Below are positions 1 to 64,000 of a stretch of 64,000 nt of DNA, piece after piece. Source of the stretch: Marinomonas sp. SBI8L (GTDB lineage: Bacteria; Pseudomonadota; Gammaproteobacteria; Pseudomonadales; Marinomonadaceae); the NCBI RefSeq assembly GCF_001624705.1, contig NZ_JSEO01000019.1, positions 20,765-84,764 on the forward strand, written 5' to 3'. A program made the translations under genes and the position numbers. A model generated the notes under the pieces. That model was given only the letters and a program-made list of their open reading frames with translations. It was not told the origin of the DNA and made no database searches. Every line of letters begins with the position of its first letter. Position 1 is the first letter of the stretch.

Positions 1-2147
1 AAGAGAAAGTGAACCTAATGGACGTGTCACCGCGTCAGGTCGTTTCTGTGGCTGCTTCATTGATTCCATTCCTAGAGCACGATGATGCTAACCGAGCTTT
101 GATGGGTTCGAACATGCAACGTCAAGCGGTTCCAACACTTAAGGCTGATAAGCCAGTTGTTGGTACAGGTATGGAGCGTAATGTAGCTAAAGACTCTGGT
201 GTATGTATTGTTGCACGCCGTGGTGGTGTGATCGAAGCAGTTGATGCTAGCCGTATTGTGGTTCGTGTTAACTCTGAAGAGACGCTTGCAGGTGAGGCGG
301 GTGTAGATATTTATAACTTAACTAAATATGTACGCTCTAACCAAAATACCTGTATTAATCAGCGCACCTTGGTAATGAAAGGTGAGAGTGTTGCTTCTGG
401 TGACATCATGGCTGATGGTCCTTCTGTTGATATGGGTGAATTGGCTCTTGGTCAAAACATGCGTATCGCTTTCATGCCTTGGAACGGTTTCAACTTCGAG
501 GACTCGATCCTAGTATCTGAGCGCGTTGTTGAAGAAGATCGCTTCACTTCTATCCATATTCAGGAACTAACCTGTGTTGCTCGAGATACTAAGCTTGGGC
601 CAGAAGAAATCACAGCGGATATTCCAAATGTTGGTGAAGGTGCGTTATCTAAGCTTGATCAATCAGGTATCGTTTATATCGGTGCTGAAGTTGAACCAGG
701 CGATATCCTAGTTGGTAAAGTAACTCCTAAAGGTGAAACTCAACTAACACCAGAAGAGAAGCTATTACGTGCTATCTTCGGTGAAAAAGCATCTGATGTT
801 AAAGATACATCGCAACGTGTTAAAACAGGTACGCGCGGTACAGTTATCGACGTTCAAGTATTTACACGTGATGGTATTGATAAAGATGAGCGTGCTAAAT
901 CAATCGAGAAATCTCAGTTAGATCAAGTTCGTAAAGACTTGAATGAAGAATTCCGTATTGTTGAGCAAGCAACTTTTGAGCGTTTGGCTGAAGCTCTAGT
1001 GGGACAAGCTGTTGAAGGCGGTCCTGGGCTAGCTAAGAACTCAATTATCTCTGCTGATTATCTAGAGGCGCTTGAGCACTCTGAGTGGTTCAAGATTCGC
1101 GTAATTGACGAAGTTGCGAGTGAGCAATTAGAGAAGGCGCAAGCTGCTCTAGTTGAGCGTCGTAAAGAGTTAGATGCGAAGTTCGAAGATAAGAAACGTA
1201 AACTACAAAGCGGTGATGATCTTGCGCCTGGCGTACTTAAGATTGTTAAAGTTTATGTAGCGATCAAGCGTCGCATCCAGCCTGGTGATAAAATGGCCGG
1301 CCGTCACGGTAACAAGGGTGTAATCTCTAAGATCATGCCTGTTGAAGATATGCCGTATGACGAAAATGGTGACCCAGTTGATATCGTACTAAACCCATTG
1401 GGTGTACCTTCGCGAATGAACGTTGGTCAGGTACTTGAGACTCACTTGGGTGCAGCTTCTAAAGGCCTTGGTCGTAAGATCAATGAAATGCTAGAAGTTG
1501 AGCGCGAGAAAGCGGGACATGTTGCTGAATTGCGTACTTTCCTTGATGAAGTGTATAACGGTCATGAAGGTGGTGTGCAGTGTGCTCGTTCAGAAGATCT
1601 TGATAGCTTCTCTGATGATGACATCATGGAGTTAGCGGGTAATCTGAAAGGCGGTATTCCGATGGCTTCTGGTGCCTTTGATGGTGCTAAAGAGTCGGAG
1701 ATCAAGCGTATGTTACGTCTTGCTGGTATCAATGAAAGCGGACAAATCAAATTGTTCAACGGTCGTACCGGTGAATCTTTTGAGCGTCCTGTAACTGTTG
1801 GTTACATGTACATGCTTAAGTTGAACCACTTGGTTGATGATAAGATGCACGCGCGTTCTACTGGTTCATACAGTCTGGTTACACAGCAGCCGTTGGGTGG
1901 TAAAGCTCAATTCGGTGGTCAGCGTTTCGGTGAGATGGAGGTGTGGGCACTTGAAGCTTATGGTGCTGCATATACATTGCAAGAAATGCTAACAGTGAAA
2001 TCTGATGATGTGAATGGCCGTACTAAGATGTATAAAAACATCGTAGATGGTGATCACAGAATGGAACCAGGTATGCCTGAATCCTTCAATGTATTGGTCA
2101 AAGAGATTCGCTCTCTTGGTATCGATATTGAACTTGAAGTAGATTAA
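1..2147 (+). CDS. rpoB: RNA polymerase beta subunit, C-terminal half (5' end outside window)
   Basis: Catalytic beta subunit of RNA polymerase. The gene is cut by the window edge; the reading frame is open from base 3 and the visible ~714 residues align with the C-terminal half of the ~1340-residue E. coli protein, beginning near [11 protein letters not shown]. Conserved landmarks include [47 protein letters not shown] and [16 protein letters not shown], which belong to the hybrid-binding, switch and clamp regions. The rifampicin-binding cluster lies upstream and is not visible. rpoC follows after 65 bases, so the two large subunits are co-transcribed as usual. The tail ends in DIELEVD, of normal length. 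Confidence 0.98.
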
Positions 2148-2167
2148 GCACGAATTATATTTGACCT

Positions 2168-2190
2168 GCTGGGAGAGTGATTCTCCCAGC
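2168..2190 (+). other. Stem-loop in the rpoB-rpoC spacer
   Basis: A perfect 9-bp inverted repeat (GCTGGGAGA / TCTCCCAGC, 5-base loop) fills most of the short spacer and ends 22 bases before the rpoC start codon. No T-run follows, so it is not a standard terminator. It may be an mRNA processing or stability element, or may shape rpoC translation; the role is inference. Confidence 0.5.
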
Positions 2191-2212
2191 CTTACGTACG
2201 GGGCGATTTTCT

Positions 2213-5200
2213 ATGAAAGACTTATTAGGTCTTCTAAAATCACAAGGACAATCAGACGAGTTCGATACAATCCGTATCGGTCTAGCGTCGCCAGATATGA
2301 TTCGTTCATGGTCTTTTGGTGAAGTTAAAAAACCAGAAACCATCAACTATCGTACCTTTAAACCTGAACGCGATGGTTTGTTCTGTGCAAAAATCTTTGG
2401 TCCTATCAAGGACTATGAGTGCTTGTGTGGCAAATATAAGCGTTTGAAACACCGTGGTGTTATTTGTGAAAAATGTGGTGTTGAAGTTGCTTTGTCTAAA
2501 GTGCGTCGTGAGCGCATGGGACACATTGAGCTAGCTTCACCTGTTGCTCACATCTGGTTCCTAAAATCTTTGCCTTCTCGTATTGGTCTTATCCTAGATA
2601 TGACGCTACGTGACATTGAGCGCGTATTGTACTTTGAATCTTTCATCGTGATTGATCCAGGTATGACAACGCTTGATAAAGGCCAGTTGCTTAATGATGA
2701 GCAATACTTTGAAGCGCTAGAAGAATTTGGTGATGAATTTGATGCCCGTATGGGTGCTGAAGCGATCCAAATGCTATTACGCGACCTTGATATGCCTGTT
2801 GAAATACAGACAATGCGTGAAGAGTTGAATGCTACTAACTCTGAAACACGTATCAAGAAGCTATCTAAGCGTCTTAAGTTGGTAGAAGCTTTCTATCATT
2901 CTGGTAATAATCCAGAGTGGATGGTGCTTGAAGTGCTTCCAGTACTTCCGCCGGATCTACGTCCTCTAGTACCACTTGAAGGTGGTCGTTTTGCGACGTC
3001 TGATTTGAATGACTTGTATCGTCGCGTTATCAACCGTAATAACCGTCTAAAACGTCTATTGGAATTGGCTGCGCCAGATATCATCGTACGTAACGAAAAA
3101 CGTATGTTGCAAGAATCTGTTGATGCGCTATTGGATAATGGTCGTCGTGGTCGTGCGATTACTGGTTCTAACAAGCGTCCTCTGAAATCTCTTGCTGATA
3201 TGATCAAAGGTAAGCAAGGTCGTTTCCGTCAGAACTTGTTGGGTAAACGTGTAGATTATTCTGGTCGTTCTGTAATCACAGTAGGTCCATCTTTACGCTT
3301 ACATCAGTGTGGTCTTCCTAAGAAGATGGCGCTTGAATTATTCAAACCATTTATTTTCTCTAAATTAGAGCTTCGCGGTATGGCTACTACCATTAAAGCG
3401 GCGAAGAAAATGGTTGAGCGTGAAACACCAGAAGTTTGGGATATCCTAGATGAAGTGATTCGTGAGCACCCGGTTATGCTTAACCGTGCGCCTACTCTTC
3501 ACCGTTTAGGTATCCAGGCATTTGAGCCTATGCTAATCGAAGGTAAAGCGATTCAGTTGCACCCACTTGTGTGTGCGGCATATAACGCTGACTTTGATGG
3601 TGACCAAATGGCGGTACACGTACCACTGACTATTGAAGCTCAGTTGGAAGCGCGTGCGCTTATGATGTCGACTAACAACATTCTTTCTCCAGCCAATGGT
3701 GAGCCTATCATCGTTCCTTCTCAGGACGTTGTACTAGGTCTTTACTATATGACGCGTGATAAAATTAACGCGCAAGGTGAAGGTATGATGTTCTCTGACA
3801 TTAAAGAGGTTCATCGTGCATATGGTGCTAAGCAAGTTGCTTTGCATGCCAAAGTTAAAGTTCGCATCAATCAAGTAGATACAACAATCGAAGGTGAAAA
3901 GGTGTCTTCTACCTTTATTGCTGATACGACTGTTGGTCGTGCTTTATTGTTTGATATTGTGCCTGATGGCCTACCATTCTCTGTTGTTAACCAAACAATG
4001 AAGAAGAAGGCGATCTCTAACCTGATCAATGAGTGTTACCGTAAAGTTGGCTTGAAAGAGAGCTGTATCTTTGCTGACCAATTGATGTATACCGGCTTCC
4101 AGTATGCAACAGCATCAGGTTCTTCTGTTGGTGTAGATGACTTTGTTATCCCGCCTGAAAAAGCAGAAATCATTGAGCAGGCTGAGTCTGAAGTTAAAGA
4201 GATCGAATATCAGTACGCTGATGGTCTTGTAACTCAAGGCGAGAAATACAACAAGGTTATCGACTTGTGGTCTCGTACCAACGAGAAAGTAACTGATGCC
4301 ATGATGAAAAACTTGGCGAAAGAGCAGACTACTAACAAAGCAGGTGAAACTGTTGAGCAGCAATCATTTAACTCAGTTTATATGATGGCCGACTCCGGTG
4401 CTCGTGGTAGTGTTGCTCAGATGCGTCAGCTAGGTGGTATGCGTGGTCTAATGGCGAAACCGGATGGTTCCATCATCGAGACACCTATCACAGCTAACTT
4501 CCGTGAAGGTCTATCAGTACTTCAGTACTTCACCTCGACTCACGGTGCACGTAAAGGTTTGGCCGATACCGCTTTGAAAACAGCTAACTCTGGTTACCTA
4601 ACTCGTCGTCTTGTAGATGTAGCGCAAGACCTTGTGGTAACAGATGTTGATTGTGGTTCTGAGCGAGGCTTGATCGCTAGTGCAATGATTGAAGGTGGCG
4701 ATGTTGTAATCCCACTAGGTCAGCGTGTACTAGGTCGTGTAGCAGCAACAGATGTAATGGATAGTAAAGGTAATGTTGTTTTACCTGGCGGTACTTTGAT
4801 TGATGAGCATCACGTGCGCACAATTGAATCTGCTGGTGTGGATGAGATGCTTGTACGTTCTGTTATTACTTGTGATGTTAAGCACGGTGTATGTAGTACT
4901 TGTTATGGTCGTGACCTAGGTCGTGGTCATTTGGTTAACATTGGTGAAGCAATCGGTGTTGTTGCTGCTCAGTCTATCGGTGAGCCCGGTACTCAGCTAA
5001 CAATGCGTACCTTCCACATCGGTGGTGCGGCGTCTCGTGCGTCTGCTGTTGATAGTGTGCAGGTTAAGAGTGCTGGTACTGTTCGCTTCCATAAAATGAA
5101 GTCGATCACTCGTCCTGATGGTAACCTAGTAATTGTTTCTCGTTCTTCTGAATTGGCGATTGCTGATGAAGCGGGTCGTGAGAAAGAGCGTTATAAGCTT

Positions 5201-6415
5201 CCATATGGTGCTTTGTTGACTGTTAAAGACGGCGAAGAAGTATCTGCAGGCCAAGTTATTGCTAACTGGGATCCGCATACGCACCCAATTGTCTCTGAGA
5301 TGCAAGGTCGTCTAGAGTTCAGTGGTATGGAAGAAGGTCAAACAATTCGTCGTCAATCAGATGAAATGACTGGTTTGACAACAATTGAAATTCTTGAGAT
5401 CAAAGATCGTCCAGCTGCAGGTAAGGACTTACGTCCTATGATTGCTGTAGTTGATGAAAACGGTGAGCCAGTACTTGTTCCAGGTACGGATTCTCCAGTG
5501 CAGTACATGTTGCCTGAAAAAGCACTATTGAGCTTGGATCATGGTGCCAGCATTCAGTCTGGTGAGGTACTTGCACGTATTCCTCAAGAAACAATTGGTA
5601 ACAAGGATATTACCGGTGGTCTACCTCGTGTTGCTGACTTATTTGAAGCGCGTCGCCCTAAAGATCCAGCTGTTATGGCTGAGGCTTCTGGTGTGGTTAG
5701 CTTTGGTAAAGAGACGAAAGGTAAGATTCGTTTGGTAATCAATGCTCAAGATGGATCTGATCCAATTGAGACCTTGATTCCTAAGTGGCGTCAAATCAAC
5801 ATCTTTGATGGTGAAGAAGTGGAGCGTGGTGAAATTATTGCCGATGGTCCATTAAACCCACATGATATCTTACGCTTGAAGGGTGTGGCGGCATTGGCTG
5901 AATACATAACTAGTGAGATTCAAGAGGTTTACCGTCTACAGGGTGTTGTGATCAACGATAAACACATTGAGGTTATCGTTCGTCAAATGCTACGCAAGGT
6001 AGATATTTCTGAATCAGGTGATACTAACTTGATTCAAGGTGATCAGGTTGAGTTAACGCAAGTACTTGAAGCAAATGAAGAAGCGGAAGCTGAACAGAAA
6101 TTCATTGCTAAATACGAGCGTGTTTTGCTTGGTATCACTAAAGCCTCTTTGGCAACTGAGTCATTTATCTCTGCAGCATCCTTCCAGGAAACAACTCGCG
6201 TGTTAACAGAAGGTGCGGTAACAGGTAAGAAAGACCATTTGCGTGGCTTGAAAGAGAACGTTGTAGTAGGTCGTCTGATTCCAGCCGGAACAGGTTTGGC
6301 TTACCACAGTGAGCGCAAGAATAAGAAAGAGCTTGCGCGCGCAGAGAAAGAAGGTTCAGCAACAATTAGTGCTTCTGATGTAGAAGAAGCGCTAAGTGCG
6401 GCACTAAAAGACTAA
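2213..6415 (+). CDS. rpoC: RNA polymerase beta' subunit
   Basis: Largest subunit of RNA polymerase, 1400 residues (E. coli 1407). The chosen start gives [11 protein letters not shown], matching the family N-terminus; an in-frame upstream ATG/GTG-type start at 2177 would add 12 non-conserved residues and lies inside the spacer hairpin. The N-terminal zinc site has C70, C72, C85 and C88. The catalytic magnesium motif NADFDGD sits at 458-464, the same numbering as E. coli. The second zinc site is [11 protein letters not shown] around bases 4870-4900. Trigger-loop and bridge-helix segments ([23 protein letters not shown]) are intact. It is the last gene of the rpo cluster; a hairpin and a probable new promoter follow before rpsL. 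Confidence 0.98.
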
Positions 6416-6433
6416 AATTCGATGCAAATTGGG

Positions 6434-6463
6434 TAGGGAGGCGATTTTTTAGTCGCCTCCCTA
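6434..6463 (+). terminator. Hairpin after rpoC, possible terminator or attenuator
   Basis: An 11-bp perfect stem (TAGGGAGGCGA / TCGCCTCCCTA) with a T-rich 8-base loop lies 19 bases after the rpoC stop. The bases after the stem are TTGACTGTTTT, so the T-tract is imperfect and termination may be partial. It marks the boundary between the rpoBC and str transcription units. Confidence 0.5.
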
Positions 6464-6925
<462 letters not shown>

Positions 6926-7024
6926 GTTTTTTACTAACTTAGTTGAACGATTAGACAAAAATTTTAATACAGTAAGGCCGAGCACAATGTTTTGTCTCGG
7001 ACTAACCTGAAGAAGGATATAGAC

Positions 7025-7498
7025 ATGCCAAGAAGACGCGTCGTCGCAAAGCGTGAAGTACTTCCAGATCCTAAACATGGAAGCCAACTTCTTGCTAAAT
7101 TTATTAACCATGTAATGGTTAGTGGCAAGAAGTCTGTAGCAGAGAGTATTGTTTACAATGCACTAGAAACTGTTGCAACTCGCGCAAAAACAGAAGAGCC
7201 AATGGCTATCTTCGAAAAAGCACTAGAATCTATCCAGCCTATGGTTGAGGTTAAATCTCGCCGTGTTGGTGGTGCTACCTACCAAGTACCTGTTGAGGTA
7301 CGTCCTGCACGTCGTGCAGCTCTATCTATGCGTTGGTTGGTTGAGTCTTCACGTAAGCGTGGGGAAAAATCAATGGCACTTCGTCTAGCTGGCGAAATTT
7401 TAGATGCTGCTGAAAATAAAGGTTCTGCTGTTAAGAAACGTGAAGACGTTCATCGCATGGCAGAAGCTAACAAAGCGTTCTCGCATTACCGTTTCTAA
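7025..7498 (+). CDS. rpsG: 30S ribosomal protein S7
   Basis: S7 nucleates assembly of the 30S head by binding the 3' major domain of 16S rRNA and contacts the E-site tRNA. The chosen ATG gives [17 protein letters not shown], the normal N-terminus, and is preceded by a good ribosome-binding site (GAAGGATAT). An upstream in-frame ATG/GTG-type start at 6992 would add 11 unconserved residues. At 157 residues it matches the short form of S7 (E. coli B type) and lacks the K-12 C-terminal extension. [20 protein letters not shown] and [19 protein letters not shown] are the family signatures. In E. coli S7 represses the str mRNA; the 99-base rpsL-rpsG spacer here could hold such a site. Confidence 0.98.
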
Positions 7499-7516
7499 AA
7501 ATTCGGAGAGTAAATC

Positions 7517-9610
7517 GTGGCACGTACAACACCTATCAATCGCTATCGCAATATTGGTATTTGTGCACACGTTGACGCTGGTAAAACGACGACAACTGAA
7601 CGTGTTCTTTTCTATACTGGTCTATCCCACAAAATTGGTGAGGTTCATGATGGCGCTGCCACCATGGACTGGATGGAACAAGAGCAAGAGCGCGGTATTA
7701 CCATAACATCTGCTGCCACTACCTGTTTTTGGGGTGGGATGAGTAAGCAGTTTGATCAACACAGAGTCAATATAATTGATACGCCTGGGCACGTGGACTT
7801 CACTATTGAAGTTGAGCGTTCTTTGCGAGTGTTGGATGGTGCGGTTGTCGTACTTTGCGGATCTTCAGGTGTTCAGCCTCAAACTGAAACAGTATGGCGT
7901 CAAGCCAATAAATACGAAGTTCCGCGATTGGTGTTTGTTAATAAGATGGACCGAGTTGGTGCTAATTACTTTAATGTAGTTGAGCAGCTTGAGGAGCGTC
8001 TTGGAGCAAATGCTGTGCCTATTAATATTAATATTGGATCTGAAGACGACTTTAAAGGCGTTATCGATTTGATATTGATGAAAGCTATTATGTGGAATGA
8101 AGATGATCAGGGTATGACCTTCGAATACGAAGAGATTCCTGCTGGTCTACTTGATACTGCAGAAGAGTGGCGTGAAAAGCTTGTTGAGGCTGCGGCTGAA
8201 GCAAATGATGAGTTGATGGATAAGTACCTTGAAGAAGGTGAATTGTCTGTCGAAGATATCAAGATGGGCTTGCGTGCTAGAACGCTAGCTAATGAAATAG
8301 TCTTGGTAACTTGTGGCTCAGCTTTCAAGAATAAGGGTGTTCAGGCTGTACTTGATGCAGTGGTTGAATATCTGCCGTCACCATTAGAGGTGAAGGCTAT
8401 TGAGGGTACGCTAGAGGATGGTGAAACATTAGATGATCGAGAAGCAGACGATAAAGCACCTTTTGCTGCGCTTGCTTTTAAGATTGCTACTGATCCATTC
8501 GTAGGTACGTTAACCTTCGTTCGCGTTTACTCTGGTGTATTGAATTCTGGCGATGCTGTTTATAATTCCGTTAAAGGAAAGCGTGAACGTATTGGTCGTA
8601 TGGTTCAGATGCACTCGAATAATCGAGAAGAGATTAAAGAAGTTCGGGCGGGTGATATCGCTGCAATAATTGGCCTTAAACATATTACAACTGGTGACAC
8701 CTTGTGTGACCCAGATAAGGCGATTGTATTGGAGCGTATGGACTTTCCTGAGCCGGTCATTTCAGTTGCAGTAGAGCCGAGATCACAAGCTGATCAGGAT
8801 AAAATGAATGTTGCGTTAGCTAAGTTGGCGCAAGAAGATCCATCGTTTCGTGTAGAAGTGCATGAAGAGACGGGTCAAATCATTATATCTGGTATGGGTG
8901 AGCTGCATTTAGATATCCTTGTTGAACGTATGAAGCGTGAATTCAAGGTTGAGGCGAACATTGGTAATCCTCAAGTCTCGTATCGTGAAAAGCTTCGTAA
9001 AGAAGTTGAAATTGACCAAAAGTTCATCCGTGAATTTAACGGAAAAGGACAATACGGTCACGTTGTAATGAAACTTATCCCGACTGTTGAAGAAGGGTTG
9101 GAATTTGTCAACGAGATTGTTGGTGGTGAAATCCCTAAGGAATTCATCCCAGCGGTAGAGAAGGGTGTATCCGAGCAAATGAAGAACGGTGTAATCGGCG
9201 GCTTCCCAATTTTGGGGCTGAAGGTTGTATTGGTCGGTGGTTCTTTCCACGATGTTGACTCAAGTGATATGTCTTTTCACATAGCCGCATCTCAGGGACT
9301 AAGGAAGGGCGCGGTTGAGGCCGATGCTTGTCTTTTAGAGCCTGTTATGAAGGTGGAGGTTGTTACTCCTGAAAGCTGCATGGGGGATGTGATGGGTGAC
9401 CTGAATCGTCGTCGTGGTGTGGTGTTAGGGATGGATGACATTCCGTCTGGTAAAGTAATTCGAGCAGAAGTGCCCTTGGGTGAGATGTTCGGTTATGCTA
9501 CCGATGTACGTAGCTTGTCGCAAGGTCGTGCAAGTTATGCAATGGAATTTGAGAAGTACGCTGAAGCGCCGTCAAGTGTGGCAGATGCGATCATCAATAA
9601 AGAATATTAA
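7517..9610 (+). CDS. fusA: Elongation factor G
   Basis: Translational GTPase that drives translocation and, with RRF, ribosome recycling. It has 697 residues (E. coli 704) and starts at GTG behind GGAGAG. The G domain shows [12 protein letters not shown] (P-loop), the switch I segment [21 protein letters not shown] and NKMD. Domains II to V are complete to [18 protein letters not shown]. Unlike its neighbours rpsG and tuf, the gene uses AGA, AGG, ATA and GGG codons repeatedly, so codon bias is weaker than expected for the str-operon EF-G. Many gammaproteobacteria such as Pseudomonas carry two EF-G paralogues; whether this one is the main translocase cannot be told from the window. Confidence 0.95.
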
Positions 9611-9645
9611 TCATCTACCTACAGATCTTATAAGGTGTATGTATC

Positions 9646-10869
9646 ATGGCAAAAGCTAAGTTTGAACGTAATAAGCCACACGTAAACGTTGGCACAATCG
9701 GTCACGTTGACCACGGTAAAACAACTCTAACTGCAGCACTTACTCGTGTATGTGCTGAAGTTTTCGGTGGTGAAGCTGTTGATTTCGCTGGTATCGATAA
9801 CGCTCCTGAAGAGCGTGAGCGTGGTATCACAATCGCGACTTCACACGTTGAGTATGATTCAACAATTCGTCACTACGCACACGTAGACTGCCCAGGACAC
9901 GCCGATTATGTTAAAAACATGATCACTGGTGCTGCTCAAATGGACGGTGCTATCTTGGTATGTGGTGCAACTGACGGCCCTATGCCTCAAACACGTGAGC
10001 ACATCCTACTTTCTCGTCAAGTAGGTGTACCTTACATCGTTGTTTTCCTAAACAAAGCTGACCTACTAGCTGAAGACTGTGGCGGTGCGGATTCTGAAGA
10101 ATACGCTGAAATGCTAGAGTTGGTTGACATGGAACTTCGTGATCTTCTTTCTGAATACGAATTCCCTGGTGACGACACTCCAATCATCCCTGGTTCTGCT
10201 CTAATGGCATTGAACGGTGAAGATGACAACGAAATGGGTACAACTGCTGTTAAGAAGCTAGTTGAAACTCTAGATAACTACATCCCAGAGCCAGAGCGTG
10301 CTATCGACGGTGCATTCATCATGCCTATCGAGGACGTATTCTCTATCCAGGGTCGTGGTACTGTTGTAACTGGTCGTGTTGAGCGTGGTATCGTGAACGT
10401 TGGTGATGCTGTAGAAATCGTTGGTGTTAAAGAAACAACAACTACTACATGTACTGGTGTTGAAATGTTCCGTAAGCTTCTTGACGAAGGTCGTGCTGGT
10501 GAGAACATTGGTGCACTTCTACGTGGTACTAAGCGTGAAGATGTTGAGCGTGGTCAAGTATTGGCTAAGCCTGGTTCTATCAATCCTCACACTGACTTCA
10601 CAGCAGAAGTATATGTATTGAGCAAAGATGAAGGTGGTCGTCATACTCCATTCTTCAAAGGTTACCGTCCACAGTTCTACTTCCGTACAACTGACGTAAC
10701 TGGTGCTTGTGAGCTACCTGAAGGCGTTGAAATGGTAATGCCTGGTGACAACGTTCAAATGACTGTTTCCCTAATTCACCCAATCGCGATGGACGAAGGT
10801 CTACGTTTCGCGATCCGTGAAGGTGGTCGTACAGTTGGTGCTGGTGTTGTTGCTAAAATCATCAAATAA
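9646..10869 (+). CDS. tuf: Elongation factor Tu
   Basis: GTPase that delivers aminoacyl-tRNA to the ribosomal A site. Motifs are GHVDHGKT (P-loop), [12 protein letters not shown] and NKAD, followed by the beta-barrel domains with [12 protein letters not shown] and [15 protein letters not shown]. It has 407 residues, about 13 more than E. coli EF-Tu; the extra residues lie in the G domain around [12 protein letters not shown] and around [15 protein letters not shown]. Codon choice is strongly biased, as expected of one of the most abundant proteins. It is the final gene of the str operon and is followed by a strong terminator. A second tuf copy upstream of the rpo cluster is common in relatives but lies outside the window. 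Confidence 0.98.
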
Positions 10870-10903
10870 TTTACTAGTTAAATAGTAAAATATTAATGGT
10901 TTC

Positions 10904-10934
10904 AAAGGGCTGCCCGAAAGGGTGGCCCTTTTTT
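10904..10934 (+). terminator. Intrinsic terminator of the str operon
   Basis: AAAGGGC...GCCCTTT forms the outer stem, with an inner CCC-GAAA-GGG stem closed by a GNRA-type loop, followed directly by a run of T. It lies 35 bases after the tuf stop codon. Confidence 0.9.
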
Positions 10935-10979
10935 ATGTGGAATCAAGATGAGCATAAAATGATTTGTTAAATTGGTTAC

Positions 10980-11008
10980 TTGACAACCAGTTTGCAAATC
11001 GATAAGAT
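10980..11008 (+). promoter_or_regulatory. Near-consensus sigma-70 promoter of the S10 operon
   Basis: TTGACA (10980-10985), a 17-base spacer and TAAGAT (11003-11008) lie upstream of rpsJ. The predicted start near 11015 gives a leader of about 70 bases containing a small stem-loop (TCCTC-AAAA-GAGGA, 11015-11028). This is the obvious start for the long ribosomal protein run. Confidence 0.8.
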
Positions 11009-11085
11009 TCGCCGTCCTCAAAAGAGGAAGGCAGCTTAGTTATTGAGATTTTGTTGTCAAAAAAACACTGTATTTGGAGTTGGAA

Positions 11086-11397
11086 ATGCAAAGCCAAAAA
11101 ATTCGTATTCGTTTGAAAGCATTTGATCATCGTCTGATTGATGCTTCAACACAAGAGATTGTGGAAACAGCGAAACGTACAGGTGCGCAAGTACGTGGAC
11201 CTATTCCACTTCCTACTCGCAAAGAACGTTATACAGTACTGATTTCTCCTCACGTAAACAAAGATGCGCGTGATCAATATGAAATCCGTACACACAAACG
11301 TGTTCTAGACATCGTTGAGCCAACAGAAAAAACTGTTGACGCTCTAATGAAGCTAGATCTTGCGGCAGGCGTGGAAGTACAAATTTCTTTAGGTTAA
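11086..11397 (+). CDS. rpsJ: 30S ribosomal protein S10 (NusE)
   Basis: Component of the 30S head that doubles as NusE, the NusB partner binding boxA RNA in rRNA antitermination. It has exactly 103 residues, the E. coli length, starting [19 protein letters not shown] and containing [19 protein letters not shown]. The ATG at 11086 sits behind TTTGGAGTTG; a TTG 12 bases upstream is rejected because it only adds four unconserved residues. It opens the S10 operon; the boxA it would serve is visible in the rrn leader at the far end of this window. Confidence 0.98.
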
Positions 11398-11412
11398 TCC
11401 TTAAAGATTGGG

Positions 11413-11473
11413 GTGCGAGAACCGATTGGTATCAATCGGCTTATGCACATTAGTGGAATGATCTGGAATGATC
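11413..11473 (+). other. Structured rpsJ-rplC spacer
   Basis: The spacer before rplC is 125 bases, long for this operon. It holds a hairpin (CCGATTG-GTAT-CAATCGG, 11422-11439) enclosed by a second stem GTGC/GCAC (11413-11416 with 11445-11448), then a perfect tandem 10-base repeat TGGAATGATC (11454-11463, 11464-11473). No T-run follows the hairpin. A role in autoregulation by a ribosomal protein is inference. Confidence 0.5.
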
Positions 11474-11522
11474 AGCCGTAGCGGGTGATAGCCCCTTACA
11501 CAACTGGCAAACGAGGTATAAA

Positions 11523-12161
11523 ATGGCTATTCAATTAGTCGGACGCAAAGCCGGAATGACACGTATCTTCAATGAAGATGGTGTATCCGTGCCAGTAACC
11601 GTCATCGAAGTAGAACCGAACCGCGTAACTCAGGTAAAAACTGCAGATACTGATGGCTATACAGCTGTTCAAGTAACTGTTGGTTCTCGCCGTGCGAGTC
11701 GCGTCAATAAAGCAGCTGCAGGTCACTTTGCAAAAGCGAAAGTTGAAGCAGGTCGTGGTTTATGGGAGTTCCGTCTTTCTGGTGACGAAAAAGAAATCAA
11801 TGTTGGTGATGAGCTAACTGTTGCTGATTTCGAGTCTATTACTACTGTTGACGTTATTGGTCAATCAAAAGGTAAAGGCTTCCAGGGTGCAATCAAGCGT
11901 CATAATTTCAGTATGCAAGATGCAACCCATGGTAACTCATTGTCTCACCGTGCACCTGGTTCCATTGGTCAATGTCAAACACCTGGTCGTGTTTGGAAAG
12001 GCAAAAAAATGGCGGGTCACATGGGCGCAGCTCAAGTAACTACTCAATCACTAGAAGTGGTTCGCGTTGATTTAGAACGTAACCTAATCATCGTGAAAGG
12101 AGCAGTTCCTGGCGCGACTAATGGTGATGTTATTCTTCAACCAGCTGTTAAAGCTCGCTAG
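11523..12161 (+). CDS. rplC: 50S ribosomal protein L3
   Basis: Primary 23S rRNA-binding protein needed for early 50S assembly, reaching with its extension to the peptidyl transferase centre. It has 212 residues (E. coli 209). The N-terminus [16 protein letters not shown], the tip [20 protein letters not shown] and the segment [16 protein letters not shown] are conserved; the glutamine in the tip loop (GSIGQ) is the PrmB methylation target in E. coli. The start ATG follows AACGAGGTATAAA. rplD starts 12 bases downstream. Confidence 0.98.
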
Positions 12162-12173
12162 AAGGGGTAGACA

Positions 12174-12779
12174 ATGAACTTGAATCTAACAGGAACTGAA
12201 GGAACTCTAGAAGTTTCAGAAGTTACCTTTGCTCGTGAATACAACGAAGCCCTAGTTCACCAAGTGGTTACTGCTTACTTGGCTGGTGCTCGTCAAGGTA
12301 CACGTGCTCAAAAAACTCGCTCTGATGTTGCCGGTGGTGGTCGCAAGCCATGGAAACAAAAGGGTTCTGGTCGCGCTCGTGCAGGTACTATTCGTAGTCC
12401 TATCTGGCGTAGCGGTGGCGTAACTTTCGCTGCTCGTCCACAAGACCATTCACAAAAAGTGAACAAGAAGATGTATCGTGCAGCAATGCGCACCATCTGG
12501 TCTGAGCTAGTACGTCAAGACCGTCTTGTTGTAGTTGAAGAACTTAGTTTGGAAGCTCCAAAAACTAAGCTTTTCAAAGCTAAAATGGCTGAATTGAATA
12601 TTGAGAATGCTTTAATCGTTTCTGCTGAATTAGATGAGAATCTTTTCCTAGCAGCACGTAACATTCCAAATGTTGATGTACGCGATGCGGCGTCTATCGA
12701 TCCAGTTAGCTTGATTGCTTACGACAAAGTGTTGGTGACTGTTGGTGCTCTTAAGCAAGTTGAGGAGGCATTAGCATGA
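12174..12779 (+). CDS. rplD: 50S ribosomal protein L4
   Basis: Binds domain I of 23S rRNA and forms part of the exit tunnel constriction through its extended loop, here [20 protein letters not shown]. In E. coli it also represses the S10 operon at transcription and translation by binding the leader; whether it does so here is unknown, but the rpsJ leader and the rpsJ-rplC spacer are both structured. Length is 201 residues, as in E. coli. The stop codon overlaps the rplW start by four bases (ATGA), indicating translational coupling. Confidence 0.98.
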
Positions 12780-13069
12780 TCGGCGAACGTATTTATAAGG
12801 TTTTGTTAGGACCACACATCTCTGAAAAAGCTACTATCGTTGCTGAAGGCAATGGTCAGTATGTTTTTCGTGTAGTTGGTGATGCGACAAAAACTGAAAT
12901 TAAACAAGCAATCGAAGCTCTATTTGAAGTCAAAGTAGACACTGTTCGTACCTTGAACCAAAAAGGTAAGACTAAGCGTACTGCTCGTGGTCTTGGTAAG
13001 CGTAACGACGTTAAAAAAGCGTACGTACGTTTGACTGAAGGCCAAGAAATTGATTTCTTAGCTGAATAA
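12776..13069 (+). CDS. rplW: 50S ribosomal protein L23
   Basis: Lies at the polypeptide exit of the 50S subunit and is the docking site for trigger factor and signal recognition particle. It has 97 residues (E. coli 100). [19 protein letters not shown] at the N-terminus and the basic loop [18 protein letters not shown] are typical. Its ATG overlaps the end of rplD and has its ribosome-binding site inside the rplD coding region (GAGGAGG-like, about 12767). Confidence 0.98.
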
Positions 13070-13083
13070 GGGGAGATAGGTCA

Positions 13084-13908
13084 ATGGCTGTTGTAAAATG
13101 TAAGCCAACGTCTGCAGGCCGTCGTCACGTTGTTAAAGTTGTAGGTGAAAATCTACACAAAGGCGCACCATATGCACCACTTCTTTCTAAGAAGAGCAAA
13201 TCTGGTGGTCGTAACAACAATGGTCGCATCACTACGCGTCACGTAGGTGGTGGTCATAAGCAGCATTACCGTATGGTTGATTTCCGTCGTAACAAAGATG
13301 GTATTCCAGCGGTAGTTGAACGTTTGGAATATGATCCAAATCGTTCTGCAAACATAGCATTGGTTTTATATGCTGACGGTGAACGTCGTTATATCATTGC
13401 TTCTAAAGGCATGGTAGCAGGAACCACTGTTTCTAACGGTGCTGATGCACCTATCAAGCCAGGTAACACTTTGCCATTGCAAAATATTCCTGTTGGTAGT
13501 GTTGTGCATTGTATCGAGCTTAAGCCAGGTAAAGGTGCTCAAGTAGCACGTTCTGCTGGTGCTTCTGCTCAGCTTGTTGCTCGTGAAGGTCGTTACGTTA
13601 CTCTTCGTCTACGTTCAGGCGAAATGCGTAAAGTATTGACTGAATGTCGTGCAACTCTTGGTGAAGTATCCAATTCCGAGCATAGCTTACGCGTGCTAGG
13701 TAAAGCTGGTGCTAGTCGCTGGCGTGGTGTTCGTCCTACCGTTCGCGGTGCGGCGATGAACCCGGTAGATCACCCACATGGTGGTGGTGAAGGTCGTAGC
13801 TCAGGTGGTCGCCACCCAGTTAGTCCTTGGGGTATGCCAACCAAAGGTTACAAGACACGCAGTAATAAGCGTACCGATAAACTTATTGTACGTCGTCGTA
13901 CTAAGTAA
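13084..13908 (+). CDS. rplB: 50S ribosomal protein L2
   Basis: One of the most conserved large-subunit proteins, required for subunit association and peptidyl transferase activity. Length is 274 residues (E. coli 273). The C-terminal signature [20 protein letters not shown] contains the conserved histidine implicated in activity. The RNA-binding domain contains [18 protein letters not shown]. It begins 14 bases after rplW behind GGGGAGA. Confidence 0.98.
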
Positions 13909-13923
13909 TAAGAGGAAACGACT

Positions 13924-14199
13924 GTGCCACGTTCACTAAAAAAAGGTCCTTTCATCGACCTTCATTTGTTGAAAAAGGTAGAGGCTGCGGTAGAAAAGAA
14001 TGATCGACGTCCAATCAAAACTTGGTCTCGCCGTTCTACTGTCTTCCCTGAATTTGTAGGGTTGACTATCGCTGTCCATAATGGTCGCCAACACGTCCCA
14101 GTTCTAGTAACTGAAGACATGGTAGGTCATAAATTGGGTGAGTTCGCTCCGACCCGCACATATCGCGGTCACGTCGTGGACAAGAAAGCCAAACGGTAA
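13924..14199 (+). CDS. rpsS: 30S ribosomal protein S19
   Basis: Head protein of the 30S subunit that pairs with S13 near the A-site tRNA. It has 91 residues (E. coli 92) and starts at GTG, giving [19 protein letters not shown], behind [32 protein letters not shown] is the family core and [12 protein letters not shown] the C-terminal signature. It is part of the continuous S10 run, 15 bases after rplB. Confidence 0.98.
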
Positions 14200-14214
14200 T
14201 AAGGGGTAATAAAT

Positions 14215-14547
14215 ATGAGTGAAGTTAAAGCCTCATTAAAAGGTGCTCGCCTCTCAGCGCAGAAGGCCCGTTTGGTTGCAGATCAAATCCGCGGCAAATC
14301 TGTTAGCGAGGCGCTTGACATCTTGGCGTTCAGCCCTAAAAAAGCAGCAGTACTAGTTAAAAAAGTACTAGAATCAGCTGTTGCAAATGCTGAACATAAC
14401 GAAGGTGCTGATATAGATGACCTACGTGTTTCAACTGTATACGTTGACGAAGCTACAACGTATAAGCGCATCATGCCACGTGCTAAAGGCCGTGCAGATC
14501 GCATCTTGAAGCGCGGTTGTCATATTACAGTTAAAGTCGCTGACTAA
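14215..14547 (+). CDS. rplV: 50S ribosomal protein L22
   Basis: L22 contacts all six domains of 23S rRNA, and its beta-hairpin lines the exit tunnel beside L4, where macrolide resistance mutations map. It has 110 residues, the E. coli length. Visible signatures are [19 protein letters not shown] and the hairpin region [18 protein letters not shown]. It begins 15 bases after rpsS behind AAGGGG and is followed after 14 bases by rpsC. Confidence 0.98.
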
Positions 14548-14561
14548 TTAGGAGAAACCCA

Positions 14562-15242
14562 ATGGGTCAGAAGGTTCATCCAACTGGAATACGCCTAGGG
14601 ATAGTTAAAGACCATACTTCTACTTGGTATGCGAATAATCAAAACTACTCTAAGTTGCTATTAAACGATCTTCAAGTACGTAAGTACTTAGAAGGTAAAC
14701 TAGTTCAGGCTTCTGTTTCTCGTATCGAGATTCAACGTCCTGCTCAATCTGCACGCATCACTATCCACACAGCCCGTCCAGGCATTGTGATTGGTAAGAA
14801 AGGTGAAGATGTAGAGAAGCTACGTAACGCAGTTTCTGACATGATGGGTGTGCCAGTGCACATCAACATCGAAGAAATTCGTAAGCCTGAATTAGACGCT
14901 AAACTTGTTGCTCAGAACATCGCTGGTCAACTAGAGCGTCGCGTAATGTTCCGCCGTGCTATGAAACGTGCTGTACAAAACGCAATGCGCGCAGGCGCAA
15001 AAGGTATCAAGGTTCAGGTAAGTGGTCGTTTGGGTGGTGCAGAGATTGCACGCGCAGAATGGTACCGCGAAGGTCGTGTACCATTACACACTCTACGCGC
15101 TGACATTGACTACGCTACTTATGAAGCAAACACAACTTACGGCATCATTGGTGTTAAGACGTGGATCTTCAAAGGCGAAATCTTGGGCGGTATTGAGCAA
15201 GTGCGAGCTAATAAAGGCGCACAAAAGAAGAAGTCTAAGTAG
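14562..15242 (+). CDS. rpsC: 30S ribosomal protein S3
   Basis: S3 lies at the mRNA entry channel and contributes to the ribosomal helicase activity with S4 and S5. It has 226 residues (E. coli 233). The N-terminus is [15 protein letters not shown] type-II KH domain carries the GxxG loop in [15 protein letters not shown], and the C-terminal domain includes [28 protein letters not shown] (shown in part). The tail is lysine-rich. The stop is 10 bases before rplP. Confidence 0.98.
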
Positions 15243-15252
15243 GGGGTAGCAT

Positions 15253-15666
15253 ATGTTGCAGCCGAAACGTACTAAGTTCCGTAAAATGCAGAAAGGCCGT
15301 AACCGTGGTCTTGCATTACGCGGTAACCAAGTTAGCTTTGGTGAATTTGGTTTGAAATCCACAGCACGTGGTCGTATTACGGCTCGTCAAATTGAAGCGG
15401 CGCGTCGTGCAATGACTCGTCACATCAAACGTGGTGGTAAAATCTGGATTCGTGTTTTCCCTGATAAGCCGATTACTCAGAAACCTCTAGAGGTTCGTCA
15501 GGGTAAAGGTAAGGGTAACGTAGAATACTGGGTTGCACAGATTCAACCTGGTAAAATGCTTTATGAAGTTGAGGGTGTTTCAGAGCAGCTAGCTCGCGAA
15601 GCTTTCGCACTAGCAGCCGCTAAGCTTCCTCTGGCCACAACTTTCGTGACGCGTACGGTGATGTAG
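15253..15666 (+). CDS. rplP: 50S ribosomal protein L16
   Basis: L16 helps position the A-site tRNA near the peptidyl transferase centre and is a late assembly protein. It has 137 residues (E. coli 136). [19 protein letters not shown] opens the protein and [20 protein letters not shown] is the core signature; the arginine in the LALRG segment corresponds to the YcfD (RoxA) hydroxylation target in E. coli. The stop codon is directly abutted by the rpmC start with no spacer. Confidence 0.98.
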
Positions 15667-15858
15667 ATGAAAGCAAAAGATTTACAAGAAAAGTCTGTAG
15701 CTGAGCTACAGGAAAGCTTGATTGAACTGCTAAAAGAGCAATTCACGTTGCGTATGCAAAAGGCTACTGGCCAGCTAACGCAAACTCATTTGCTTCCTCA
15801 AGTTCGCCGCAATATCGCACGTGTTAAAACCGTGCTAAATGATAAGGCAGGTAACTAA
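15667..15858 (+). CDS. rpmC: 50S ribosomal protein L29
   Basis: Small helical protein near the exit tunnel, adjacent to L23. It has 63 residues, identical in length to E. coli. It reads as two helices: [18 protein letters not shown], then a conserved second half with [16 protein letters not shown] and [12 protein letters not shown]. It starts on the base after the rplP stop and its own stop overlaps the rpsQ start by one base (TAATG), so translation of the three genes is probably coupled. Confidence 0.97.
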
Positions 15859-16124
15859 TGGCAAATGCAGAAACTCAAGCTCGCACAGCTACTGGTAAAG
15901 TAGTAAGCGACAAGATGGATAAAACCATCACAGTACTAGTAGAACGTACTGAAAAACACGCTCTATACGGCAAGTTTATTCGTCGTTCTACTAAATTACA
16001 CGCTCATGATGAGAACAACGAATGTCGCATTGGCGACACAGTAAAGGTTGTGGAAACACGTCCTTACTCCAAGTCTAAAACTTGGAACCTGGTTCAAGTT
16101 GTTAACAAAGCGGCAGCTATCTAA
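15858..16124 (+). CDS. rpsQ: 30S ribosomal protein S17
   Basis: Primary 16S rRNA-binding protein of the 30S body, OB-fold. It has 88 residues (E. coli 84). [18 protein letters not shown] and the loop [15 protein letters not shown] are typical. It is the last gene of the classical S10 operon; only 47 bases separate it from rplN and no terminator is visible, so transcription should continue into the spc genes. Confidence 0.98.
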
Positions 16125-16171
16125 GCTGCCCCATCGTGAGACTTGTTATCTAATTTTATTGGAGAGCAGTT

Positions 16172-16540
16172 ATGATTCAAACAGAATCGATGCTTGATGT
16201 TGCAGATAACAGCGGCGCAAAGCGTGTTCAGTGTATTAAAGTACTGGGTGGCTCACATCGTCGTTACGCTGGTATCGGTGACATTATTAAGGTCACTGTT
16301 AAAGAAGCGATCCCTCGTGGTCGTGTTAAAAAAGGGCAAGTTCTTAACGCAGTAGTAGTTAGAACTAAGAAAGGTGTTCGTCGTCCTGATGGTTCAGTAA
16401 TCCGTTTTGATGTAAACTCAGCGGTTCTATTGAATGCAGCAGGTCAACCGATCGGCACACGTATCTTTGGCCCTGTTACCCGTGAATTGCGTTCAGAGCA
16501 ATTTATGAAAATTATTTCTCTTGCACCTGAAGTGCTGTAA
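16172..16540 (+). CDS. rplN: 50S ribosomal protein L14
   Basis: L14 sits at the subunit interface, contacts 16S rRNA in bridges B5 and B8, and is the target of the silencing factor RsfS. It has 122 residues (E. coli 123). [19 protein letters not shown] and [18 protein letters not shown] are family signatures. It is preceded by a good site (TTGGAGAG) and begins the spc group (rplN to rpmJ). Confidence 0.98.
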
Positions 16541-16556
16541 GAGGGAGGGGACGTAA

Positions 16557-16874
16557 ATGCGTAAGATCAAAAGTAACGACGAAGTTATTGTGATTGCCGG
16601 TAAAGATAAAGGCAAACGCGGTAAAGTTGTTAAAATTGTAGACGAAAACCGAGTTCTTGTTTCTGGCATCAATATGATGAAGAAACACGAGAAGCCAAAC
16701 CCTATGAAAGGGTCTACTGGCGGTATCGTCGAGAAAGAAGCACCTATCCAGGTTTCTAACGTAGCTATCTTTAATGGTGCTACTGGTAAAGCGGATCGCG
16801 TCGGCTTTAAAGTGAATGAAGATGGTACTAAGGTACGTATCTTTAAATCTAACAGTGAAGCGATCGACGCCTAA
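16557..16874 (+). CDS. rplX: 50S ribosomal protein L24
   Basis: Assembly initiator of the 50S subunit that binds the 5' region of 23S rRNA and lies near the tunnel exit. It has 105 residues (E. coli 104). The N-terminal KOW motif is visible as [20 protein letters not shown]. The ATG follows GAGGGAGGGGACGTAA, a very strong ribosome-binding site. Spacers to both neighbours are under 20 bases. Confidence 0.98.
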
Positions 16875-16891
16875 GAGCGAGAATTATAGCC

Positions 16892-17431
16892 ATGGCGAGA
16901 CTTAAGCAAGTTTATAAAGATCAAGTTGTAGCAGCTCTAACTGAAGAGTTTAGCTACAAGAATGTAATGGAAGTGCCTAAAATCACAAAAATTACATTGA
17001 ATATGGGTGTTGGTGAAGCTATCGCAGACAAGAAACTTCTTGAAAATGCGGTAAATGACCTTGAAGCACTTAGTGGCCAGAAAGTTGTAGTGACTAAGGC
17101 TCGTAAATCAGTAGCAGGCTTTAAAATCCGTGACGGTTACCCGATCGGTTGTAAAGTTACGCTACGTGGTGAGCGTATGTGGGATTTCTTCGACCGTTTG
17201 GTTGATGTAGCAATTCCACGTATCCGTGACTTCCGTGGACTTAATCCTAAGTCTTTCGATGGTCGTGGTAACTACAGCATGGGTGTTAAAGAGCAGATTA
17301 TCTTCCCAGAAATCGATTACGATAAAGTAGACCGTGTACGTGGTATGGATATTACCATCACAACGACTGCTCGTACCGATGCGGAAGGTCGTGCTTTGTT
17401 AGCAGCCTTTAGTTTCCCTTTCAAGAAATAA
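16892..17431 (+). CDS. rplE: 50S ribosomal protein L5
   Basis: Binds 5S rRNA in the central protuberance together with L18 and contacts the P-site tRNA. It has 179 residues, the E. coli length. Conserved stretches are [33 protein letters not shown] and [19 protein letters not shown]. In E. coli S8 represses the spc operon by binding near the rplE start; here the L24-L5 spacer is only 17 bases with no obvious hairpin, while a clear structured spacer occurs instead just upstream of rpsH. Confidence 0.98.
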
Positions 17432-17443
17432 GAGGTAGGAATC

Positions 17444-17749
17444 ATGGCAAAGATCTCAATGATTCAACGCGAAGCAAAACGCACTAAATTAGTAGCTAAG
17501 TTCGCTGAAAAGCGTGCAGCTCTAAAAGCAATAATTAGCGATGTGAATGCATCGGATGATGAAAAGTGGGAAGCAACTCTTAAGTTGCAAGCTCTTCCAC
17601 GTGATTCATCTTCTTCACGCCAGCGTAACCGTTGCCAAGTAACGGGTCGTCCACATGGTGTTTATCGTAAATTTGGTTTGTCAAGAATCAAACTACGTGA
17701 AGCAGCTATGCGCGGTGACGTACCAGGCTTGAAGAAAGCTAGTTGGTAA
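17444..17749 (+). CDS. rpsN: 30S ribosomal protein S14
   Basis: Head protein of the 30S subunit, late assembly. It has 101 residues (E. coli 101) and is the long type without the zinc-binding CxxC pairs: only one cysteine is seen, in [11 protein letters not shown]. The C-terminal signature [19 protein letters not shown] is intact. Absence of the zinc site matters because some bacteria switch between zinc-free and zinc-binding paralogues; the gene here is the zinc-independent form. It is followed by a 132-base structured spacer. Confidence 0.98.
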
Positions 17750-17770
17750 GCAAGTAGATCACGATCATAA

Positions 17771-17829
17771 TACACGGCAGTGGGTGGGGTGTCTGGATTA
17801 GTTCTGGACATTCTGTCTGCTGCTGTGTA
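17771..17829 (+). other. Long hairpin in the rpsN-rpsH spacer
   Basis: TACACGGCAG (17771-17780) pairs with CTGCTGTGTA (17820-17829), ten pairs with one G-T wobble, enclosing a shorter TGTC/GACA stem. The spacer between rpsN and rpsH is 132 bases, far longer than the others in this run. It could be an S8 or other autoregulatory site, or a processing site; this is inference. Confidence 0.5.
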
Positions 17830-17881
17830 CTATGCGCGAGCTCTATTTGCTGCACAATGGTTTTTAATTAGGAGCTCTTCA

Positions 17882-18274
17882 ATGAGTATGCAAGATACAC
17901 TTGCGGATATGTTTACACGTATTCGTAATGCGCAGATGGCGTCTAAGACATCTGTGAGCATGCCTTCATCAAAAATGAAGGTATCTGTTGCTTCTGTTCT
18001 ACGTGAAGAAGGTTATGTAACCGATTTCGCTGTAACTGAAGAAACAAAACCGACTCTTACTATCGAACTTAAGTATTTCGAAGGTAAACCGGTAATCGAA
18101 GAAATTAAACGCGCTTCTCGCCCAAGTCTTCGTCAATACAAGTCATCAGTTGATCTACCTAAAGTAGAAGCTGGTCTTGGCGTTGCTATCATCTCTACCT
18201 CTAAAGGTGTGATGACCGATCGTGCTGCACGTGCTGCAGGCATCGGTGGCGAAGTAATCTGCACAGTATTCTAG
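17882..18274 (+). CDS. rpsH: 30S ribosomal protein S8
   Basis: Primary 16S rRNA-binding protein of the central domain and, in E. coli, the translational repressor of the spc operon. The chosen ATG gives [18 protein letters not shown] and 130 residues, exactly the E. coli length, behind AGGAGCTCTTCA. The frame is open 34 codons further upstream, but that extension runs through the structured spacer and is not conserved. [20 protein letters not shown] is the C-terminal RNA-binding signature. Confidence 0.98.
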
Positions 18275-18282
18275 GAGTTAGT

Positions 18283-18816
18283 ATGTCTCGTGTTGCTAAA
18301 AGTCCCGTGACGCTTCCTGCTGGTGTAGATGTAACTCTTAAAGGACAAAACCTTGTAGTTAAAGGTGGTAAAGGTTCTTTAGAGTTGAATGCGCATCAAA
18401 GCGTTGAACTAACTGTTGAAGATAAGGTTATTACTTTTGCTCCTCGTGATGGTGCAAAACAGAGCCGTGCTTTAGCAGGTACTACTCGTTCTTTGGTCAA
18501 CAACATGGTTGTTGGTGTTAGCCAAGGTTTCGAGAAGAAATTATTGCTTCAAGGTGTTGGTTACCGTGCTGCCGTTAAAGGTACAGTACTTAACTTAACT
18601 CTTGGTTTCTCTCACCCTGTAGAATACGACCTACCGGAAGGTATCAGCGCTGTTGTTAACGGCCAGACTGAAGTTGTAATCTCAGGCGTCGACAAGCAAG
18701 CTGTTGGCCAAGTGGCTGCAGAAATCCGCGGTTTCCGTCCTCCTGAGCCTTATAAAGGTAAGGGTGTTCGTTACGCTGATGAGCATGTTCGTCGTAAAGA
18801 AGCTAAGAAAAAATAG
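18283..18816 (+). CDS. rplF: 50S ribosomal protein L6
   Basis: Lies at the factor-binding region near the sarcin-ricin loop and supports EF-G and EF-Tu function. It has 177 residues, the E. coli length. It consists of two repeated domains; the conserved C-terminal motif is [16 protein letters not shown]. The start [17 protein letters not shown] follows CTAGGAGTTAGT. It starts 8 bases after the rpsH stop. Confidence 0.98.
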
Positions 18817-18825
18817 GTAGACATC

Positions 18826-19176
18826 ATGAACACTAAAAAACAATCTCGAATTCGTCGCGCACAACGCGCACGTCTGCATATTCGTGAGTTGGGTGCGAAT
18901 CGTCTTTCTGTTCACCGCACACCGCGTCACATGTATGCTCAAGTTATTTCGGCTTCTGGTAGCCAAGTGCTAGCTAGCGCATCTACCTTGGACGAAAGCC
19001 TTCGTTCTTCTGCAACTGGTAACAAAGATGCGGCTGCTAAAGTCGGCGCTTTGATTGCTGAACGTGCAAAAGAAGCAGGTGTCACTGCGGTCGCTTTTGA
19101 TCGCTCTGGTTTCAAATACCATGGTCGCGTACAAGCTTTAGCTGACGCAGCCCGTGAAGCCGGTCTAGAGTTCTAA
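18826..19176 (+). CDS. rplR: 50S ribosomal protein L18
   Basis: 5S rRNA-binding protein of the central protuberance, partner of L5. It has 116 residues (E. coli 117). The N-terminus is basic ([19 protein letters not shown]), and [20 protein letters not shown] is the C-terminal family signature. It lies between rplF and rpsE, with spacers of about 10 bases on each side. Confidence 0.98.
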
Positions 19177-19186
19177 GGGGTAGCAA

Positions 19187-19687
19187 ATGGCAGTTAATGA
19201 TCAACAAACTAGCGACCTCCAAGAGAAGCTAGTACAAGTCAACCGTGTAGCTAAAGTTGTAAAGGGTGGTCGTATCTTCTCTTTCACAGCGTTAACAGTG
19301 GTTGGTGACGGAAATGGTAAAGTAGGCTTTGGTCGCGGTAAAGCGCGTGAAGTGCCTCAAGCTATCCAGAAAGCGATGGAGCAAGCTCGTCGTAACATGG
19401 TTACTGTTCAGTTGAACGGCGATACTCTTCAGTATCCTGTTAAAGCTGTTCACGGCGCATCTAAAGTTTACATGCAACCTGCATCTCAAGGTACTGGTGT
19501 AATTGCCGGTGGTGCGATGCGTGCGGTTCTTGAAATCGCTGGTGTACACAACGTATTGGCTAAGTGCTACGGCTCTACAAACCCAGTAAACGTTGTACGT
19601 GCAACCATTAAAGGTTTGCAAGACATGAACTCTCCTGAACAGATTGCAGCGAAACGCGGCAAGTCAGTCGATCAAATTTTGGGGTAA
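19187..19687 (+). CDS. rpsE: 30S ribosomal protein S5
   Basis: S5 is at the mRNA entry site and affects decoding fidelity; mutations in its N-terminal loop give spectinomycin resistance in E. coli. It has 166 residues (E. coli 167). The double-stranded RNA-binding-like domain contains [20 protein letters not shown], where the spectinomycin loop lies, and [18 protein letters not shown]. The C-terminal domain includes [19 protein letters not shown]. It starts 10 bases after rplR. Confidence 0.98.
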
Positions 19688-19693
19688 TGTGAA

Positions 19694-19879
19694 ATGGCTA
19701 AAAATACCATCACAGTAGAACTAACCCGTAGCCCGATCGGTCGTCTTCCGAAACATCGTGCAAGCGTTAATGGCTTGGGTTTACGTAAAGTTGGTCAACG
19801 TCGCGAGTTGGAAGATACTCCAGCTGTACGTGGCATGATCAATAAAGTTTATTACATGGTTAAAGTGGTAGGAGAATAA
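19694..19879 (+). CDS. rpmD: 50S ribosomal protein L30
   Basis: Small 50S protein on the solvent side near 5S rRNA. It has 61 residues (E. coli 59). [19 protein letters not shown] and [20 protein letters not shown] are the family pattern. It is absent from some bacterial lineages but present here. Only one base separates its stop from the rplO start. Confidence 0.97.
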
Positions 19880-19880
19880 A

Positions 19881-20315
19881 ATGTTCTTGAATACTATTCG
19901 ACCTGCCGAAGGTAGCAAGCCTACTGCCAAACGTCGCGGACGTGGTATGGGTAGCGGCTTGGGCAAAACAGGCGGACGTGGCCATAAAGGTCTTAAGTCT
20001 CGTTCTGGCGGTTCAGTACGTCCTGGTTTCGAAGGTGGTCAAATGCCTTTACAGAAACGTCTACCGAAATTTGGCTTCACTTCACGTCAAGCTAAATTTG
20101 TTGCTGAAATTCGTTTGAATGAACTAGCAGCAGTAAATGCTGAAGTTGTAGATTTAGCTTCTTTGAAAGGCGCTGACATCATTGGTCATCAAATTAAAAC
20201 TGCACGTGTAATCTTGTCTGGTTCTATCGACAAAGCTGTTACCGTTCGTGGTCTTAAAGTGACTAAAGGTGCTCGTGCAGCTATCGAAGCAGCTGGCGGA
20301 AAAATCGAGGAATAG
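19881..20315 (+). CDS. rplO: 50S ribosomal protein L15
   Basis: Late-assembling 50S protein that interacts with several domains of 23S rRNA. It has 144 residues, the E. coli length. The N-terminal half is glycine- and arginine-rich ([20 protein letters not shown]), and the arginine in the [14 protein letters not shown] segment corresponds to the position hydroxylated in the E. coli L16/L27-type systems only by analogy. The stop codon is abutted directly by the secY ATG, suggesting coupled translation into the translocase gene. Confidence 0.97.
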
Positions 20316-21647
20316 ATGGCTAAGCGTGGTTCACTACCAGCTGGAATGCAAAACGGTTTAGGCGAACTTTGGTCGCGTATCCGTTTCGTATTCTTAGCAA
20401 TTATTGTATACAGAATAGGTGCTCATATACCGGTTCCGGGTATTAACCCAGATCGTTTGTCAGCACTATTTGATCAAAATGAAGGCACAATCCTGAGTCT
20501 ATTTAACGTATTCTCAGGTGGGGCATTGGAACGAATGAGTATCTTTGCTCTTGGTATTCTGCCCTATATTTCTGCTTCTATTATTATGCAGTTGTTAACG
20601 GTAGTTAGCCCGCAGCTAGAGCAGCTTAAGAAGGAAGGTGAAGCTGGGCGTCGTAAGATTACTCAGTATACCCGTTACGGCACCGTCCTTCTTGCGTTAG
20701 TCCAATCAGCCAGTATGGCTGTTGGCCTAGCCAGTCAAGGGATATCATTCAGTTCTGGTTTAGAGTTTTATGCTGTTGCAGTTATTACTCTTGTTGCTGG
20801 TACTGTCTTCCTTATGTGGTTGGGTGAACAAGTTACTGAAAAAGGTATTGGTAATGGTATTTCCATTCTTATCTTTGCAGGTATCGTGGCTGGGCTACCT
20901 TCTGCTCTTGGTATGTCATTCGAATCGGCTCGTCAAGGCGATATAAATATCCTTGCCTTATTGTTGATTGGCATTTTAGCTATTGCGACCATCGCATTCG
21001 TTGTTTTCATCGAGCGTGGACAGCGTCGCATTACAGTTAACTATGCAAAACGTCAGCAAGGCAAAAAAGTGTTTGCTGCACAAAAGAGTCATCTACCATT
21101 GAAGGTGAATATGGCGGGTGTAATCCCACCAATCTTCGCTTCAAGTATCTTGTTGTTTCCTGCTTCGATTGGCCAATGGTTTGGTCAAGGTGAAGGTATG
21201 GAATGGCTTCAAGGTATGTCGTTGGCTCTAGCACCTGGGCAACCTCTATATGTGCTGTTGTTTGCTATAGCAATTGTATTCTTTTGCTTCTTTTACACAG
21301 CATTGGTGTTCAACCCTAAAGATGTGGCAGATAATTTAAAGAAATCCGGTGCGTTTTTGCCGGGTATTCGTCCAGGCGATCATACCGCTCGATATATTGA
21401 TGGGGTAATGACTCGATTAACACTGTTTGGTGCTTTGTACATCACGCTAGTGTCCCTGATGCCTCAGTTCTTTGTTGTGTTCTGGAACGTGCCTTTCTAC
21501 TTTGGCGGTACATCGTTACTGATCGTAGTAGTTGTGGTTATGGACTTCATGACACAAATACAAAGTCATCTGATGAGTCATCAATATGAGTCATTAATGA
21601 AAAAGTCTAATCTGACTGGTTATGGTCCAAATGGCCTAATGCGCTAA
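20316..21647 (+). CDS. secY: Sec translocase channel subunit SecY
   Basis: Pore-forming subunit of the SecYEG protein-conducting channel in the inner membrane. It has 443 residues, the E. coli length, with ten expected transmembrane helices. Conserved landmarks are [14 protein letters not shown] at the N-terminus, [20 protein letters not shown] (plug and helix 2 region), the cytoplasmic loop [10 protein letters not shown] and the C-terminal loop [21 protein letters not shown] that contacts SecA. As in most bacteria it is embedded in the ribosomal protein run between rplO and rpmJ, tying channel synthesis to ribosome synthesis. Confidence 0.98.
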
Positions 21648-21666
21648 GCATAGGTTGGAGTTGAAC

Positions 21667-21780
21667 ATGAAAGTACGTGCATCTGTAAAGAAAATCTGTC
21701 GTAACTGTAAAATCGTTCGTCGTAACGGTTCAGTTCGAGTGATCTGCTCTGAGCCTCGTCACAAACAGCGTCAAGGTTAA
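21667..21780 (+). CDS. rpmJ: 50S ribosomal protein L36
   Basis: Very short gene of 37 codons, easily missed by length cut-offs. Translation from the ATG at 21667 gives [20 protein letters not shown] followed by [17 protein letters not shown]. The zinc ribbon CxxC (C11, C14), C27 and the following histidine are all present, so this is the zinc-binding form. It is one residue shorter than E. coli L36. A ribosome-binding site (GGTTGGAGTTG) precedes it and it lies 19 bases after secY, ending the spc gene group. Confidence 0.97.
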
Positions 21781-21799
21781 TTTAGAGTCGGGTTCGCTC

Positions 21800-21882
21800 G
21801 ATGATGGGAAGGTGGTTGATTTTTCGCCTAGAGTTAGGCATAATCAGCCGCCCTTATGAAAGCAAGTGATGAATTATCATCC
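21800..21882 (+). other. Structured leader upstream of rpsM, candidate alpha-operon S4 site
   Basis: Between rpmJ and rpsM (122 bases) GGTTGATT (21814-21821) pairs with AATCAGCC (21842-21849), with an inner GCCTA-GAGT-TAGGC hairpin (21826-21839). GATGAT (21800-21805) can also pair with ATCATC (21876-21881), enclosing the first structure. In E. coli the same position holds the nested pseudoknot bound by S4 to repress the alpha operon. Position and complexity fit; identity with that RNA family is inferred. Confidence 0.5.
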
Positions 21883-21902
21883 TAACAACGGAGTAAAGTT
21901 GA

Positions 21903-22259
21903 ATGGCTCGTATAGCCGGTGTCAATATTCCTGACAATAAACATGCGGTCATTTCTCTGACTTACATCTTCGGAATTGGTCGCACACGTTCTCGCGCAAT
22001 CTGCGCGTCAACAGGTGTCGCAGAGTCTGCTAAAATCGGATCTCTAAGCGATGAAGTGCTAGACCAGTTACGTGGCGAAGTTGCTAAGTATACTGTAGAA
22101 GGTGACCTTCGCCGTGAGCTAAGCATGTCTATCAAGCGTTTGATGGATATGGGTTGCCACCGCGGAATTCGTCATCGCCGCAGCTTACCAGTTCGTGGTC
22201 AACGTACCAAAACGAACGCTCGTACACGAAAAGGCCCTCGTAAGCCAATTCGTAAGTAA
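21903..22259 (+). CDS. rpsM: 30S ribosomal protein S13
   Basis: Head protein forming inter-subunit bridges B1a and B1b and touching the P-site tRNA through its basic tail. It has 118 residues, the E. coli length. [20 protein letters not shown] opens it, the helix-turn region is [14 protein letters not shown], and the tail [18 protein letters not shown] is strongly basic. It is the first gene of the alpha group (rpsM-rpsK-rpsD-rpoA-rplQ) and follows the structured leader. Confidence 0.98.
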
Positions 22260-22322
22260 TCTTAACGCGTTTCGCTCTAGTTACAGGTAATTAGAGCTGA
22301 GCATTAAATAGGAAAGTGCAAT

Positions 22323-22715
22323 ATGGCTAAGCCAGCTACGCGCAATACCAAGAAAAAAGTCAAAAAGACGGTTGTCGACGGTGTTGCTCATGTACATGCG
22401 TCTTTTAACAATACAATCGTGACTATCACCGATCGTCAAGGCAATGCTTTGTCTTGGGCGACTGCCGGTGGTTCTGGTTTTCGCGGTTCACGTAAGAGTA
22501 CTCCGTTCGCTGCACAGGTTGCTGCTGAACGCGCAGGTGCTGTTGCTCAAGAGTTCGGTCTTAAGAACGTTGACGTTATGATCAAGGGCCCTGGTCCTGG
22601 TCGTGAGTCCGCAGTTCGTGCATTAAATGCATTAGGTCTGCGTATCAATAACATTACGGATGTGACGCCAATTCCACACAATGGTTGCCGTCCACCGAAA
22701 AAACGTCGCGTTTAA
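22323..22715 (+). CDS. rpsK: 30S ribosomal protein S11
   Basis: Platform protein of the 30S subunit, interacting with the Shine-Dalgarno helix and S18. It has 130 residues (E. coli 129). [37 protein letters not shown] and the C-terminal [18 protein letters not shown] are hallmark sequences; the asparagine-glycine in HNGC is the isoaspartate site known from E. coli. A 63-base spacer separates it from rpsM, and rpsD follows after 16 bases. Confidence 0.98.
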
Positions 22716-22731
22716 CTGAGGAGACAGATAC

Positions 22732-23352
22732 ATGGCTCGTTATATAGGTCCAACTTGTAAGTTGTCTCGTCGTGAAGGTACCGACTTGCAATTGAAGAGC
22801 GGTTCACGCGCTCTTGAGTCGAAATGTAAAGCAGAGACAGTTCCTGGTGTGCACGGTGCACGTCGCGGTCGTCTTTCTGATTACGGCTTACAATTACGTG
22901 AGAAACAAAAAGTTCGTCGTATCTACGGCGTACTAGAAAAGCAATTCCGTAACTACTACAAAGATGCGGCTCGTGGTAAAGGTGCAACTGGTGAAAACCT
23001 TCTGCAACTTCTTGAGTCTCGCTTGGATAACGTAGTATATCGCGCTGGTTTCGGTGCGACACGTGCGGAATCTCGTCAGCTTGTTGCTCACAAAGGCATT
23101 CAAGTTAACGGCGCAACAGTAAACATTGCATCTTACCAAGTTAAAGCTGGTGATGTTGTTTCTGTTCGTGAAAAAGCTAAGAAGCAATTGCGTATTCAAA
23201 ATGCAATTGAGCTATCTAAAAATCGCACTTCTACACATTGGGTAGAAACTGATGCGACTAAACTGGAAGCTGTATTCAAAGCGGCTCCAGAGCGCAGCGA
23301 TTTATCAGCTGAAATTAATGAGAACCTAATCGTCGAACTTTACTCTAAGTAA
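22732..23352 (+). CDS. rpsD: 30S ribosomal protein S4
   Basis: Primary assembly protein that binds the 5' domain of 16S rRNA, shapes the mRNA entry channel and, in E. coli, represses the alpha operon. It has 206 residues, the E. coli length. The N-terminal region is [20 protein letters not shown], and the S4 RNA-binding domain includes [20 protein letters not shown] and [18 protein letters not shown]. The terminus [17 protein letters not shown] is conserved. Its own regulatory target is probably the structured RNA upstream of rpsM. Confidence 0.98.
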
Positions 23353-23386
23353 GTTCTGGCTATTAGGATTAGATATAGGTGGATCT

Positions 23387-24391
23387 ATGCAGCGTTCAGT
23401 GAGCGAATTGTTAACCCCACGCAACATTGAAGTACAAGAAGCAGGTAAAACACGCTCTAAAGTTACTCTTCAACCGCTTGAACGTGGTTTTGGACATACT
23501 TTAGGTAATGCGCTACGCCGTATTCTTTTATCTTCAATGCCTGGTTGTGCAATTGTTGAAGTAGAAATCGACGGTGTATTGCATGAATACAGCGCCATTG
23601 AAGGGGTTAAAGAAGATGTAATTGAAATTCTTCTTAACCTTAAAGGAGTTGCGATCGCTCTACACGGGCAAGATGAAGCAACTCTTACTTTAAGTAAAAA
23701 GGGACCTGGTGTTGTAACAGCTGGCGATATTCAGCTTGTTGCAGATGCTGAGATCTCGAATCCTGATCACGTAATTGCGCACTTAGATGATACTGCAGAA
23801 CTAAATATGCAGATCAAAGTCGCTCGTGGTTGTGGTTATGAGCCTGCTGATGCTCGTATTGCAAGTGATGATGAGACTCGTCCTATCGGTCGCTTGCAAC
23901 TGGATGCCTCATTCAGCCCTGTGCGTCGTGTTTCTTACAGCGTCGATAATGCTCGTGTAGAGCAACGTACTGACCTAGACAAGCTTGTCATTGACATCGA
24001 GTCTAACGGTACTATCGATCCAGAAGAAGCAATCCGTCGCGCGGCTACTATCTTACAACAACAGATCGCTGTGTTTGTTGCTCTTGAGAGCGAAAGCGAG
24101 CAAGTTGTTGAAGAAGAAGAAGATGAGATTGATCCAATATTACTACGCCCGGTTGATGATCTTGAGTTGACCGTTCGCAGTGCTAACTGTTTGAAAGCAG
24201 AGAACATTTATTACATCGGTGATTTGATTCAACGTACTGAGGTTGAGCTTCTTAAGACGCCTAACCTAGGTAAGAAGTCGTTGACTGAAATTAAAGATGT
24301 TTTAGCACAGCGTGGTTTGTCTTTGGGAATGCGTTTGGAAAATTGGCCACCGGCTAGTTTGAAAGACGATAGCAAGGTACTAGCTCGCTAG
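23387..24391 (+). CDS. rpoA: RNA polymerase alpha subunit
   Basis: Scaffold of RNA polymerase assembly and contact point for activators and UP elements. It has 334 residues (E. coli 329). The N-terminal dimerisation domain includes [20 protein letters not shown] (with conserved residues shown here in near-standard form). The linker is acidic ([11 protein letters not shown]), and the C-terminal domain is [20 protein letters not shown] followed by [20 protein letters not shown], which contains the UP-element-binding residues. This fits the AT-rich stretch upstream of the rrn promoter seen at the end of the window. Confidence 0.98.
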
Positions 24392-24433
24392 GTCATTGTT
24401 CCCTGACCACCGTAGTTCGGTAAGGAATTTAAA

Positions 24434-24823
24434 ATGCGTCATCGTAAGAGTGGTCGTCACTTAAACCGTACTAGCTCGCATCGTAAAGCGATGTTCAAAA
24501 ATATGGCTGCTTCTTTATTTGAGCACGAAGTTATTAAAACTACGTTGCCGAAAGCCAAAGAACTTCGTCGAGTTGCTGAACCATTGATAACAATGGCTAA
24601 AGTTGACTCCGTTGCGAACCGCCGTTTAGCCTTTGCACGTACACGTGACAAAGCTGCTGTAGGTAAATTGTTTGGCGAACTTGGTCCTCGTTACCAAGCT
24701 CGTCCAGGTGGATACATCCGCATCCTAAAATGTGGTTTCCGCGCTGGTGACAATGCACCAATGGCTTACGTTGAATTGGTCGACAGACCAGTTGCTGACG
24801 AAGCGGCAGACTCAGCTGAATAA
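24434..24823 (+). CDS. rplQ: 50S ribosomal protein L17
   Basis: 50S protein near the exit tunnel and the last gene of the ribosomal protein cluster. It has 129 residues (E. coli 127). [20 protein letters not shown] at the N-terminus and [20 protein letters not shown] near the C-terminus are signatures. The acidic tail [10 protein letters not shown] is variable in the family. A strong terminator follows 18 bases after the stop codon. Confidence 0.98.
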
Positions 24824-24841
24824 GCCGAGTATGTAACATGA

Positions 24842-24871
24842 AAAACCGGACTTTATAGTCCGGTTTTTTTT
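24842..24871 (+). terminator. Intrinsic terminator of the ribosomal protein cluster
   Basis: An 11-bp perfect stem AAAACCGGACT / AGTCCGGTTTT with loop TTAT, followed by a run of eight T. It ends the transcript that begins before rpsJ; the A-run on the left side means it could also act on the opposite strand. Confidence 0.92.
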
Positions 24872-24937
24872 GCTTTAAATTTTGTTTAAGGCTTACCTTA
24901 TGGCTTTAACTTCATTATCTATGAGTTTTAAAGGCAT

Positions 24938-24959
24938 AAAAAAACCTCCCGGAGGAGGT
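24938..24959 (-). terminator. Terminator of uvrA
   Basis: On the minus strand ACCTCC-TCCG-GGAGGT is followed by a run of T (A-run at 24938-24944 on the plus strand). It lies about 20 bases beyond the uvrA stop codon. Confidence 0.85.
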
Positions 24960-24979
24960 CTTTTAGTTACTTCTATTCT

Positions 24980-27808
24980 TTAGTCCATCTTCAACAAAGG
25001 TTTTAAGAATCTAGCGGTATGGGACTTTGTTTCCATAGCAACTGTTTCTGGTGTGCCTTCGGCAATGATATAACCACCACCACTACCTCCTTCTGGGCCG
25101 AGATCAATAATCCAGTCAGCTGTTTTAATAACATCTAAGTTATGTTCGATCACGACTATGGTATTACCATGGTCACGCAACCTATGCAGAACTTTTAATA
25201 ACTGTTTGATATCTTCAAAATGTAAACCTGTTGTTGGCTCATCTAAGATGTACAAGGTTTTACCTGTATCTCGTTTAGAAAGTTCTTTAGAAAGCTTAAC
25301 CCTTTGCGCTTCGCCACCAGAAAGTGTGGTTGCTGCTTGTCCTAGGCGAATATAGCCAAGTCCAACATCTATTAGTGTCTGAAGTTTACGAGCAATAGAT
25401 GGGATAGCGTCAAAGAAGCCTCTCGCATCCTCTACAGTCATTTCTAAACATTCATGTATGTTCTTATCTTTATATTTAATCTCTAAGGTTTCACGATTAT
25501 AACGTTTACCTTTACAGACATCGCAAGGCACATACACATCAGGTAAGAAGTGCATCTCTACCTTAATTACACCGTCACCTTGGCAGGCCTCACAACGGCC
25601 GCCTTTTACGTTGAAACTAAAGCGACCTGGTTTATAACCACGAGATCTTGCTTCTTGTGTCGCCGAGAATAGCTCTCGCATTGGTGTAAAGATACCTGTG
25701 TAGGTTGCAGGGTTTGACCTTGGTGTTCTACCAATTGGGCTTTGGTCTATGTCTACACACTTATCAAATAGGTCTAAACCTTTTACTTCTCCATGAGGAG
25801 AGGCTTTAAGAGTCGTTGCACCATTAAGTGCTGTTGCAGCTAATGGATATAAGGTGCTGTTAATAAGAGTTGATTTACCTGAACCAGACACCCCTGTTAC
25901 ACAGGTCATTACTCCTGCTGGTATTTTGAGATTAACATTTCTCAAATTGTTACCAGTAGCATCAGAAAGTTCCAAGTACTCGTTATTTTTAGCAGGAATA
26001 CGTGTTGCAGGTAGGTCTATACCTAAGGTGCCATTTAGGTACTTACCTGTAATCGAATTCTTATTATTCATTATGTCCTGCGGCGTACCATGAGCGATAA
26101 CTTGACCGCCATGAACACCTGCCCCTGGGCCGATATCAACGACAAAGTCAGCTACACGAATAGCATCTTCATCATGTTCCACTACTATTACTGTATTCCC
26201 TAAGTCTCTTAAGCGAGTTAGGGTAGCAATGAGTCTTTCATTGTCTCTTTGATGCAGGCCGATAGAAGGTTCGTCTAAGATATACATGACACCAACAAGG
26301 CCAGCGCCTATTTGGCTTGCTAAGCGTATTCTTTGTGCTTCACCACCTGAAAGGGAATCCGCTTTACGATCAAGGGTGAGATAATCCAAACCAACATTAA
26401 CCAAGAAGGTTAATCTATCGCGAATTTCTTTTAGTATTTTGCTAGCAATTTCACCTTTCGCACCAGCGAGTTGCAGGTTCTCAAAATACTCTAAACAAGC
26501 TGCCACAGGCATGACTGTGATTTCTGGCAGGGTTTGCTCTTCTATAAAGACATTACGTGCCGCTTTATTTAGACGAGAACCTTTGCAGTCAGGACAAGGT
26601 TGCACGCTAATATACTGAGTTAGATCTTGGCGTACGCTATCTGATTCTGTCTCGTGATAACGACGTTTTAGGTTAGGTAGGACACCTTCAAATGGATGCG
26701 AGCGACTTATTTTGTCGCCTCTGTCATTAATGTACGTGAATGACAGCTCTTCTTTACCTGAGCCTTCCAGAATGCGTTTTTTGAATTTATCTGGAATATC
26801 TTTATAAGGCAGTTCGATATCAAAACCATAATGATCTGCTAAGGCGTTTAATTGTTGGAAATAAAAGATACTTCTACGTCCCCAACCGCGAATAGCGCCT
26901 TCCGCCAGAGTAAGTGTGTCATCAACAATGATAAGTTCAGGATCAAATAATTGATGCGTGCCTAGGCCATCACAAGTACCACAAGCACCATTTGGGTTGT
27001 TGAAGGAGAAGAGTCTTGGCTCAAGCTCTGTCAAACTATATCCACAAACTGGACAAGCAAACTTGCTGGAAAAGATATGCACATCTTTTTCATCATCCAT
27101 GTTCACTGCCATCGCAATGCCATCTGACAATGCTAAGCAAGTCTCAAAAGATTCAGCTAAACGTAGTTGTAAGTCTGGGCGAACCTTAAATCTGTCTATG
27201 ACGACTTCAATTGTATGCTTTTTATTCTTCTCTAACGCAGGAGCGTCATCTAGATCTACTACGAGGCCATCGATACGTGCACGAATAAAGCCTTTTGATA
27301 ATAGATCACTGATAGTATGTAAGTGCTCACCTTTTCTATCTTTTACGATAGGGGCGAGTAGCATCATCTTACTGTCTTCAGGTAAGGAGATAACCTTATC
27401 TACCATTTGTGAGATAGTCTGAGCTTCTAGTGGTTCACCATGTTCTGGACAGCGTGGTTGGCCTGCACGAGCAAATAATAGGCGAAGATAGTCATAGATC
27501 TCAGTAATGGTTCCCACTGTCGAGCGAGGGTTGTGGGAAGTAGACTTTTGCTCAATAGAAATCGCTGGGGATAAACCTTCAATATGATCAATATCGGGTT
27601 TCTCCATCATGGAGAGAAACTGCCTCGCATAAGTTGATAAAGACTCTACATAGCGACGCTGTCCTTCAGCATATAATGTATCAAATGCCAGTGATGATTT
27701 ACCTGAACCAGATAAGCCGGTAATCACAACGAGTTTGTCTCGAGGAATATCTAAATCTATGTTTTTTAGATTATGAGTACGTGCCCCACGTATAGTAATG
27801 GTATCCAT
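24980..27808 (-). CDS. uvrA: Excinuclease ABC subunit A
   Basis: DNA damage-recognition ATPase of nucleotide excision repair, acting as a dimer with UvrB. It has 942 residues (E. coli 940). The chosen ATG gives [20 protein letters not shown]; an upstream start would add eight residues. Two ABC modules are visible: Walker [16 protein letters not shown] and [15 protein letters not shown], signatures [13 protein letters not shown] and [13 protein letters not shown], and Walker B YILDEP twice. Zinc fingers are CPVCGYS...CGTCDG and CEACQGD...CDVCKG. It diverges from yajR over a 225-base region containing a LexA box, so SOS induction is expected as in E. coli. Confidence 0.98.
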
Positions 27809-27937
27809 TAATCTTGTGCCTATTATGCTCAAAAGTGCGAATGTTAGAGAGATGGGTGAGGCTAAAAACAGTACTTGCGCATCACACAGGTCGTAAAAGA
27901 GTGAATATTATCAACTAATCTACTACTCATCTTAAAT

Positions 27938-27957
27938 TACTGTCTATTTTTACAGTA
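27938..27957. promoter_or_regulatory. LexA-binding SOS box between uvrA and yajR
   Basis: TACTGT-N8-ACAGTA forms a symmetric 20-bp site with the canonical CTGT-N8-ACAG core (27940-27955). On the minus strand it lies between a possible -35 (TTGAAC) and -10 (TAATTT) for uvrA, so LexA bound here should block uvrA. Its effect on yajR and ssb is less clear: ssb begins about 1.5 kb away, behind yajR, whereas in E. coli uvrA and ssb share the box directly. Confidence 0.85.
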
Positions 27958-28033
27958 GTTCAAATGGAGCTTCAACGGTATTTTTTGTAAAATTGCCAAC
28001 CTTTGTCATTAATTTTGTTTGGTCTCCCTATTT

Positions 28034-29392
28034 ATGGATGCACTTGAGCGTCGATCTGTCCTGGCTTTGGCCAGCGTATACCTGTTTAGAATGCTGGGCT
28101 TATTTCTTATTATGCCTATTATCAGCATTGCTGCGGACGACTTAACTGGCGCTAATGCTGCACTAATAGGTGCCGCGATTGGGGTGTATGGACTAACCCA
28201 AGCTTTGTTACAAATTCCTATGGGGATGATGTCAGACAAAATAGGGCGCAAACCTATTATTTTGATTGGCCTGACAATTTTTGCTTTAGGTAGCTTAATC
28301 TGTGCTAATGCCGATAGCATGACAAGCTTGATTGTTGGTCGAGCAATTCAAGGCGCTGGTGCGATAGCGAGTACCTTGATGGCTTTGCTAAGTGATGTCA
28401 CCCGAGAGCAAAATCGTACCAAGGCTATGGCGACTGTGGGCATCAGTATTGGCGTGTCTTTTATGCTGTCACTGGTAATGGGGCCTTGGCTATTTTCCAT
28501 GATAGGGCTAGCAGGTTTATTCTATTTGTCTTTGGCTTTCTCAGTAATCGGCATGGGGCTAATCCTGTTCGCTGTTCCTAATGTGAAGCAACATACCTTT
28601 AAACGAGATACCACGCCTTCCTTACAAGCTCTCACGCAAGTCTTTGCTAATAAGCCACTGCGCTTTATGAATATGAGTATCTTTATACTACATGCCAGCT
28701 TAACTGCGCTATTTGTAAGTATTCCTAGCTTGCTGCTAACTAAGTTTGATTTAGCGCTGGCAAATCACAGCTGGTTGTATCTGGCAGTAATGGGGCTTGC
28801 CTTTGTTGGCATGTTACCTATGGTGATAGTGGCTGAAGCGAAAGGTAAAATGAAGCAAGTGGTTAGCTATGCCATTCTAATGTTGGCGTTTGGTACCTTA
28901 TTGATGGGCTTTAGCTCTTCTGTTAGCTTGTTCGCCATTACCCTTTGGCTGTATTTTGTTGGTTTTAATACCTTAGAAGCCACCTTGCCATCTTTGGTTA
29001 GTAAAGTATCCCCTGTGGGCTTTCGCGGTACAGCCATGGGCATTTTCTCAACTCACCAATTCTTAGGTGCTTTTGTTGGCGGCATTGGCGGCGGTTGGAT
29101 ACTACAAAATTATTCTAGCCAAACACTTTTTGTGGCCGTGGCCGTGATTATGTTTATTTGGACCTTCCTTGCAACGAGACAAGCACCAACGCGTCATTTA
29201 ACCAGCCTTGCATTTAGCTTGCAGCATCTAGATCTTACGCAAATAGATAAGCTTGCCAATGACTTATCTGATGTGGATGGAGTAGAAGACATGCAAATCT
29301 TTAGCGACGAAAAAACGGCTTATCTCAAGGTGGATAAAAAACTCTTAGATAAAGATAAATTACTGCAGCTAGCACCCACTGTTTCAGTGTAA
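28034..29392 (+). CDS. yajR: MFS transporter with C-terminal YAM-like domain, YajR type
   Basis: Inner-membrane transporter of the major facilitator superfamily, 452 residues (E. coli YajR 454). Helix 1-2 region is ERRSVLALASVYLFRMLG, motif A between helices 2 and 3 is GMMSDKIGRKPIILIG, and SDVTREQNRTKAMA in the central part closely matches E. coli YajR. After twelve helices the last ~60 residues (from about LDLTQIDKLANDL to YLKVDKKLLDKDK) form a soluble ferredoxin-like domain, as in YajR. The substrate is not established. The ATG at 28034 is preferred over a TTG five codons upstream. Position between uvrA and ssb is also found in Pseudomonas. Confidence 0.85.
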   Translation: MDALERRSVLALASVYLFRMLGLFLIMPIISIAADDLTGANAALIGAAIGVYGLTQALLQIPMGMMSDKIGRKPIILIGLTIFALGSLICANADSMTSLIVGRAIQGAGAIASTLMALLSDVTREQNRTKAMATVGISIGVSFMLSLVMGPWLFSMIGLAGLFYLSLAFSVIGMGLILFAVPNVKQHTFKRDTTPSLQALTQVFANKPLRFMNMSIFILHASLTALFVSIPSLLLTKFDLALANHSWLYLAVMGLAFVGMLPMVIVAEAKGKMKQVVSYAILMLAFGTLLMGFSSSVSLFAITLWLYFVGFNTLEATLPSLVSKVSPVGFRGTAMGIFSTHQFLGAFVGGIGGGWILQNYSSQTLFVAVAVIMFIWTFLATRQAPTRHLTSLAFSLQHLDLTQIDKLANDLSDVDGVEDMQIFSDEKTAYLKVDKKLLDKDKLLQLAPTVSV

Positions 29393-29512
29393 ACTAGGGC
29401 ACATATTTGGCCTTGGCCTAAAACGAATTTAGAAAAAACGAATTTGGCGTCCATTTGCTGCAAACAGCAAGTGCATAAAACGCTAAACGAATAGGAAAAC
29501 TTGGAGAACGTC

Positions 29513-30289
29513 ATGGCACGTGGAATAAATAAAGTCATCTTGATCGGTAATGCGGGCAATGATGCAGAAGTACGTTATATGCCTTCTGGTGGCGCGGTTG
29601 CAAATGTCAGCCTAGCAACAACAGAAAGCTGGAGAGACAAGACAACAGGTCAAATGCAAGAGCGTACTGAGTGGCACCGTGTTTCTTTTATGGACCGTGG
29701 TAACTTCCGCCTAGGTCAAATTGCCGGTGACTACATCAAGAAAGGTTCTAAAGTGTATGTTGAAGGTTCTCTTCGTACACGTGAGTGGGAAAAAGACGGC
29801 ATTAAACGTTACACCACAGAAATCATTGCTAACGAAATGCAATTGCTAGATGGTCGTGGCGATCAAGCTGGCCAAGGTGGTTTTGACAACAATGCACAAA
29901 ACGGTGGTTTTGGTGGTCAACAGCAGCAAGCGCCAGCAATGAACAATATGGGGAACCAAGGTGGCTTCCAGCAAGCACCTCAGCAACAAGCGCCTCAACA
30001 AAATAATGGTTTCCAACAGCGTGCACCGCAACAACAAGCACCGCAGCAAAACCAACAGCCTCAAAATAATGGTTTCCAACAGCAAGCGCCGCAGCAGCAA
30101 CAAGCTCAGCCGCAATCTTTTGGTAGCTGGGGCCAGCAACCACAACAAGCTGCTCCACAGCAAAATCAACAGCAAGCTGCGCCTCAACAGCGTGCGCCAC
30201 AGCAACAGGCTCAACAACGCCCAGCGGCACCAGCACCTAAGCCTGCAGCACCTAGCTTTGATGATTTTGATGATGACATTCCTTTCTAA
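29513..30289 (+). CDS. ssb: Single-stranded DNA-binding protein with an unusually long Gln/Pro linker
   Basis: Binds ssDNA during replication, repair and recombination and recruits partners through its C-terminal tip. The OB-fold is residues 1-112 (start [20 protein letters not shown], with [18 protein letters not shown] and EWHRVSF). The last residues DFDDDIPF are the standard partner-binding tip. In between lie about 130 residues of low complexity, rich in Gln, Pro and Ala with repeated QQAPQQ and NNGFQQ units, giving 258 residues against 178 in E. coli. The ATG at 29513 follows TTGGAGAACGTC; a TTG upstream is rejected. A terminator follows the gene. Confidence 0.95.
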
Positions 30290-30318
30290 GGAACAGATTG
30301 TCTAGATTGAAATACAGA

Positions 30319-30348
30319 AAGCCTCGCTAAATTAGCGGGGCTTTTTTT
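30319..30348 (+). terminator. Intrinsic terminator of ssb
   Basis: AAGCCTCGCT / AGCGGGGCTT (ten pairs, one T-G wobble) with loop AAATT, followed by T-run to 30348. It insulates ssb from the sirtuin gene downstream. Confidence 0.88.
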
Positions 30349-30469
30349 GGGCTGTAAATAGAGCTGAAATCTTACCCGTAAAGTACGGTCGCTATTATTC
30401 AATGTAGAGTGTTTTTTATAGTATGATTTAAGTTATTGAAATAGTTAGATAATTGATTGGCAGGGACTT

Positions 30470-33400
30470 ATGCAATTTGTTAAAAACGGACCAAATATAC
30501 CTGATGAACTCCTTCAGGCGCATGAAGATGGCAATGTCATTTTCTTCTGTGGAGCTGGTATATCTTATCCTGCCGATTTACCAGGCTTTAAGGGTCTAGT
30601 GGATAAAATATATCTTGAGGTTGGTGAAACTAAGAATGAAATAGAATCAAATGTTTATGACCGTGAGCAATTTGATAGCACTCTTGATCTTCTTGAAAGA
30701 AGAGTTGTTGGTGAAAGGCAGACTGTTAGAAAAGCGTTATTAAAAAGCTTAAAACCAAACTTCAGAAAAAAGCATGCTTTACGCACCCATGAGTCTCTTT
30801 TGAAGCTTTCTTGCGACAATGAAGGAATGACTCGTTTAGTTACAACAAACTTTGACAGGATTTTTGAGAAGGTTATAAAGCAGCGGAAGCTTGATATAAA
30901 CTCTTTTGTTGCACCATTACTGCCAATACCTAAAAAAAGTCGTTGGGATGGATTGGTCTACTTACATGGTTTGATTCCAGACAAAGAAAACTACTCAGAT
31001 TTAAATCGCCTAGTTTTCACTAGTGGTGACTTTGGGCTGGCTTATTTAACAGAACGTTGGGCATCGCGCTTTGTCTCTGAATTATTCCGAAGTTATGTTA
31101 TTTGTTTTGTTGGATATAGCATTAATGATCCGGTACTTAGATATATGATGGATGCACTAGCTGCAGACCGTATGCTAGGAGAAGATCTACCAGATGCTTA
31201 TGCTTTTGCTGATTTTAAAGCTGGTAATGAGGAAGTCGCAGCGAATGAGTGGAAGGCTAAGAATGTAATTCCGATTCTCTACGAAGATCATTCAAAATTA
31301 CATGACACCTTAGATAGTTGGGCTCAAACATACTCAGAAGGATCTCTAGGTAAAGAAAGTATTGTAGCAAAGTATGCAATGTTCCCACCTACAGCGAGTA
31401 CTCAAAATGATGACTTTGCAGGAAGGGTTATCTGGGCATTATCTGAGCCAAATGGCTTACCTGTTAAACGATTCTCTGAGCTAAATCCCTGCCCTCACAT
31501 AGATTGGCTTGAGATAATTTCGGAGAGACGCTACTCAAAAAAAGATTTACCTCGACTTGGCATTTCTACATTAACAGAGGGTAATTCAGACTTAAGTTTT
31601 AGTTTAGTTGAAAGGCCTTCTCTTCCTAGCGAAAGTATATACGACTCTATTCGTTCTTTGCATTATGAAAACAGTAATTGGGACCGTGTAATGTCTCAAA
31701 TTTGCAACTGGCTTTTAAGGCATCTAAACGACCCGAGACTTGTATATTGGTTAATAAAATATAGAGGCGAGCTTACTAGTAGTTTTAAAAGTACCCTTGA
31801 AAGAAAACTGTCTGCGTTAAACAAGCTTGATGATAATGAAAAGCTGATTTTACAAGAGAATTCACCGAACGCTATCCCTGATGATGAAATGTTGTCTCTT
31901 TGGAAAATGCTACTAGCAGGCAGAATCCATACAGCATCAAATGATTCTCGATTGTATAACTGGGTAGGCCGAGTAAAGCAACATGGCTTTAATACGCTCT
32001 TAAAGCTAGAGCTGAGAGAGTTATTAGCTCCAAAAATATCCATTAAGAAGCCATATAGCTTGAGTACACGACGTTATGATTGGGAATTAAAGCTAACATA
32101 TAATTTAAAACACGATATAGAGAAAATAACCTCATTAATAGGGCCTGAAAATTTAGCAGAACTCTTTGATGATTTTCAAGTGCTGCTTGTTGACGCATTA
32201 GATTTGGCCCAAGAGATGGGGGAGGCTGATAACCTCATAGATAATTCCCACTGGGACTTGCCATCAATTTCTCATCATATGCAAAATCGAGGTTATCATG
32301 ACTGGATAATTTTAATCGAGCTGTTGAGGGACTCTTGGTTAGAGGTTTTGTCTAAAAATATTTTATTAGCTAGGGAAAAAGCTATTCTATGGTTTCAAAA
32401 ACCTTACCCTGTTTTTAAAAGGCTTGCTTTATTTGCTGCAAGTTATGATCAGGTTATTGCTCCAAAACAATGGTGTGATTGGCTATGTCAAAATGATGCT
32501 TGGTGGTTGTGGGATACACAAACTCAGCGTGAAACTATGAGGCTACTGGTGCTTCAAGGTGAAAATTTAGATCAACACAGTCAATCCTGTTTAGAGGAGG
32601 CTATTCTATCAGGTCTCCCTCGTCGGATGTTCCGAGAAGATTTGGAAGTAAGCCAATTTCAAGAAATGAATGAACATACCATATGGTTACATTTAGCTAA
32701 GCTTGATAGTGGTGGAGTAAATCTTTCAGACAACACAGAAGCATACTTCAAAGAGTTATCATCTAATAATCCAAAATGGGAGCTTGATAATAAATATCAA
32801 AAAGATGAGTTTTCCCATTGGATGAGTGGTTCGGGTGATCCTGATTATGAGGATAAGCGAACATACGAATTGGCACCAACAAAGAAGTTAGATTTAATGG
32901 AATGGCTGATGGAGAGTAAGTCTAATTATTCGTTCGAACATGGAGATAATTGGAGAGATGTTTGCATAGAAGATATGAGTTTAGCCTTCAACTCTCTTTA
33001 TGATTTATTTAATGGAAAAAAATTTCCTGAACATCGATGGAATGTTGCGTTTTCAGCTTGGTGTAGCGATAAAACAATAGCTGATTCGTGGATATTAGCT
33101 GCTCCAATTATAGTCACATTCTCTGATGACCAGTTTGTAACATGTATTCATGGTATTGGCCGGTGGCTTCAAGCTGTATCTAAAAATGTAACATTACATG
33201 CTGAAAAATTTCTTCTTTTAGTAGAGCGAGTATTAACGATTTACCCTGAAAGTGAGAATACAGGAAATGTTGCAACTGTTTCTTCTGCTATTAATCATCC
33301 TGTTGGCATATCAACAGAAGCATTATTTAATTACTGGTTTACTACTGGGTTGCAGGATAATACAAAAATCGATGGAAACTTTTCTCAAATTTTCCATCTT

Positions 33401-34207
33401 ATTTGTATTGATAAAACCAATGCTTTTGATCAGGGAAAGGTAATTGTAGCGTCTCGGGCTATGGCTTTGTATCGTGTTGACCCAATTTGGACGAAAGATA
33501 ATTTAGTCCCTTTATTTGACTGGGACAAGAATGAGAGGGTGGCTAGTATAGTTTGGAACGGCTTTTTATGGGGAGCGAGAATATACCTCCCGCTAATGGA
33601 AGAGTTGAAAGATTCATTTATTGATACAGCAATGAGGCTCCCTTTTTTAGAAGGTGGTGAAAGGAGGTATATAGAATTTTTAATTCATATTTCTTTAGAG
33701 AAAAATGCGATTTTAAACGATAAAGAAGTTCATCTTGTATTTAATAAACTATCGCTTAAGTCCTTAGAAAATGCTGCAAATATTCTAAATCAAATTCTTA
33801 GTGCTTCAGAAAGAAAAGAAGAGCTTTGGAAGAATAGAGTACTCCCTCTATGGAAAAGTGCTTGGCCAAAATCGAAAGATAAGCTGACACCTAAGATCTC
33901 AGACTCATTGATAAGATTTTGTTTAGATTCTGGCGATGAGTTTCCAAATGCCTTTTTGCTGTTGAAAGATTATATTGGAAAAGTTAAACAGCCGGATTAT
34001 GTTATTAGCTTAATGGCCCAGTCGAAAACATCGGAAAAATTTCCAATAGAAACCCTCGAGTTATTAGATCTTATTGTTGATCAAAATAGCAATAGAGCTC
34101 CTTATTCTCTAACAGAAGCTTTAGAGGTATTAGGGAAGTCTAATGGGTTTTGTAATAAATCTCAGTTTAAAAAGTTAATAGAGTTTAACAGACGCTTTGG
34201 ATGCTAG
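30470..34207 (+). CDS. dsr1: SIR2-domain antiphage defence protein, Dsr1-like
   Basis: 1245-residue protein with an N-terminal sirtuin-type NADase domain (about 1-290) and a long C-terminal, mostly helical region without a recognised motif. SIR2 landmarks are FFCGAGISYPADLPGFKGL (25-43), TTNFD (125-129, N127), YLHG (164-167, H166) and FVGYSINDP (213-221). N127 and H166 match the catalytic Asn and His of NAD-cleaving defence sirtuins. No Walker A is present, which argues against the Avs5 (SIR2-STAND) architecture. The length and single-gene layout resemble the defence-associated sirtuins Dsr1/Dsr2, in which phage sensing by the large C-terminal part triggers NAD+ depletion. The gene is AT-rich with many AGA and ATA codons unlike its neighbours, consistent with transfer. 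The start follows GGCAGGGACTT. Family assignment is from memory of sequence resemblance. Confidence 0.75.
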   Translation: MQFVKNGPNIPDELLQAHEDGNVIFFCGAGISYPADLPGFKGLVDKIYLEVGETKNEIESNVYDREQFDSTLDLLERRVVGERQTVRKALLKSLKPNFRKKHALRTHESLLKLSCDNEGMTRLVTTNFDRIFEKVIKQRKLDINSFVAPLLPIPKKSRWDGLVYLHGLIPDKENYSDLNRLVFTSGDFGLAYLTERWASRFVSELFRSYVICFVGYSINDPVLRYMMDALAADRMLGEDLPDAYAFADFKAGNEEVAANEWKAKNVIPILYEDHSKLHDTLDSWAQTYSEGSLGKESIVAKYAMFPPTASTQNDDFAGRVIWALSEPNGLPVKRFSELNPCPHIDWLEIISERRYSKKDLPRLGISTLTEGNSDLSFSLVERPSLPSESIYDSIRSLHYENSNWDRVMSQICNWLLRHLNDPRLVYWLIKYRGELTSSFKSTLERKLSALNKLDDNEKLILQENSPNAIPDDEMLSLWKMLLAGRIHTASNDSRLYNWVGRVKQHGFNTLLKLELRELLAPKISIKKPYSLSTRRYDWELKLTYNLKHDIEKITSLIGPENLAELFDDFQVLLVDALDLAQEMGEADNLIDNSHWDLPSISHHMQNRGYHDWIILIELLRDSWLEVLSKNILLAREKAILWFQKPYPVFKRLALFAASYDQVIAPKQWCDWLCQNDAWWLWDTQTQRETMRLLVLQGENLDQHSQSCLEEAILSGLPRRMFREDLEVSQFQEMNEHTIWLHLAKLDSGGVNLSDNTEAYFKELSSNNPKWELDNKYQKDEFSHWMSGSGDPDYEDKRTYELAPTKKLDLMEWLMESKSNYSFEHGDNWRDVCIEDMSLAFNSLYDLFNGKKFPEHRWNVAFSAWCSDKTIADSWILAAPIIVTFSDDQFVTCIHGIGRWLQAVSKNVTLHAEKFLLLVERVLTIYPESENTGNVATVSSAINHPVGISTEALFNYWFTTGLQDNTKIDGNFSQIFHLICIDKTNAFDQGKVIVASRAMALYRVDPIWTKDNLVPLFDWDKNERVASIVWNGFLWGARIYLPLMEELKDSFIDTAMRLPFLEGGERRYIEFLIHISLEKNAILNDKEVHLVFNKLSLKSLENAANILNQILSASERKEELWKNRVLPLWKSAWPKSKDKLTPKISDSLIRFCLDSGDEFPNAFLLLKDYIGKVKQPDYVISLMAQSKTSEKFPIETLELLDLIVDQNSNRAPYSLTEALEVLGKSNGFCNKSQFKKLIEFNRRFGC

Positions 34208-34213
34208 GGTATT

Positions 34214-34278
34214 ATCTCTTAAAGTAGATCTGGATTGATATTTTAAGAGATCTCAGATAAATTGTCTGAGATCTCTTA
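34214..34278 (+). other. Mutually exclusive hairpins downstream of the sirtuin gene
   Basis: TAAGAGATCTCAGA (34244-34257) pairs perfectly with TCTGAGATCTCTTA (34265-34278), a 14-bp stem with a 7-base loop. The left arm can instead pair with an upstream segment: ATCTCTTAAA (34214-34223) is the exact complement of TTTAAGAGAT (34242-34251). The two stems cannot form together. No T-run follows, so it is not a standard terminator. It lies 37 to 71 bases after the sirtuin stop. Confidence 0.55.
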
Positions 34279-34421
34279 TGTTAGAGTGATTTCCAAAAAA
34301 GAGAAATGTGATTTTGTTTTGGAGTTATCGTCTCTCCGTTTTTATAGCTCCTCTATAATTAGAAAAAATAACGCATAAATCTTAGTGAATGAATTTAAAA
34401 GTAAGAAAGGGTTAATGGAAT

Positions 34422-34925
34422 ATGATCTTTTTGAAGAGTAAAGTTAAAAATATAGCTTTCTTTTTAGGACTTATTACTGCAGTGATAACTTTGTTAGATT
34501 ATACAAATGAATTTTACTTTTGGGCTTCAGGTAATGATTCTGTTTTTACTGAAGATGATAAGTGGGTTGGAAGTTACAAGTGTATCGGCTCAGAAAGGAT
34601 TCACCTTGAATTGTATACAAAAGAAGTGGTAGAGAAAAATGGCGAATTTAATTTAACGATGGAAGCGGCATTTTCTGAAAAGGATCGATTTGATGGAGCC
34701 ACACTTAGACACGGAAGTTTTGAAGTTTCAGGTAAATATTTTCCAAGAAGTGGTAATGTTGATTTAAAACCTTTAGGACCAGATGATTTTATTGTAAAAC
34801 CTAAGAGTTCGTATACAACAATTGGCTTTATAGGGAAGGTAACTTCGAATAAAATTAATGGGAGTGTTTGGAATCCTGATGGGTATCAAGGATGTAAGGA
34901 CTTTAGAGTAAACAAGTTAATTTAA
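34422..34925 (+). CDS. Small membrane-anchored protein of unknown function
   Basis: I do not recognise a family. The 167-residue product has a lysine-containing N-terminus and one hydrophobic helix (about 11-26, IAFFLGLITAVITLL), so it is probably anchored in the inner membrane by an uncleaved helix. The remainder (45-167) reads as a beta-rich soluble domain with two cysteines, C54 in WVGSYKCIG and C158 in GYQGCKDF, positioned to form a disulfide if periplasmic. The composition is AT-rich like the sirtuin gene 214 bases upstream, on the same strand. A weak ribosome-binding site (AAAGGG) is 11 bases away. It may be a partner or passenger of the defence gene; this is inference. Confidence 0.6.
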   Translation: MIFLKSKVKNIAFFLGLITAVITLLDYTNEFYFWASGNDSVFTEDDKWVGSYKCIGSERIHLELYTKEVVEKNGEFNLTMEAAFSEKDRFDGATLRHGSFEVSGKYFPRSGNVDLKPLGPDDFIVKPKSSYTTIGFIGKVTSNKINGSVWNPDGYQGCKDFRVNKLI

Positions 34926-34974
34926 ACTTCTCATTTACTTTTTTACCTGAGTGAAACTTGATAACTGTGATTGT

Positions 34975-35133
34975 TCATTTGTCATAATAAAACCAGTTAT
35001 TAATATCTTCAATGATGCTTGAATATTGACCGTTAAATACTTTCAACTTTGCTTTGTCAAAGTCCTGTAGGTATTGAACCAATATCCGACAGGGTATTGT
35101 TTTTTTTATTACTAATGAGGAATTAAGAGCAAG
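34975..35133 (-). pseudogene. Decayed 3' fragment of a GntR/FCD regulator
   Basis: Read on the minus strand the open frame contains VQYLQDFDKAKLKVFNG, which aligns with SYLQDFTKAQLEAFKSTN, the C-terminus of the complete GntR regulator 600 bases to the right. Nucleotide resemblance is visible too (CAAAGTCCTGTAGGTA versus TAAAGTCCTGCAGGTA on the plus strand). The frame has no start codon and is cut by a stop at 35134-35136 next to the thioesterase gene. It continues about 20 residues past the intact protein's end. It is best read as the remnant of a second, related regulator or of a duplication. Confidence 0.6.
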
Positions 35134-35138
35134 CTAAG

Positions 35139-35603
35139 CTAATCAGGCTTTCTCTCCACCGCCACATAAGCCCCTTTCAGTGTCATAGCGACCTGATCAC
35201 CTTGTTTGACCTCGATTTCTAGGTTGAGGCGACCACGACCTTTGTTGTCGAGGAAAGACATAAATGTGGTTAAGTCTGTTTCATCCGGAAGGCAAGTCTC
35301 GGCATAAAAATCATCTGTGATAGGGGCGAGATAGTTGATCTGGCTATCTCGGATCATAACATCACAATCTCGACCTTGTTCACGTAGGTAGAGAGTAACC
35401 AGCGCCCAACCACATAAGGTTGCAACCGTAGAAAGAGAACCACCAAAGCCCGTACCTTTATCATTCACATTAGGTGTTAATGCCGCTGGCATTTGCAGTG
35501 ACTGACCATCATAAACAAGATCACCAAAGCCCATATGATTAATCAGCGGAATTTGTCCTTTTAGCCAAATAAGAAACTCGTCGGCGGTTTGCTGCTGGGT
35601 CAT
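35139..35603 (-). CDS. Thioesterase domain protein, YiiD C-terminal type (hotdog fold)
   Basis: 154-residue protein resembling the putative thioesterase domain found at the C-terminus of E. coli YiiD. The core NVNDKGTGFGGSLSTVATLCGWA provides the hotdog helix, and VMIRDSQINYLAPITDDFYAE is the following strand region. No partner acyltransferase domain is fused here, unlike YiiD. It would hydrolyse an acyl-CoA or similar thioester; the substrate is unknown. It is the last gene of the minus-strand run, 56 bases after the GntR regulator, and may belong to that catabolic operon or simply lie next to it. Confidence 0.7.
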   Translation of the reverse strand: MTQQQTADEFLIWLKGQIPLINHMGFGDLVYDGQSLQMPAALTPNVNDKGTGFGGSLSTVATLCGWALVTLYLREQGRDCDVMIRDSQINYLAPITDDFYAETCLPDETDLTTFMSFLDNKGRGRLNLEIEVKQGDQVAMTLKGAYVAVERKPD

Positions 35604-35659
35604 ATTCGTCTCCGTGAATTATCTTGGTGAAATTGAGTTTGTAGGCTAAGTGCTATCAA

Positions 35660-36319
35660 TTAATTGGTGGACTTGAAGGCTTCTAACTGAGCTTTAGTAA
35701 AGTCCTGCAGGTAGCTAATTAATTCTGCCGATGCATTCAAGGCCGTGTCTTTATCCGAGAGAAGTAGGGCGTTCATCTGTCTGATATAAAGGTCTGTACA
35801 GTAGGCTTGGTCCTTCGCTGTGGCGTAGTAGCACCAAAAGCGTCGTGAGAGCGCTTGGGTGGTTTTGATCGAGGCAAGAATAAATTCATTTTTAGAAGAT
35901 TGAGCCAAGATATGGTGCATTTGGCGTAAGACATCCATAAAACCATTTCTGTCTTCAGCATCGAGCTGGGTGAGGGTCATGATGACTTTTTCCACTTCCC
36001 TCTTGTCAGCTTCGTTCATTCTATCAATGGCTTTATCAATACATAGACTTTCAATTAGAGATCTTGGCTCCAGCAGTTTGAGCATAGTCATAGGATTAAG
36101 CTCAGGAATGACAACGCCAGCACGGGATAAGCGGACTAGGTTTTCATTGGCCAGCTTCATCAAGGCTTCTCGTACCGGTGTACGACCTAAGTTGAGAAAC
36201 TCACTGATTTCGGTTTCTGTCATAACAGAGCCCGGTTCAATGAGGCAATCGACAATTGCTTCTTCTAACTTCTCTGCTGCAACTTCTGCTTTCGTTCTTT
36301 TCTCTAACGGGTTGTGCAT
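35660..36319 (-). CDS. GntR-family regulator, FCD (FadR) subfamily
   Basis: 219-residue transcription factor. The N-terminal winged helix-turn-helix (about 10-75) includes IEPGSVMTETEISEFLNLGR followed by TPVREALMKLANENLVRL, the GntR pattern. The C-terminal helical FCD effector domain (about 85-215) is less conserved; MHHILAQSSKN and FWCYYATAKD lie where metal and ligand residues usually sit. Its start overlaps the end of the enolase-family gene by 16 bases, so it is co-transcribed with the operon and is the likely local regulator. Two palindromes upstream of the first operon gene are candidate operators. FCD regulators typically sense organic acids or acyl compounds. Confidence 0.85.
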   Translation of the reverse strand: MHNPLEKRTKAEVAAEKLEEAIVDCLIEPGSVMTETEISEFLNLGRTPVREALMKLANENLVRLSRAGVVIPELNPMTMLKLLEPRSLIESLCIDKAIDRMNEADKREVEKVIMTLTQLDAEDRNGFMDVLRQMHHILAQSSKNEFILASIKTTQALSRRFWCYYATAKDQAYCTDLYIRQMNALLLSDKDTALNASAELISYLQDFTKAQLEAFKSTN

Positions 36320-37443
36320 GATTGAATAATATCCCAGTTTAGCTTAATGCCAAGGCCATCTTGTTCTTTATCTATTGTAACCATGCCATCCTGATCAATG
36401 CTATAAGGATTTTTGATTAGGTGTTGGCGCAACAGAGATGGGCTGGTGGAATATTCAAGAGGCTCTTGTTTGTTCTGGGTTGATAAAAAGTGGCTGTTTA
36501 CTGCAATTGTGATGTCTGTGTTATAGGCATGAGGCACGATACGTTTGTTCTGTTTATTCATTAAACCTCTTAGCTTGATGACTTCGCTGACTCCTCCGAA
36601 TAGGGTGATATCCGGTTGAGCGATATCAAATGACTGTTTTTCTAAATAGGGTAGAAACTCTTTGCAGGTTGTCATGCCAAGGTCACCGACGCCTATCGGA
36701 ATATGAGTTAGCTGCTTTAAGGCAATGTGATCTTCAAGGTTTTCTAAGTTAAATGGCGCTTCTATCCATTTAAAATCTAATGCCTCTAAGGTACTAAGGA
36801 AGGGTTTTAATTGTGCTAACGAATTGAATTCTAGTGCCACATCTAGCATTAATTCTATATCTCGACCAACTAGGTGTCTCAGATAATTAAGGTTGGATCG
36901 CGTTTTATCAAAGTTGCTCCACCAAGGCTCAACACAAATTTTAATTCGCTTCATACCTTTTTCTAACAAGGGCATGATTTGAGCTTTGATGCCGTCTTCG
37001 GTATCCGCTAAAGGGTAAATGGTGGCATAGGCAGGTAATCTTTTATGCTTACGTTCACCAAAGTAATGATGTAATGGGACTTTATTGAGGCGTGAAAATA
37101 GGTCCCAAATAGCAATATCAAGCGCACTAATAGCGTGAATAACAGCGCCATTACGTCCATGCCAATAACTACCTTGATACATTTTTTGCCAAAGACGTTT
37201 TGGGTCATCTAGGGCTTCGCCTATTAACAAAGCGGCAAGACCTTGAGATAGATGGTTATAGCTTGGCGCTTCAATGAGAGCTTTAATTATTTGCGGAGGC
37301 GAGTCGCTTTCACCTATGCCATACATGCCATTGTCTGCTGTAACAACAACCACAACATTTTGGTAGCTACCCTCAAAACGAACAAAGTCCGCTTGAGGGT
37401 CTTGTAAGCAATAAACGTCAATTTTCTCGATACGATTTAGCAT
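36304..37443 (-). CDS. Enolase-superfamily enzyme, mandelate racemase subgroup, atypical KxC motif
   Basis: 379-residue protein with the N-terminal capping domain and TIM-barrel of the mandelate racemase/muconate lactonising group. Metal ligands by position are D201 (MLDVA), E228 (WIEAP) and D254 (GVGDLG, where most members have Glu). The His-Asp dyad of the MR subgroup is present: D278 in QPDIT and H305 in VPHAY. The usual KxK catalytic motif at the end of strand 2 reads K168-I-C170, so the second lysine is a cysteine. Enzymes of this group abstract an alpha proton from a carboxylate, giving dehydration or racemisation. The substrate is unknown. It lies 9 bases downstream of the next enolase-family gene. 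Confidence 0.8.
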   Translation of the reverse strand: MLNRIEKIDVYCLQDPQADFVRFEGSYQNVVVVVTADNGMYGIGESDSPPQIIKALIEAPSYNHLSQGLAALLIGEALDDPKRLWQKMYQGSYWHGRNGAVIHAISALDIAIWDLFSRLNKVPLHHYFGERKHKRLPAYATIYPLADTEDGIKAQIMPLLEKGMKRIKICVEPWWSNFDKTRSNLNYLRHLVGRDIELMLDVALEFNSLAQLKPFLSTLEALDFKWIEAPFNLENLEDHIALKQLTHIPIGVGDLGMTTCKEFLPYLEKQSFDIAQPDITLFGGVSEVIKLRGLMNKQNKRIVPHAYNTDITIAVNSHFLSTQNKQEPLEYSTSPSLLRQHLIKNPYSIDQDGMVTIDKEQDGLGIKLNWDIIQSCTTR

Positions 37444-37452
37444 GAACTTAAC

Positions 37453-38577
37453 CTAAAGATTGAACTCTTTGCGTTGATAAATGAAAGGCTCGATCTGCTC
37501 CCAATCTAACTCTACTCCTAACCCTGCTTTAGTTGGGGCTTGGATATAACCATCTGTATCAGGTCTAAATACTTGTTTAGCACCAAACTCATATTTCTCA
37601 TAAGGGGCAGCTTGTTCAAAATAATGGCAGTTATTGTGGGCTAGCATAATATGAAGGTTAGCCGCTTGAGTTAGGGTATAACCCCATGACTGCACTTCCG
37701 CTATTCGGTTTAGCTCTTTGGTAAATTGCATCACTTTATTGGCATTAGTAAAGCCGCCAATACTAGTAACATCAAAACGGCTTCTATCCCAGCAACCTTC
37801 TTTCAAACCATACTCAATAAGTGAAGGGTGAGGGAGGCTATTACCGCCGCTGATAACATCTAAATTAAGACGTGAAACCAATACCTGATAGCCAGTGAAG
37901 TCTGAATCAGGCAGGGGCTCTTCGAAGAATTCCCACTCGTATTCATCAAGTAGTTGCCCCATTTTAATGGCTTCTTCTAGGCTGTAATTGGCGTCAACAT
38001 CAAGGCTCCAACCAATGTTTTTACTGCCAAACTCAGCTTGTAGCGCTTCAACTAGCTCTCTATCGGTTTGATAAACACAAGGGGGATGAATTTTAATGGC
38101 GTTAAAGCCTTGTGCTAGCATCTCGTGGCAATAATCTAGGTATGCCTCTATGGTGCTGAATACAGGGCTAGACGCATAAGCACGGACTTTTTCTTGTTCT
38201 GCTCCTAGCATCTTATAGATAGGCAAACCTAATGATTTGGCTTTTGCATCATGTAATGCAATATCAAATAAGGAGCTGGAAATATGCTTGAGTGGTACAT
38301 ACTTAGCTTGCATATCTTGATGGATTTCAGGAATTTCATCTAGATGACGGCCCAGAATAAAAGGTGACATCAAGGACGCACTATGAAATGCGGTTTGGTC
38401 GAACTCATGCTCAGTGTAAGTCGTAAGGCCAGCAATACCTTCTAGACCATTATCAAAAGTAAGACGAGTTACTATCATTGCTTCACTCATAGGCCCTAGA
38501 AAAGAAGACCAACTGATCTTCTTTCCATTTGGGCCTATCGCGAAAAGCTCAATTTTTTTCACAATAGGCGCAGACAT
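37453..38577 (-). CDS. Second enolase-superfamily enzyme with divergent active site
   Basis: 374-residue protein of the same superfamily but only distantly similar to its neighbour. The strand-2 motif is K162-I-H164 (GFNAIKIH). Metal positions are D195 (LDVDANY), E219 (FFEEPLP) and N246 (SGGNSLP, usually Glu). D269 is present (RFDVTSIGG), but the usual dyad histidine after strand 7 is absent: the segment reads VQSWGY. It may act on a related carboxylate by a different acid-base pair, or bind one without full catalysis. It starts within two bases of the BCCT transporter stop, and so is tightly co-translated. Confidence 0.75.
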   Translation of the reverse strand: MSAPIVKKIELFAIGPNGKKISWSSFLGPMSEAMIVTRLTFDNGLEGIAGLTTYTEHEFDQTAFHSASLMSPFILGRHLDEIPEIHQDMQAKYVPLKHISSSLFDIALHDAKAKSLGLPIYKMLGAEQEKVRAYASSPVFSTIEAYLDYCHEMLAQGFNAIKIHPPCVYQTDRELVEALQAEFGSKNIGWSLDVDANYSLEEAIKMGQLLDEYEWEFFEEPLPDSDFTGYQVLVSRLNLDVISGGNSLPHPSLIEYGLKEGCWDRSRFDVTSIGGFTNANKVMQFTKELNRIAEVQSWGYTLTQAANLHIMLAHNNCHYFEQAAPYEKYEFGAKQVFRPDTDGYIQAPTKAGLGVELDWEQIEPFIYQRKEFNL

Positions 38578-38578
38578 A

Positions 38579-40132
38579 TTAGGCGTTATCCTCTTTGATA
38601 TATTTGCTGGTGGTGATCATCATAAGTACTAAGATTCCCATAACAGGTAAACCAACCAATACGGATGCAGTTTGCATACTTTTTAGCCCACCTAGGAACA
38701 TTAAAGTCAGTGGTAATACGGCGATAGCAAAACACCAGAATAGTCGATTAGAGCGTTCTGGCTCTTGACCTTCACCTAACTCTTTTGTTGTTGCACATGC
38801 CATCACGTAAGCAGCTGAGTCAAAGGTTGTCGCAAGTAGTACTATGCCAGAAGCCGCTAGAGCAATAAGGACTAAGCCACTCGCTGGTAAGGTTTTAAAG
38901 AGTTCGATAATGGCAACAGCAACGCCTTTTGTATTGACCAGTTCAGACATAGGAAGTATGCCTTCCATTTGTAGATTAATACCGTATCCGCCTAGAACTA
39001 TGTAGAAAAGGGCACAACCAGAAGAGCCATAAACTAGCATACCAAAGATAACTTCACGGATAGTACGACCACGAGAAATACGAGTAACAAACATACCCAT
39101 GAATGGTGCGTACGCTACCCACCAGGCCCAATAGAAAACAGTCCAAGCTTGAGGGAAACCACTCTTCTCGACACTGTCAGTCCAAGTGCTCATCTTGATA
39201 TAGTTTTCAGCCATATAGCCTAAAGAATCCATGCCTAAACCTAGGATGAATTTTGTTGGCCCTACGACAAATACATAAGCAACAATGGCAAGCGTTAATA
39301 GCGTTGAGAAAGTACTAAGGCGTTTAATGCCTTGAGAAAGACCAAGACCGCTACTTACAGAGAAAATTGCAGTACAAATAAGAATGACAGAGATGTCCAT
39401 ATAAGTGCCGCCGGCTACTCCTAAGACTTCTGCTAAAGCATTGCTTATCATAGGGGTGCCTAGGCCAAGAGAGGTGGCTGCTGCACCTAATACCCCAAAG
39501 ATGAAGGTGTAATTGATAATGGTACCAAGAGGCCCGTCGACAAGGTCACCTAATGCGCCACGGCATGATTCACTCACCTTATAGATGTGTTTTTGACGCA
39601 CATAATAAATATATGAGATAGCAATTGTCGGCACACAGTAAAGTGCCCATGCAGTCGGGCCCCAATGGAATATGCCGTAGCCTTGCGCCACTGTGTACAT
39701 TTCAGTGGTTTTAGCTTCGATACCAAAAGGAGTCCAAGCATAATGGTAACCCCATTCAGTGCCGCCCCAAAGTAAAAGACCCGAAGCAATACCAGCAAGA
39801 AAAACCATGGCTCCCCATGCACCTTTCGAAAACTCCGCTTCTGCATTTTTATCTGCACTTAGCTTGATATTGCCATGGCGAGAAAAAGCCAATGCCAATA
39901 AGAAAATAAGTGCACCAAGGCCTATGCCGAGAAAAGCAAAATCAAAGCTGTTTGTCATCCATTTAAAAAGCGCATTGATGGTTGTTTTAGCAGACTCTGG
40001 GAAGAGAATAATAGGTAATGCCATAGCAACAATGATCATTAAACTAATGACCTGCATTCTGCGATCGGTTTCAACGCTCGCAGTTTGAGTTTGGGTGTTT
40101 GATGCCCCGAGGTTTTGAGAAGACACGCTCAT
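38579..40132 (-). CDS. BCCT-family transporter (betaine/carnitine/choline type)
   Basis: 517-residue inner-membrane transporter with about twelve helices. The family signature around helix 8 is present: FYWAWWVAYAPFMGMFVTRISRGRTIREV. The glycine-rich helix 3 segment is GIASGLLLWGGTEWGYHYAW, which is related to but not identical with the choline/betaine carriers. BCCT proteins take up quaternary ammonium or related compounds, using sodium or proton gradients or by exchange (CaiT). Its place between an FAD oxidoreductase and two enolase-family enzymes suggests it imports the operon's substrate rather than serving osmoprotection. The soluble N- and C-terminal extensions are short, with no long regulatory tail like that of BetP. 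Confidence 0.9.
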   Translation of the reverse strand: MSVSSQNLGASNTQTQTASVETDRRMQVISLMIIVAMALPIILFPESAKTTINALFKWMTNSFDFAFLGIGLGALIFLLALAFSRHGNIKLSADKNAEAEFSKGAWGAMVFLAGIASGLLLWGGTEWGYHYAWTPFGIEAKTTEMYTVAQGYGIFHWGPTAWALYCVPTIAISYIYYVRQKHIYKVSESCRGALGDLVDGPLGTIINYTFIFGVLGAAATSLGLGTPMISNALAEVLGVAGGTYMDISVILICTAIFSVSSGLGLSQGIKRLSTFSTLLTLAIVAYVFVVGPTKFILGLGMDSLGYMAENYIKMSTWTDSVEKSGFPQAWTVFYWAWWVAYAPFMGMFVTRISRGRTIREVIFGMLVYGSSGCALFYIVLGGYGINLQMEGILPMSELVNTKGVAVAIIELFKTLPASGLVLIALAASGIVLLATTFDSAAYVMACATTKELGEGQEPERSNRLFWCFAIAVLPLTLMFLGGLKSMQTASVLVGLPVMGILVLMMITTSKYIKEDNA

Positions 40133-40188
40133 AATTTTTCCAACATATTGTTATTATTTAGTGGTTACCCTGACTGGCTTGGAAAGCG

Positions 40189-41517
40189 TTAAGCTTGCTG
40201 CATCAGTTGGGCGATTCGGTTACCGTCGATCGCTTGAAAATCAAGCGCTTCCATAATCGATATATGTGCAGCAAGGGCTGCTGCTTTTCCATATTCAAAG
40301 CATTGGGCTGTGACACGACAGCTTGCTAGTGCTTCGTGTTCACTGCTTAAACAGCGGCCCGCAACAATGAGGTTTTTGCCTTCTTTAGGCACTAAGGTAT
40401 GAAAGGGAACTTCATAGTAGTCATCCACTAGCCATTCAGTTCTTGGCTTGTCGCCATAATGCAATTCGATCGGCCAAGCGCTTTTCACCATGGCATCTGA
40501 GAATTTTGCGCCTGAGACAACATCATGATTGGTTAAGGTTTTAACACCATCGATGGAGCGAGTTTGTCGAACACCCACTTCGGTGGCGTAATCAATAAAG
40601 TAGCTATTTTCACAGCCAGGCAAATTTGCCTTCATAAAATTGAAAAATGCCTCAGCTTGATAAATTGAGAATTGCTCGGCTTCTGTATGATCGACAGGGT
40701 CTGTAACATCCAAAGCGCGTTTGTCAAAACCTGTGATTTTCGTGGCATTAACGAGAAGCTCACCTGGGTTCACCGTAGGGAATAGCCAAACTTTTTTACG
40801 CAGTAGGTCATCTTCTGCTTCAAGCATGCTAACGACTTTTGGGGGGGAAATAGTGTTCTCACCCCAATAGTTTAGGTAAGTCTCCATATCCACATTACCG
40901 ACTTTAAACATCATTGTTGGGTTTTGAATGATGCCGTTTTGACCCTTACGAGTTTTTTGCCCCAACTTGAATACCAAGTCTGCATCACCACTGGCATCGA
41001 TAAAGCGTTTCGCTGATACAGAGGTAAAGCCAGACTTTGTATGAAGTACTAGGCCGGTAACTGTGTCTTTTTCAGAAATTACATCAACAACTTGAGTGTG
41101 ATAAAGGACAGAAATGTTTGGTTGGCGAAGCATGTCAGTAGCGACTTTTTTGTATTTAGCGCAATCATGAGTAGCAACCCAGGTTTTTCCGTATATTTGA
41201 GGCTCAGTTAAGCCACCTGCTGCATGCAAGGCATCACAAAAACGCCCAGCGAAACCAAATACAAGTTGTTCTGCTTGTACCTCACTTGGATTCTCAACAG
41301 ACTTATATAAACCACAGACTGTACCTGATAAGCCTGCGACAGCTGCACCACCACAAAAGCCTAAGCGCTCTATGATAAGCACTTTGAGATCCAGTTCGGC
41401 AGCGGTGACTGCTGCTGCGATACCAGCAGGGCCTGCGCCAGTGACAATAACGTCATAGTCACCAAAGCAAGGTAAGTCGGTTTTATAGTCAGCAGGGAGG
41501 TTGAGGCAATAGCTCAT
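40189..41517 (-). CDS. FAD-dependent oxidoreductase, first gene of the catabolic operon
   Basis: 442-residue flavoprotein. The N-terminal Rossmann motif is YDVIVTGAGPAGIAAAVTAA (GxGxxG at 27-32), followed by IIERLGFCGGAAVAG. A second FAD-contacting motif is RFIDASGDADL, and the C-terminal one is KNLIVAGRCLSSEHEA. This is the FAD_oxidored class (PF12831-like), which carries out oxidation or reduction of small molecules; the substrate is not evident. The ATG at 41517 is preferred over a TTG four codons upstream. There is no signal peptide, so it is probably cytoplasmic. The BCCT gene follows 56 bases later. Confidence 0.8.
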   Translation of the reverse strand: MSYCLNLPADYKTDLPCFGDYDVIVTGAGPAGIAAAVTAAELDLKVLIIERLGFCGGAAVAGLSGTVCGLYKSVENPSEVQAEQLVFGFAGRFCDALHAAGGLTEPQIYGKTWVATHDCAKYKKVATDMLRQPNISVLYHTQVVDVISEKDTVTGLVLHTKSGFTSVSAKRFIDASGDADLVFKLGQKTRKGQNGIIQNPTMMFKVGNVDMETYLNYWGENTISPPKVVSMLEAEDDLLRKKVWLFPTVNPGELLVNATKITGFDKRALDVTDPVDHTEAEQFSIYQAEAFFNFMKANLPGCENSYFIDYATEVGVRQTRSIDGVKTLTNHDVVSGAKFSDAMVKSAWPIELHYGDKPRTEWLVDDYYEVPFHTLVPKEGKNLIVAGRCLSSEHEALASCRVTAQCFEYGKAAALAAHISIMEALDFQAIDGNRIAQLMQQA

Positions 41518-41547
41518 AGTTAGCACCAAGTATGTTTATATTTGTAG

Positions 41548-41566
41548 AATATATTTAAAATATATT
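41548..41566. promoter_or_regulatory. AT-rich palindrome upstream of the catabolic operon
   Basis: AATATATTT-A-AAATATATT is a perfect 9-bp inverted repeat with one central base, 31 bases before the oxidoreductase start codon. Its position suits an operator overlapping the promoter. The GntR-family product of the same operon is the natural candidate to bind; this is inference, and AT-rich palindromes also arise by chance. Confidence 0.4.
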
Positions 41567-41707
41567 TTAACTCTTGCTGCTGTCAAGCACTGTTTTACGA
41601 CGGATTTAAATTTGCTTTCTTAATCAATTCGTTAGGTTTTAAAATAATTGCGTGAGCTTATACATCGTGTAAATTTCAAAAAAGCGCTACAATCCCGCTT
41701 CTATCTG

Positions 41708-41729
41708 GCTTGTATACTTGTATATAAGC
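41708..41729. promoter_or_regulatory. Second palindrome, between the catabolic operon and smrA
   Basis: GCTTgTATACttGTATAtAAGC is an imperfect 22-bp palindrome (lower case marks unpaired positions). The GTATAC core resembles sites reported for FCD-type GntR regulators. It lies 79 bases before the smrA start and 191 bases from the operon start, and so could affect either. Confidence 0.35.
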
Positions 41730-41808
41730 ATTTGAGAAGGCAGTGTTTAAAGCGGCAATAGAGTTGAAACGAAAGCTCATTGTTATCTTGGTAGTGGTTG
41801 AGGTTGTT

Positions 41809-42381
41809 GTGGAAGAAGATGATTTTTCATTGTTCGCGGAAGAAGTTGCGGGCATAAAAAAAATGCGAAAAGATGAAGTCTATCTTGGCAAAAAAGGGCC
41901 GAGTGTAGATTTTAGTGAGCGCAAAAAAGCCGCCACAATCGCACCTGAAAAAGACAGCAATCACTTATCTGCAGACTATGTGGAAAAAGTCGACATCAAC
42001 GATGTACTTGCCTACAAAAAAGACGGTGTACAAGAAGGGGTTTTTAAACGCTTACGCCAAGGGAAATATGGCATAGAATCTCGTTTAGATTTACATAGAA
42101 GGACGGTAAATCAGGCCCGAGAATTGGTGTATCAATTTGTGGGTGACTGTATGCGCAATGATATTCGCGTTGCTATTTTGGTGCATGGTAAAGGCGATCG
42201 TACGCCAGATAATCAAGCAACGCTTAAGAGCTACATTAATAAGTGGCTTAAAGACATGGATGATGTCATGGCGTTTCATACCGCTCAACAATACCATGGT
42301 GGTTTAGGCGCCGTTTATATTCTTTTTAAGAAGAGCGAAAAAGCACGTCTTGAAGCCTGGGAGCAACATCAAAAGCGTTAA
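41809..42381 (+). CDS. smrA: Smr-domain protein, SmrA-like
   Basis: 190-residue protein with a C-terminal Smr domain. The core is SRLDLHRRTVNQARELVYQF, then ILVHGKGDRT and YHGGLGAVYILFKK, matching E. coli SmrA (187 residues), which has nicking endonuclease activity in vitro. The N-terminal EEDDFSLFAEEV also aligns with SmrA. The frame is open further upstream, but the first 22 codons are unlike the family; GTG at 41809, preceded by GAGG five bases away, is the likely start. It is a single gene between the catabolic operon (divergent) and the protease operon. Confidence 0.8.
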   Translation: MEEDDFSLFAEEVAGIKKMRKDEVYLGKKGPSVDFSERKKAATIAPEKDSNHLSADYVEKVDINDVLAYKKDGVQEGVFKRLRQGKYGIESRLDLHRRTVNQARELVYQFVGDCMRNDIRVAILVHGKGDRTPDNQATLKSYINKWLKDMDDVMAFHTAQQYHGGLGAVYILFKKSEKARLEAWEQHQKR

Positions 42382-42479
42382 TTCTTAACTTATCAGTGTC
42401 GTTATCTGGTAATTTTTCCTGTTATTTCACCTGTTTTATTCTAAGCCTGTCTTTGTTCGTGCAGTAAATACGACATTTT

Positions 42480-42488
42480 TGCTATAAT
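42480..42488 (+). promoter_or_regulatory. Extended -10 promoter for the protease-acyltransferase genes
   Basis: TGCTATAAT provides the TGn extension and a perfect TATAAT. No good -35 is seen at 17 bases, which is common for extended -10 promoters. Predicted start near 42495, about 105 bases before the protease ATG. Confidence 0.55.
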
Positions 42489-42599
42489 CTTGGCAATTTG
42501 CTTAGACCACAAGAAGTTAACGGATTTAATTTTCATATAGAGGGGAGCACTTACATTCATGCTGACCCTATTTAGTCTTTTTCAATTCAGAGGTAGATA

Positions 42600-45518
42600 A
42601 TGACAACACATACAGCGCATCACCCAGCGTTTACCCTAGTGCGTAAAGAGTTTATCGATGCATTAAATGTTGAAGTGATTGAGTTTGAGCACAAGGTAAC
42701 CGGTGCCAAGCATTTCCATATTGCCTCTGATAATGATGAGAACGTTTTTCTTGTTGGCCTAAAAACTGTGCCAACAGACTCTCGAGGTGTGGCACATATT
42801 CTAGAGCATACTGCACTTTGTGGCTCCGAGCGTTTCCCTGTTCGTGACCCTTTCTTCATGATGATTCGCCGTTCATTAAATACCTTTATGAATGCCTTCA
42901 CTTCATCTGATTGGACGGCATATCCTTTTGCCAGTAAAAACAAAAAAGACTTTAAAAATTTACTTGATGTGTATCTTGATGCAGTCTTCTTCTCGCGCTT
43001 GGATAAACTAGACTTCTCCCAAGAAGGGCATCGCCTTGAGTTTGCTGAAATGGAAAACTCAGAGTCTGATTTAACGTTTAAAGGTGTTGTATTTAACGAA
43101 ATGAAGGGGGCTATGAGTTCAACCAACTCTGTGCTTTGGCAAACCCTGACTAAGTACCTTTTTCCAAACAATACCTATCACTTTAACTCTGGTGGTGAGC
43201 CGACAGATATTCCTGATCTGTCCTATGATGATTTACTCAGCTTCTACCGTACCCATTACCATCCAACCAATGCTGTCTTTATGACATTTGGTGATTTACC
43301 AGCCGCTGAATTACAAACTGAATTCGAAGACAAGGTGTTATCGCGCTTTGAGCGTCTAGATCAAAAAGTGAGCGTAGATAATGCTAAGCGTTATTTCTCT
43401 CCTATTAGGGTTGAAGAAGGCTACGCTGCTGATGAAGCGAAAGAAGATGCTAGCCATGTTGTTGTAGGTTGGTTGTTAGGTGAAAGTACAGATTTGAGCC
43501 AACAGTATGAAGCTGAGCTTTTGTCTAATGTCTTACTAGATAACAGCGCTTCACCTTTGCGCCGTGCTTTAGAAAATACGGATCTAGGTAATGCGCCTTC
43601 TCCTCTTTGTGGCTTAGAAGATAGCAATAAAGAAATGAGCTTTATGTGTGGCCTTGAAGGTGTGCGTAAAGAAGATAACGCCAAAGTTGAAAAACTTGTT
43701 TTAGATACGCTTGAGCAAATTGCCGAAGAGGGTGTTGCTCAAGAAATGGTTGAAGCCATGCTGCATCAATTGGAACTACATCAACGTGAAATCGGTGGTG
43801 ATAGTTATCCTTATGGTCTGCAAATCATCTTGTCAGGGCTTTCAACAGCGGTGCATGAAGGTGATGTCATTGCTCAGTTAGATGTTGAGCCAGTGATTCG
43901 TGAATTACGTGAGCGTATTCAATCTCCTGGTTATATTGGCCAATTAATTAAAGATCTACTGTTAAGTAATGCGCATAGGGTAACTCTGAGCTTAAGCCCA
44001 GACACTGAATTGGAAGGCCGTCGTAACCAAGCCGAATTAGATCGTCTTGCTTTAATCAAAGCGTCTTTAAGTGATCAAGATAAGCAAGATGTGATTGATT
44101 TGAGTTTGGCGCTTCAAGCAAGGCAATCACAAGTAGATGATATGAGTATCTTGCCTAAGATTGGTCTAGAGGATGTGCCAGCAGAGCTTCCTAGTTACGA
44201 AAGCAAAAAAATCTCAGCCGATATCCCTGTGACCTTTTATCCACAGGGTACAAATGGTCTGGTGTACGAACAATTGGTTATAGACCTGCCAGAACTAACT
44301 GAAAAAGAACGAGACCTGTTGCCTCTCTTCTCTTATGCCCTTGCAGAGCTAGGTTCTGGAGAGCAGAACTACCTTGCCGTGCAAGAAGCGCAAGCGCAAG
44401 TATGTGGTGGCATTGGAGCATCTAACTCAATACGCCCATTACTAGATGATAAGCAGCAAGTGGGCGCTTACTTTGTATTATCAAGTAAAGCGCTGGTTAA
44501 TAAGTTCTCTGATATGAGTGATATCTTAAAGCAGACTTTTTTAGCGCCTCGTTTTGATGAGTTGCCTCGTTTACGTGAGCTTGTTGCTCAGCGTCGTGCT
44601 CGTCGTGAACAATCTATTACGGGACAAGGTCACTCTTTTGCCATGATGGCTGCATCAAGTGGTGCCAGTGGTTTCAATATGCAGCAAGAGTCTTGGGGTG
44701 GAATGACAGGAATTCGTGCACTAAAAGCGCTAGATGATTCCTTGAACGATGAAGCAAATGTTCAGGCTATGATGGATGTGTTTGCTTCTATTCATGCAAA
44801 ACTTTTAGCCTCATCTAAGCAGTTATTGCTGGTGGCTGAAGCTCAACATGAAAGCACCTTGCTAGAGTCTTTAAAGGCGAACTGGCAAGGTGTTGATGCG
44901 GGTGCGTGCGAACAAGGTTTCTCTATTCCTGCTGTTGATGAAAACCAAAAGGTCGCTTGGCTTACTGCGTCGCAGGTTAACTTCTGTGCAAAGTCTTTTG
45001 CAACCGTATCTGGTATTCACCCACATATTGCTCCTTTGACTGTATTAGGTGGCTTCTTACGTAATGGCTTCTTACATAGGGTTATTCGTGAGCAAGGTGG
45101 TGCTTACGGTGGTGGCGCAAGTTTTGACCCGACATCTGGTGCGTTTAAATTCTATAGCTATCGAGATCCTCGCTTAGTTGAGACCTTAGATGACTTTGAT
45201 GCTTCAATTGAATGGCTGTTGAATGAAGAACATTCAGACCTTGCCTTAGAAGAAGCTATTTTAGGTGTGATCGGTTCTATGGATAAGCCAGGCTCGCCAG
45301 CAGGCGAAGCCCAAGGTGACTACTTCTTAGCGCTACATAAACGTACTAAAGAACAAAGAGAAGCCTTTAGGTCCGACATTCTTAACGTTAGCATTGCGCA
45401 ACTAAAAGAAGTCGCGAAAACCTATTTGATAAAAGAAAATGAGAGTGTGGCTGTCATAAGCTCACCTAATAACAAGGATGTTTTACAAGAGTTAAATTTT
45501 GACATTCAAACTCTTTAA
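42600..45518 (+). CDS. M16C insulinase-family metalloprotease, PreP-like
   Basis: 972-residue zinc peptidase resembling mitochondrial/chloroplast presequence protease. The inverted zinc motif is H66-ILE-H70 (VAHILEHTALCGS), with the distal ligand E167 in VVFNEMKGA, 97 residues on. The C-terminal half carries the arginine-tyrosine substrate-binding segment near QGGAYGGGASFD. There is no signal peptide, so it should act in the cytoplasm on short unstructured peptides. The gene starts a probable three-gene unit with two acyltransferases (27 and 62 base spacers), although no functional link with lipid synthesis is known to me. Confidence 0.88.
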   Translation: MTTHTAHHPAFTLVRKEFIDALNVEVIEFEHKVTGAKHFHIASDNDENVFLVGLKTVPTDSRGVAHILEHTALCGSERFPVRDPFFMMIRRSLNTFMNAFTSSDWTAYPFASKNKKDFKNLLDVYLDAVFFSRLDKLDFSQEGHRLEFAEMENSESDLTFKGVVFNEMKGAMSSTNSVLWQTLTKYLFPNNTYHFNSGGEPTDIPDLSYDDLLSFYRTHYHPTNAVFMTFGDLPAAELQTEFEDKVLSRFERLDQKVSVDNAKRYFSPIRVEEGYAADEAKEDASHVVVGWLLGESTDLSQQYEAELLSNVLLDNSASPLRRALENTDLGNAPSPLCGLEDSNKEMSFMCGLEGVRKEDNAKVEKLVLDTLEQIAEEGVAQEMVEAMLHQLELHQREIGGDSYPYGLQIILSGLSTAVHEGDVIAQLDVEPVIRELRERIQSPGYIGQLIKDLLLSNAHRVTLSLSPDTELEGRRNQAELDRLALIKASLSDQDKQDVIDLSLALQARQSQVDDMSILPKIGLEDVPAELPSYESKKISADIPVTFYPQGTNGLVYEQLVIDLPELTEKERDLLPLFSYALAELGSGEQNYLAVQEAQAQVCGGIGASNSIRPLLDDKQQVGAYFVLSSKALVNKFSDMSDILKQTFLAPRFDELPRLRELVAQRRARREQSITGQGHSFAMMAASSGASGFNMQQESWGGMTGIRALKALDDSLNDEANVQAMMDVFASIHAKLLASSKQLLLVAEAQHESTLLESLKANWQGVDAGACEQGFSIPAVDENQKVAWLTASQVNFCAKSFATVSGIHPHIAPLTVLGGFLRNGFLHRVIREQGGAYGGGASFDPTSGAFKFYSYRDPRLVETLDDFDASIEWLLNEEHSDLALEEAILGVIGSMDKPGSPAGEAQGDYFLALHKRTKEQREAFRSDILNVSIAQLKEVAKTYLIKENESVAVISSPNNKDVLQELNFDIQTL

Positions 45519-45545
45519 TAAACATTTCAACTAGCGGAAAACTTA

Positions 45546-46646
45546 ATGGATCAGTTTCAAGATATTCGCCCGTATAATGACGATGAAGTCGCTAAGGTAC
45601 TGGCAAATTTAGTTAACACACAAGATTTTATCGATACGATTATAGGTTTTAGGTTTAAGCACTGGCCTGCAATGTTTAAAGGGCCTTTGTCATTCTTTGT
45701 CAAGCTTGCTCTTAAAAAGCAAATGGCAAAAATCCACAATGTTCATGATTTCCAGTCCATCGTGAAGGGATACATGGATAGAATGATTAAAACAACCACA
45801 ACTGAGGTTGAATATCGCGGTATTGAAAAGTTAGACAAAAGTGTAGGTCATTTATTTGTCTCTAATCACAGGGACATAGCAATGGATCCTGCGTTTGTGA
45901 ACTATGGCCTGTACTTAAATGGCTTAAGCACAGTGCGTATTGCTATTGGTGATAACTTGCTACGTCGACCATTTGTCTCTGATCTGATGCGTTTGAACAA
46001 AAGCTTCATTGTAAAGCGCTCAGCAAATGGTGTGCGTGAAATGATGGCGGCTTTTACTCAGCTTTCTGGTTACATCAATCACTCGGTTGAAAGTGATTTG
46101 TGTAACCTATGGATAGCACAAAAAGAAGGGCGTGCTAAAGATGGTTTGGATAAGACCGACCCTGCCATCATTAAAATGTTCTACATGAGCAAGAAGAAAA
46201 AGATGAGCTTTGCTGAGGCAATGAAATCTTTGAATATTGTGCCAGTGTCTATTTCTTATGAATATGATCCTTGCGGTCTAGATAAAGCGGGCGAGCTTCA
46301 TGAGAAAGCTGAAACCGGTAATTATGAAAAGTCTGAATTCGAAGATATCGACAGTATTAAGAACGGTATTGTTGGGAAAAAGGGGAAAGTAGTGATTACC
46401 TTTGGTGATCAAATTACCGAAGACTTTGAAACCCCAGATGATTTAGTGGCTGAAATTGATCGTCAAATCATAGCGAACTATGAAATTCACTCTAGTAACA
46501 AGAGTGCTCTCGCCATGCTAAATGGTGAATCAATAGATGACCAAGAATTTGCAGACTATATTGCTAATTGTCCGCCTGAATTGAAGCAAACTTTACTACA
46601 AATGTATGCAAACCCATTGATTCAAAAAAATCAGCTGGTAGATTAA
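45546..46646 (+). CDS. PlsC-type acyltransferase, glycerophospholipid class
   Basis: 366-residue protein of the PlsC acyltransferase superfamily. The catalytic block is VSNHRDIAMDPAF; the histidine and aspartate are separated by five residues rather than the standard four, a pattern I associate with one branch of the family. The later motif is IAQKEGRAKDGLD, corresponding to the glycerophosphate-binding EGxR. The C-terminal ~100 residues are not of PlsC type. There is no clear membrane helix. The acyl acceptor is unknown; lysophosphatidate or a related polyol phosphate is likely. It lies between the protease and a second PlsC gene. Confidence 0.75.
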   Translation: MDQFQDIRPYNDDEVAKVLANLVNTQDFIDTIIGFRFKHWPAMFKGPLSFFVKLALKKQMAKIHNVHDFQSIVKGYMDRMIKTTTTEVEYRGIEKLDKSVGHLFVSNHRDIAMDPAFVNYGLYLNGLSTVRIAIGDNLLRRPFVSDLMRLNKSFIVKRSANGVREMMAAFTQLSGYINHSVESDLCNLWIAQKEGRAKDGLDKTDPAIIKMFYMSKKKKMSFAEAMKSLNIVPVSISYEYDPCGLDKAGELHEKAETGNYEKSEFEDIDSIKNGIVGKKGKVVITFGDQITEDFETPDDLVAEIDRQIIANYEIHSSNKSALAMLNGESIDDQEFADYIANCPPELKQTLLQMYANPLIQKNQLVD

Positions 46647-46708
46647 CCATCATTAATAATTGGTGCTGCTGAGTTAGGATCTGATTTCTGTAAGGAGTAT
46701 TACAAAGA

Positions 46709-47446
46709 ATGAGTTTAGGTGTATCCATTCGTTCGTGGGTTGGCTCGACGCTGTTTGGTATCAGCTATGTTGTCTCTACCGTGATTGCAGGTGTTGTGGC
46801 TCCGCCGATTGCGCTGTGCTTTCCAGGTATACATAGACAAAAGGTCTTGAATGTTCACAATGCTATTTTGCTCTTCGCCTTTCGTATATTTTGCGGTGTG
46901 AAGGTGAATGTTCAGGGACGTGAAAATTTGGTTAAAGGTCGTTCCTATGTGATAGTTGCGAATCACCAAAGTGAGTGGGAAACCTATTTTCTTCAAGTGC
47001 TGGTTACGCCACTTTCTACGGTACTCAAGAAAGAGCTTTTGTCGGTGCCGTTTTTTGGTTGGGGTTTACGTATGGTTCAGCCAATCGCGATAGATCGTAG
47101 CCAGAAATCAAATGCGTTAAAGCAGATTTTGAAACAAGGTAAAGAGCGACTATTGGGCGGGCGTTCTGTATTGATCTTCCCAGAAGGCACGCGAGTAAAA
47201 GCAGGCGAAGAGAAAAGCTTTAATAAGGGGGCTGCCATGCTAGCGACTTCAGCGGGCAAACCTATTTTACCTATCGTACATAATGCGGGTGAGATTTGGC
47301 CAGGTAAGAAGTGGCTAAAACAACCAGGTACTATCAATGTCATCATAGGTGAATCAATTGAAGTAGAAGGTAAAAAGACTGGCGATATGCATGAAGAGAT
47401 GGAAGTCTGGATGCGAGAAAATATGGCTAAGGTAACGACAAAGTAG
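46709..47446 (+). CDS. 1-acyl-sn-glycerol-3-phosphate acyltransferase (PlsC family)
   Basis: 245-residue membrane-associated acyltransferase that would convert lysophosphatidate into phosphatidate or remodel a lysophospholipid. An N-terminal hydrophobic stretch (about 15-40) should anchor it. Motif I is NHQSEWE, with Glu in place of the usual Asp four residues after His; motif III is IFPEGTRVKAGE. Length is typical of PlsC (E. coli 245). It is the third gene of the unit beginning with the protease and is followed by a strong terminator. A second PlsC copy elsewhere is possible, so no gene symbol is given. Confidence 0.85.
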   Translation: MSLGVSIRSWVGSTLFGISYVVSTVIAGVVAPPIALCFPGIHRQKVLNVHNAILLFAFRIFCGVKVNVQGRENLVKGRSYVIVANHQSEWETYFLQVLVTPLSTVLKKELLSVPFFGWGLRMVQPIAIDRSQKSNALKQILKQGKERLLGGRSVLIFPEGTRVKAGEEKSFNKGAAMLATSAGKPILPIVHNAGEIWPGKKWLKQPGTINVIIGESIEVEGKKTGDMHEEMEVWMRENMAKVTTK

Positions 47447-47475
47447 GTTTATTTAGCGATTGTCGTCAAGATAAG

Positions 47476-47513
47476 AAAAAGGGAGTGAACCTGGTGGGTC
47501 ACTCCCTTTTTTT
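47476..47513 (+). terminator. Terminator after the acyltransferase gene
   Basis: AAAAAGGGAGTGA pairs with TCACTCCCTTTTT, followed by further T. It ends the protease-acyltransferase unit 30 bases after the stop. Confidence 0.9.
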
Positions 47514-47561
47514 ATATCTGCTAATTATGCTTATCTAGAATTTTGGTTTGATAAAATCCGA

Positions 47562-47597
47562 GCAATAAAAAAGCCGCATAAGCGGCTTTTTTATTGC
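47562..47597. terminator. Bidirectional terminator beside fabB
   Basis: Sixteen-base perfect arms (GCAATAAAAAAGCCGC / GCGGCTTTTTTATTGC) with loop ATAA. The A-run and T-run on the two sides make it functional in both directions; it serves fabB on the minus strand, 24 bases past its stop. Confidence 0.9.
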
Positions 47598-47620
47598 GTA
47601 GGTATAAGCCTACTACAGAA

Positions 47621-48838
47621 TTAGTCTTCGTATTTCTTGAATACTAGGCTGGCATTTGTGCCGCCAAAACCAAAGCTGTTTGACATGATTTGCTTAAGGT
47701 TAGCATTATCGATGCGCTTAGTAACAACTGGAATATCACCAGCAGCTTCGTCAAGCTCATCAACGTTTGCTGACGCTACGATGAAGTCATTTTCCATCAT
47801 AAGTAAGCTGTAAATTGCTTCGTGTACACCGGCTGCACCTAGAGAGTGGCCAGATAGTGATTTAGTTGAACTGATTTTTGGAATGTCGCCACCAAAAGTT
47901 TCGTTCACAGCTTGAAGCTCTTTCATGTCGCCAGCAGGAGTACTTGTACCGTGAGTGTTGATGTAATCAATATCACCCTCAGTTGTGCTCATAGCCATTT
48001 GCATGCAGCGTACAGCGCCTTCACCAGATGGAGCAACCATGTCATAGCCATCAGATGTTGCGCCGTAGCCCACTAGCTCACCGTAGATTTTAGCGCCACG
48101 AGCTTTAGCGTGTTCTAGTTCTTCAACAACAAGCATACCGCCACCACCTGCGATAACGAAACCATCACGGTTAGCGTCATATGCACGAGAAGCAACTTCT
48201 GGTGTGTCATTGTATTTAGAAGATAGTGCACCCATAGCATCAAACATGCAGGTTTGAGTCCAGCTTTCTTCTTCACCACCGCCAGCAAAAACAACATCTT
48301 GTTTGCCTAGCTGAATAAGCTCCATAGCGTTACCGATACAGTGAGCACTAGTAGAACAAGCAGAAGTGATTGAGTAGTTAACACCCTTAATTTTAAATGG
48401 TGTTGCAAGGCAAGCAGAAACTGTACTACCCATAGTTTGAGTAACACGGTAAGGGCCAACACGTTTAACGCCTTTATTGCGTAATGTGTCTGCTGAATCA
48501 ACTAGGTTGCCAGCGGACGCACCACCAGAACCAGCGATCAAACCTGTACGAACATTAGATACTTGTTCTTCTGTTAGGCCAGAATCTGTGATTGCTTGTT
48601 GCATAGATACATAAGCATAAGTGGCAGCAGGGCCCATGAAACGACGAGTTTTACGGTCGATCATTTCATCAGAATCTAGGTCGATACGGCCACATACGTG
48701 ACTGCGGAAGCCCATTTCTTTGTAATCATCCGCAAAACGAATGCCAGATTTGCCTTCAAGCAAAGAGTTTAAAACGCTCTCTTTGTCATTACCAAGACAG
48801 CTTACGATACCAAGACCAGTTACAACTACGCGACGCAT
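47621..48838 (-). CDS. fabB: 3-oxoacyl-ACP synthase I
   Basis: Condensing enzyme required for elongation of unsaturated fatty acids. It has 405 residues (E. coli 406). The catalytic triad is C161 (SACSTSAHC), H296 (NTHGTSTP) and H331 (GHSLGAAG), with K326 in SSTKSLSG. The N-terminus [18 protein letters not shown] is standard. fabA lies 26 bases upstream on the same strand, giving the fabAB operon typical of Pseudomonas-type gammaproteobacteria, and so the anaerobic route to unsaturated fatty acids. Confidence 0.97.
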
Positions 48839-48864
48839 AGGGTGTGCCTCTCTATTCTTAATCT

Positions 48865-49380
48865 TTAGAAATTGTCAGTTGAAGTAAACAAACCGACACG
48901 CAAATCAGTTGCTGTGTAGATCTCTCGACCATCAACACAAACGCTTCCATCTGCGATTCCCATTACTAGTTTACGCTCGATAACACGTTTTAAAGTAATG
49001 CGGAAAGTGACTTTTTTTGCTGTAGGTAGGATTTGACCTGTGAATTTAACTTCACCTGAACCTAGAGCGCGACCACGTCCTTTATTGCCTTTCCATCCAA
49101 GGAAAAAGCCAACTAGCTGCCACATGGCATCAAGACCTAGACAACCAGGCATTACTGGATCACCTGGGAAGTGGCAATCGAAAAACCAAAGATCAGGATT
49201 GATGTCTAGCTCAGCAATGATTTCACCTTTACCAAATTCACCGCCATCAACGGTTATGTTGGTGATTCTGTCGATCATTAGCATGTTGCCAACAGGTAGT
49301 TGTGCATTACCTGCGCCGAACATTTCGCCATGGCCGCACTTTAAAAGTTCGTCTTTCTCAAACGATGATTGAGTAGTCAT
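48865..49380 (-). CDS. fabA: 3-hydroxydecanoyl-ACP dehydratase/isomerase
   Basis: Introduces the double bond at the C10 stage of fatty acid synthesis by dehydration and trans-2 to cis-3 isomerisation. It has 171 residues (E. coli 172). The active-site residues H70 and D84 fall at exactly the E. coli positions, in [18 protein letters not shown]. It is the first gene of the fabAB operon; the product is a hotdog-fold dimer in the cytoplasm. The upstream region holds a -10 element and a pair of inverted 10-base elements that may bind a regulator. Confidence 0.97.
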
Positions 49381-49732
49381 TATATTCCTATTGCTACTTT
49401 AAGTAGGTTGACCTAAGTGTCTATCCACTTTTCAGTAGTTCAGTTATCAATTTTTAATCGGGCAAATTATATCGGTTAAGGGCGAAAATATGAATGTTTG
49501 AGTGCAAAAAAACCAATTTCGTTAAAAAAACTACTGAATTAAATGTTTGTAGAGGTTTACTAGTGTGTATTTTTTGATCTTTGAGGGGTGCGCCTTTCTT
49601 TTTGATATAACTTTTTTGTCAAAAGTGTTTTATGTTACATTCTCTGTTGTTATTTCACTTTGTGATGTTTTTTTACCTTATCTAGACACTAAATTGTACT
49701 GATTAGGCTTATTTTTGATGCTGGAGTTGAAG
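49381..49732. other. Divergent regulatory region, fabA / hydrolase
   Basis: 352 bases without a gene, strongly AT-rich. On the minus strand a TATAAT (plus 49466-49471) is a probable -10 for fabAB. TTCAGTAGTT (49431-49440) and its exact complement AACTACTGAA (49529-49538) flank this promoter 88 bases apart. I see no canonical FabR or FadR site. The plus-strand half toward the hydrolase shows no convincing promoter. Confidence 0.5.
49466..49471 (-). promoter_or_regulatory. Probable -10 element of the fabAB operon
   Basis: TATAAT on the minus strand, about 86 bases upstream of the fabA start codon. No good -35 is seen at 17 bases, so an activator may be required, as FadR is for fabA in E. coli. 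Confidence 0.45.
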
Positions 49733-50674
49733 ATGGAGAGTGCAAAACTGGCCCAAATCAGAGAGTGGCAAGCAGAGCTAATGCAATGGGAATATAAGAT
49801 AGATGCGAATATGTCTTTGCGTGGAAAAACGTCTCTAGTTCGAAATGGTGAGAATGATCAAGAGGTTGATGACGGTAAGCCAATATTACATTTCTTACAT
49901 GGAAATGGCTTTGCTTCTTTAACTTATGCTGAATTGCTTATGCCGCTTGCGGGTGAATATAAGATCTTTACCCAAGATGCGTCTGGGCATGGATTAAGTG
50001 GTGTAGATAAGCGTTTTGTTGGTTGGAATAAAACGGCTGAAAGATGTTTGCAAGCAGCACAACAACATTTGCCAAAGAGTCAGCCCAAAATAGGTTTTGC
50101 TCACAGCTTTGGTGGTTGCTTGACTATGCTAATGGCCGCTCAATCACCTGACTATTTTGATCGTTTGATTATTCTTGATCCTGCTCTTTTTCCACCAAAA
50201 ATGCTTTGGTTAATTAGAGGGATGCGTTTCTCTGGTTTAATGACGCAGGTACCTATGGTGAAGCAAGCTAAAAGGCGCAAGGACAGTTGGCCTAATATTG
50301 AAAGTGCACGTAAGTACTTTACTGGACGAGGTACATTCAAAGGCTGGACTGACGAGAGCCTGTCTTGTTATTTAGATAACTCACTCAAAGTTGATGGGGC
50401 TGGCTGTAGTCGCTTGGTTTGTCCTCCTTGGATGGAGTCCGCCATCTTTGCCAGTTACCCTAAACGTCTTTGGAAAAGCCTGACAGAGTTACAAGTACCA
50501 ACAACCATTATTGCAGGGAAAGATACTTTGCCTTTTTTTAAGCAGTCTTATGCCCATGCGGCAAAAGTGAATCGGAATATTGACTTGCTTGAAGTTGAGG
50601 GTGGTCATTGCTTTATGCTGGAGCGGCCAGATGAAATAGCAGCCCTAGTGAAATCACTTATTGAGCAGGTTTGA
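49733..50674 (+). CDS. Alpha/beta hydrolase
   Basis: 313-residue serine hydrolase. The oxyanion motif is LHFLHGNGF, the nucleophile elbow GFAHSFGGCL (Ser in AHSFGG), the acid probably the Asp in IIAGKDTLPF and the histidine in EGGHCFMLERPDE. The substrate is not predictable; members include esterases and haloalkane or epoxide hydrolases. No signal peptide is seen. The ATG at 49733 is chosen because GGAG lies six bases before it; two earlier starts at 49715 and 49718 lack a ribosome-binding site. It stands alone between fabA and ispB. Confidence 0.8.
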   Translation: MESAKLAQIREWQAELMQWEYKIDANMSLRGKTSLVRNGENDQEVDDGKPILHFLHGNGFASLTYAELLMPLAGEYKIFTQDASGHGLSGVDKRFVGWNKTAERCLQAAQQHLPKSQPKIGFAHSFGGCLTMLMAAQSPDYFDRLIILDPALFPPKMLWLIRGMRFSGLMTQVPMVKQAKRRKDSWPNIESARKYFTGRGTFKGWTDESLSCYLDNSLKVDGAGCSRLVCPPWMESAIFASYPKRLWKSLTELQVPTTIIAGKDTLPFFKQSYAHAAKVNRNIDLLEVEGGHCFMLERPDEIAALVKSLIEQV

Positions 50675-50698
50675 TGCGTGCTTTTGAATACGCATAAA

Positions 50699-50729
50699 AA
50701 AGAGCCAGCATAATGTATGCTGGCTCTTT
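50699..50729. terminator. Bidirectional terminator between the hydrolase and ispB
   Basis: Fourteen-base arms (AAAGAGCCAGCATA / TATGCTGGCTCTTT) with a three-base loop and A- and T-runs on the two sides. It serves both convergent genes. Confidence 0.9.
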
Positions 50730-50753
50730 GGGTTTTAACCTTGCAGTATCTTC

Positions 50754-51737
50754 TTAGTTACGACGATTAACGGATGCTTTTGCTAAGTCGATAAGAGCTA
50801 CTTTATATGGCGAGTCATCAAGAGGGGCTAGTGCATCGATTGCCAATTGTGCTTGGGCTTGCGCTGCTTTCTCTGTGTACTCAATAGCACCGCATGCTTG
50901 TACATCAGAAATGATGGCATCCAATTGCTCTAAGCCACCTGTTTCTATTGCATTACGAACTCTGTTGGCTGCATCTGTTGGTGCTGTTCGCATAGTGTAG
51001 ATAAGAGGTAGTGTTGGTTTACCTTCAGCAAGGTCATCTCCAACATTTTTACCCATCTCTTCAGCTGTGCTGGTGTAATCCATTACGTCATCAATAAGTT
51101 GGAAAGCGGTACCAACATAAGTGCCATAGTTCGCTAAAGCTTGCTGTTGCTCTTTATTCGCATCTGCCACTATCGCGCCACAAAGTGCTGCGCCTTCAAA
51201 CAGTTTCGCCGTTTTATATTGGATTACCTTAAGGTAGCTCTCTTCTGATGTGCTAGGGTCTCCACAGTTAATTAACTGTTGGACTTCGCCTTCTGAGATG
51301 ATGTTGGTCGTTTCTGCCAAGATTTGCATACACTGCATGCTGCCAACTTCAACCATAATCTGAAAGGCGCGAGAATAAAGAAAGTCACCGACTAAAACGC
51401 TAGGTGCGTTGCCCCATTCTTCGTTCGCTGTTTTTTTACCACGGCGCATATCGGATTCATCGACTACATCATCATGTAGCAAAGTTGCTGTGTGGATAAA
51501 CTCTATGATGGTTGCCATCTTGACCATATTGTCTTGATAGCTAGCGTCATTAGGTTTACCACAAGCGCGGGCAGCCATTAACACCAATAATGGACGTAAT
51601 CTCTTACCGCCATTGCTAATAATGTAATAACCAATTTGCTCGATGAGCGGAATTTCACTTTTTAACTGGGATAAAATGTGGTCATTAACAAGACTAAATT
51701 CGTTATTAACGACCGCATGTATAGAGTTGGACGACAT
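50754..51737 (-). CDS. ispB: Octaprenyl-diphosphate synthase-type polyprenyl synthetase
   Basis: Makes the long isoprenoid side chain for ubiquinone by chain elongation of FPP with IPP. It has 327 residues (E. coli IspB 323). The first Asp-rich motif is LLHDDVVDESDMRRG and the second LIDDVMDYTSTAEEMGKN. GGKRLRPLLVLMAARACG is the substrate-binding N-terminal motif. It diverges from rplU-rpmA-obgE, the same arrangement as in E. coli. Product chain length cannot be read safely from sequence; octaprenyl or nonaprenyl is likely. Confidence 0.95.
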   Translation of the reverse strand: MSSNSIHAVVNNEFSLVNDHILSQLKSEIPLIEQIGYYIISNGGKRLRPLLVLMAARACGKPNDASYQDNMVKMATIIEFIHTATLLHDDVVDESDMRRGKKTANEEWGNAPSVLVGDFLYSRAFQIMVEVGSMQCMQILAETTNIISEGEVQQLINCGDPSTSEESYLKVIQYKTAKLFEGAALCGAIVADANKEQQQALANYGTYVGTAFQLIDDVMDYTSTAEEMGKNVGDDLAEGKPTLPLIYTMRTAPTDAANRVRNAIETGGLEQLDAIISDVQACGAIEYTEKAAQAQAQLAIDALAPLDDSPYKVALIDLAKASVNRRN

Positions 51738-51802
51738 TAAATTTTTTCCAAGCTGGCTATTTTCCTAGCGAGTTTTCGGTCTGAAAACCGCAAGATTGCC
51801 AC

Positions 51803-51831
51803 ATGCTAGGTAAGGAGGGGGAAAGGGTCAA
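51803..51831 (-). promoter_or_regulatory. Probable ispB promoter
   Basis: On the minus strand TTGACC (plus 51826-51831), a 17-base spacer and TAGCAT (plus 51803-51808) lie about 70 bases upstream of the ispB start. Confidence 0.5.
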
Positions 51832-51870
51832 CCCAAATCTCAAAATATGCGTGATAAATGTCTATATGTC

Positions 51871-51899
51871 TTGTTTTTACTGGTGTGATTTTGTACAAT
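51871..51899 (+). promoter_or_regulatory. Probable promoter of rplU-rpmA
   Basis: TTGTTT (51871-51876), a 17-base spacer and TACAAT (51894-51899). It gives a leader of about 150 bases before rplU. Confidence 0.6.
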
Positions 51900-51908
51900 C
51901 CTGCGTCC

Positions 51909-52039
51909 GATTTATCCACATTTTGCTCCCTATCATATGGTGATTAAATTTTGGTGAGTTCTTGAGTCTCAATTCATGAGCTTTTTGAAATTTAGGCCAC
52001 TAGAAGTAGGTCAAATAAAATCCAGTAGCCGGATAAATC
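51909..52039 (+). other. rplU leader with long-range inverted repeat
   Basis: The rest of the 317-base ispB-rplU gap. GATTTATCC (51909-51917) is perfectly complementary to GGATAAATC (52031-52039), which lies just before the rplU ribosome-binding site TTGGAG. Pairing would fold the whole leader and bring its 5' end close to the translation start. A role in L21 autoregulation is inference. Confidence 0.45.
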
Positions 52040-52054
52040 TAATTGGAGAAAAAC

Positions 52055-52363
52055 ATGTTTGCAGTGATCAAAACCGGCGGTAAGCAATACCGTGTTCAAG
52101 AAGGCCAAGTCCTTAAGGTTGAAAAACTGGCAGTTGAAGCTGGTGGTAGCGTTGATTTCAACGAAGTACTACTAGTTAGCAATGGCGACGACGTTAAAGT
52201 TGGCGCACCAGTTGTTGAAGGCGTAAAAGTTGCAGCGGAAGTTGTATCTCATGGCCGCGGTGACAAAGTTAAGATTCTTAAATTCCGTCGTCGTAAGCAC
52301 TCTATGAAGCGTCAAGGTCACCGTCAGTGGTTTACTGAAGTTAAAATCACAGCGATTGGCTAA
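52055..52363 (+). CDS. rplU: 50S ribosomal protein L21
   Basis: Large-subunit protein binding 23S rRNA near domain V together with L20. It has 102 residues (E. coli 103). The ATG at 52055 gives [20 protein letters not shown]; an upstream in-frame start would add four residues. The C-terminal signature is [20 protein letters not shown]. It begins the rplU-rpmA unit, opposite to ispB, with a probable promoter and a structured leader upstream. Confidence 0.98.
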
Positions 52364-52395
52364 TACGTAACAAATTCAAAATTAAGGGGTAGATT

Positions 52396-52653
52396 ATGGC
52401 TCATAAAAAGGCGGGTGGTAGTACTCGTAACGGTCGCGACTCGGAGTCGAAACGATTAGGTGTTAAACGTTTCGGTGGTCAAGTTGTGATTCCAGGTAAC
52501 ATTCTTGTTCGTCAGCGTGGTACTCAATTCCACCCTGGTGCAGGTGTTAAGATCGGTAAAGATCACACTTTATTCGCTGTGACTGAAGGTCAAGTGAAGT
52601 TCGAAGTGAAAGGTAAGTTTAAGCGTCGTACAGTTTCTGTAGTAGCAGCTTAA
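52396..52653 (+). CDS. rpmA: 50S ribosomal protein L27
   Basis: L27 reaches the peptidyl transferase centre with its flexible N-terminus and helps tRNA positioning. It has 85 residues, the E. coli length. [20 protein letters not shown] and [20 protein letters not shown] are signatures. The N-terminus is directly AHKKAGG with no cleavable extension of the Firmicute type. It lies 32 bases after rplU and is followed by a terminator. Confidence 0.98.
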
Positions 52654-52673
52654 TACTCGACCGAGTAAGAAAG

Positions 52674-52701
52674 AGCTCCGCTGTGGCGGGGCTTTTTTTT
52701 T
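52674..52701 (+). terminator. Terminator after rpmA
   Basis: AGCTCCGC-TGTG-GCGGGGCT (one wobble) followed by nine T. It separates rpmA from obgE, although partial read-through is usual at this position. Confidence 0.88.
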
Positions 52702-52755
52702 GGAAAAATTATATAATAGATTTTTTGAGTGGTGCGAGCTTGTTTGCATCACTGA

Positions 52756-53991
<1,236 letters not shown>

Positions 53992-54020
53992 GGGTGTGTT
54001 CGCTCGATATTAAGTTTTGA

Positions 54021-54061
54021 AAATAAGGCATCTTGATTTTGGTTAAGGTGCCTTATTTTTT
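54021..54061 (+). terminator. Terminator after obgE
   Basis: AAATAAGGCA pairs with TGCCTTATTT around a longer loop that can pair further (TCTT/AAGG), then T-run. It lies in the 99-base obgE-proB gap. Confidence 0.75.
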
Positions 54062-54090
54062 GGTCCTTTGGTGGGGAAGGCGAAAAGAGA

Positions 54091-55224
54091 ATGTCACAAA
54101 ATATTTCAAGAGAAAAAATTGCTCAAGCTCAGCGTATTGTAGTGAAGATTGGTAGTGCTTTGCTGACCAATGATGGGCAAGGTTTAGATGTAGGGCGAAT
54201 TGGTGATTGGGTGGAGCAGATAGCTCAGTTGCGCGCTATGGGTAAAGAGGTTGTATTGGTTTCATCTGGCTCAATCGCGGCTGGTATGAAGCGCTTAGGC
54301 TTTACGAAGAGGCCGACTCAGGTAAATGAGTTACAAGCGTCTGCAGCGGTGGGGCAGATGGAGTTGGTTGGTGTGTATGAGTCTCATTTTGTGAAGCATG
54401 GCCTGCATACAGCGCAAATTTTGTTAACGCATGATGACTTGTCTAATCGTCGTCGTTATTTGAATGCTAGGTCTGCGTTGCGAACCTTGTTGAGTTTAGG
54501 GGCAGTCCCCATCGTCAATGAAAACGATACTGTTGTGACGGACGAAATCCGCTTTGGTGATAATGATACTTTGGGGGCTTTGGTTGCCAATCTTGTTGAG
54601 GCAGACCTTTTGATTATACTGACTGACCAGCAGGGCTTGTTTGATAAAAACCCAAGAGATCATGCTGATGCGACATTAATTTCACATGCATTAGCGTCTG
54701 ATGAAAGGTTAGAGTCTATGGCTAGTGGCGGTGCTGGTGTTTTGGGGAGTGGTGGCATGCTAACTAAAGTGAAAGCGGCAAGTTTGGCTGCACGTTCTGG
54801 TGCGGATACCTTAATTGCTTCAGGGCGAGAGCAGAATGTGATTGCTCGTTTGATGCAGGCAGAGTTGCTGGGTACTTGGTTGCAGCCTGAGCAAGAAAGG
54901 TTGGTTGCTCGTAAGCAGTGGTTGGCTGGGCACCTTAAGGCACGTGGGACGCTAACGCTAGATAAAGGGGCTGTTAAAGCACTGAAGTCAGGTGGGAGTA
55001 GTCTATTGCCTGTAGGTGTGAAAGACGCATCAGGTGACTTTACTCGTGGTGAAATGGTTGTTTGTGTGAGTGAGGCGGGTGAGATAGTAGCGCGAGGATT
55101 GGTTAACTATTCTGTGGCTGAATCTTTGAAGCTACTAGGAAAGCCATCTTCTAAGATAGGTGAAGTGTTGGGTTATGAAGGTGAGCCAGAGTTAATTCAT
55201 CGTGATGACCTGGTTATTGTTTAA
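54091..55224 (+). CDS. proB: Glutamate 5-kinase with PUA domain
   Basis: First enzyme of proline synthesis, phosphorylating glutamate to glutamyl 5-phosphate. It has 377 residues (E. coli 367). The amino acid kinase domain has [30 protein letters not shown] and the [12 protein letters not shown] segment; a PUA domain occupies about 280-370 ([19 protein letters not shown]). Proline feedback inhibition is expected at the kinase domain. It sits between obgE and dgkA; proA is not adjacent. In Pseudomonas the order obg-proB is the same. Confidence 0.96.
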
Positions 55225-55242
55225 GTTAAATGGGGAATAGGC

Positions 55243-55617
55243 ATGGCAAAGCCGAGTAAAACTGGGTTGACGAGAGTGATAGATGCAACAGGTTATTCGT
55301 TTCAGGGATTGAAGGCTCAGTGGAAGTATGAGGCGGCTTTTAGGCAGGAGATTTGTCTATTCTTGCTTGCGTTGCCATTCGCTTTGTATTTTGGTGAAAC
55401 TGGGCTTGAGCGTGCTTTATTGATTTTTGTAGTTGGGCTTGTGGTCATAGTTGAAACGATTAATTCAGCAATGGAGGCTGTTGTTGATCGTGTGGGAGAT
55501 GAGTATCACGAGCTCTCTGGAAGGGCGAAGGATATGGGCTCTGCTGCTGTATTTTTAGCTTTGGTATTAGCTGGTTCGGTATGGTTGCTAGTATTGGTAC
55601 CAAAATATATGGCTTAG
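55243..55617 (+). CDS. dgkA: Diacylglycerol kinase
   Basis: Small trimeric inner-membrane kinase that returns diacylglycerol from membrane-derived oligosaccharide and LPS synthesis to phosphatidate. It has 124 residues (E. coli 122). Three hydrophobic helices are visible. Conserved residues lie in FRQEICLFLLALP (Glu of the N-terminal helix region) and the catalytic segment ETINSAMEAVVDRVGDE, with AKDMGSAAV after it. It is 18 bases after proB and followed by a shared terminator with rpsT. Confidence 0.96.
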   Translation: MAKPSKTGLTRVIDATGYSFQGLKAQWKYEAAFRQEICLFLLALPFALYFGETGLERALLIFVVGLVVIVETINSAMEAVVDRVGDEYHELSGRAKDMGSAAVFLALVLAGSVWLLVLVPKYMA

Positions 55618-55634
55618 CCATATATTTCAGACAT

Positions 55635-55662
55635 AAAAAAACCGGCTGATGCCGGTTTTTTT
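55635..55662. terminator. Bidirectional terminator between dgkA and rpsT
   Basis: ACCGGC-TGAT-GCCGGT stem with A-run to the left and T-run to the right; it can end both convergent genes. Confidence 0.92.
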
Positions 55663-55681
55663 AATGCGACTTGAAAATCAA

Positions 55682-55948
55682 TTAAGCAGCTAGTGCTTTG
55701 ATTTTCGCGCTTAAACGGCTCTTATGACGAGACGCTTTGTTTTTGTGGTAAAGACCTTTACCAGCAGCTTTGTCCATTTGAGACGTTGCTGCAACGAATG
55801 CTGCTTGAGCGTCCGCTTGGTTACCTGCTTCAATAGCAGCATCTACTTTTTTCAGGTATGTGCGCACCATAGAGCGCAGGCCACCATTGTGAGCGCGACG
55901 CTTGATAGCCTGGCGTGCACGTTTTTTTGATCCGGCGGAATTTGCCAC
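55682..55948 (-). CDS. rpsT: 30S ribosomal protein S20
   Basis: Primary 16S rRNA-binding protein of the 30S body, a three-helix bundle. It has 88 residues (E. coli 87). MANSAGSKKRARQAIKRRAH and GKGLYHKNKASRHKSRLSAK are signatures. The start codon is ATG, not the UUG used in E coli for autoregulation. Its leader carries a strong stem-loop, and a promoter is visible upstream. Convergent with dgkA. Confidence 0.97.
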   Translation of the reverse strand: MANSAGSKKRARQAIKRRAHNGGLRSMVRTYLKKVDAAIEAGNQADAQAAFVAATSQMDKAAGKGLYHKNKASRHKSRLSAKIKALAA

Positions 55949-55980
55949 TGTCTGGCTCCTTTGAATTCTTTAAAATGAAA

Positions 55981-56003
55981 CGAAGACGCACTCTGCGTCT
56001 TCG
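55981..56003 (-). other. Stem-loop in the rpsT leader
   Basis: Perfect 10-bp arms CGAAGACGCA / TGCGTCTTCG with a 3-base loop, 32 bases before the rpsT start. On the minus strand it is followed by TTTCATTTT, a weak T-rich tract. It may be an attenuator or a regulatory hairpin; function is inferred. Confidence 0.5.
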
Positions 56004-56043
56004 AGGAATAAATGTCAAGTAATACTTGAAAATCTCGCGGCGA

Positions 56044-56071
56044 ATTTTACCAGCTTTTCACTTTACCACAA
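56044..56071 (-). promoter_or_regulatory. Probable rpsT promoter
   Basis: On the minus strand TTGTGG (plus 56066-56071), a 16-base spacer and TAAAAT (plus 56044-56049). The start near 56037 gives an ~89-base leader that contains the stem-loop. Confidence 0.5.
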
Positions 56072-56165
56072 CCCCCTGTTGAGTACTTTTTATCACATTT
56101 AGCGTGGCTTTTTGCTTATTCCCTTTGGTGTTGAGGTGTTATCCTTGCTGAAATTTTAAAAAATC

Positions 56166-57761
56166 ATGTTTTGGATGGATATGGAATCACCGAACCTCGA
56201 AAAAAAGCCAGGATCAAAAGTGGCTAAAAAAAGCGCTTCCTTACTTAGATCTGGTGTTCTTGTCTCCATCTGTACCATGTTGTCGCGCGTATTAGGTTTG
56301 GTGCGAGATGCTGCTTTAGCATTTGTATTGGGGGCAAGTGGTAGTGCTGATGCTTTCTATGTGGCGTTTAAAATTCCAAATTTCCTGCGCCGCCTATTTG
56401 CAGAAGGGGCCTTTGCGCAAGCTTTTGTACCTGTATTAAGTGACTATAAGGTGAATCAAGGGCAGGCCGCCGTAAAGGAGCTGGTCTCTGCTGTTTCTGG
56501 CTCTTTAGGTTTGGTCTTGTTGTTGGTCAGTGCCTTGTTTATGGCCTTCTCCCCTTGGGTGGTTTATGTATTTGCTCCTGGTTTTGCTGATAATGCTGAG
56601 CAGCTAGCTTTAGCGTCTGATCTTTTGACTATTACGTTTCCATATCTCATGTTCATTTCCTTAACAGCTTTAGCTGGCGGGATACTAAATAGTCATGATG
56701 AGTATGCTATTCCAGCGATTACCCCCATTTTTCTAAACTTGTCCTTGATTGTTGCGACTGTATTTTTTGCAAATAACGCTTTGCAGAAAGAAACTGCGAT
56801 AGCTTGGGGTGTGTTCGCAGCAGGTGCTTTGCAACTTGCTTTTCAGTTGCCTTTCTTGGCTAAGCTTAATCTATTGCCTATGCCTAGCTTGGGGTTCTCT
56901 CACCCAGGTGTTAAGCGCATTTTTAAACTTATGCTACCTGCTTTGTTCGGCGTGTCTGTTAGCCAAATCAATTTGTTATTAGATACAATTTTGGCCTCCT
57001 TTCTGCAAACAGGCAGTATTACTTGGTTGTACTTGTCTGATCGTTTATATGAATTGCCACTTGGGATTTTTGCTATCGCAATAAGTACGGTTATTTTGCC
57101 TTCGTTATCTCGCAGTTTTGCTGGTGAGGAATCTGAACGCTTTACCTCAACTCTAGATTGGGGGTTAAGGACTGTGCTACTTATTGCTGTGCCATCTTCG
57201 CTGGCGCTTTATCTTTTAGCTGAGCCTCTAATTGCGACAATTTTCTATCGTGGCGCGCTAACGGTTCATGATGTCTCTATGGCAGCTGTGAGTTTGCAGG
57301 CTTACTCTGTGGGCTTGGTGTTTATGATGCTCATTAAGGTGCTGGCGCCAGCTTATTATGCAAGGCAAGATACAAAAACTCCGGTGAAGATTGGTATTAT
57401 CGCTATGGTGGCTAATATGGCTTTTAACCTTATTTTGGTTGGGCCTTTTGGGCATGTTGGTTTGGCTATGGCCACAACGTTGTCTGCTGCTTTAAACGCG
57501 TTTCTTTTGTGGCACGGCTTGAGAAAAAGGTCGCTGCATCAGTTTAACTCAGATTGGATTAAACCTTGTTTCGCTATTTTGTTGGGCGTTTCTTGTTTGG
57601 CGGGTCTTTTGTTGTGGCACAACGCTCTAACAGTTGATTGGACTCAATTGCCTGATTTGGAGCGAGTATGGCGAATTGCGTTAGTGGTTATTGCTGGTGT
57701 GTTGGTTTATTTTGCTGGACTGTTTTTAGGTGGTTTTAGGCCGAGAATGCTAAAAGCCTAA
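56166..57761 (+). CDS. murJ: Lipid II flippase MurJ
   Basis: Moves the peptidoglycan precursor lipid II across the inner membrane. It has 531 residues (E. coli 511) and about fourteen helices of the MOP/MATE type. VSICTMLSRVLGLVRDAALA and DAFYVAFKIPNFLRRLFAEG (with GAFAQAFVPVL next) are the characteristic N-terminal motifs. The start could be any of three ATGs (56166, 56175, 56181); none has a strong ribosome-binding site, and the N-terminal ~25 residues before the first helix are unconserved. It stands between rpsT (divergent) and ribF, the usual neighbourhood in this group. Confidence 0.95.
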   Translation: MFWMDMESPNLEKKPGSKVAKKSASLLRSGVLVSICTMLSRVLGLVRDAALAFVLGASGSADAFYVAFKIPNFLRRLFAEGAFAQAFVPVLSDYKVNQGQAAVKELVSAVSGSLGLVLLLVSALFMAFSPWVVYVFAPGFADNAEQLALASDLLTITFPYLMFISLTALAGGILNSHDEYAIPAITPIFLNLSLIVATVFFANNALQKETAIAWGVFAAGALQLAFQLPFLAKLNLLPMPSLGFSHPGVKRIFKLMLPALFGVSVSQINLLLDTILASFLQTGSITWLYLSDRLYELPLGIFAIAISTVILPSLSRSFAGEESERFTSTLDWGLRTVLLIAVPSSLALYLLAEPLIATIFYRGALTVHDVSMAAVSLQAYSVGLVFMMLIKVLAPAYYARQDTKTPVKIGIIAMVANMAFNLILVGPFGHVGLAMATTLSAALNAFLLWHGLRKRSLHQFNSDWIKPCFAILLGVSCLAGLLLWHNALTVDWTQLPDLERVWRIALVVIAGVLVYFAGLFLGGFRPRMLKA

Positions 57762-57868
57762 CCCTTTGCTATCGCTTAGTTCTAATGATTTTTGAGTAAT
57801 TTGGTCTAACAGTCCCTATATACTAATAGGATTTCGGGGCATGGCTATCGTCTCTCAATTAACTGCTA

Positions 57869-57874
57869 TATAAT
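57869..57874 (+). promoter_or_regulatory. Possible -10 element before ribF
   Basis: TATAAT inside the 159-base murJ-ribF spacer, about 47 bases upstream of the ribF ATG. The -35 is poor (TATCGT at 17 bases). It may start the ribF-ileS-lspA-fkpB-ispH unit. Confidence 0.35.
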
Positions 57875-57920
57875 CTCGGTTATTTTTTCAGCGAAACGTC
57901 TTTCTCTTTGATGGGGCAAT

Positions 57921-58850
57921 ATGGAGTTAATTCGGGGTATTCATAATATCCGACAACAACATCGTCAGTGTGTATTGACCATTGGTAATTTTGATGGGGT
58001 ACATCTTGGGCATCAAGCGATTCTCAAACGAGTAAAAGAGTTGGCACAAAAGTATCAAGTGCCATCTTGCATTATGATTTTTGAGCCTCAACCAAGAGAA
58101 TACTTTGCCGGTATGAAAGCACCGGGAAGGATTAGCCGTTTACGTGATAAACTACGTTTTTTGCAAGAGCAAGGTATAGATTACGTTCTGTGCATGCCTT
58201 TCAATAAAAAGATTCAAGAATTAGATGCTGAAGCATTCTGTCAGACTATTTTGCAGAACGGCTTGGCAGTGCAGCATTTGGTTGTAGGTGATGACTTCCG
58301 TTTTGGTTGTGATCGCCAAGGTGATTTTAGTTATTTAAATGAATTCGGTCAGCGACATCAGTTTGCTGTTGAAAATACACCTTCGGTCTTGTCTGATGAA
58401 GGTGAACGAATTAGCAGCTCTTTGGTGAGAGAGAGTTTGGCTCATGGGCAGATGGTGAAAGCCGAAGCTTTATTGGGGCATCCTGTCATTTTATCGGGGC
58501 GTGTTGTTCATGGTCAGAAGTTAGGTCGTACACTCGGCTTTCCAACGGCTAATGTACATTTGAAAATTGCGAGCCCTGCCATGAGTGGGGTTTATGCAGT
58601 GCAGCTTGTAAAACAAGGTGTTGCTTATAACGGTGTTGCCAATATAGGTTGTCGGCCTACGGTAAATGGTGTGACACCAATATTAGAAGTGCACTTATTC
58701 GAATATCAAGGCTCTTTATACGATGATTATGTGTTGGTGCATTTTTGTCACTATATTCGAGAAGAGCGAAAAATGTCTGGCTTAGATGAGCTAGTTAAAC
58801 AAATTCAATGTGACAAAGAAGCCGCTCAGCACTTCTTTGCAAATCAGTAA
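57921..58850 (+). CDS. ribF: Bifunctional riboflavin kinase/FAD synthetase
   Basis: Phosphorylates riboflavin to FMN and adenylylates FMN to FAD. It has 309 residues (E. coli 313). The N-terminal FAD synthetase domain shows TIGNFDGVHLGHQAIL, VVGDDFRFGCDRQGDF and SSLVRESLAHG. The C-terminal kinase domain shows GRTLGFPTANVHL and YNGVANIGCRPT. It immediately precedes ileS, the standard ribF-ileS-lspA order. FAD made here is also the cofactor of the oxidoreductase in the catabolic operon. Confidence 0.97.
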   Translation: MELIRGIHNIRQQHRQCVLTIGNFDGVHLGHQAILKRVKELAQKYQVPSCIMIFEPQPREYFAGMKAPGRISRLRDKLRFLQEQGIDYVLCMPFNKKIQELDAEAFCQTILQNGLAVQHLVVGDDFRFGCDRQGDFSYLNEFGQRHQFAVENTPSVLSDEGERISSSLVRESLAHGQMVKAEALLGHPVILSGRVVHGQKLGRTLGFPTANVHLKIASPAMSGVYAVQLVKQGVAYNGVANIGCRPTVNGVTPILEVHLFEYQGSLYDDYVLVHFCHYIREERKMSGLDELVKQIQCDKEAAQHFFANQ

Positions 58851-58897
58851 CCTGATAATCAGCACCCTGATGATCTTTGAGGAAAAATCGAAAAACC

Positions 58898-61720
58898 ATG
58901 AGTGATTATAAACCAACTCTGAATTTGCCAAATACTGACTTCCCTATGCGTGGAGACTTGGCAAAACGTGAACCAGCTATGCTTAAGCATTGGCAGGATA
59001 TCGACCTGTATCAGAAAATTCGAGATACCAGTAAAGGTCGTAAATCTTTTATTTTGCATGATGGTCCTCCATATGCGAATGGCGATATTCATATTGGTCA
59101 CGCAGTTAATAAAATCCTCAAAGATATTATTGTTAAATCTAAAACAGTAAGTGGTTTTGATGCGCCTTATATCCCAGGCTGGGATTGCCACGGTTTGCCT
59201 ATCGAGCACAAAGTTGAGCAAATGATAGGTAAGGCTGGCACTAAAGTGACTCATAAAGAGTTCCGCGCTAAGTGTCGCGAATATGCTTTGACGCAAGTGA
59301 ATGGACAGAAGAAAGATTTTATTCGTCTTGGTGTTATGGGTGATTGGGATAAACCTTATCTAACCATGAACTTTGAGACGGAAGCTAATATAGTAAGAGC
59401 GCTTGGCAAGATTGCTGATAATGGCCACCTAGTAAAAGGTTTTAAGCCAGTTTATTGGAGTGTGGTTGGTGGCTCTGCATTGGCTGAAGCTGAAGTTGAG
59501 TATCAGGACAAAACATCCTTATCTCTTGATGTTCGTTTTGTTGTTGCTGATCAAGATGCTGTATTGGCTAAATTTACAGATGTTGAAGGTGAAGGTCAGG
59601 TATCGGTTGTTATCTGGACCACAACACCTTGGACATTACCTGCCAACCAAGCAGTTTCTCTACATGCAGAGTTTAATTATGCTTTGGTTGAGCTTGACCT
59701 TGGTACTGGTAAAGAGCGTCTTATCCTAGCTGAAGACATGGTTGAAGGCATAATGGGTCGTTACGGTGTTGAAGAATATCGTATCGTTGGTCGTGCTAAA
59801 GGTGATGTGCTAAATGGCACGTTAATGCAGCATCCATTTGCTGGTCGCCAAGTGCCTGTGATTTTAGGTGATCATGTGACCACTGAGGCGGGTACTGGTG
59901 CAGTGCATACAGCGCCTGACCATGGTGTAGATGACTTTAATGTTGGTCGTGCTAACGGTTTAGGTACACTTAACCTAGTTAATGATGGTGGTGTATATAC
60001 TGATGCAGCGGGTGCTTTTGCAGGTCAACATGTTTATAAAGTTGATGCCGCTATCCTTGAGGCCCTAGAAGAAAACAAAGCATTGGTTAAGCAAGATAAA
60101 ATCTTCCACAGTTATCCACATTGCTGGCGTACCAAAACACCGCTAATTTATCGTGCAACGCCACAGTGGTTTATCAGTATGACCGAAGAAGGTTTACAGG
60201 ATAAAGCGCTAGATGCGGTAGAAGGCGTAAGCTGGGTGCCTAGCTGGGGTCAGAATCGTATTGAAGGTATGCTAAAAAACAGTCCAGATTGGTGTGTTTC
60301 TCGTCAGCGTACTTGGGGTGTGCCAATTACCTTGTTTATCAATAAAGATACACAAGAGCTTCACCCTGAAACAACTCGCCTAGTTGAAGAGGTTGCTAAG
60401 CGTATAGAAAAAGAAGGCATTGATGCTTGGTTCGATTTAGATGCGACGGAACTTCTAGGTGACGATGCAGATAAATACAGCAAGGTTACTGACACATTAG
60501 ATGTTTGGTTTGACTCTGGTGTTACTCACTATTCAGTGATTGATCAACGCGACGAGCTAACTTTCCCTGCTGATCTTTATTTAGAAGGTTCTGACCAGCA
60601 CCGTGGTTGGTTTCAATCTTCTTTGAAGACATCTATCGCTGTTCGTGGCGTGGCACCATACAAACAAGTTTTGACTCATGGTTTCACCGTTGATGGTGAC
60701 GGCCGTAAGATGTCTAAATCTTTAGGAAATGTTTTATCTCCTCAGAAGGTGATGAATAGCCTAGGTGCTGACATCATTCGTCTTTGGGTTGCTGCAACAG
60801 ATTACACAACTGAAATGACAGTGTCTGATGAGATTCTTAAGCGTGTTGCTGACTCTTATCGTCGTATTCGTAATACAGCTCGTTTCATGATGGCAAACTT
60901 GAATGGTTTCGACCCTGTTACTGATATGGTCGCGCCTGCAGATATGCTGTCTTTGGATAGTTGGGTAGTTGATCGCGCAGCACAATTGCAAAAAGAGATT
61001 GATCAGGCTTATAACGACTACCAATTCCATACAGTAAACCAAAAGATCCAGAACTTCTGTTCAGAAGATCTTGGCAGTTTCTATTTGGATATTATTAAAG
61101 ACCGTCAATACACAACTCAAGAAAACAGTCTTGCCCGTCGTTCAGCGCAAACGGCTTTGTTCCATGTTATGGAAGCCTTCACTCGTTGGATTTCTCCAAT
61201 CTTGAGTTTTACCGCTGATGAAATCTGGCGTTCTATGCCTGGTGAGCGTGCCGAGTCTGTGTTCCTAGAAACTTGGTATGAAGGTTTAGTTGAATTAGAC
61301 GGTAGTGAAGCGCAAGGTCGAGAATTCTGGAAGCAGATCCTTGAAGCGAAAGTGGCGACTAATAAGGTATTAGAAGCTGCCCGTAGTGAAGGTAAGATCA
61401 AAGCAAGCTTGAGTGCTGAAATTACCCTTTACTGTGATGATGCACTAACGGCTAACTTGAATGTATTGGGTGAAGAATTAAGGTTCGTATTGATTGCATC
61501 TAATGTCACTGTGAAGCCACTGGATCAAGCTGGCGATGACGCTGTCGCATCAGAGATGGAAGGTCTTAAAGTTAGTGTTCAGCTAAGCGAAAAAGCGAAG
61601 TGTGTGCGTTGCTGGCACCATAGGGAAGAAGTGGGTCAACGTGAAGCGCATCCTGAGCTTTGTGATCGTTGTATCAGTAACTTGCCTGATGGAGAAGGTG
61701 AAAAACGCCTTTACGCTTAA
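58898..61720 (+). CDS. ileS: Isoleucyl-tRNA synthetase
   Basis: Class I synthetase charging tRNA-Ile, with an editing domain that removes mischarged valine. It has 940 residues (E. coli 938). HIGH is in [12 protein letters not shown] and KMSKS in [12 protein letters not shown]. The CP1 editing domain has [17 protein letters not shown] and [13 protein letters not shown]. The C-terminal zinc ribbon is [10 protein letters not shown] with CDRC. The sequence [20 protein letters not shown] matches E. coli and fixes the start; a TTG seven codons earlier is rejected. The stop overlaps the lspA start by one base. Confidence 0.98.
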
Positions 61721-62226
61721 TGACCAAGTCTTTTGTATGGCAACAACTCCAGCGCTGGTGGGCGCTGGCGTTAGTTATTTTTGGCTTAGATTGGCTGGTT
61801 AAGCAATGGGTCGATACTAGCTTGAGATATGGGCAGGAAATTTCTGTCCTACCTTTTTTTGATATTACCCTGAGGTACAATACTGGCGCAGCGTTTAGCT
61901 TTCTTGCAGATGCTGGTGGCTGGCAGCGATGGTTCTTCTCTATTATTGCTATTGTGGTTGTGATTGGAATTAGCTGGCGATTAGTAAAGATTGCCTCATC
62001 CAATTACTGGGAGGCCTTATCTTTAACTCTTATATTGGGTGGTGCGATAGGAAATCTTTATGATCGACTTGCCTACGGTCATGTTGTTGACTATCTACAG
62101 TTCCATTGGCAACAAACCTGGTACTTTCCCGCTTTTAATATTGCCGATTCGGCCATCACTTTAGGTGTAATTGTGATGTTGCTAGAAGGCTATCTGAATA
62201 AAAAATTTACGAACAAGAGCAAATGA
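61720..62226 (+). CDS. lspA: Lipoprotein signal peptidase II
   Basis: Aspartyl protease of the inner membrane that removes signal peptides from lipid-modified prolipoproteins. It has 168 residues with four helices. The catalytic dyad is D124 (GHVVDYLQF) and D143 (FNIADSAIT), the same numbering as in the Pseudomonas enzyme; GAIGNLYDR and RYNTGAAFS are further signatures. The start overlaps ileS by one base (TAATG) and the end overlaps fkpB by four (ATGA), so the genes are translationally coupled. Confidence 0.97.
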   Translation: MTKSFVWQQLQRWWALALVIFGLDWLVKQWVDTSLRYGQEISVLPFFDITLRYNTGAAFSFLADAGGWQRWFFSIIAIVVVIGISWRLVKIASSNYWEALSLTLILGGAIGNLYDRLAYGHVVDYLQFHWQQTWYFPAFNIADSAITLGVIVMLLEGYLNKKFTNKSK

Positions 62227-62654
62227 TAATGATTTCAAAAACAAGCCAGATCACAATGCATTTTGAGTTGGCATTAGAAGATGGTCAGTTAGTTGACAGT
62301 AATTTTGATAAAGCACCTGCTGAATTTAAGTTTGGTGATGGCAGCTTGCTGGAAGCATTTGAAGATGTTTTGCTTGGTTTGAAAGAAGGTGATGAGTGTG
62401 AATTCACCATGCCTCCTGAAAAAGCGTTTGGTCAGCATAATCCAAATAATGTTCAGACAATGCCGCGCAGCCAATTCGATATGGATCTTGAAGAAGGCAT
62501 GATAGTGTCTTTTGCTGATGTGGGTAAGAATGAATTACCTGGTGTGATTGCTTCAATTGCTGAAGATGAAGTAACAGTAGATTTTAATCATCCTTTAGCA
62601 GGTCGCACACTTACTTATCGAGTTAAAATAGTATCTGTATCGGAGTCTGTATGA
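62223..62654 (+). CDS. fkpB: FKBP-type peptidyl-prolyl isomerase, SlpA family
   Basis: Ribosome-associated or cytoplasmic prolyl isomerase, 143 residues (E. coli FkpB 149). The FKBP core is split by an insert-in-flap domain as in SlyD/Slp[16 protein letters not shown], then [20 protein letters not shown], the flap EKAFGQHNP, and [16 protein letters not shown] at the end. The start may be ATG 62223 or 62229. It lies in the conserved ileS-lspA-fkpB-ispH order and overlaps both neighbours by four bases. Confidence 0.94.
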
Positions 62655-63607
62655 GCTTTGCTATCCAGCTAGCAAACCCGAGAGGTTTTTGCGCAGGTGT
62701 GGATCGCGCGATTGATATTGTTAATCGCTGTCTAGATTTATTTGAGGCACCTATCTATGTTCGCCATGAAGTTGTGCATAACAAATTTGTGGTTGAGTCT
62801 TTAAAGGCGCGCGGAGCTGTCTTCGTTGATGAGCTGGATCAAGTGCCTGATGATAACTTGGTTATCTTTAGTGCTCATGGTGTATCTAAGGCTGTGAGGC
62901 TTGAGGCTGAAAATCGTGGCCTTAAAGTGTTTGATGCTACATGCCCGTTAGTAACTAAAGTACACCTAGAAGTAGTGCGCTATTCTCGTGATGGTATGGA
63001 GTGCGTGCTTATTGGGCACGATGGGCACCCTGAAGTTGAGGGTACCATGGGGCAGTATGACTATAGTAAAGGTGGGCATATCTACTTGGTAGAAAGCCCA
63101 GAAGATGTTGCTAAGCTTAAAGTTAAAAATCCAGAGAAGTTAGCTTTTGTCACTCAGACTACGCTATCTATGGATGATGCATCTGTTGTTATTGACTCTT
63201 TACGTGAGCATTTTCCTTTAATACGCGGACCTAAGAAAGACGATATCTGCTATGCAACTCAAAATCGTCAAGATGCGGTTAAGAAGTTGGCAGAAGAATC
63301 GTCATTAGTATTGGTCGTTGGCTCGGTAAATAGCTCTAACTCGAATCGACTAAAAGAGTTGGCTGAGCGTATGGGGACAACTGCCTACCTAATCGATAAT
63401 GCAGCTGAAATTAAATGCGAATGGTTAAAAGGTATATATAGTATCGGTATTACTGCTGGTGCATCGGCGCCTGAAGTCTTGGTCCAAGAAGTGATTGCGC
63501 GATTGGAAGAAGAAGGTGGCGAAAGTCCGCAAGAATTGGCTGGCCAAGAAGAGAATGTCTCCTTTTCTATTCCAAAAGAGTTAAGAATTGTCGATTTGAC
63601 TAAATAA
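62651..63607 (+). CDS. ispH: 4-hydroxy-3-methylbut-2-enyl diphosphate reductase
   Basis: Last enzyme of the methylerythritol phosphate pathway, giving IPP and DMAPP, the precursors used by IspB. It has 318 residues (E. coli 316). The three cysteines holding the iron-sulfur cluster are C14 ([10 protein letters not shown]), C98 (DATCPLVTK) and C200 ([11 protein letters not shown]). [10 protein letters not shown] and [13 protein letters not shown] are further signatures. The start overlaps fkpB by four bases. It is the last gene before the rRNA operon. Confidence 0.97.
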
Positions 63608-63624
63608 AGATCAGAAAATGTACG

Positions 63625-63664
63625 TTTTGCTATTTATTTGAATTAATTCAAATAAATAGCAAAA
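63625..63664. repeat. 40-bp perfect AT-rich palindrome between ispH and the rrn promoter
   Basis: TTTTGCTATTTATTTGAATT (63625-63644) is followed directly by its exact reverse complement (63645-63664), with no loop. It ends six bases before the -35 of the rrn promoter, where an UP element would lie. On the plus strand no T-run follows, so it is not a normal terminator for ispH. Confidence 0.85.
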
Positions 63665-63669
63665 AACAC

Positions 63670-63697
63670 TTGCCTTAAAAAATCATGTGCGTATTAT
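63670..63697 (+). promoter_or_regulatory. Ribosomal RNA operon promoter (P1-like)
   Basis: TTGCCT (63670-63675), a 16-base spacer and TATTAT (63692-63697), with a GC-rich discriminator (ACGCCTCC). The short spacer and GC-rich discriminator are typical of stringently controlled rrn promoters. The stretch upstream is AT-rich like an UP element. Confidence 0.75.
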
Positions 63698-63703
63698 ACG
63701 CCT

Positions 63704-64000
63704 CCACTGACACGGGGTAGCAAACAAAGCTTACACCGACAGCTTACCAAGTAAGCGATTACAAACAGAACATTGTTTAGTAAGTTAGACGCTCTTTAAA
63801 ATAGTTAATCAGATAATTTGTGTGGGCACTCGCTAGAGACTTCAGCAAGTTATTCGAGTTATTGCTTTTTAAGTGATGTTCGAATGACTACAAAAAAATT
63901 GAAGTCTTACGAGAGTCGATACTAAAACGCTTTATGTTTGATTCATTAGATTGGATCGAGTTTTAAAGTCAGCAGTAAAGATTTGAGTGAGCAATGATTT
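63704..64000 (+). other. 5' leader of a ribosomal RNA operon, with boxA
   Basis: From the promoter to the window end there is no ORF. GCTCTTTAAAATAG (63791-63804) is boxA, and the following AATCAGATAATTTGTGTGGG closely matches the conserved segment downstream of boxA in E. coli rrn leaders. Downstream AGACTTCA (63837-63844) pairs with TGAAGTCT (63900-63907) around an inner ATTCGA/TCGAAT stem. NusB and S10 (rpsJ in this window) would bind boxA for antitermination. The mature 16S rRNA should start just beyond 64000. Confidence 0.8.

What the first reader, a model, noticed from the sequence alone, without database searches (positions are those of the whole stretch)
30470..34207. Large single-gene sirtuin defence protein in a core-genome junction
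The sequence shows SIR2 catalytic residues N127 and H166, a GAGIS NAD-binding motif, no Walker A, and ~950 residues of unassigned helical C-terminus. Known defence-associated sirtuins (Dsr1, Dsr2) deplete NAD+ after phage sensing. The gene is AT-rich and flanked by ordinary housekeeping genes, so it is a compact horizontally acquired unit. What the C-terminal part senses is the open question.
Basis: partly seen in the sequence, partly recalled or inferred. Interest (0 to 1): 0.72.

Follow-up and report, generated by a model that had tools for sequence, protein, structure and literature searches.

The report
Dsr1 phage-defence sirtuin in variable junction
This bacterium carries one large gene of a known anti-virus family (Dsr1), which probably senses an infecting phage and then destroys the cell's NAD+; it sits at a chromosomal spot where related bacteria carry different genes, some of them other defence genes.

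Summary
One intact ORF at 30470-34207 (+, 1245 aa) has an N-terminal SIR2 domain (GAGIS at 28, TTNFD at 125, N127, H166), no Walker A, and about 950 further residues without a Pfam domain. It is not an unassigned sirtuin: it scores 1564.9 bits over nearly full length against NCBIfam NF041818 'Dsr1' (cut-off 1400) and 1438.6 bits against PADLOC Dsr1. N127 and H166 are invariant in 14 of 14 aligned Dsr1 proteins. It is a divergent Dsr1: the closest unsplit relative found is 46-47% identical. Acquisition looks horizontal: 0 of 24 congeners compared at the ssb-smrA junction have it there, and the only other Dsr1 found over the cut-off in the genus is 84% identical to a Shewanella plasmid protein. 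The junction is empty (85-166 bp) in 7 of 24 congeners and holds varied cargo in 17, including SIR2-HerA in one. Codon usage is not outlying, and the right-hand neighbours are an accessory catabolic cluster. Likely mechanism: phage sensing by the C-terminal part, NAD+ hydrolysis by SIR2. New member of a known kind.

The parts
30470..34207 (+). dsr1: anti-phage defence-associated sirtuin Dsr1, 1245 aa
   Evidence: NF041818 1564.9 bits (cut-off 1400), PADLOC Dsr1 1438.6 bits, both nearly full length
30470..31339 (+). SIR2 (SIR2_2) domain, about residues 1-290, with GAGIS 28-32, TTNFD 125-129 (N127) and H166
   Evidence: the border at 290 is approximate
31340..34204 (+). C-terminal region, residues 291-1245, presumed sensor; no Pfam family above its cut-off, no PDB sequence relative; least conserved 30-residue segment at 438-467
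   Evidence: sensor role inferred by analogy with DSR2
30316..30347 (+). hairpin with T run after ssb: probable ssb terminator that separates dsr1 from ssb
   Evidence: read from the sequence; folds at -19.5 kcal/mol, z -5.26; the pattern scan did not list it; a hairpin plus T-rich tail is also seen by eye in the 7 empty-site congeners
34244..34278 (.). near-perfect inverted repeat 37 nt after the dsr1 stop, no T run; possible terminator
   Evidence: folds at -22.6 kcal/mol, z -6.01; not listed by the terminator scan
34422..34925 (+). orphan ORF, 167 aa, not a conserved Dsr1 partner
   Evidence: no family match; one congener relative at another place; no significant match at 16 Dsr1 or Dsr1-like loci
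29501..30289 (+). ssb, left core border of the variable junction
   Evidence: Pfam SSB
35139..41529 (-). accessory catabolic cluster sharing the junction: YiiD-type thioesterase, GntR/FCD regulator, two enolase-superfamily proteins, BCCT transporter, FAD oxidoreductase
   Evidence: thioesterase found in 0 of 24 congeners; the other genes were not searched in congeners one by one
41743..42381 (+). Smr-domain protein (smrA), right core border of the junction

Best explanation
The gene encodes a Dsr1 defence sirtuin. The N-terminal SIR2 domain is an NADase that is off in uninfected cells. The large C-terminal part binds something made by an infecting phage, most likely a virion structural protein by analogy with DSR2. 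Binding switches on NAD+ hydrolysis by the N127/H166 active site, and the loss of NAD+ stops phage production. Shown here: family membership by sequence, intact catalytic motifs, single-gene organisation, patchy distribution, location in a variable junction. Inferred from the family: NADase activity and defence. Inferred by analogy only: the kind of trigger, and that the C-terminal part is the sensor.
For: NF041818 equivalog match above cut-off across 1-1240; PADLOC Dsr1. N127 and H166 invariant in 14 of 14 sequences; a DSR2 paper states that N133/H171 of DSR2 are conserved in DSR1 and that their mutation abolished NAD+ cleavage by DSR2 (passages of PMC11087589). Best solved-structure sequence match is the SIR2 NADase KomC, 5.5e-6. 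One plasmid relative lies beside type I restriction genes. In 6 of the 16 viral loci listed a 405-407-aa ORF precedes dsr1; the 3 of these tested by Pfam are phage integrases. The SIR2 part is more conserved (0.663) than the rest (0.476) in 17 sequences, as expected if sensing diversifies. Absent at this site in 24 of 24 congeners; SIR2-HerA occupies the same junction in one of them.
Against: No activity was tested. The protein is a low-scoring member: 1564.9 bits against 2007-2116 for the three other intact proteins over the cut-off in the genomes searched. The Dsr1 profile meets the DSR2 chains of the PDB only at residues 17-52 with E 0.21-0.25, so carrying the tail-tube trigger over from DSR2 is weak. 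A review states that DSR1, unlike the others, inhibits phage without cell death, so simple abortive infection may be wrong. Faster change of the C-terminal part also fits plain lower constraint.
Confidence: 0.88

Rival explanations
1. A Dsr1 defence protein whose C-terminal part senses something other than a phage structural protein, for example a replication intermediate, invading DNA or a host process disturbed by phage. (This rivals only the trigger in the best explanation, so the two confidences overlap.)
For: The C-terminal region has no detectable sequence relation to DSR2, and a DSR2 paper notes limited homology of the C-terminal regions. Other SIR2 systems are triggered in other ways, for example ThsA by cyclic ADP-ribose molecules.
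Against: No evidence for any particular alternative trigger; no nucleic-acid-binding or nucleotide-binding Pfam family outside SIR2.
Confidence: 0.4
2. A housekeeping or regulatory SIR2 deacylase unrelated to defence.
For: Weak match to the NAD-dependent protein deacylase model (12.3 bits, cut-off 221).
Against: Full-length Dsr1 match above the curated cut-off; patchy presence, full-length at 47% or more in 2 of 49 genus genomes; mobile-element carriage of relatives.
Confidence: 0.03
3. A decayed or silent copy that no longer defends.
For: Probable ssb terminator upstream; no promoter-like site on the + strand in 30350-30469 by a simple sigma-70 scan.
Against: 1245 codons without interruption and intact catalytic motifs. 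The promoter scan found fewer sites (9) than its shuffles (mean 16.2) and does not cover other promoter types.
Confidence: 0.07
4. A two-gene system in which the 167-aa ORF at 34422-34925 is a regulator or partner of Dsr1.
For: Same strand, 214 bp downstream, in the same low-GC stretch.
Against: No significant match at 16 Dsr1 or Dsr1-like loci; one congener has a relative at an unrelated place; a strong hairpin lies between the genes.
Confidence: 0.05

Closest known systems
Dsr1 (defence-associated sirtuin 1; NCBIfam NF041818, PADLOC Dsr1)
   Same: Full-length architecture, SIR2 motifs, single gene, relatives on plasmids and prophages
   Different: At most 46-47% identity overall to unsplit members found; C-terminal part 28-40% identical to them and to the split copies; chromosomal junction without a recognised integrase or transposase among the seven junction ORFs after dsr1
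DSR2 (Bacillus subtilis; tail-tube-activated NADase, solved structures)
   Same: N-terminal SIR2 with the same catalytic Asn/His pair, large C-terminal part, single gene
   Different: 1004-1005-residue PDB chains; no sequence relation detected beyond residues 17-52 of SIR2 at E 0.21-0.25
SIR2-HerA (in congener G013 at the same junction)
   Same: SIR2 effector gene directly after ssb
   Different: Two genes, the second a HerA ATPase; its SIR2 protein (385 aa) matches SIR2 models of PADLOC, not Dsr1
ThsA (Thoeris) and KomC
   Same: SIR2 domain match (PADLOC ThsA 1.8e-8; KomC 5.5e-6)
   Different: Short proteins (model 478, chain 264 residues) without the long C-terminal part; ThsA is triggered by cyclic ADP-ribose molecules

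Membership tests
Dsr1 (NF041818) | Whole-protein score above the curated equivalog cut-off of 1400 bits | tested here: met
   1564.9 bits, residues 1-1240 on profile 1-1262 of 1263
Dsr1 (NF041818) | SIR2 NAD-binding and catalytic residues (GAGxS, TTNxD, catalytic His) | tested here: met
   N127 and H166 invariant in 14 of 14; GAGIS at 28, TTNFD at 125
Dsr1 (NF041818) | Single gene without a conserved partner | tested here: met
   the downstream ORF was not found at 16 Dsr1 or Dsr1-like loci
Dsr1 (NF041818) | Phage protection through NAD+ depletion | not testable with these tools
   needs an experiment; family role from literature passages
DSR2 | Sequence relation to DSR2 over the C-terminal part | tested here: not met
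   Dsr1 profile against PDB DSR2 chains: residues 17-52 only, E 0.21-0.25; no Dsr2-named model among the hits
DSR2 | Helical solenoid C-terminal domain | not tested
   structure prediction switched off
Avs5 (SIR2-STAND) | STAND ATPase with Walker A | tested here: not met
   no GxxxxGK[ST]; no NTPase family in Pfam
Thoeris ThsA | Short SIR2-SLOG protein with a TIR-domain ThsB partner | tested here: not met
   1245 aa, only the SIR2 part matches ThsA models; no SLOG family; no TIR family among the seven ORFs from 34422 to 42381 or in uvrA, MFS, ssb

The most novel reading that the evidence does not exclude
This divergent protein represents a Dsr1 subclass with its own trigger, and Dsr1 is built as an effector half (about 1-460) joined to a sensor half (about 460-1245) by a hypervariable linker. 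In two prophages the gene is two overlapping ORFs that meet at this linker (L069: TAATG overlap; L009: ATGCTGA overlap), so a two-subunit Dsr1 may exist in nature.
Probability: 0.15. Interest if true: 0.5.

Novelty: new member of a known kind. Interest (0 to 1): 0.27.

Why it matters
It adds a divergent Dsr1 to a family that has a curated model but no sequence-matching full-length chain in the PDB copy and no named trigger in the papers I saw (listings and passages). A member at about 45% identity helps to find what the C-terminal part senses. The ssb-smrA junction is a handle for finding defence genes in this genus.

Tried and rejected
Phage records: no relative of the protein in the phage collection at E 1e-5. 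An Enterobacter plasmid hit matching only residues 633-1173 (H33) looked like a sensor fused to another effector; it is an ORF of 607 codons between two IS3-type transposase genes, so I read it as a fragment.

Sensor swapping in the window protein: residues 1-440 and 465-1245 were compared separately with 22 whole proteins and with the pieces of two split copies; both parts fall off together, so there is no sign of a swap.

att-like direct repeats around dsr1 in 30200-35200: only two-copy matches of 14-20 nt at 80-87% identity, of the kind the tool calls often chance.

Partner gene at 34422-34925: rejected. Species name: not determined; Marinomonas is a guess from memory and is not relied on.

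Literature: the original Dsr1/Dsr2 paper (doi 10.1038/s41564-022-01207-8, recalled) is not held. Searches (8 of 8 papers listed; 4 of 4; 30 of 57; 20 of 34) showed no title or abstract start about a Dsr1 trigger or structure; that is a statement about these listings only. The search was not followed up.

Not done: a PADLOC scan of all junction ORFs; 10 of the 106 ORFs of at least 80 aa listed were scanned, and 12 of 106 against Pfam. I chose them because they looked like defence candidates, so the hits say nothing about frequency. No test was made of whether defence genes are enriched at this junction. Of the 49 genus genomes, 24 besides the own one were compared at the junction; G046 has ssb and smrA on different contigs, G047 and G055 have them on one contig 8.0 and 6.1 kb apart, and none of these three was analysed further there.
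Full report
What is there. The window holds an uninterrupted ORF at 30470-34207 on the + strand, 1245 aa, ATG start. A ribosome-binding-like AGGGA precedes it by my reading. A hairpin with a T run at 30316-30347, which folds at -19.5 kcal/mol (z -5.26), probably ends ssb transcription, though the pattern scan did not list it. The protein has GAGIS at 28-32, TTNFD at 125-129, N127, H166 and no Walker A. Pfam finds SIR2_2 at 123-269 and nothing else above cut-off.

What it is. NCBIfam names it Dsr1, an equivalog model: 1564.9 bits over residues 1-1240, cut-off 1400. PADLOC agrees: Dsr1, 1438.6 bits over 1-1242. PHROGs has a full-length family without a function name (phrog_15208, 1157.6 bits). 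In an alignment of 14 Dsr1 proteins N127 and H166 are invariant. So the 'unassigned C-terminus' is the Dsr1 C-terminus.

How divergent. Its overall identity to other unsplit Dsr1 proteins is 36-47%. Cut around the least conserved segment (438-467), residues 1-440 are 49-58% and residues 465-1245 28-40% identical to the Dsr1 members compared, the pieces of two split copies included. In a FastTree tree of the window protein and 22 others (18 Dsr1, 4 divergent long SIR2 proteins) it branches at the base of the Dsr1 clade next to the divergent group; the supports near this node are 0.807 and 0.947 and the root is a midpoint, so the exact place is uncertain. The three other intact proteins over the cut-off in the genomes searched score 2007-2116 bits.

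Distribution. Among 49 genus genomes, own included, 8 have any match; 2 have Dsr1 over its full length at 47% identity or more, this one and G046. G046's copy exceeds the model cut-off (2116.4 bits); G047 (367.9 bits over 1-1261) and G055 (188.4 and 174.4 bits in two pieces) carry divergent long SIR2 proteins far below it; G002 and G013 match only by short SIR2 proteins (the model was run on these five, not on all 49). G046's copy is on another contig than its ssb and its smrA, near a phage-integrase-family ORF, and is 83.8% identical to the Shewanella plasmid Dsr1 but 46.3% to the window's: two separate acquisitions. In 274 genomes drawn from the class, 10 have any match and 3, own included, exceed the cut-off; 0 of 14 control genomes do. 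The genome-contig scan with short peptide patterns found 6 relatives among 17 stretches. Of 72,556 plasmid records 62 have a match, 12 with one place covering at least 80% of the query; the 9 best are 37-45% identical and 8 of these are annotated dsr1. The phage collection gave none. Viral contigs gave 21 loci, 17 of them at 43% or more in the best segment. In 6 of the 16 viral loci listed (L056, L057, L060, L061, L067, L068) a 405-407-aa ORF stands directly before the gene; the three tested (L056, L060, L067) are phage integrases.

The site. All 24 congeners of the first set have ssb and smrA on one contig. The stretch between them, measured from the ssb stop to the start of the smrA match, is 85-166 bp in 7 of 24 and 752-16,733 bp in 17 of 24. 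In the window it is about 11.4 kb: dsr1, a 167-aa orphan, and a catabolic cluster of thioesterase, GntR regulator, two enolase-superfamily proteins, BCCT transporter and FAD oxidoreductase. None of the 24 has dsr1 there. Of 106 ORFs in those intervals I scanned 10 from four genomes against PADLOC, chosen because they looked like defence candidates: G013 has SIR2 (130 bits) plus HerA (588 bits), G021 a KAP NTPase matching PDC-S20 (270 bits), G024 a protein matching HEC-09 (71.5 bits), and G012 two kinases whose matches to defence kinases look generic; the other 4 of the 10, among them G012's PP2C phosphatase, had no match. Much of the other cargo looks metabolic by my reading of the sequences. 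This is a variable junction with some defence cargo; enrichment was not tested.

Signs of foreign origin. GC is 0.369, the lowest of 33 window ORFs of at least 600 bp; third-position GC is the third lowest; the codon-usage distance is unremarkable, with 12 of 32 other ORFs further out.

Mechanism. From published work: DSR proteins have an N-terminal SIR2 domain; in DSR2 phage tail-tube protein binds and switches on NAD+ hydrolysis, with the C-terminal domain as sensor (passages of PMC10973363). DSR2's C-terminal domain is a horseshoe-shaped helical solenoid, and its N133 and H171, conserved in DSR1, are needed for activity (passages of PMC11087589). A review says DSR1 inhibits phage without cell death (passages of PMC10952713). 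PMC12700824 places DSR1 in the SIR2_2 subfamily (passages), and PMC12931631 finds the GAGXS and TTNXD motifs shared by Avs5, DSR1, DSR2, ThsA and Argonaute-linked SIR2 domains (passages). I therefore hold NAD+ depletion on phage sensing as most likely (about 0.88 together with family membership), with the kind of trigger open (structural protein perhaps 0.5). The Dsr1 profile does not reach DSR2 chains beyond residues 17-52 (E 0.21-0.25), so the DSR2 trigger should not be carried over by homology.

A lead outside the window. In Photobacterium aquae (L009; identical over the stretch compared in L072) dsr1 lies between portal and head-protease genes of a prophage and is split into ORFs of 467 and 786 aa overlapping by ATGCTGA. 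In L069 it is split into 483 and 792 aa (from the ATG) with a TAATG overlap. Both breaks fall in or beside the segment least conserved in the family. In both, the frame upstream of the second start is open for some way, and in L069 it still resembles Dsr1 by my reading, which points to a recent frameshift; sequencing error and decay are not excluded. Another viral copy, L067, is broken elsewhere, so decay does occur. Two further viral scans, each with one piece, found no further copy split at this place by their tables, but the loci were not examined one by one.

Verdict. The finding is a new, divergent member of a known family at a variable chromosomal junction. Interest is modest.

Noticed in passing
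L009:6001-9758 (same in L072 over the stretch compared), L069:8001-11830: Prophage dsr1 genes split into two overlapping ORFs at the hypervariable linker (about residue 440-465); in L009 the pair lies between portal and head-protease genes. Could be frameshift, sequencing error or a real two-gene form.
   Followed up: partly
window 30290-41742 and the ssb-smrA interval of 24 congeners (L013-L035, L037, L039-L045): Variable junction: 85-166 bp in 7 of 24, 0.75-16.7 kb cargo in 17 of 24; SIR2-HerA in G013, PDC-S20-like KAP NTPase in G021, HEC-09-like gene in G024, PP2C plus two kinases in G012.
   Followed up: partly
G107:C1:20503-32957 (L084 holds the surroundings of one match): Two Dsr1-like genes close together on one contig, one with an internal TAG in its match.
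   Followed up: no
window 34422-34925: 167-aa orphan with a hydrophobic stretch near its N-terminus by eye, no family match, GC about 0.32 in its surroundings; one 43% relative at another place in congener G013.
   Followed up: partly
L010 (Enterobacter plasmid), 4851-6671: Fragment of a Dsr1-like C-terminal part between two IS3-type transposase genes.
   Followed up: yes
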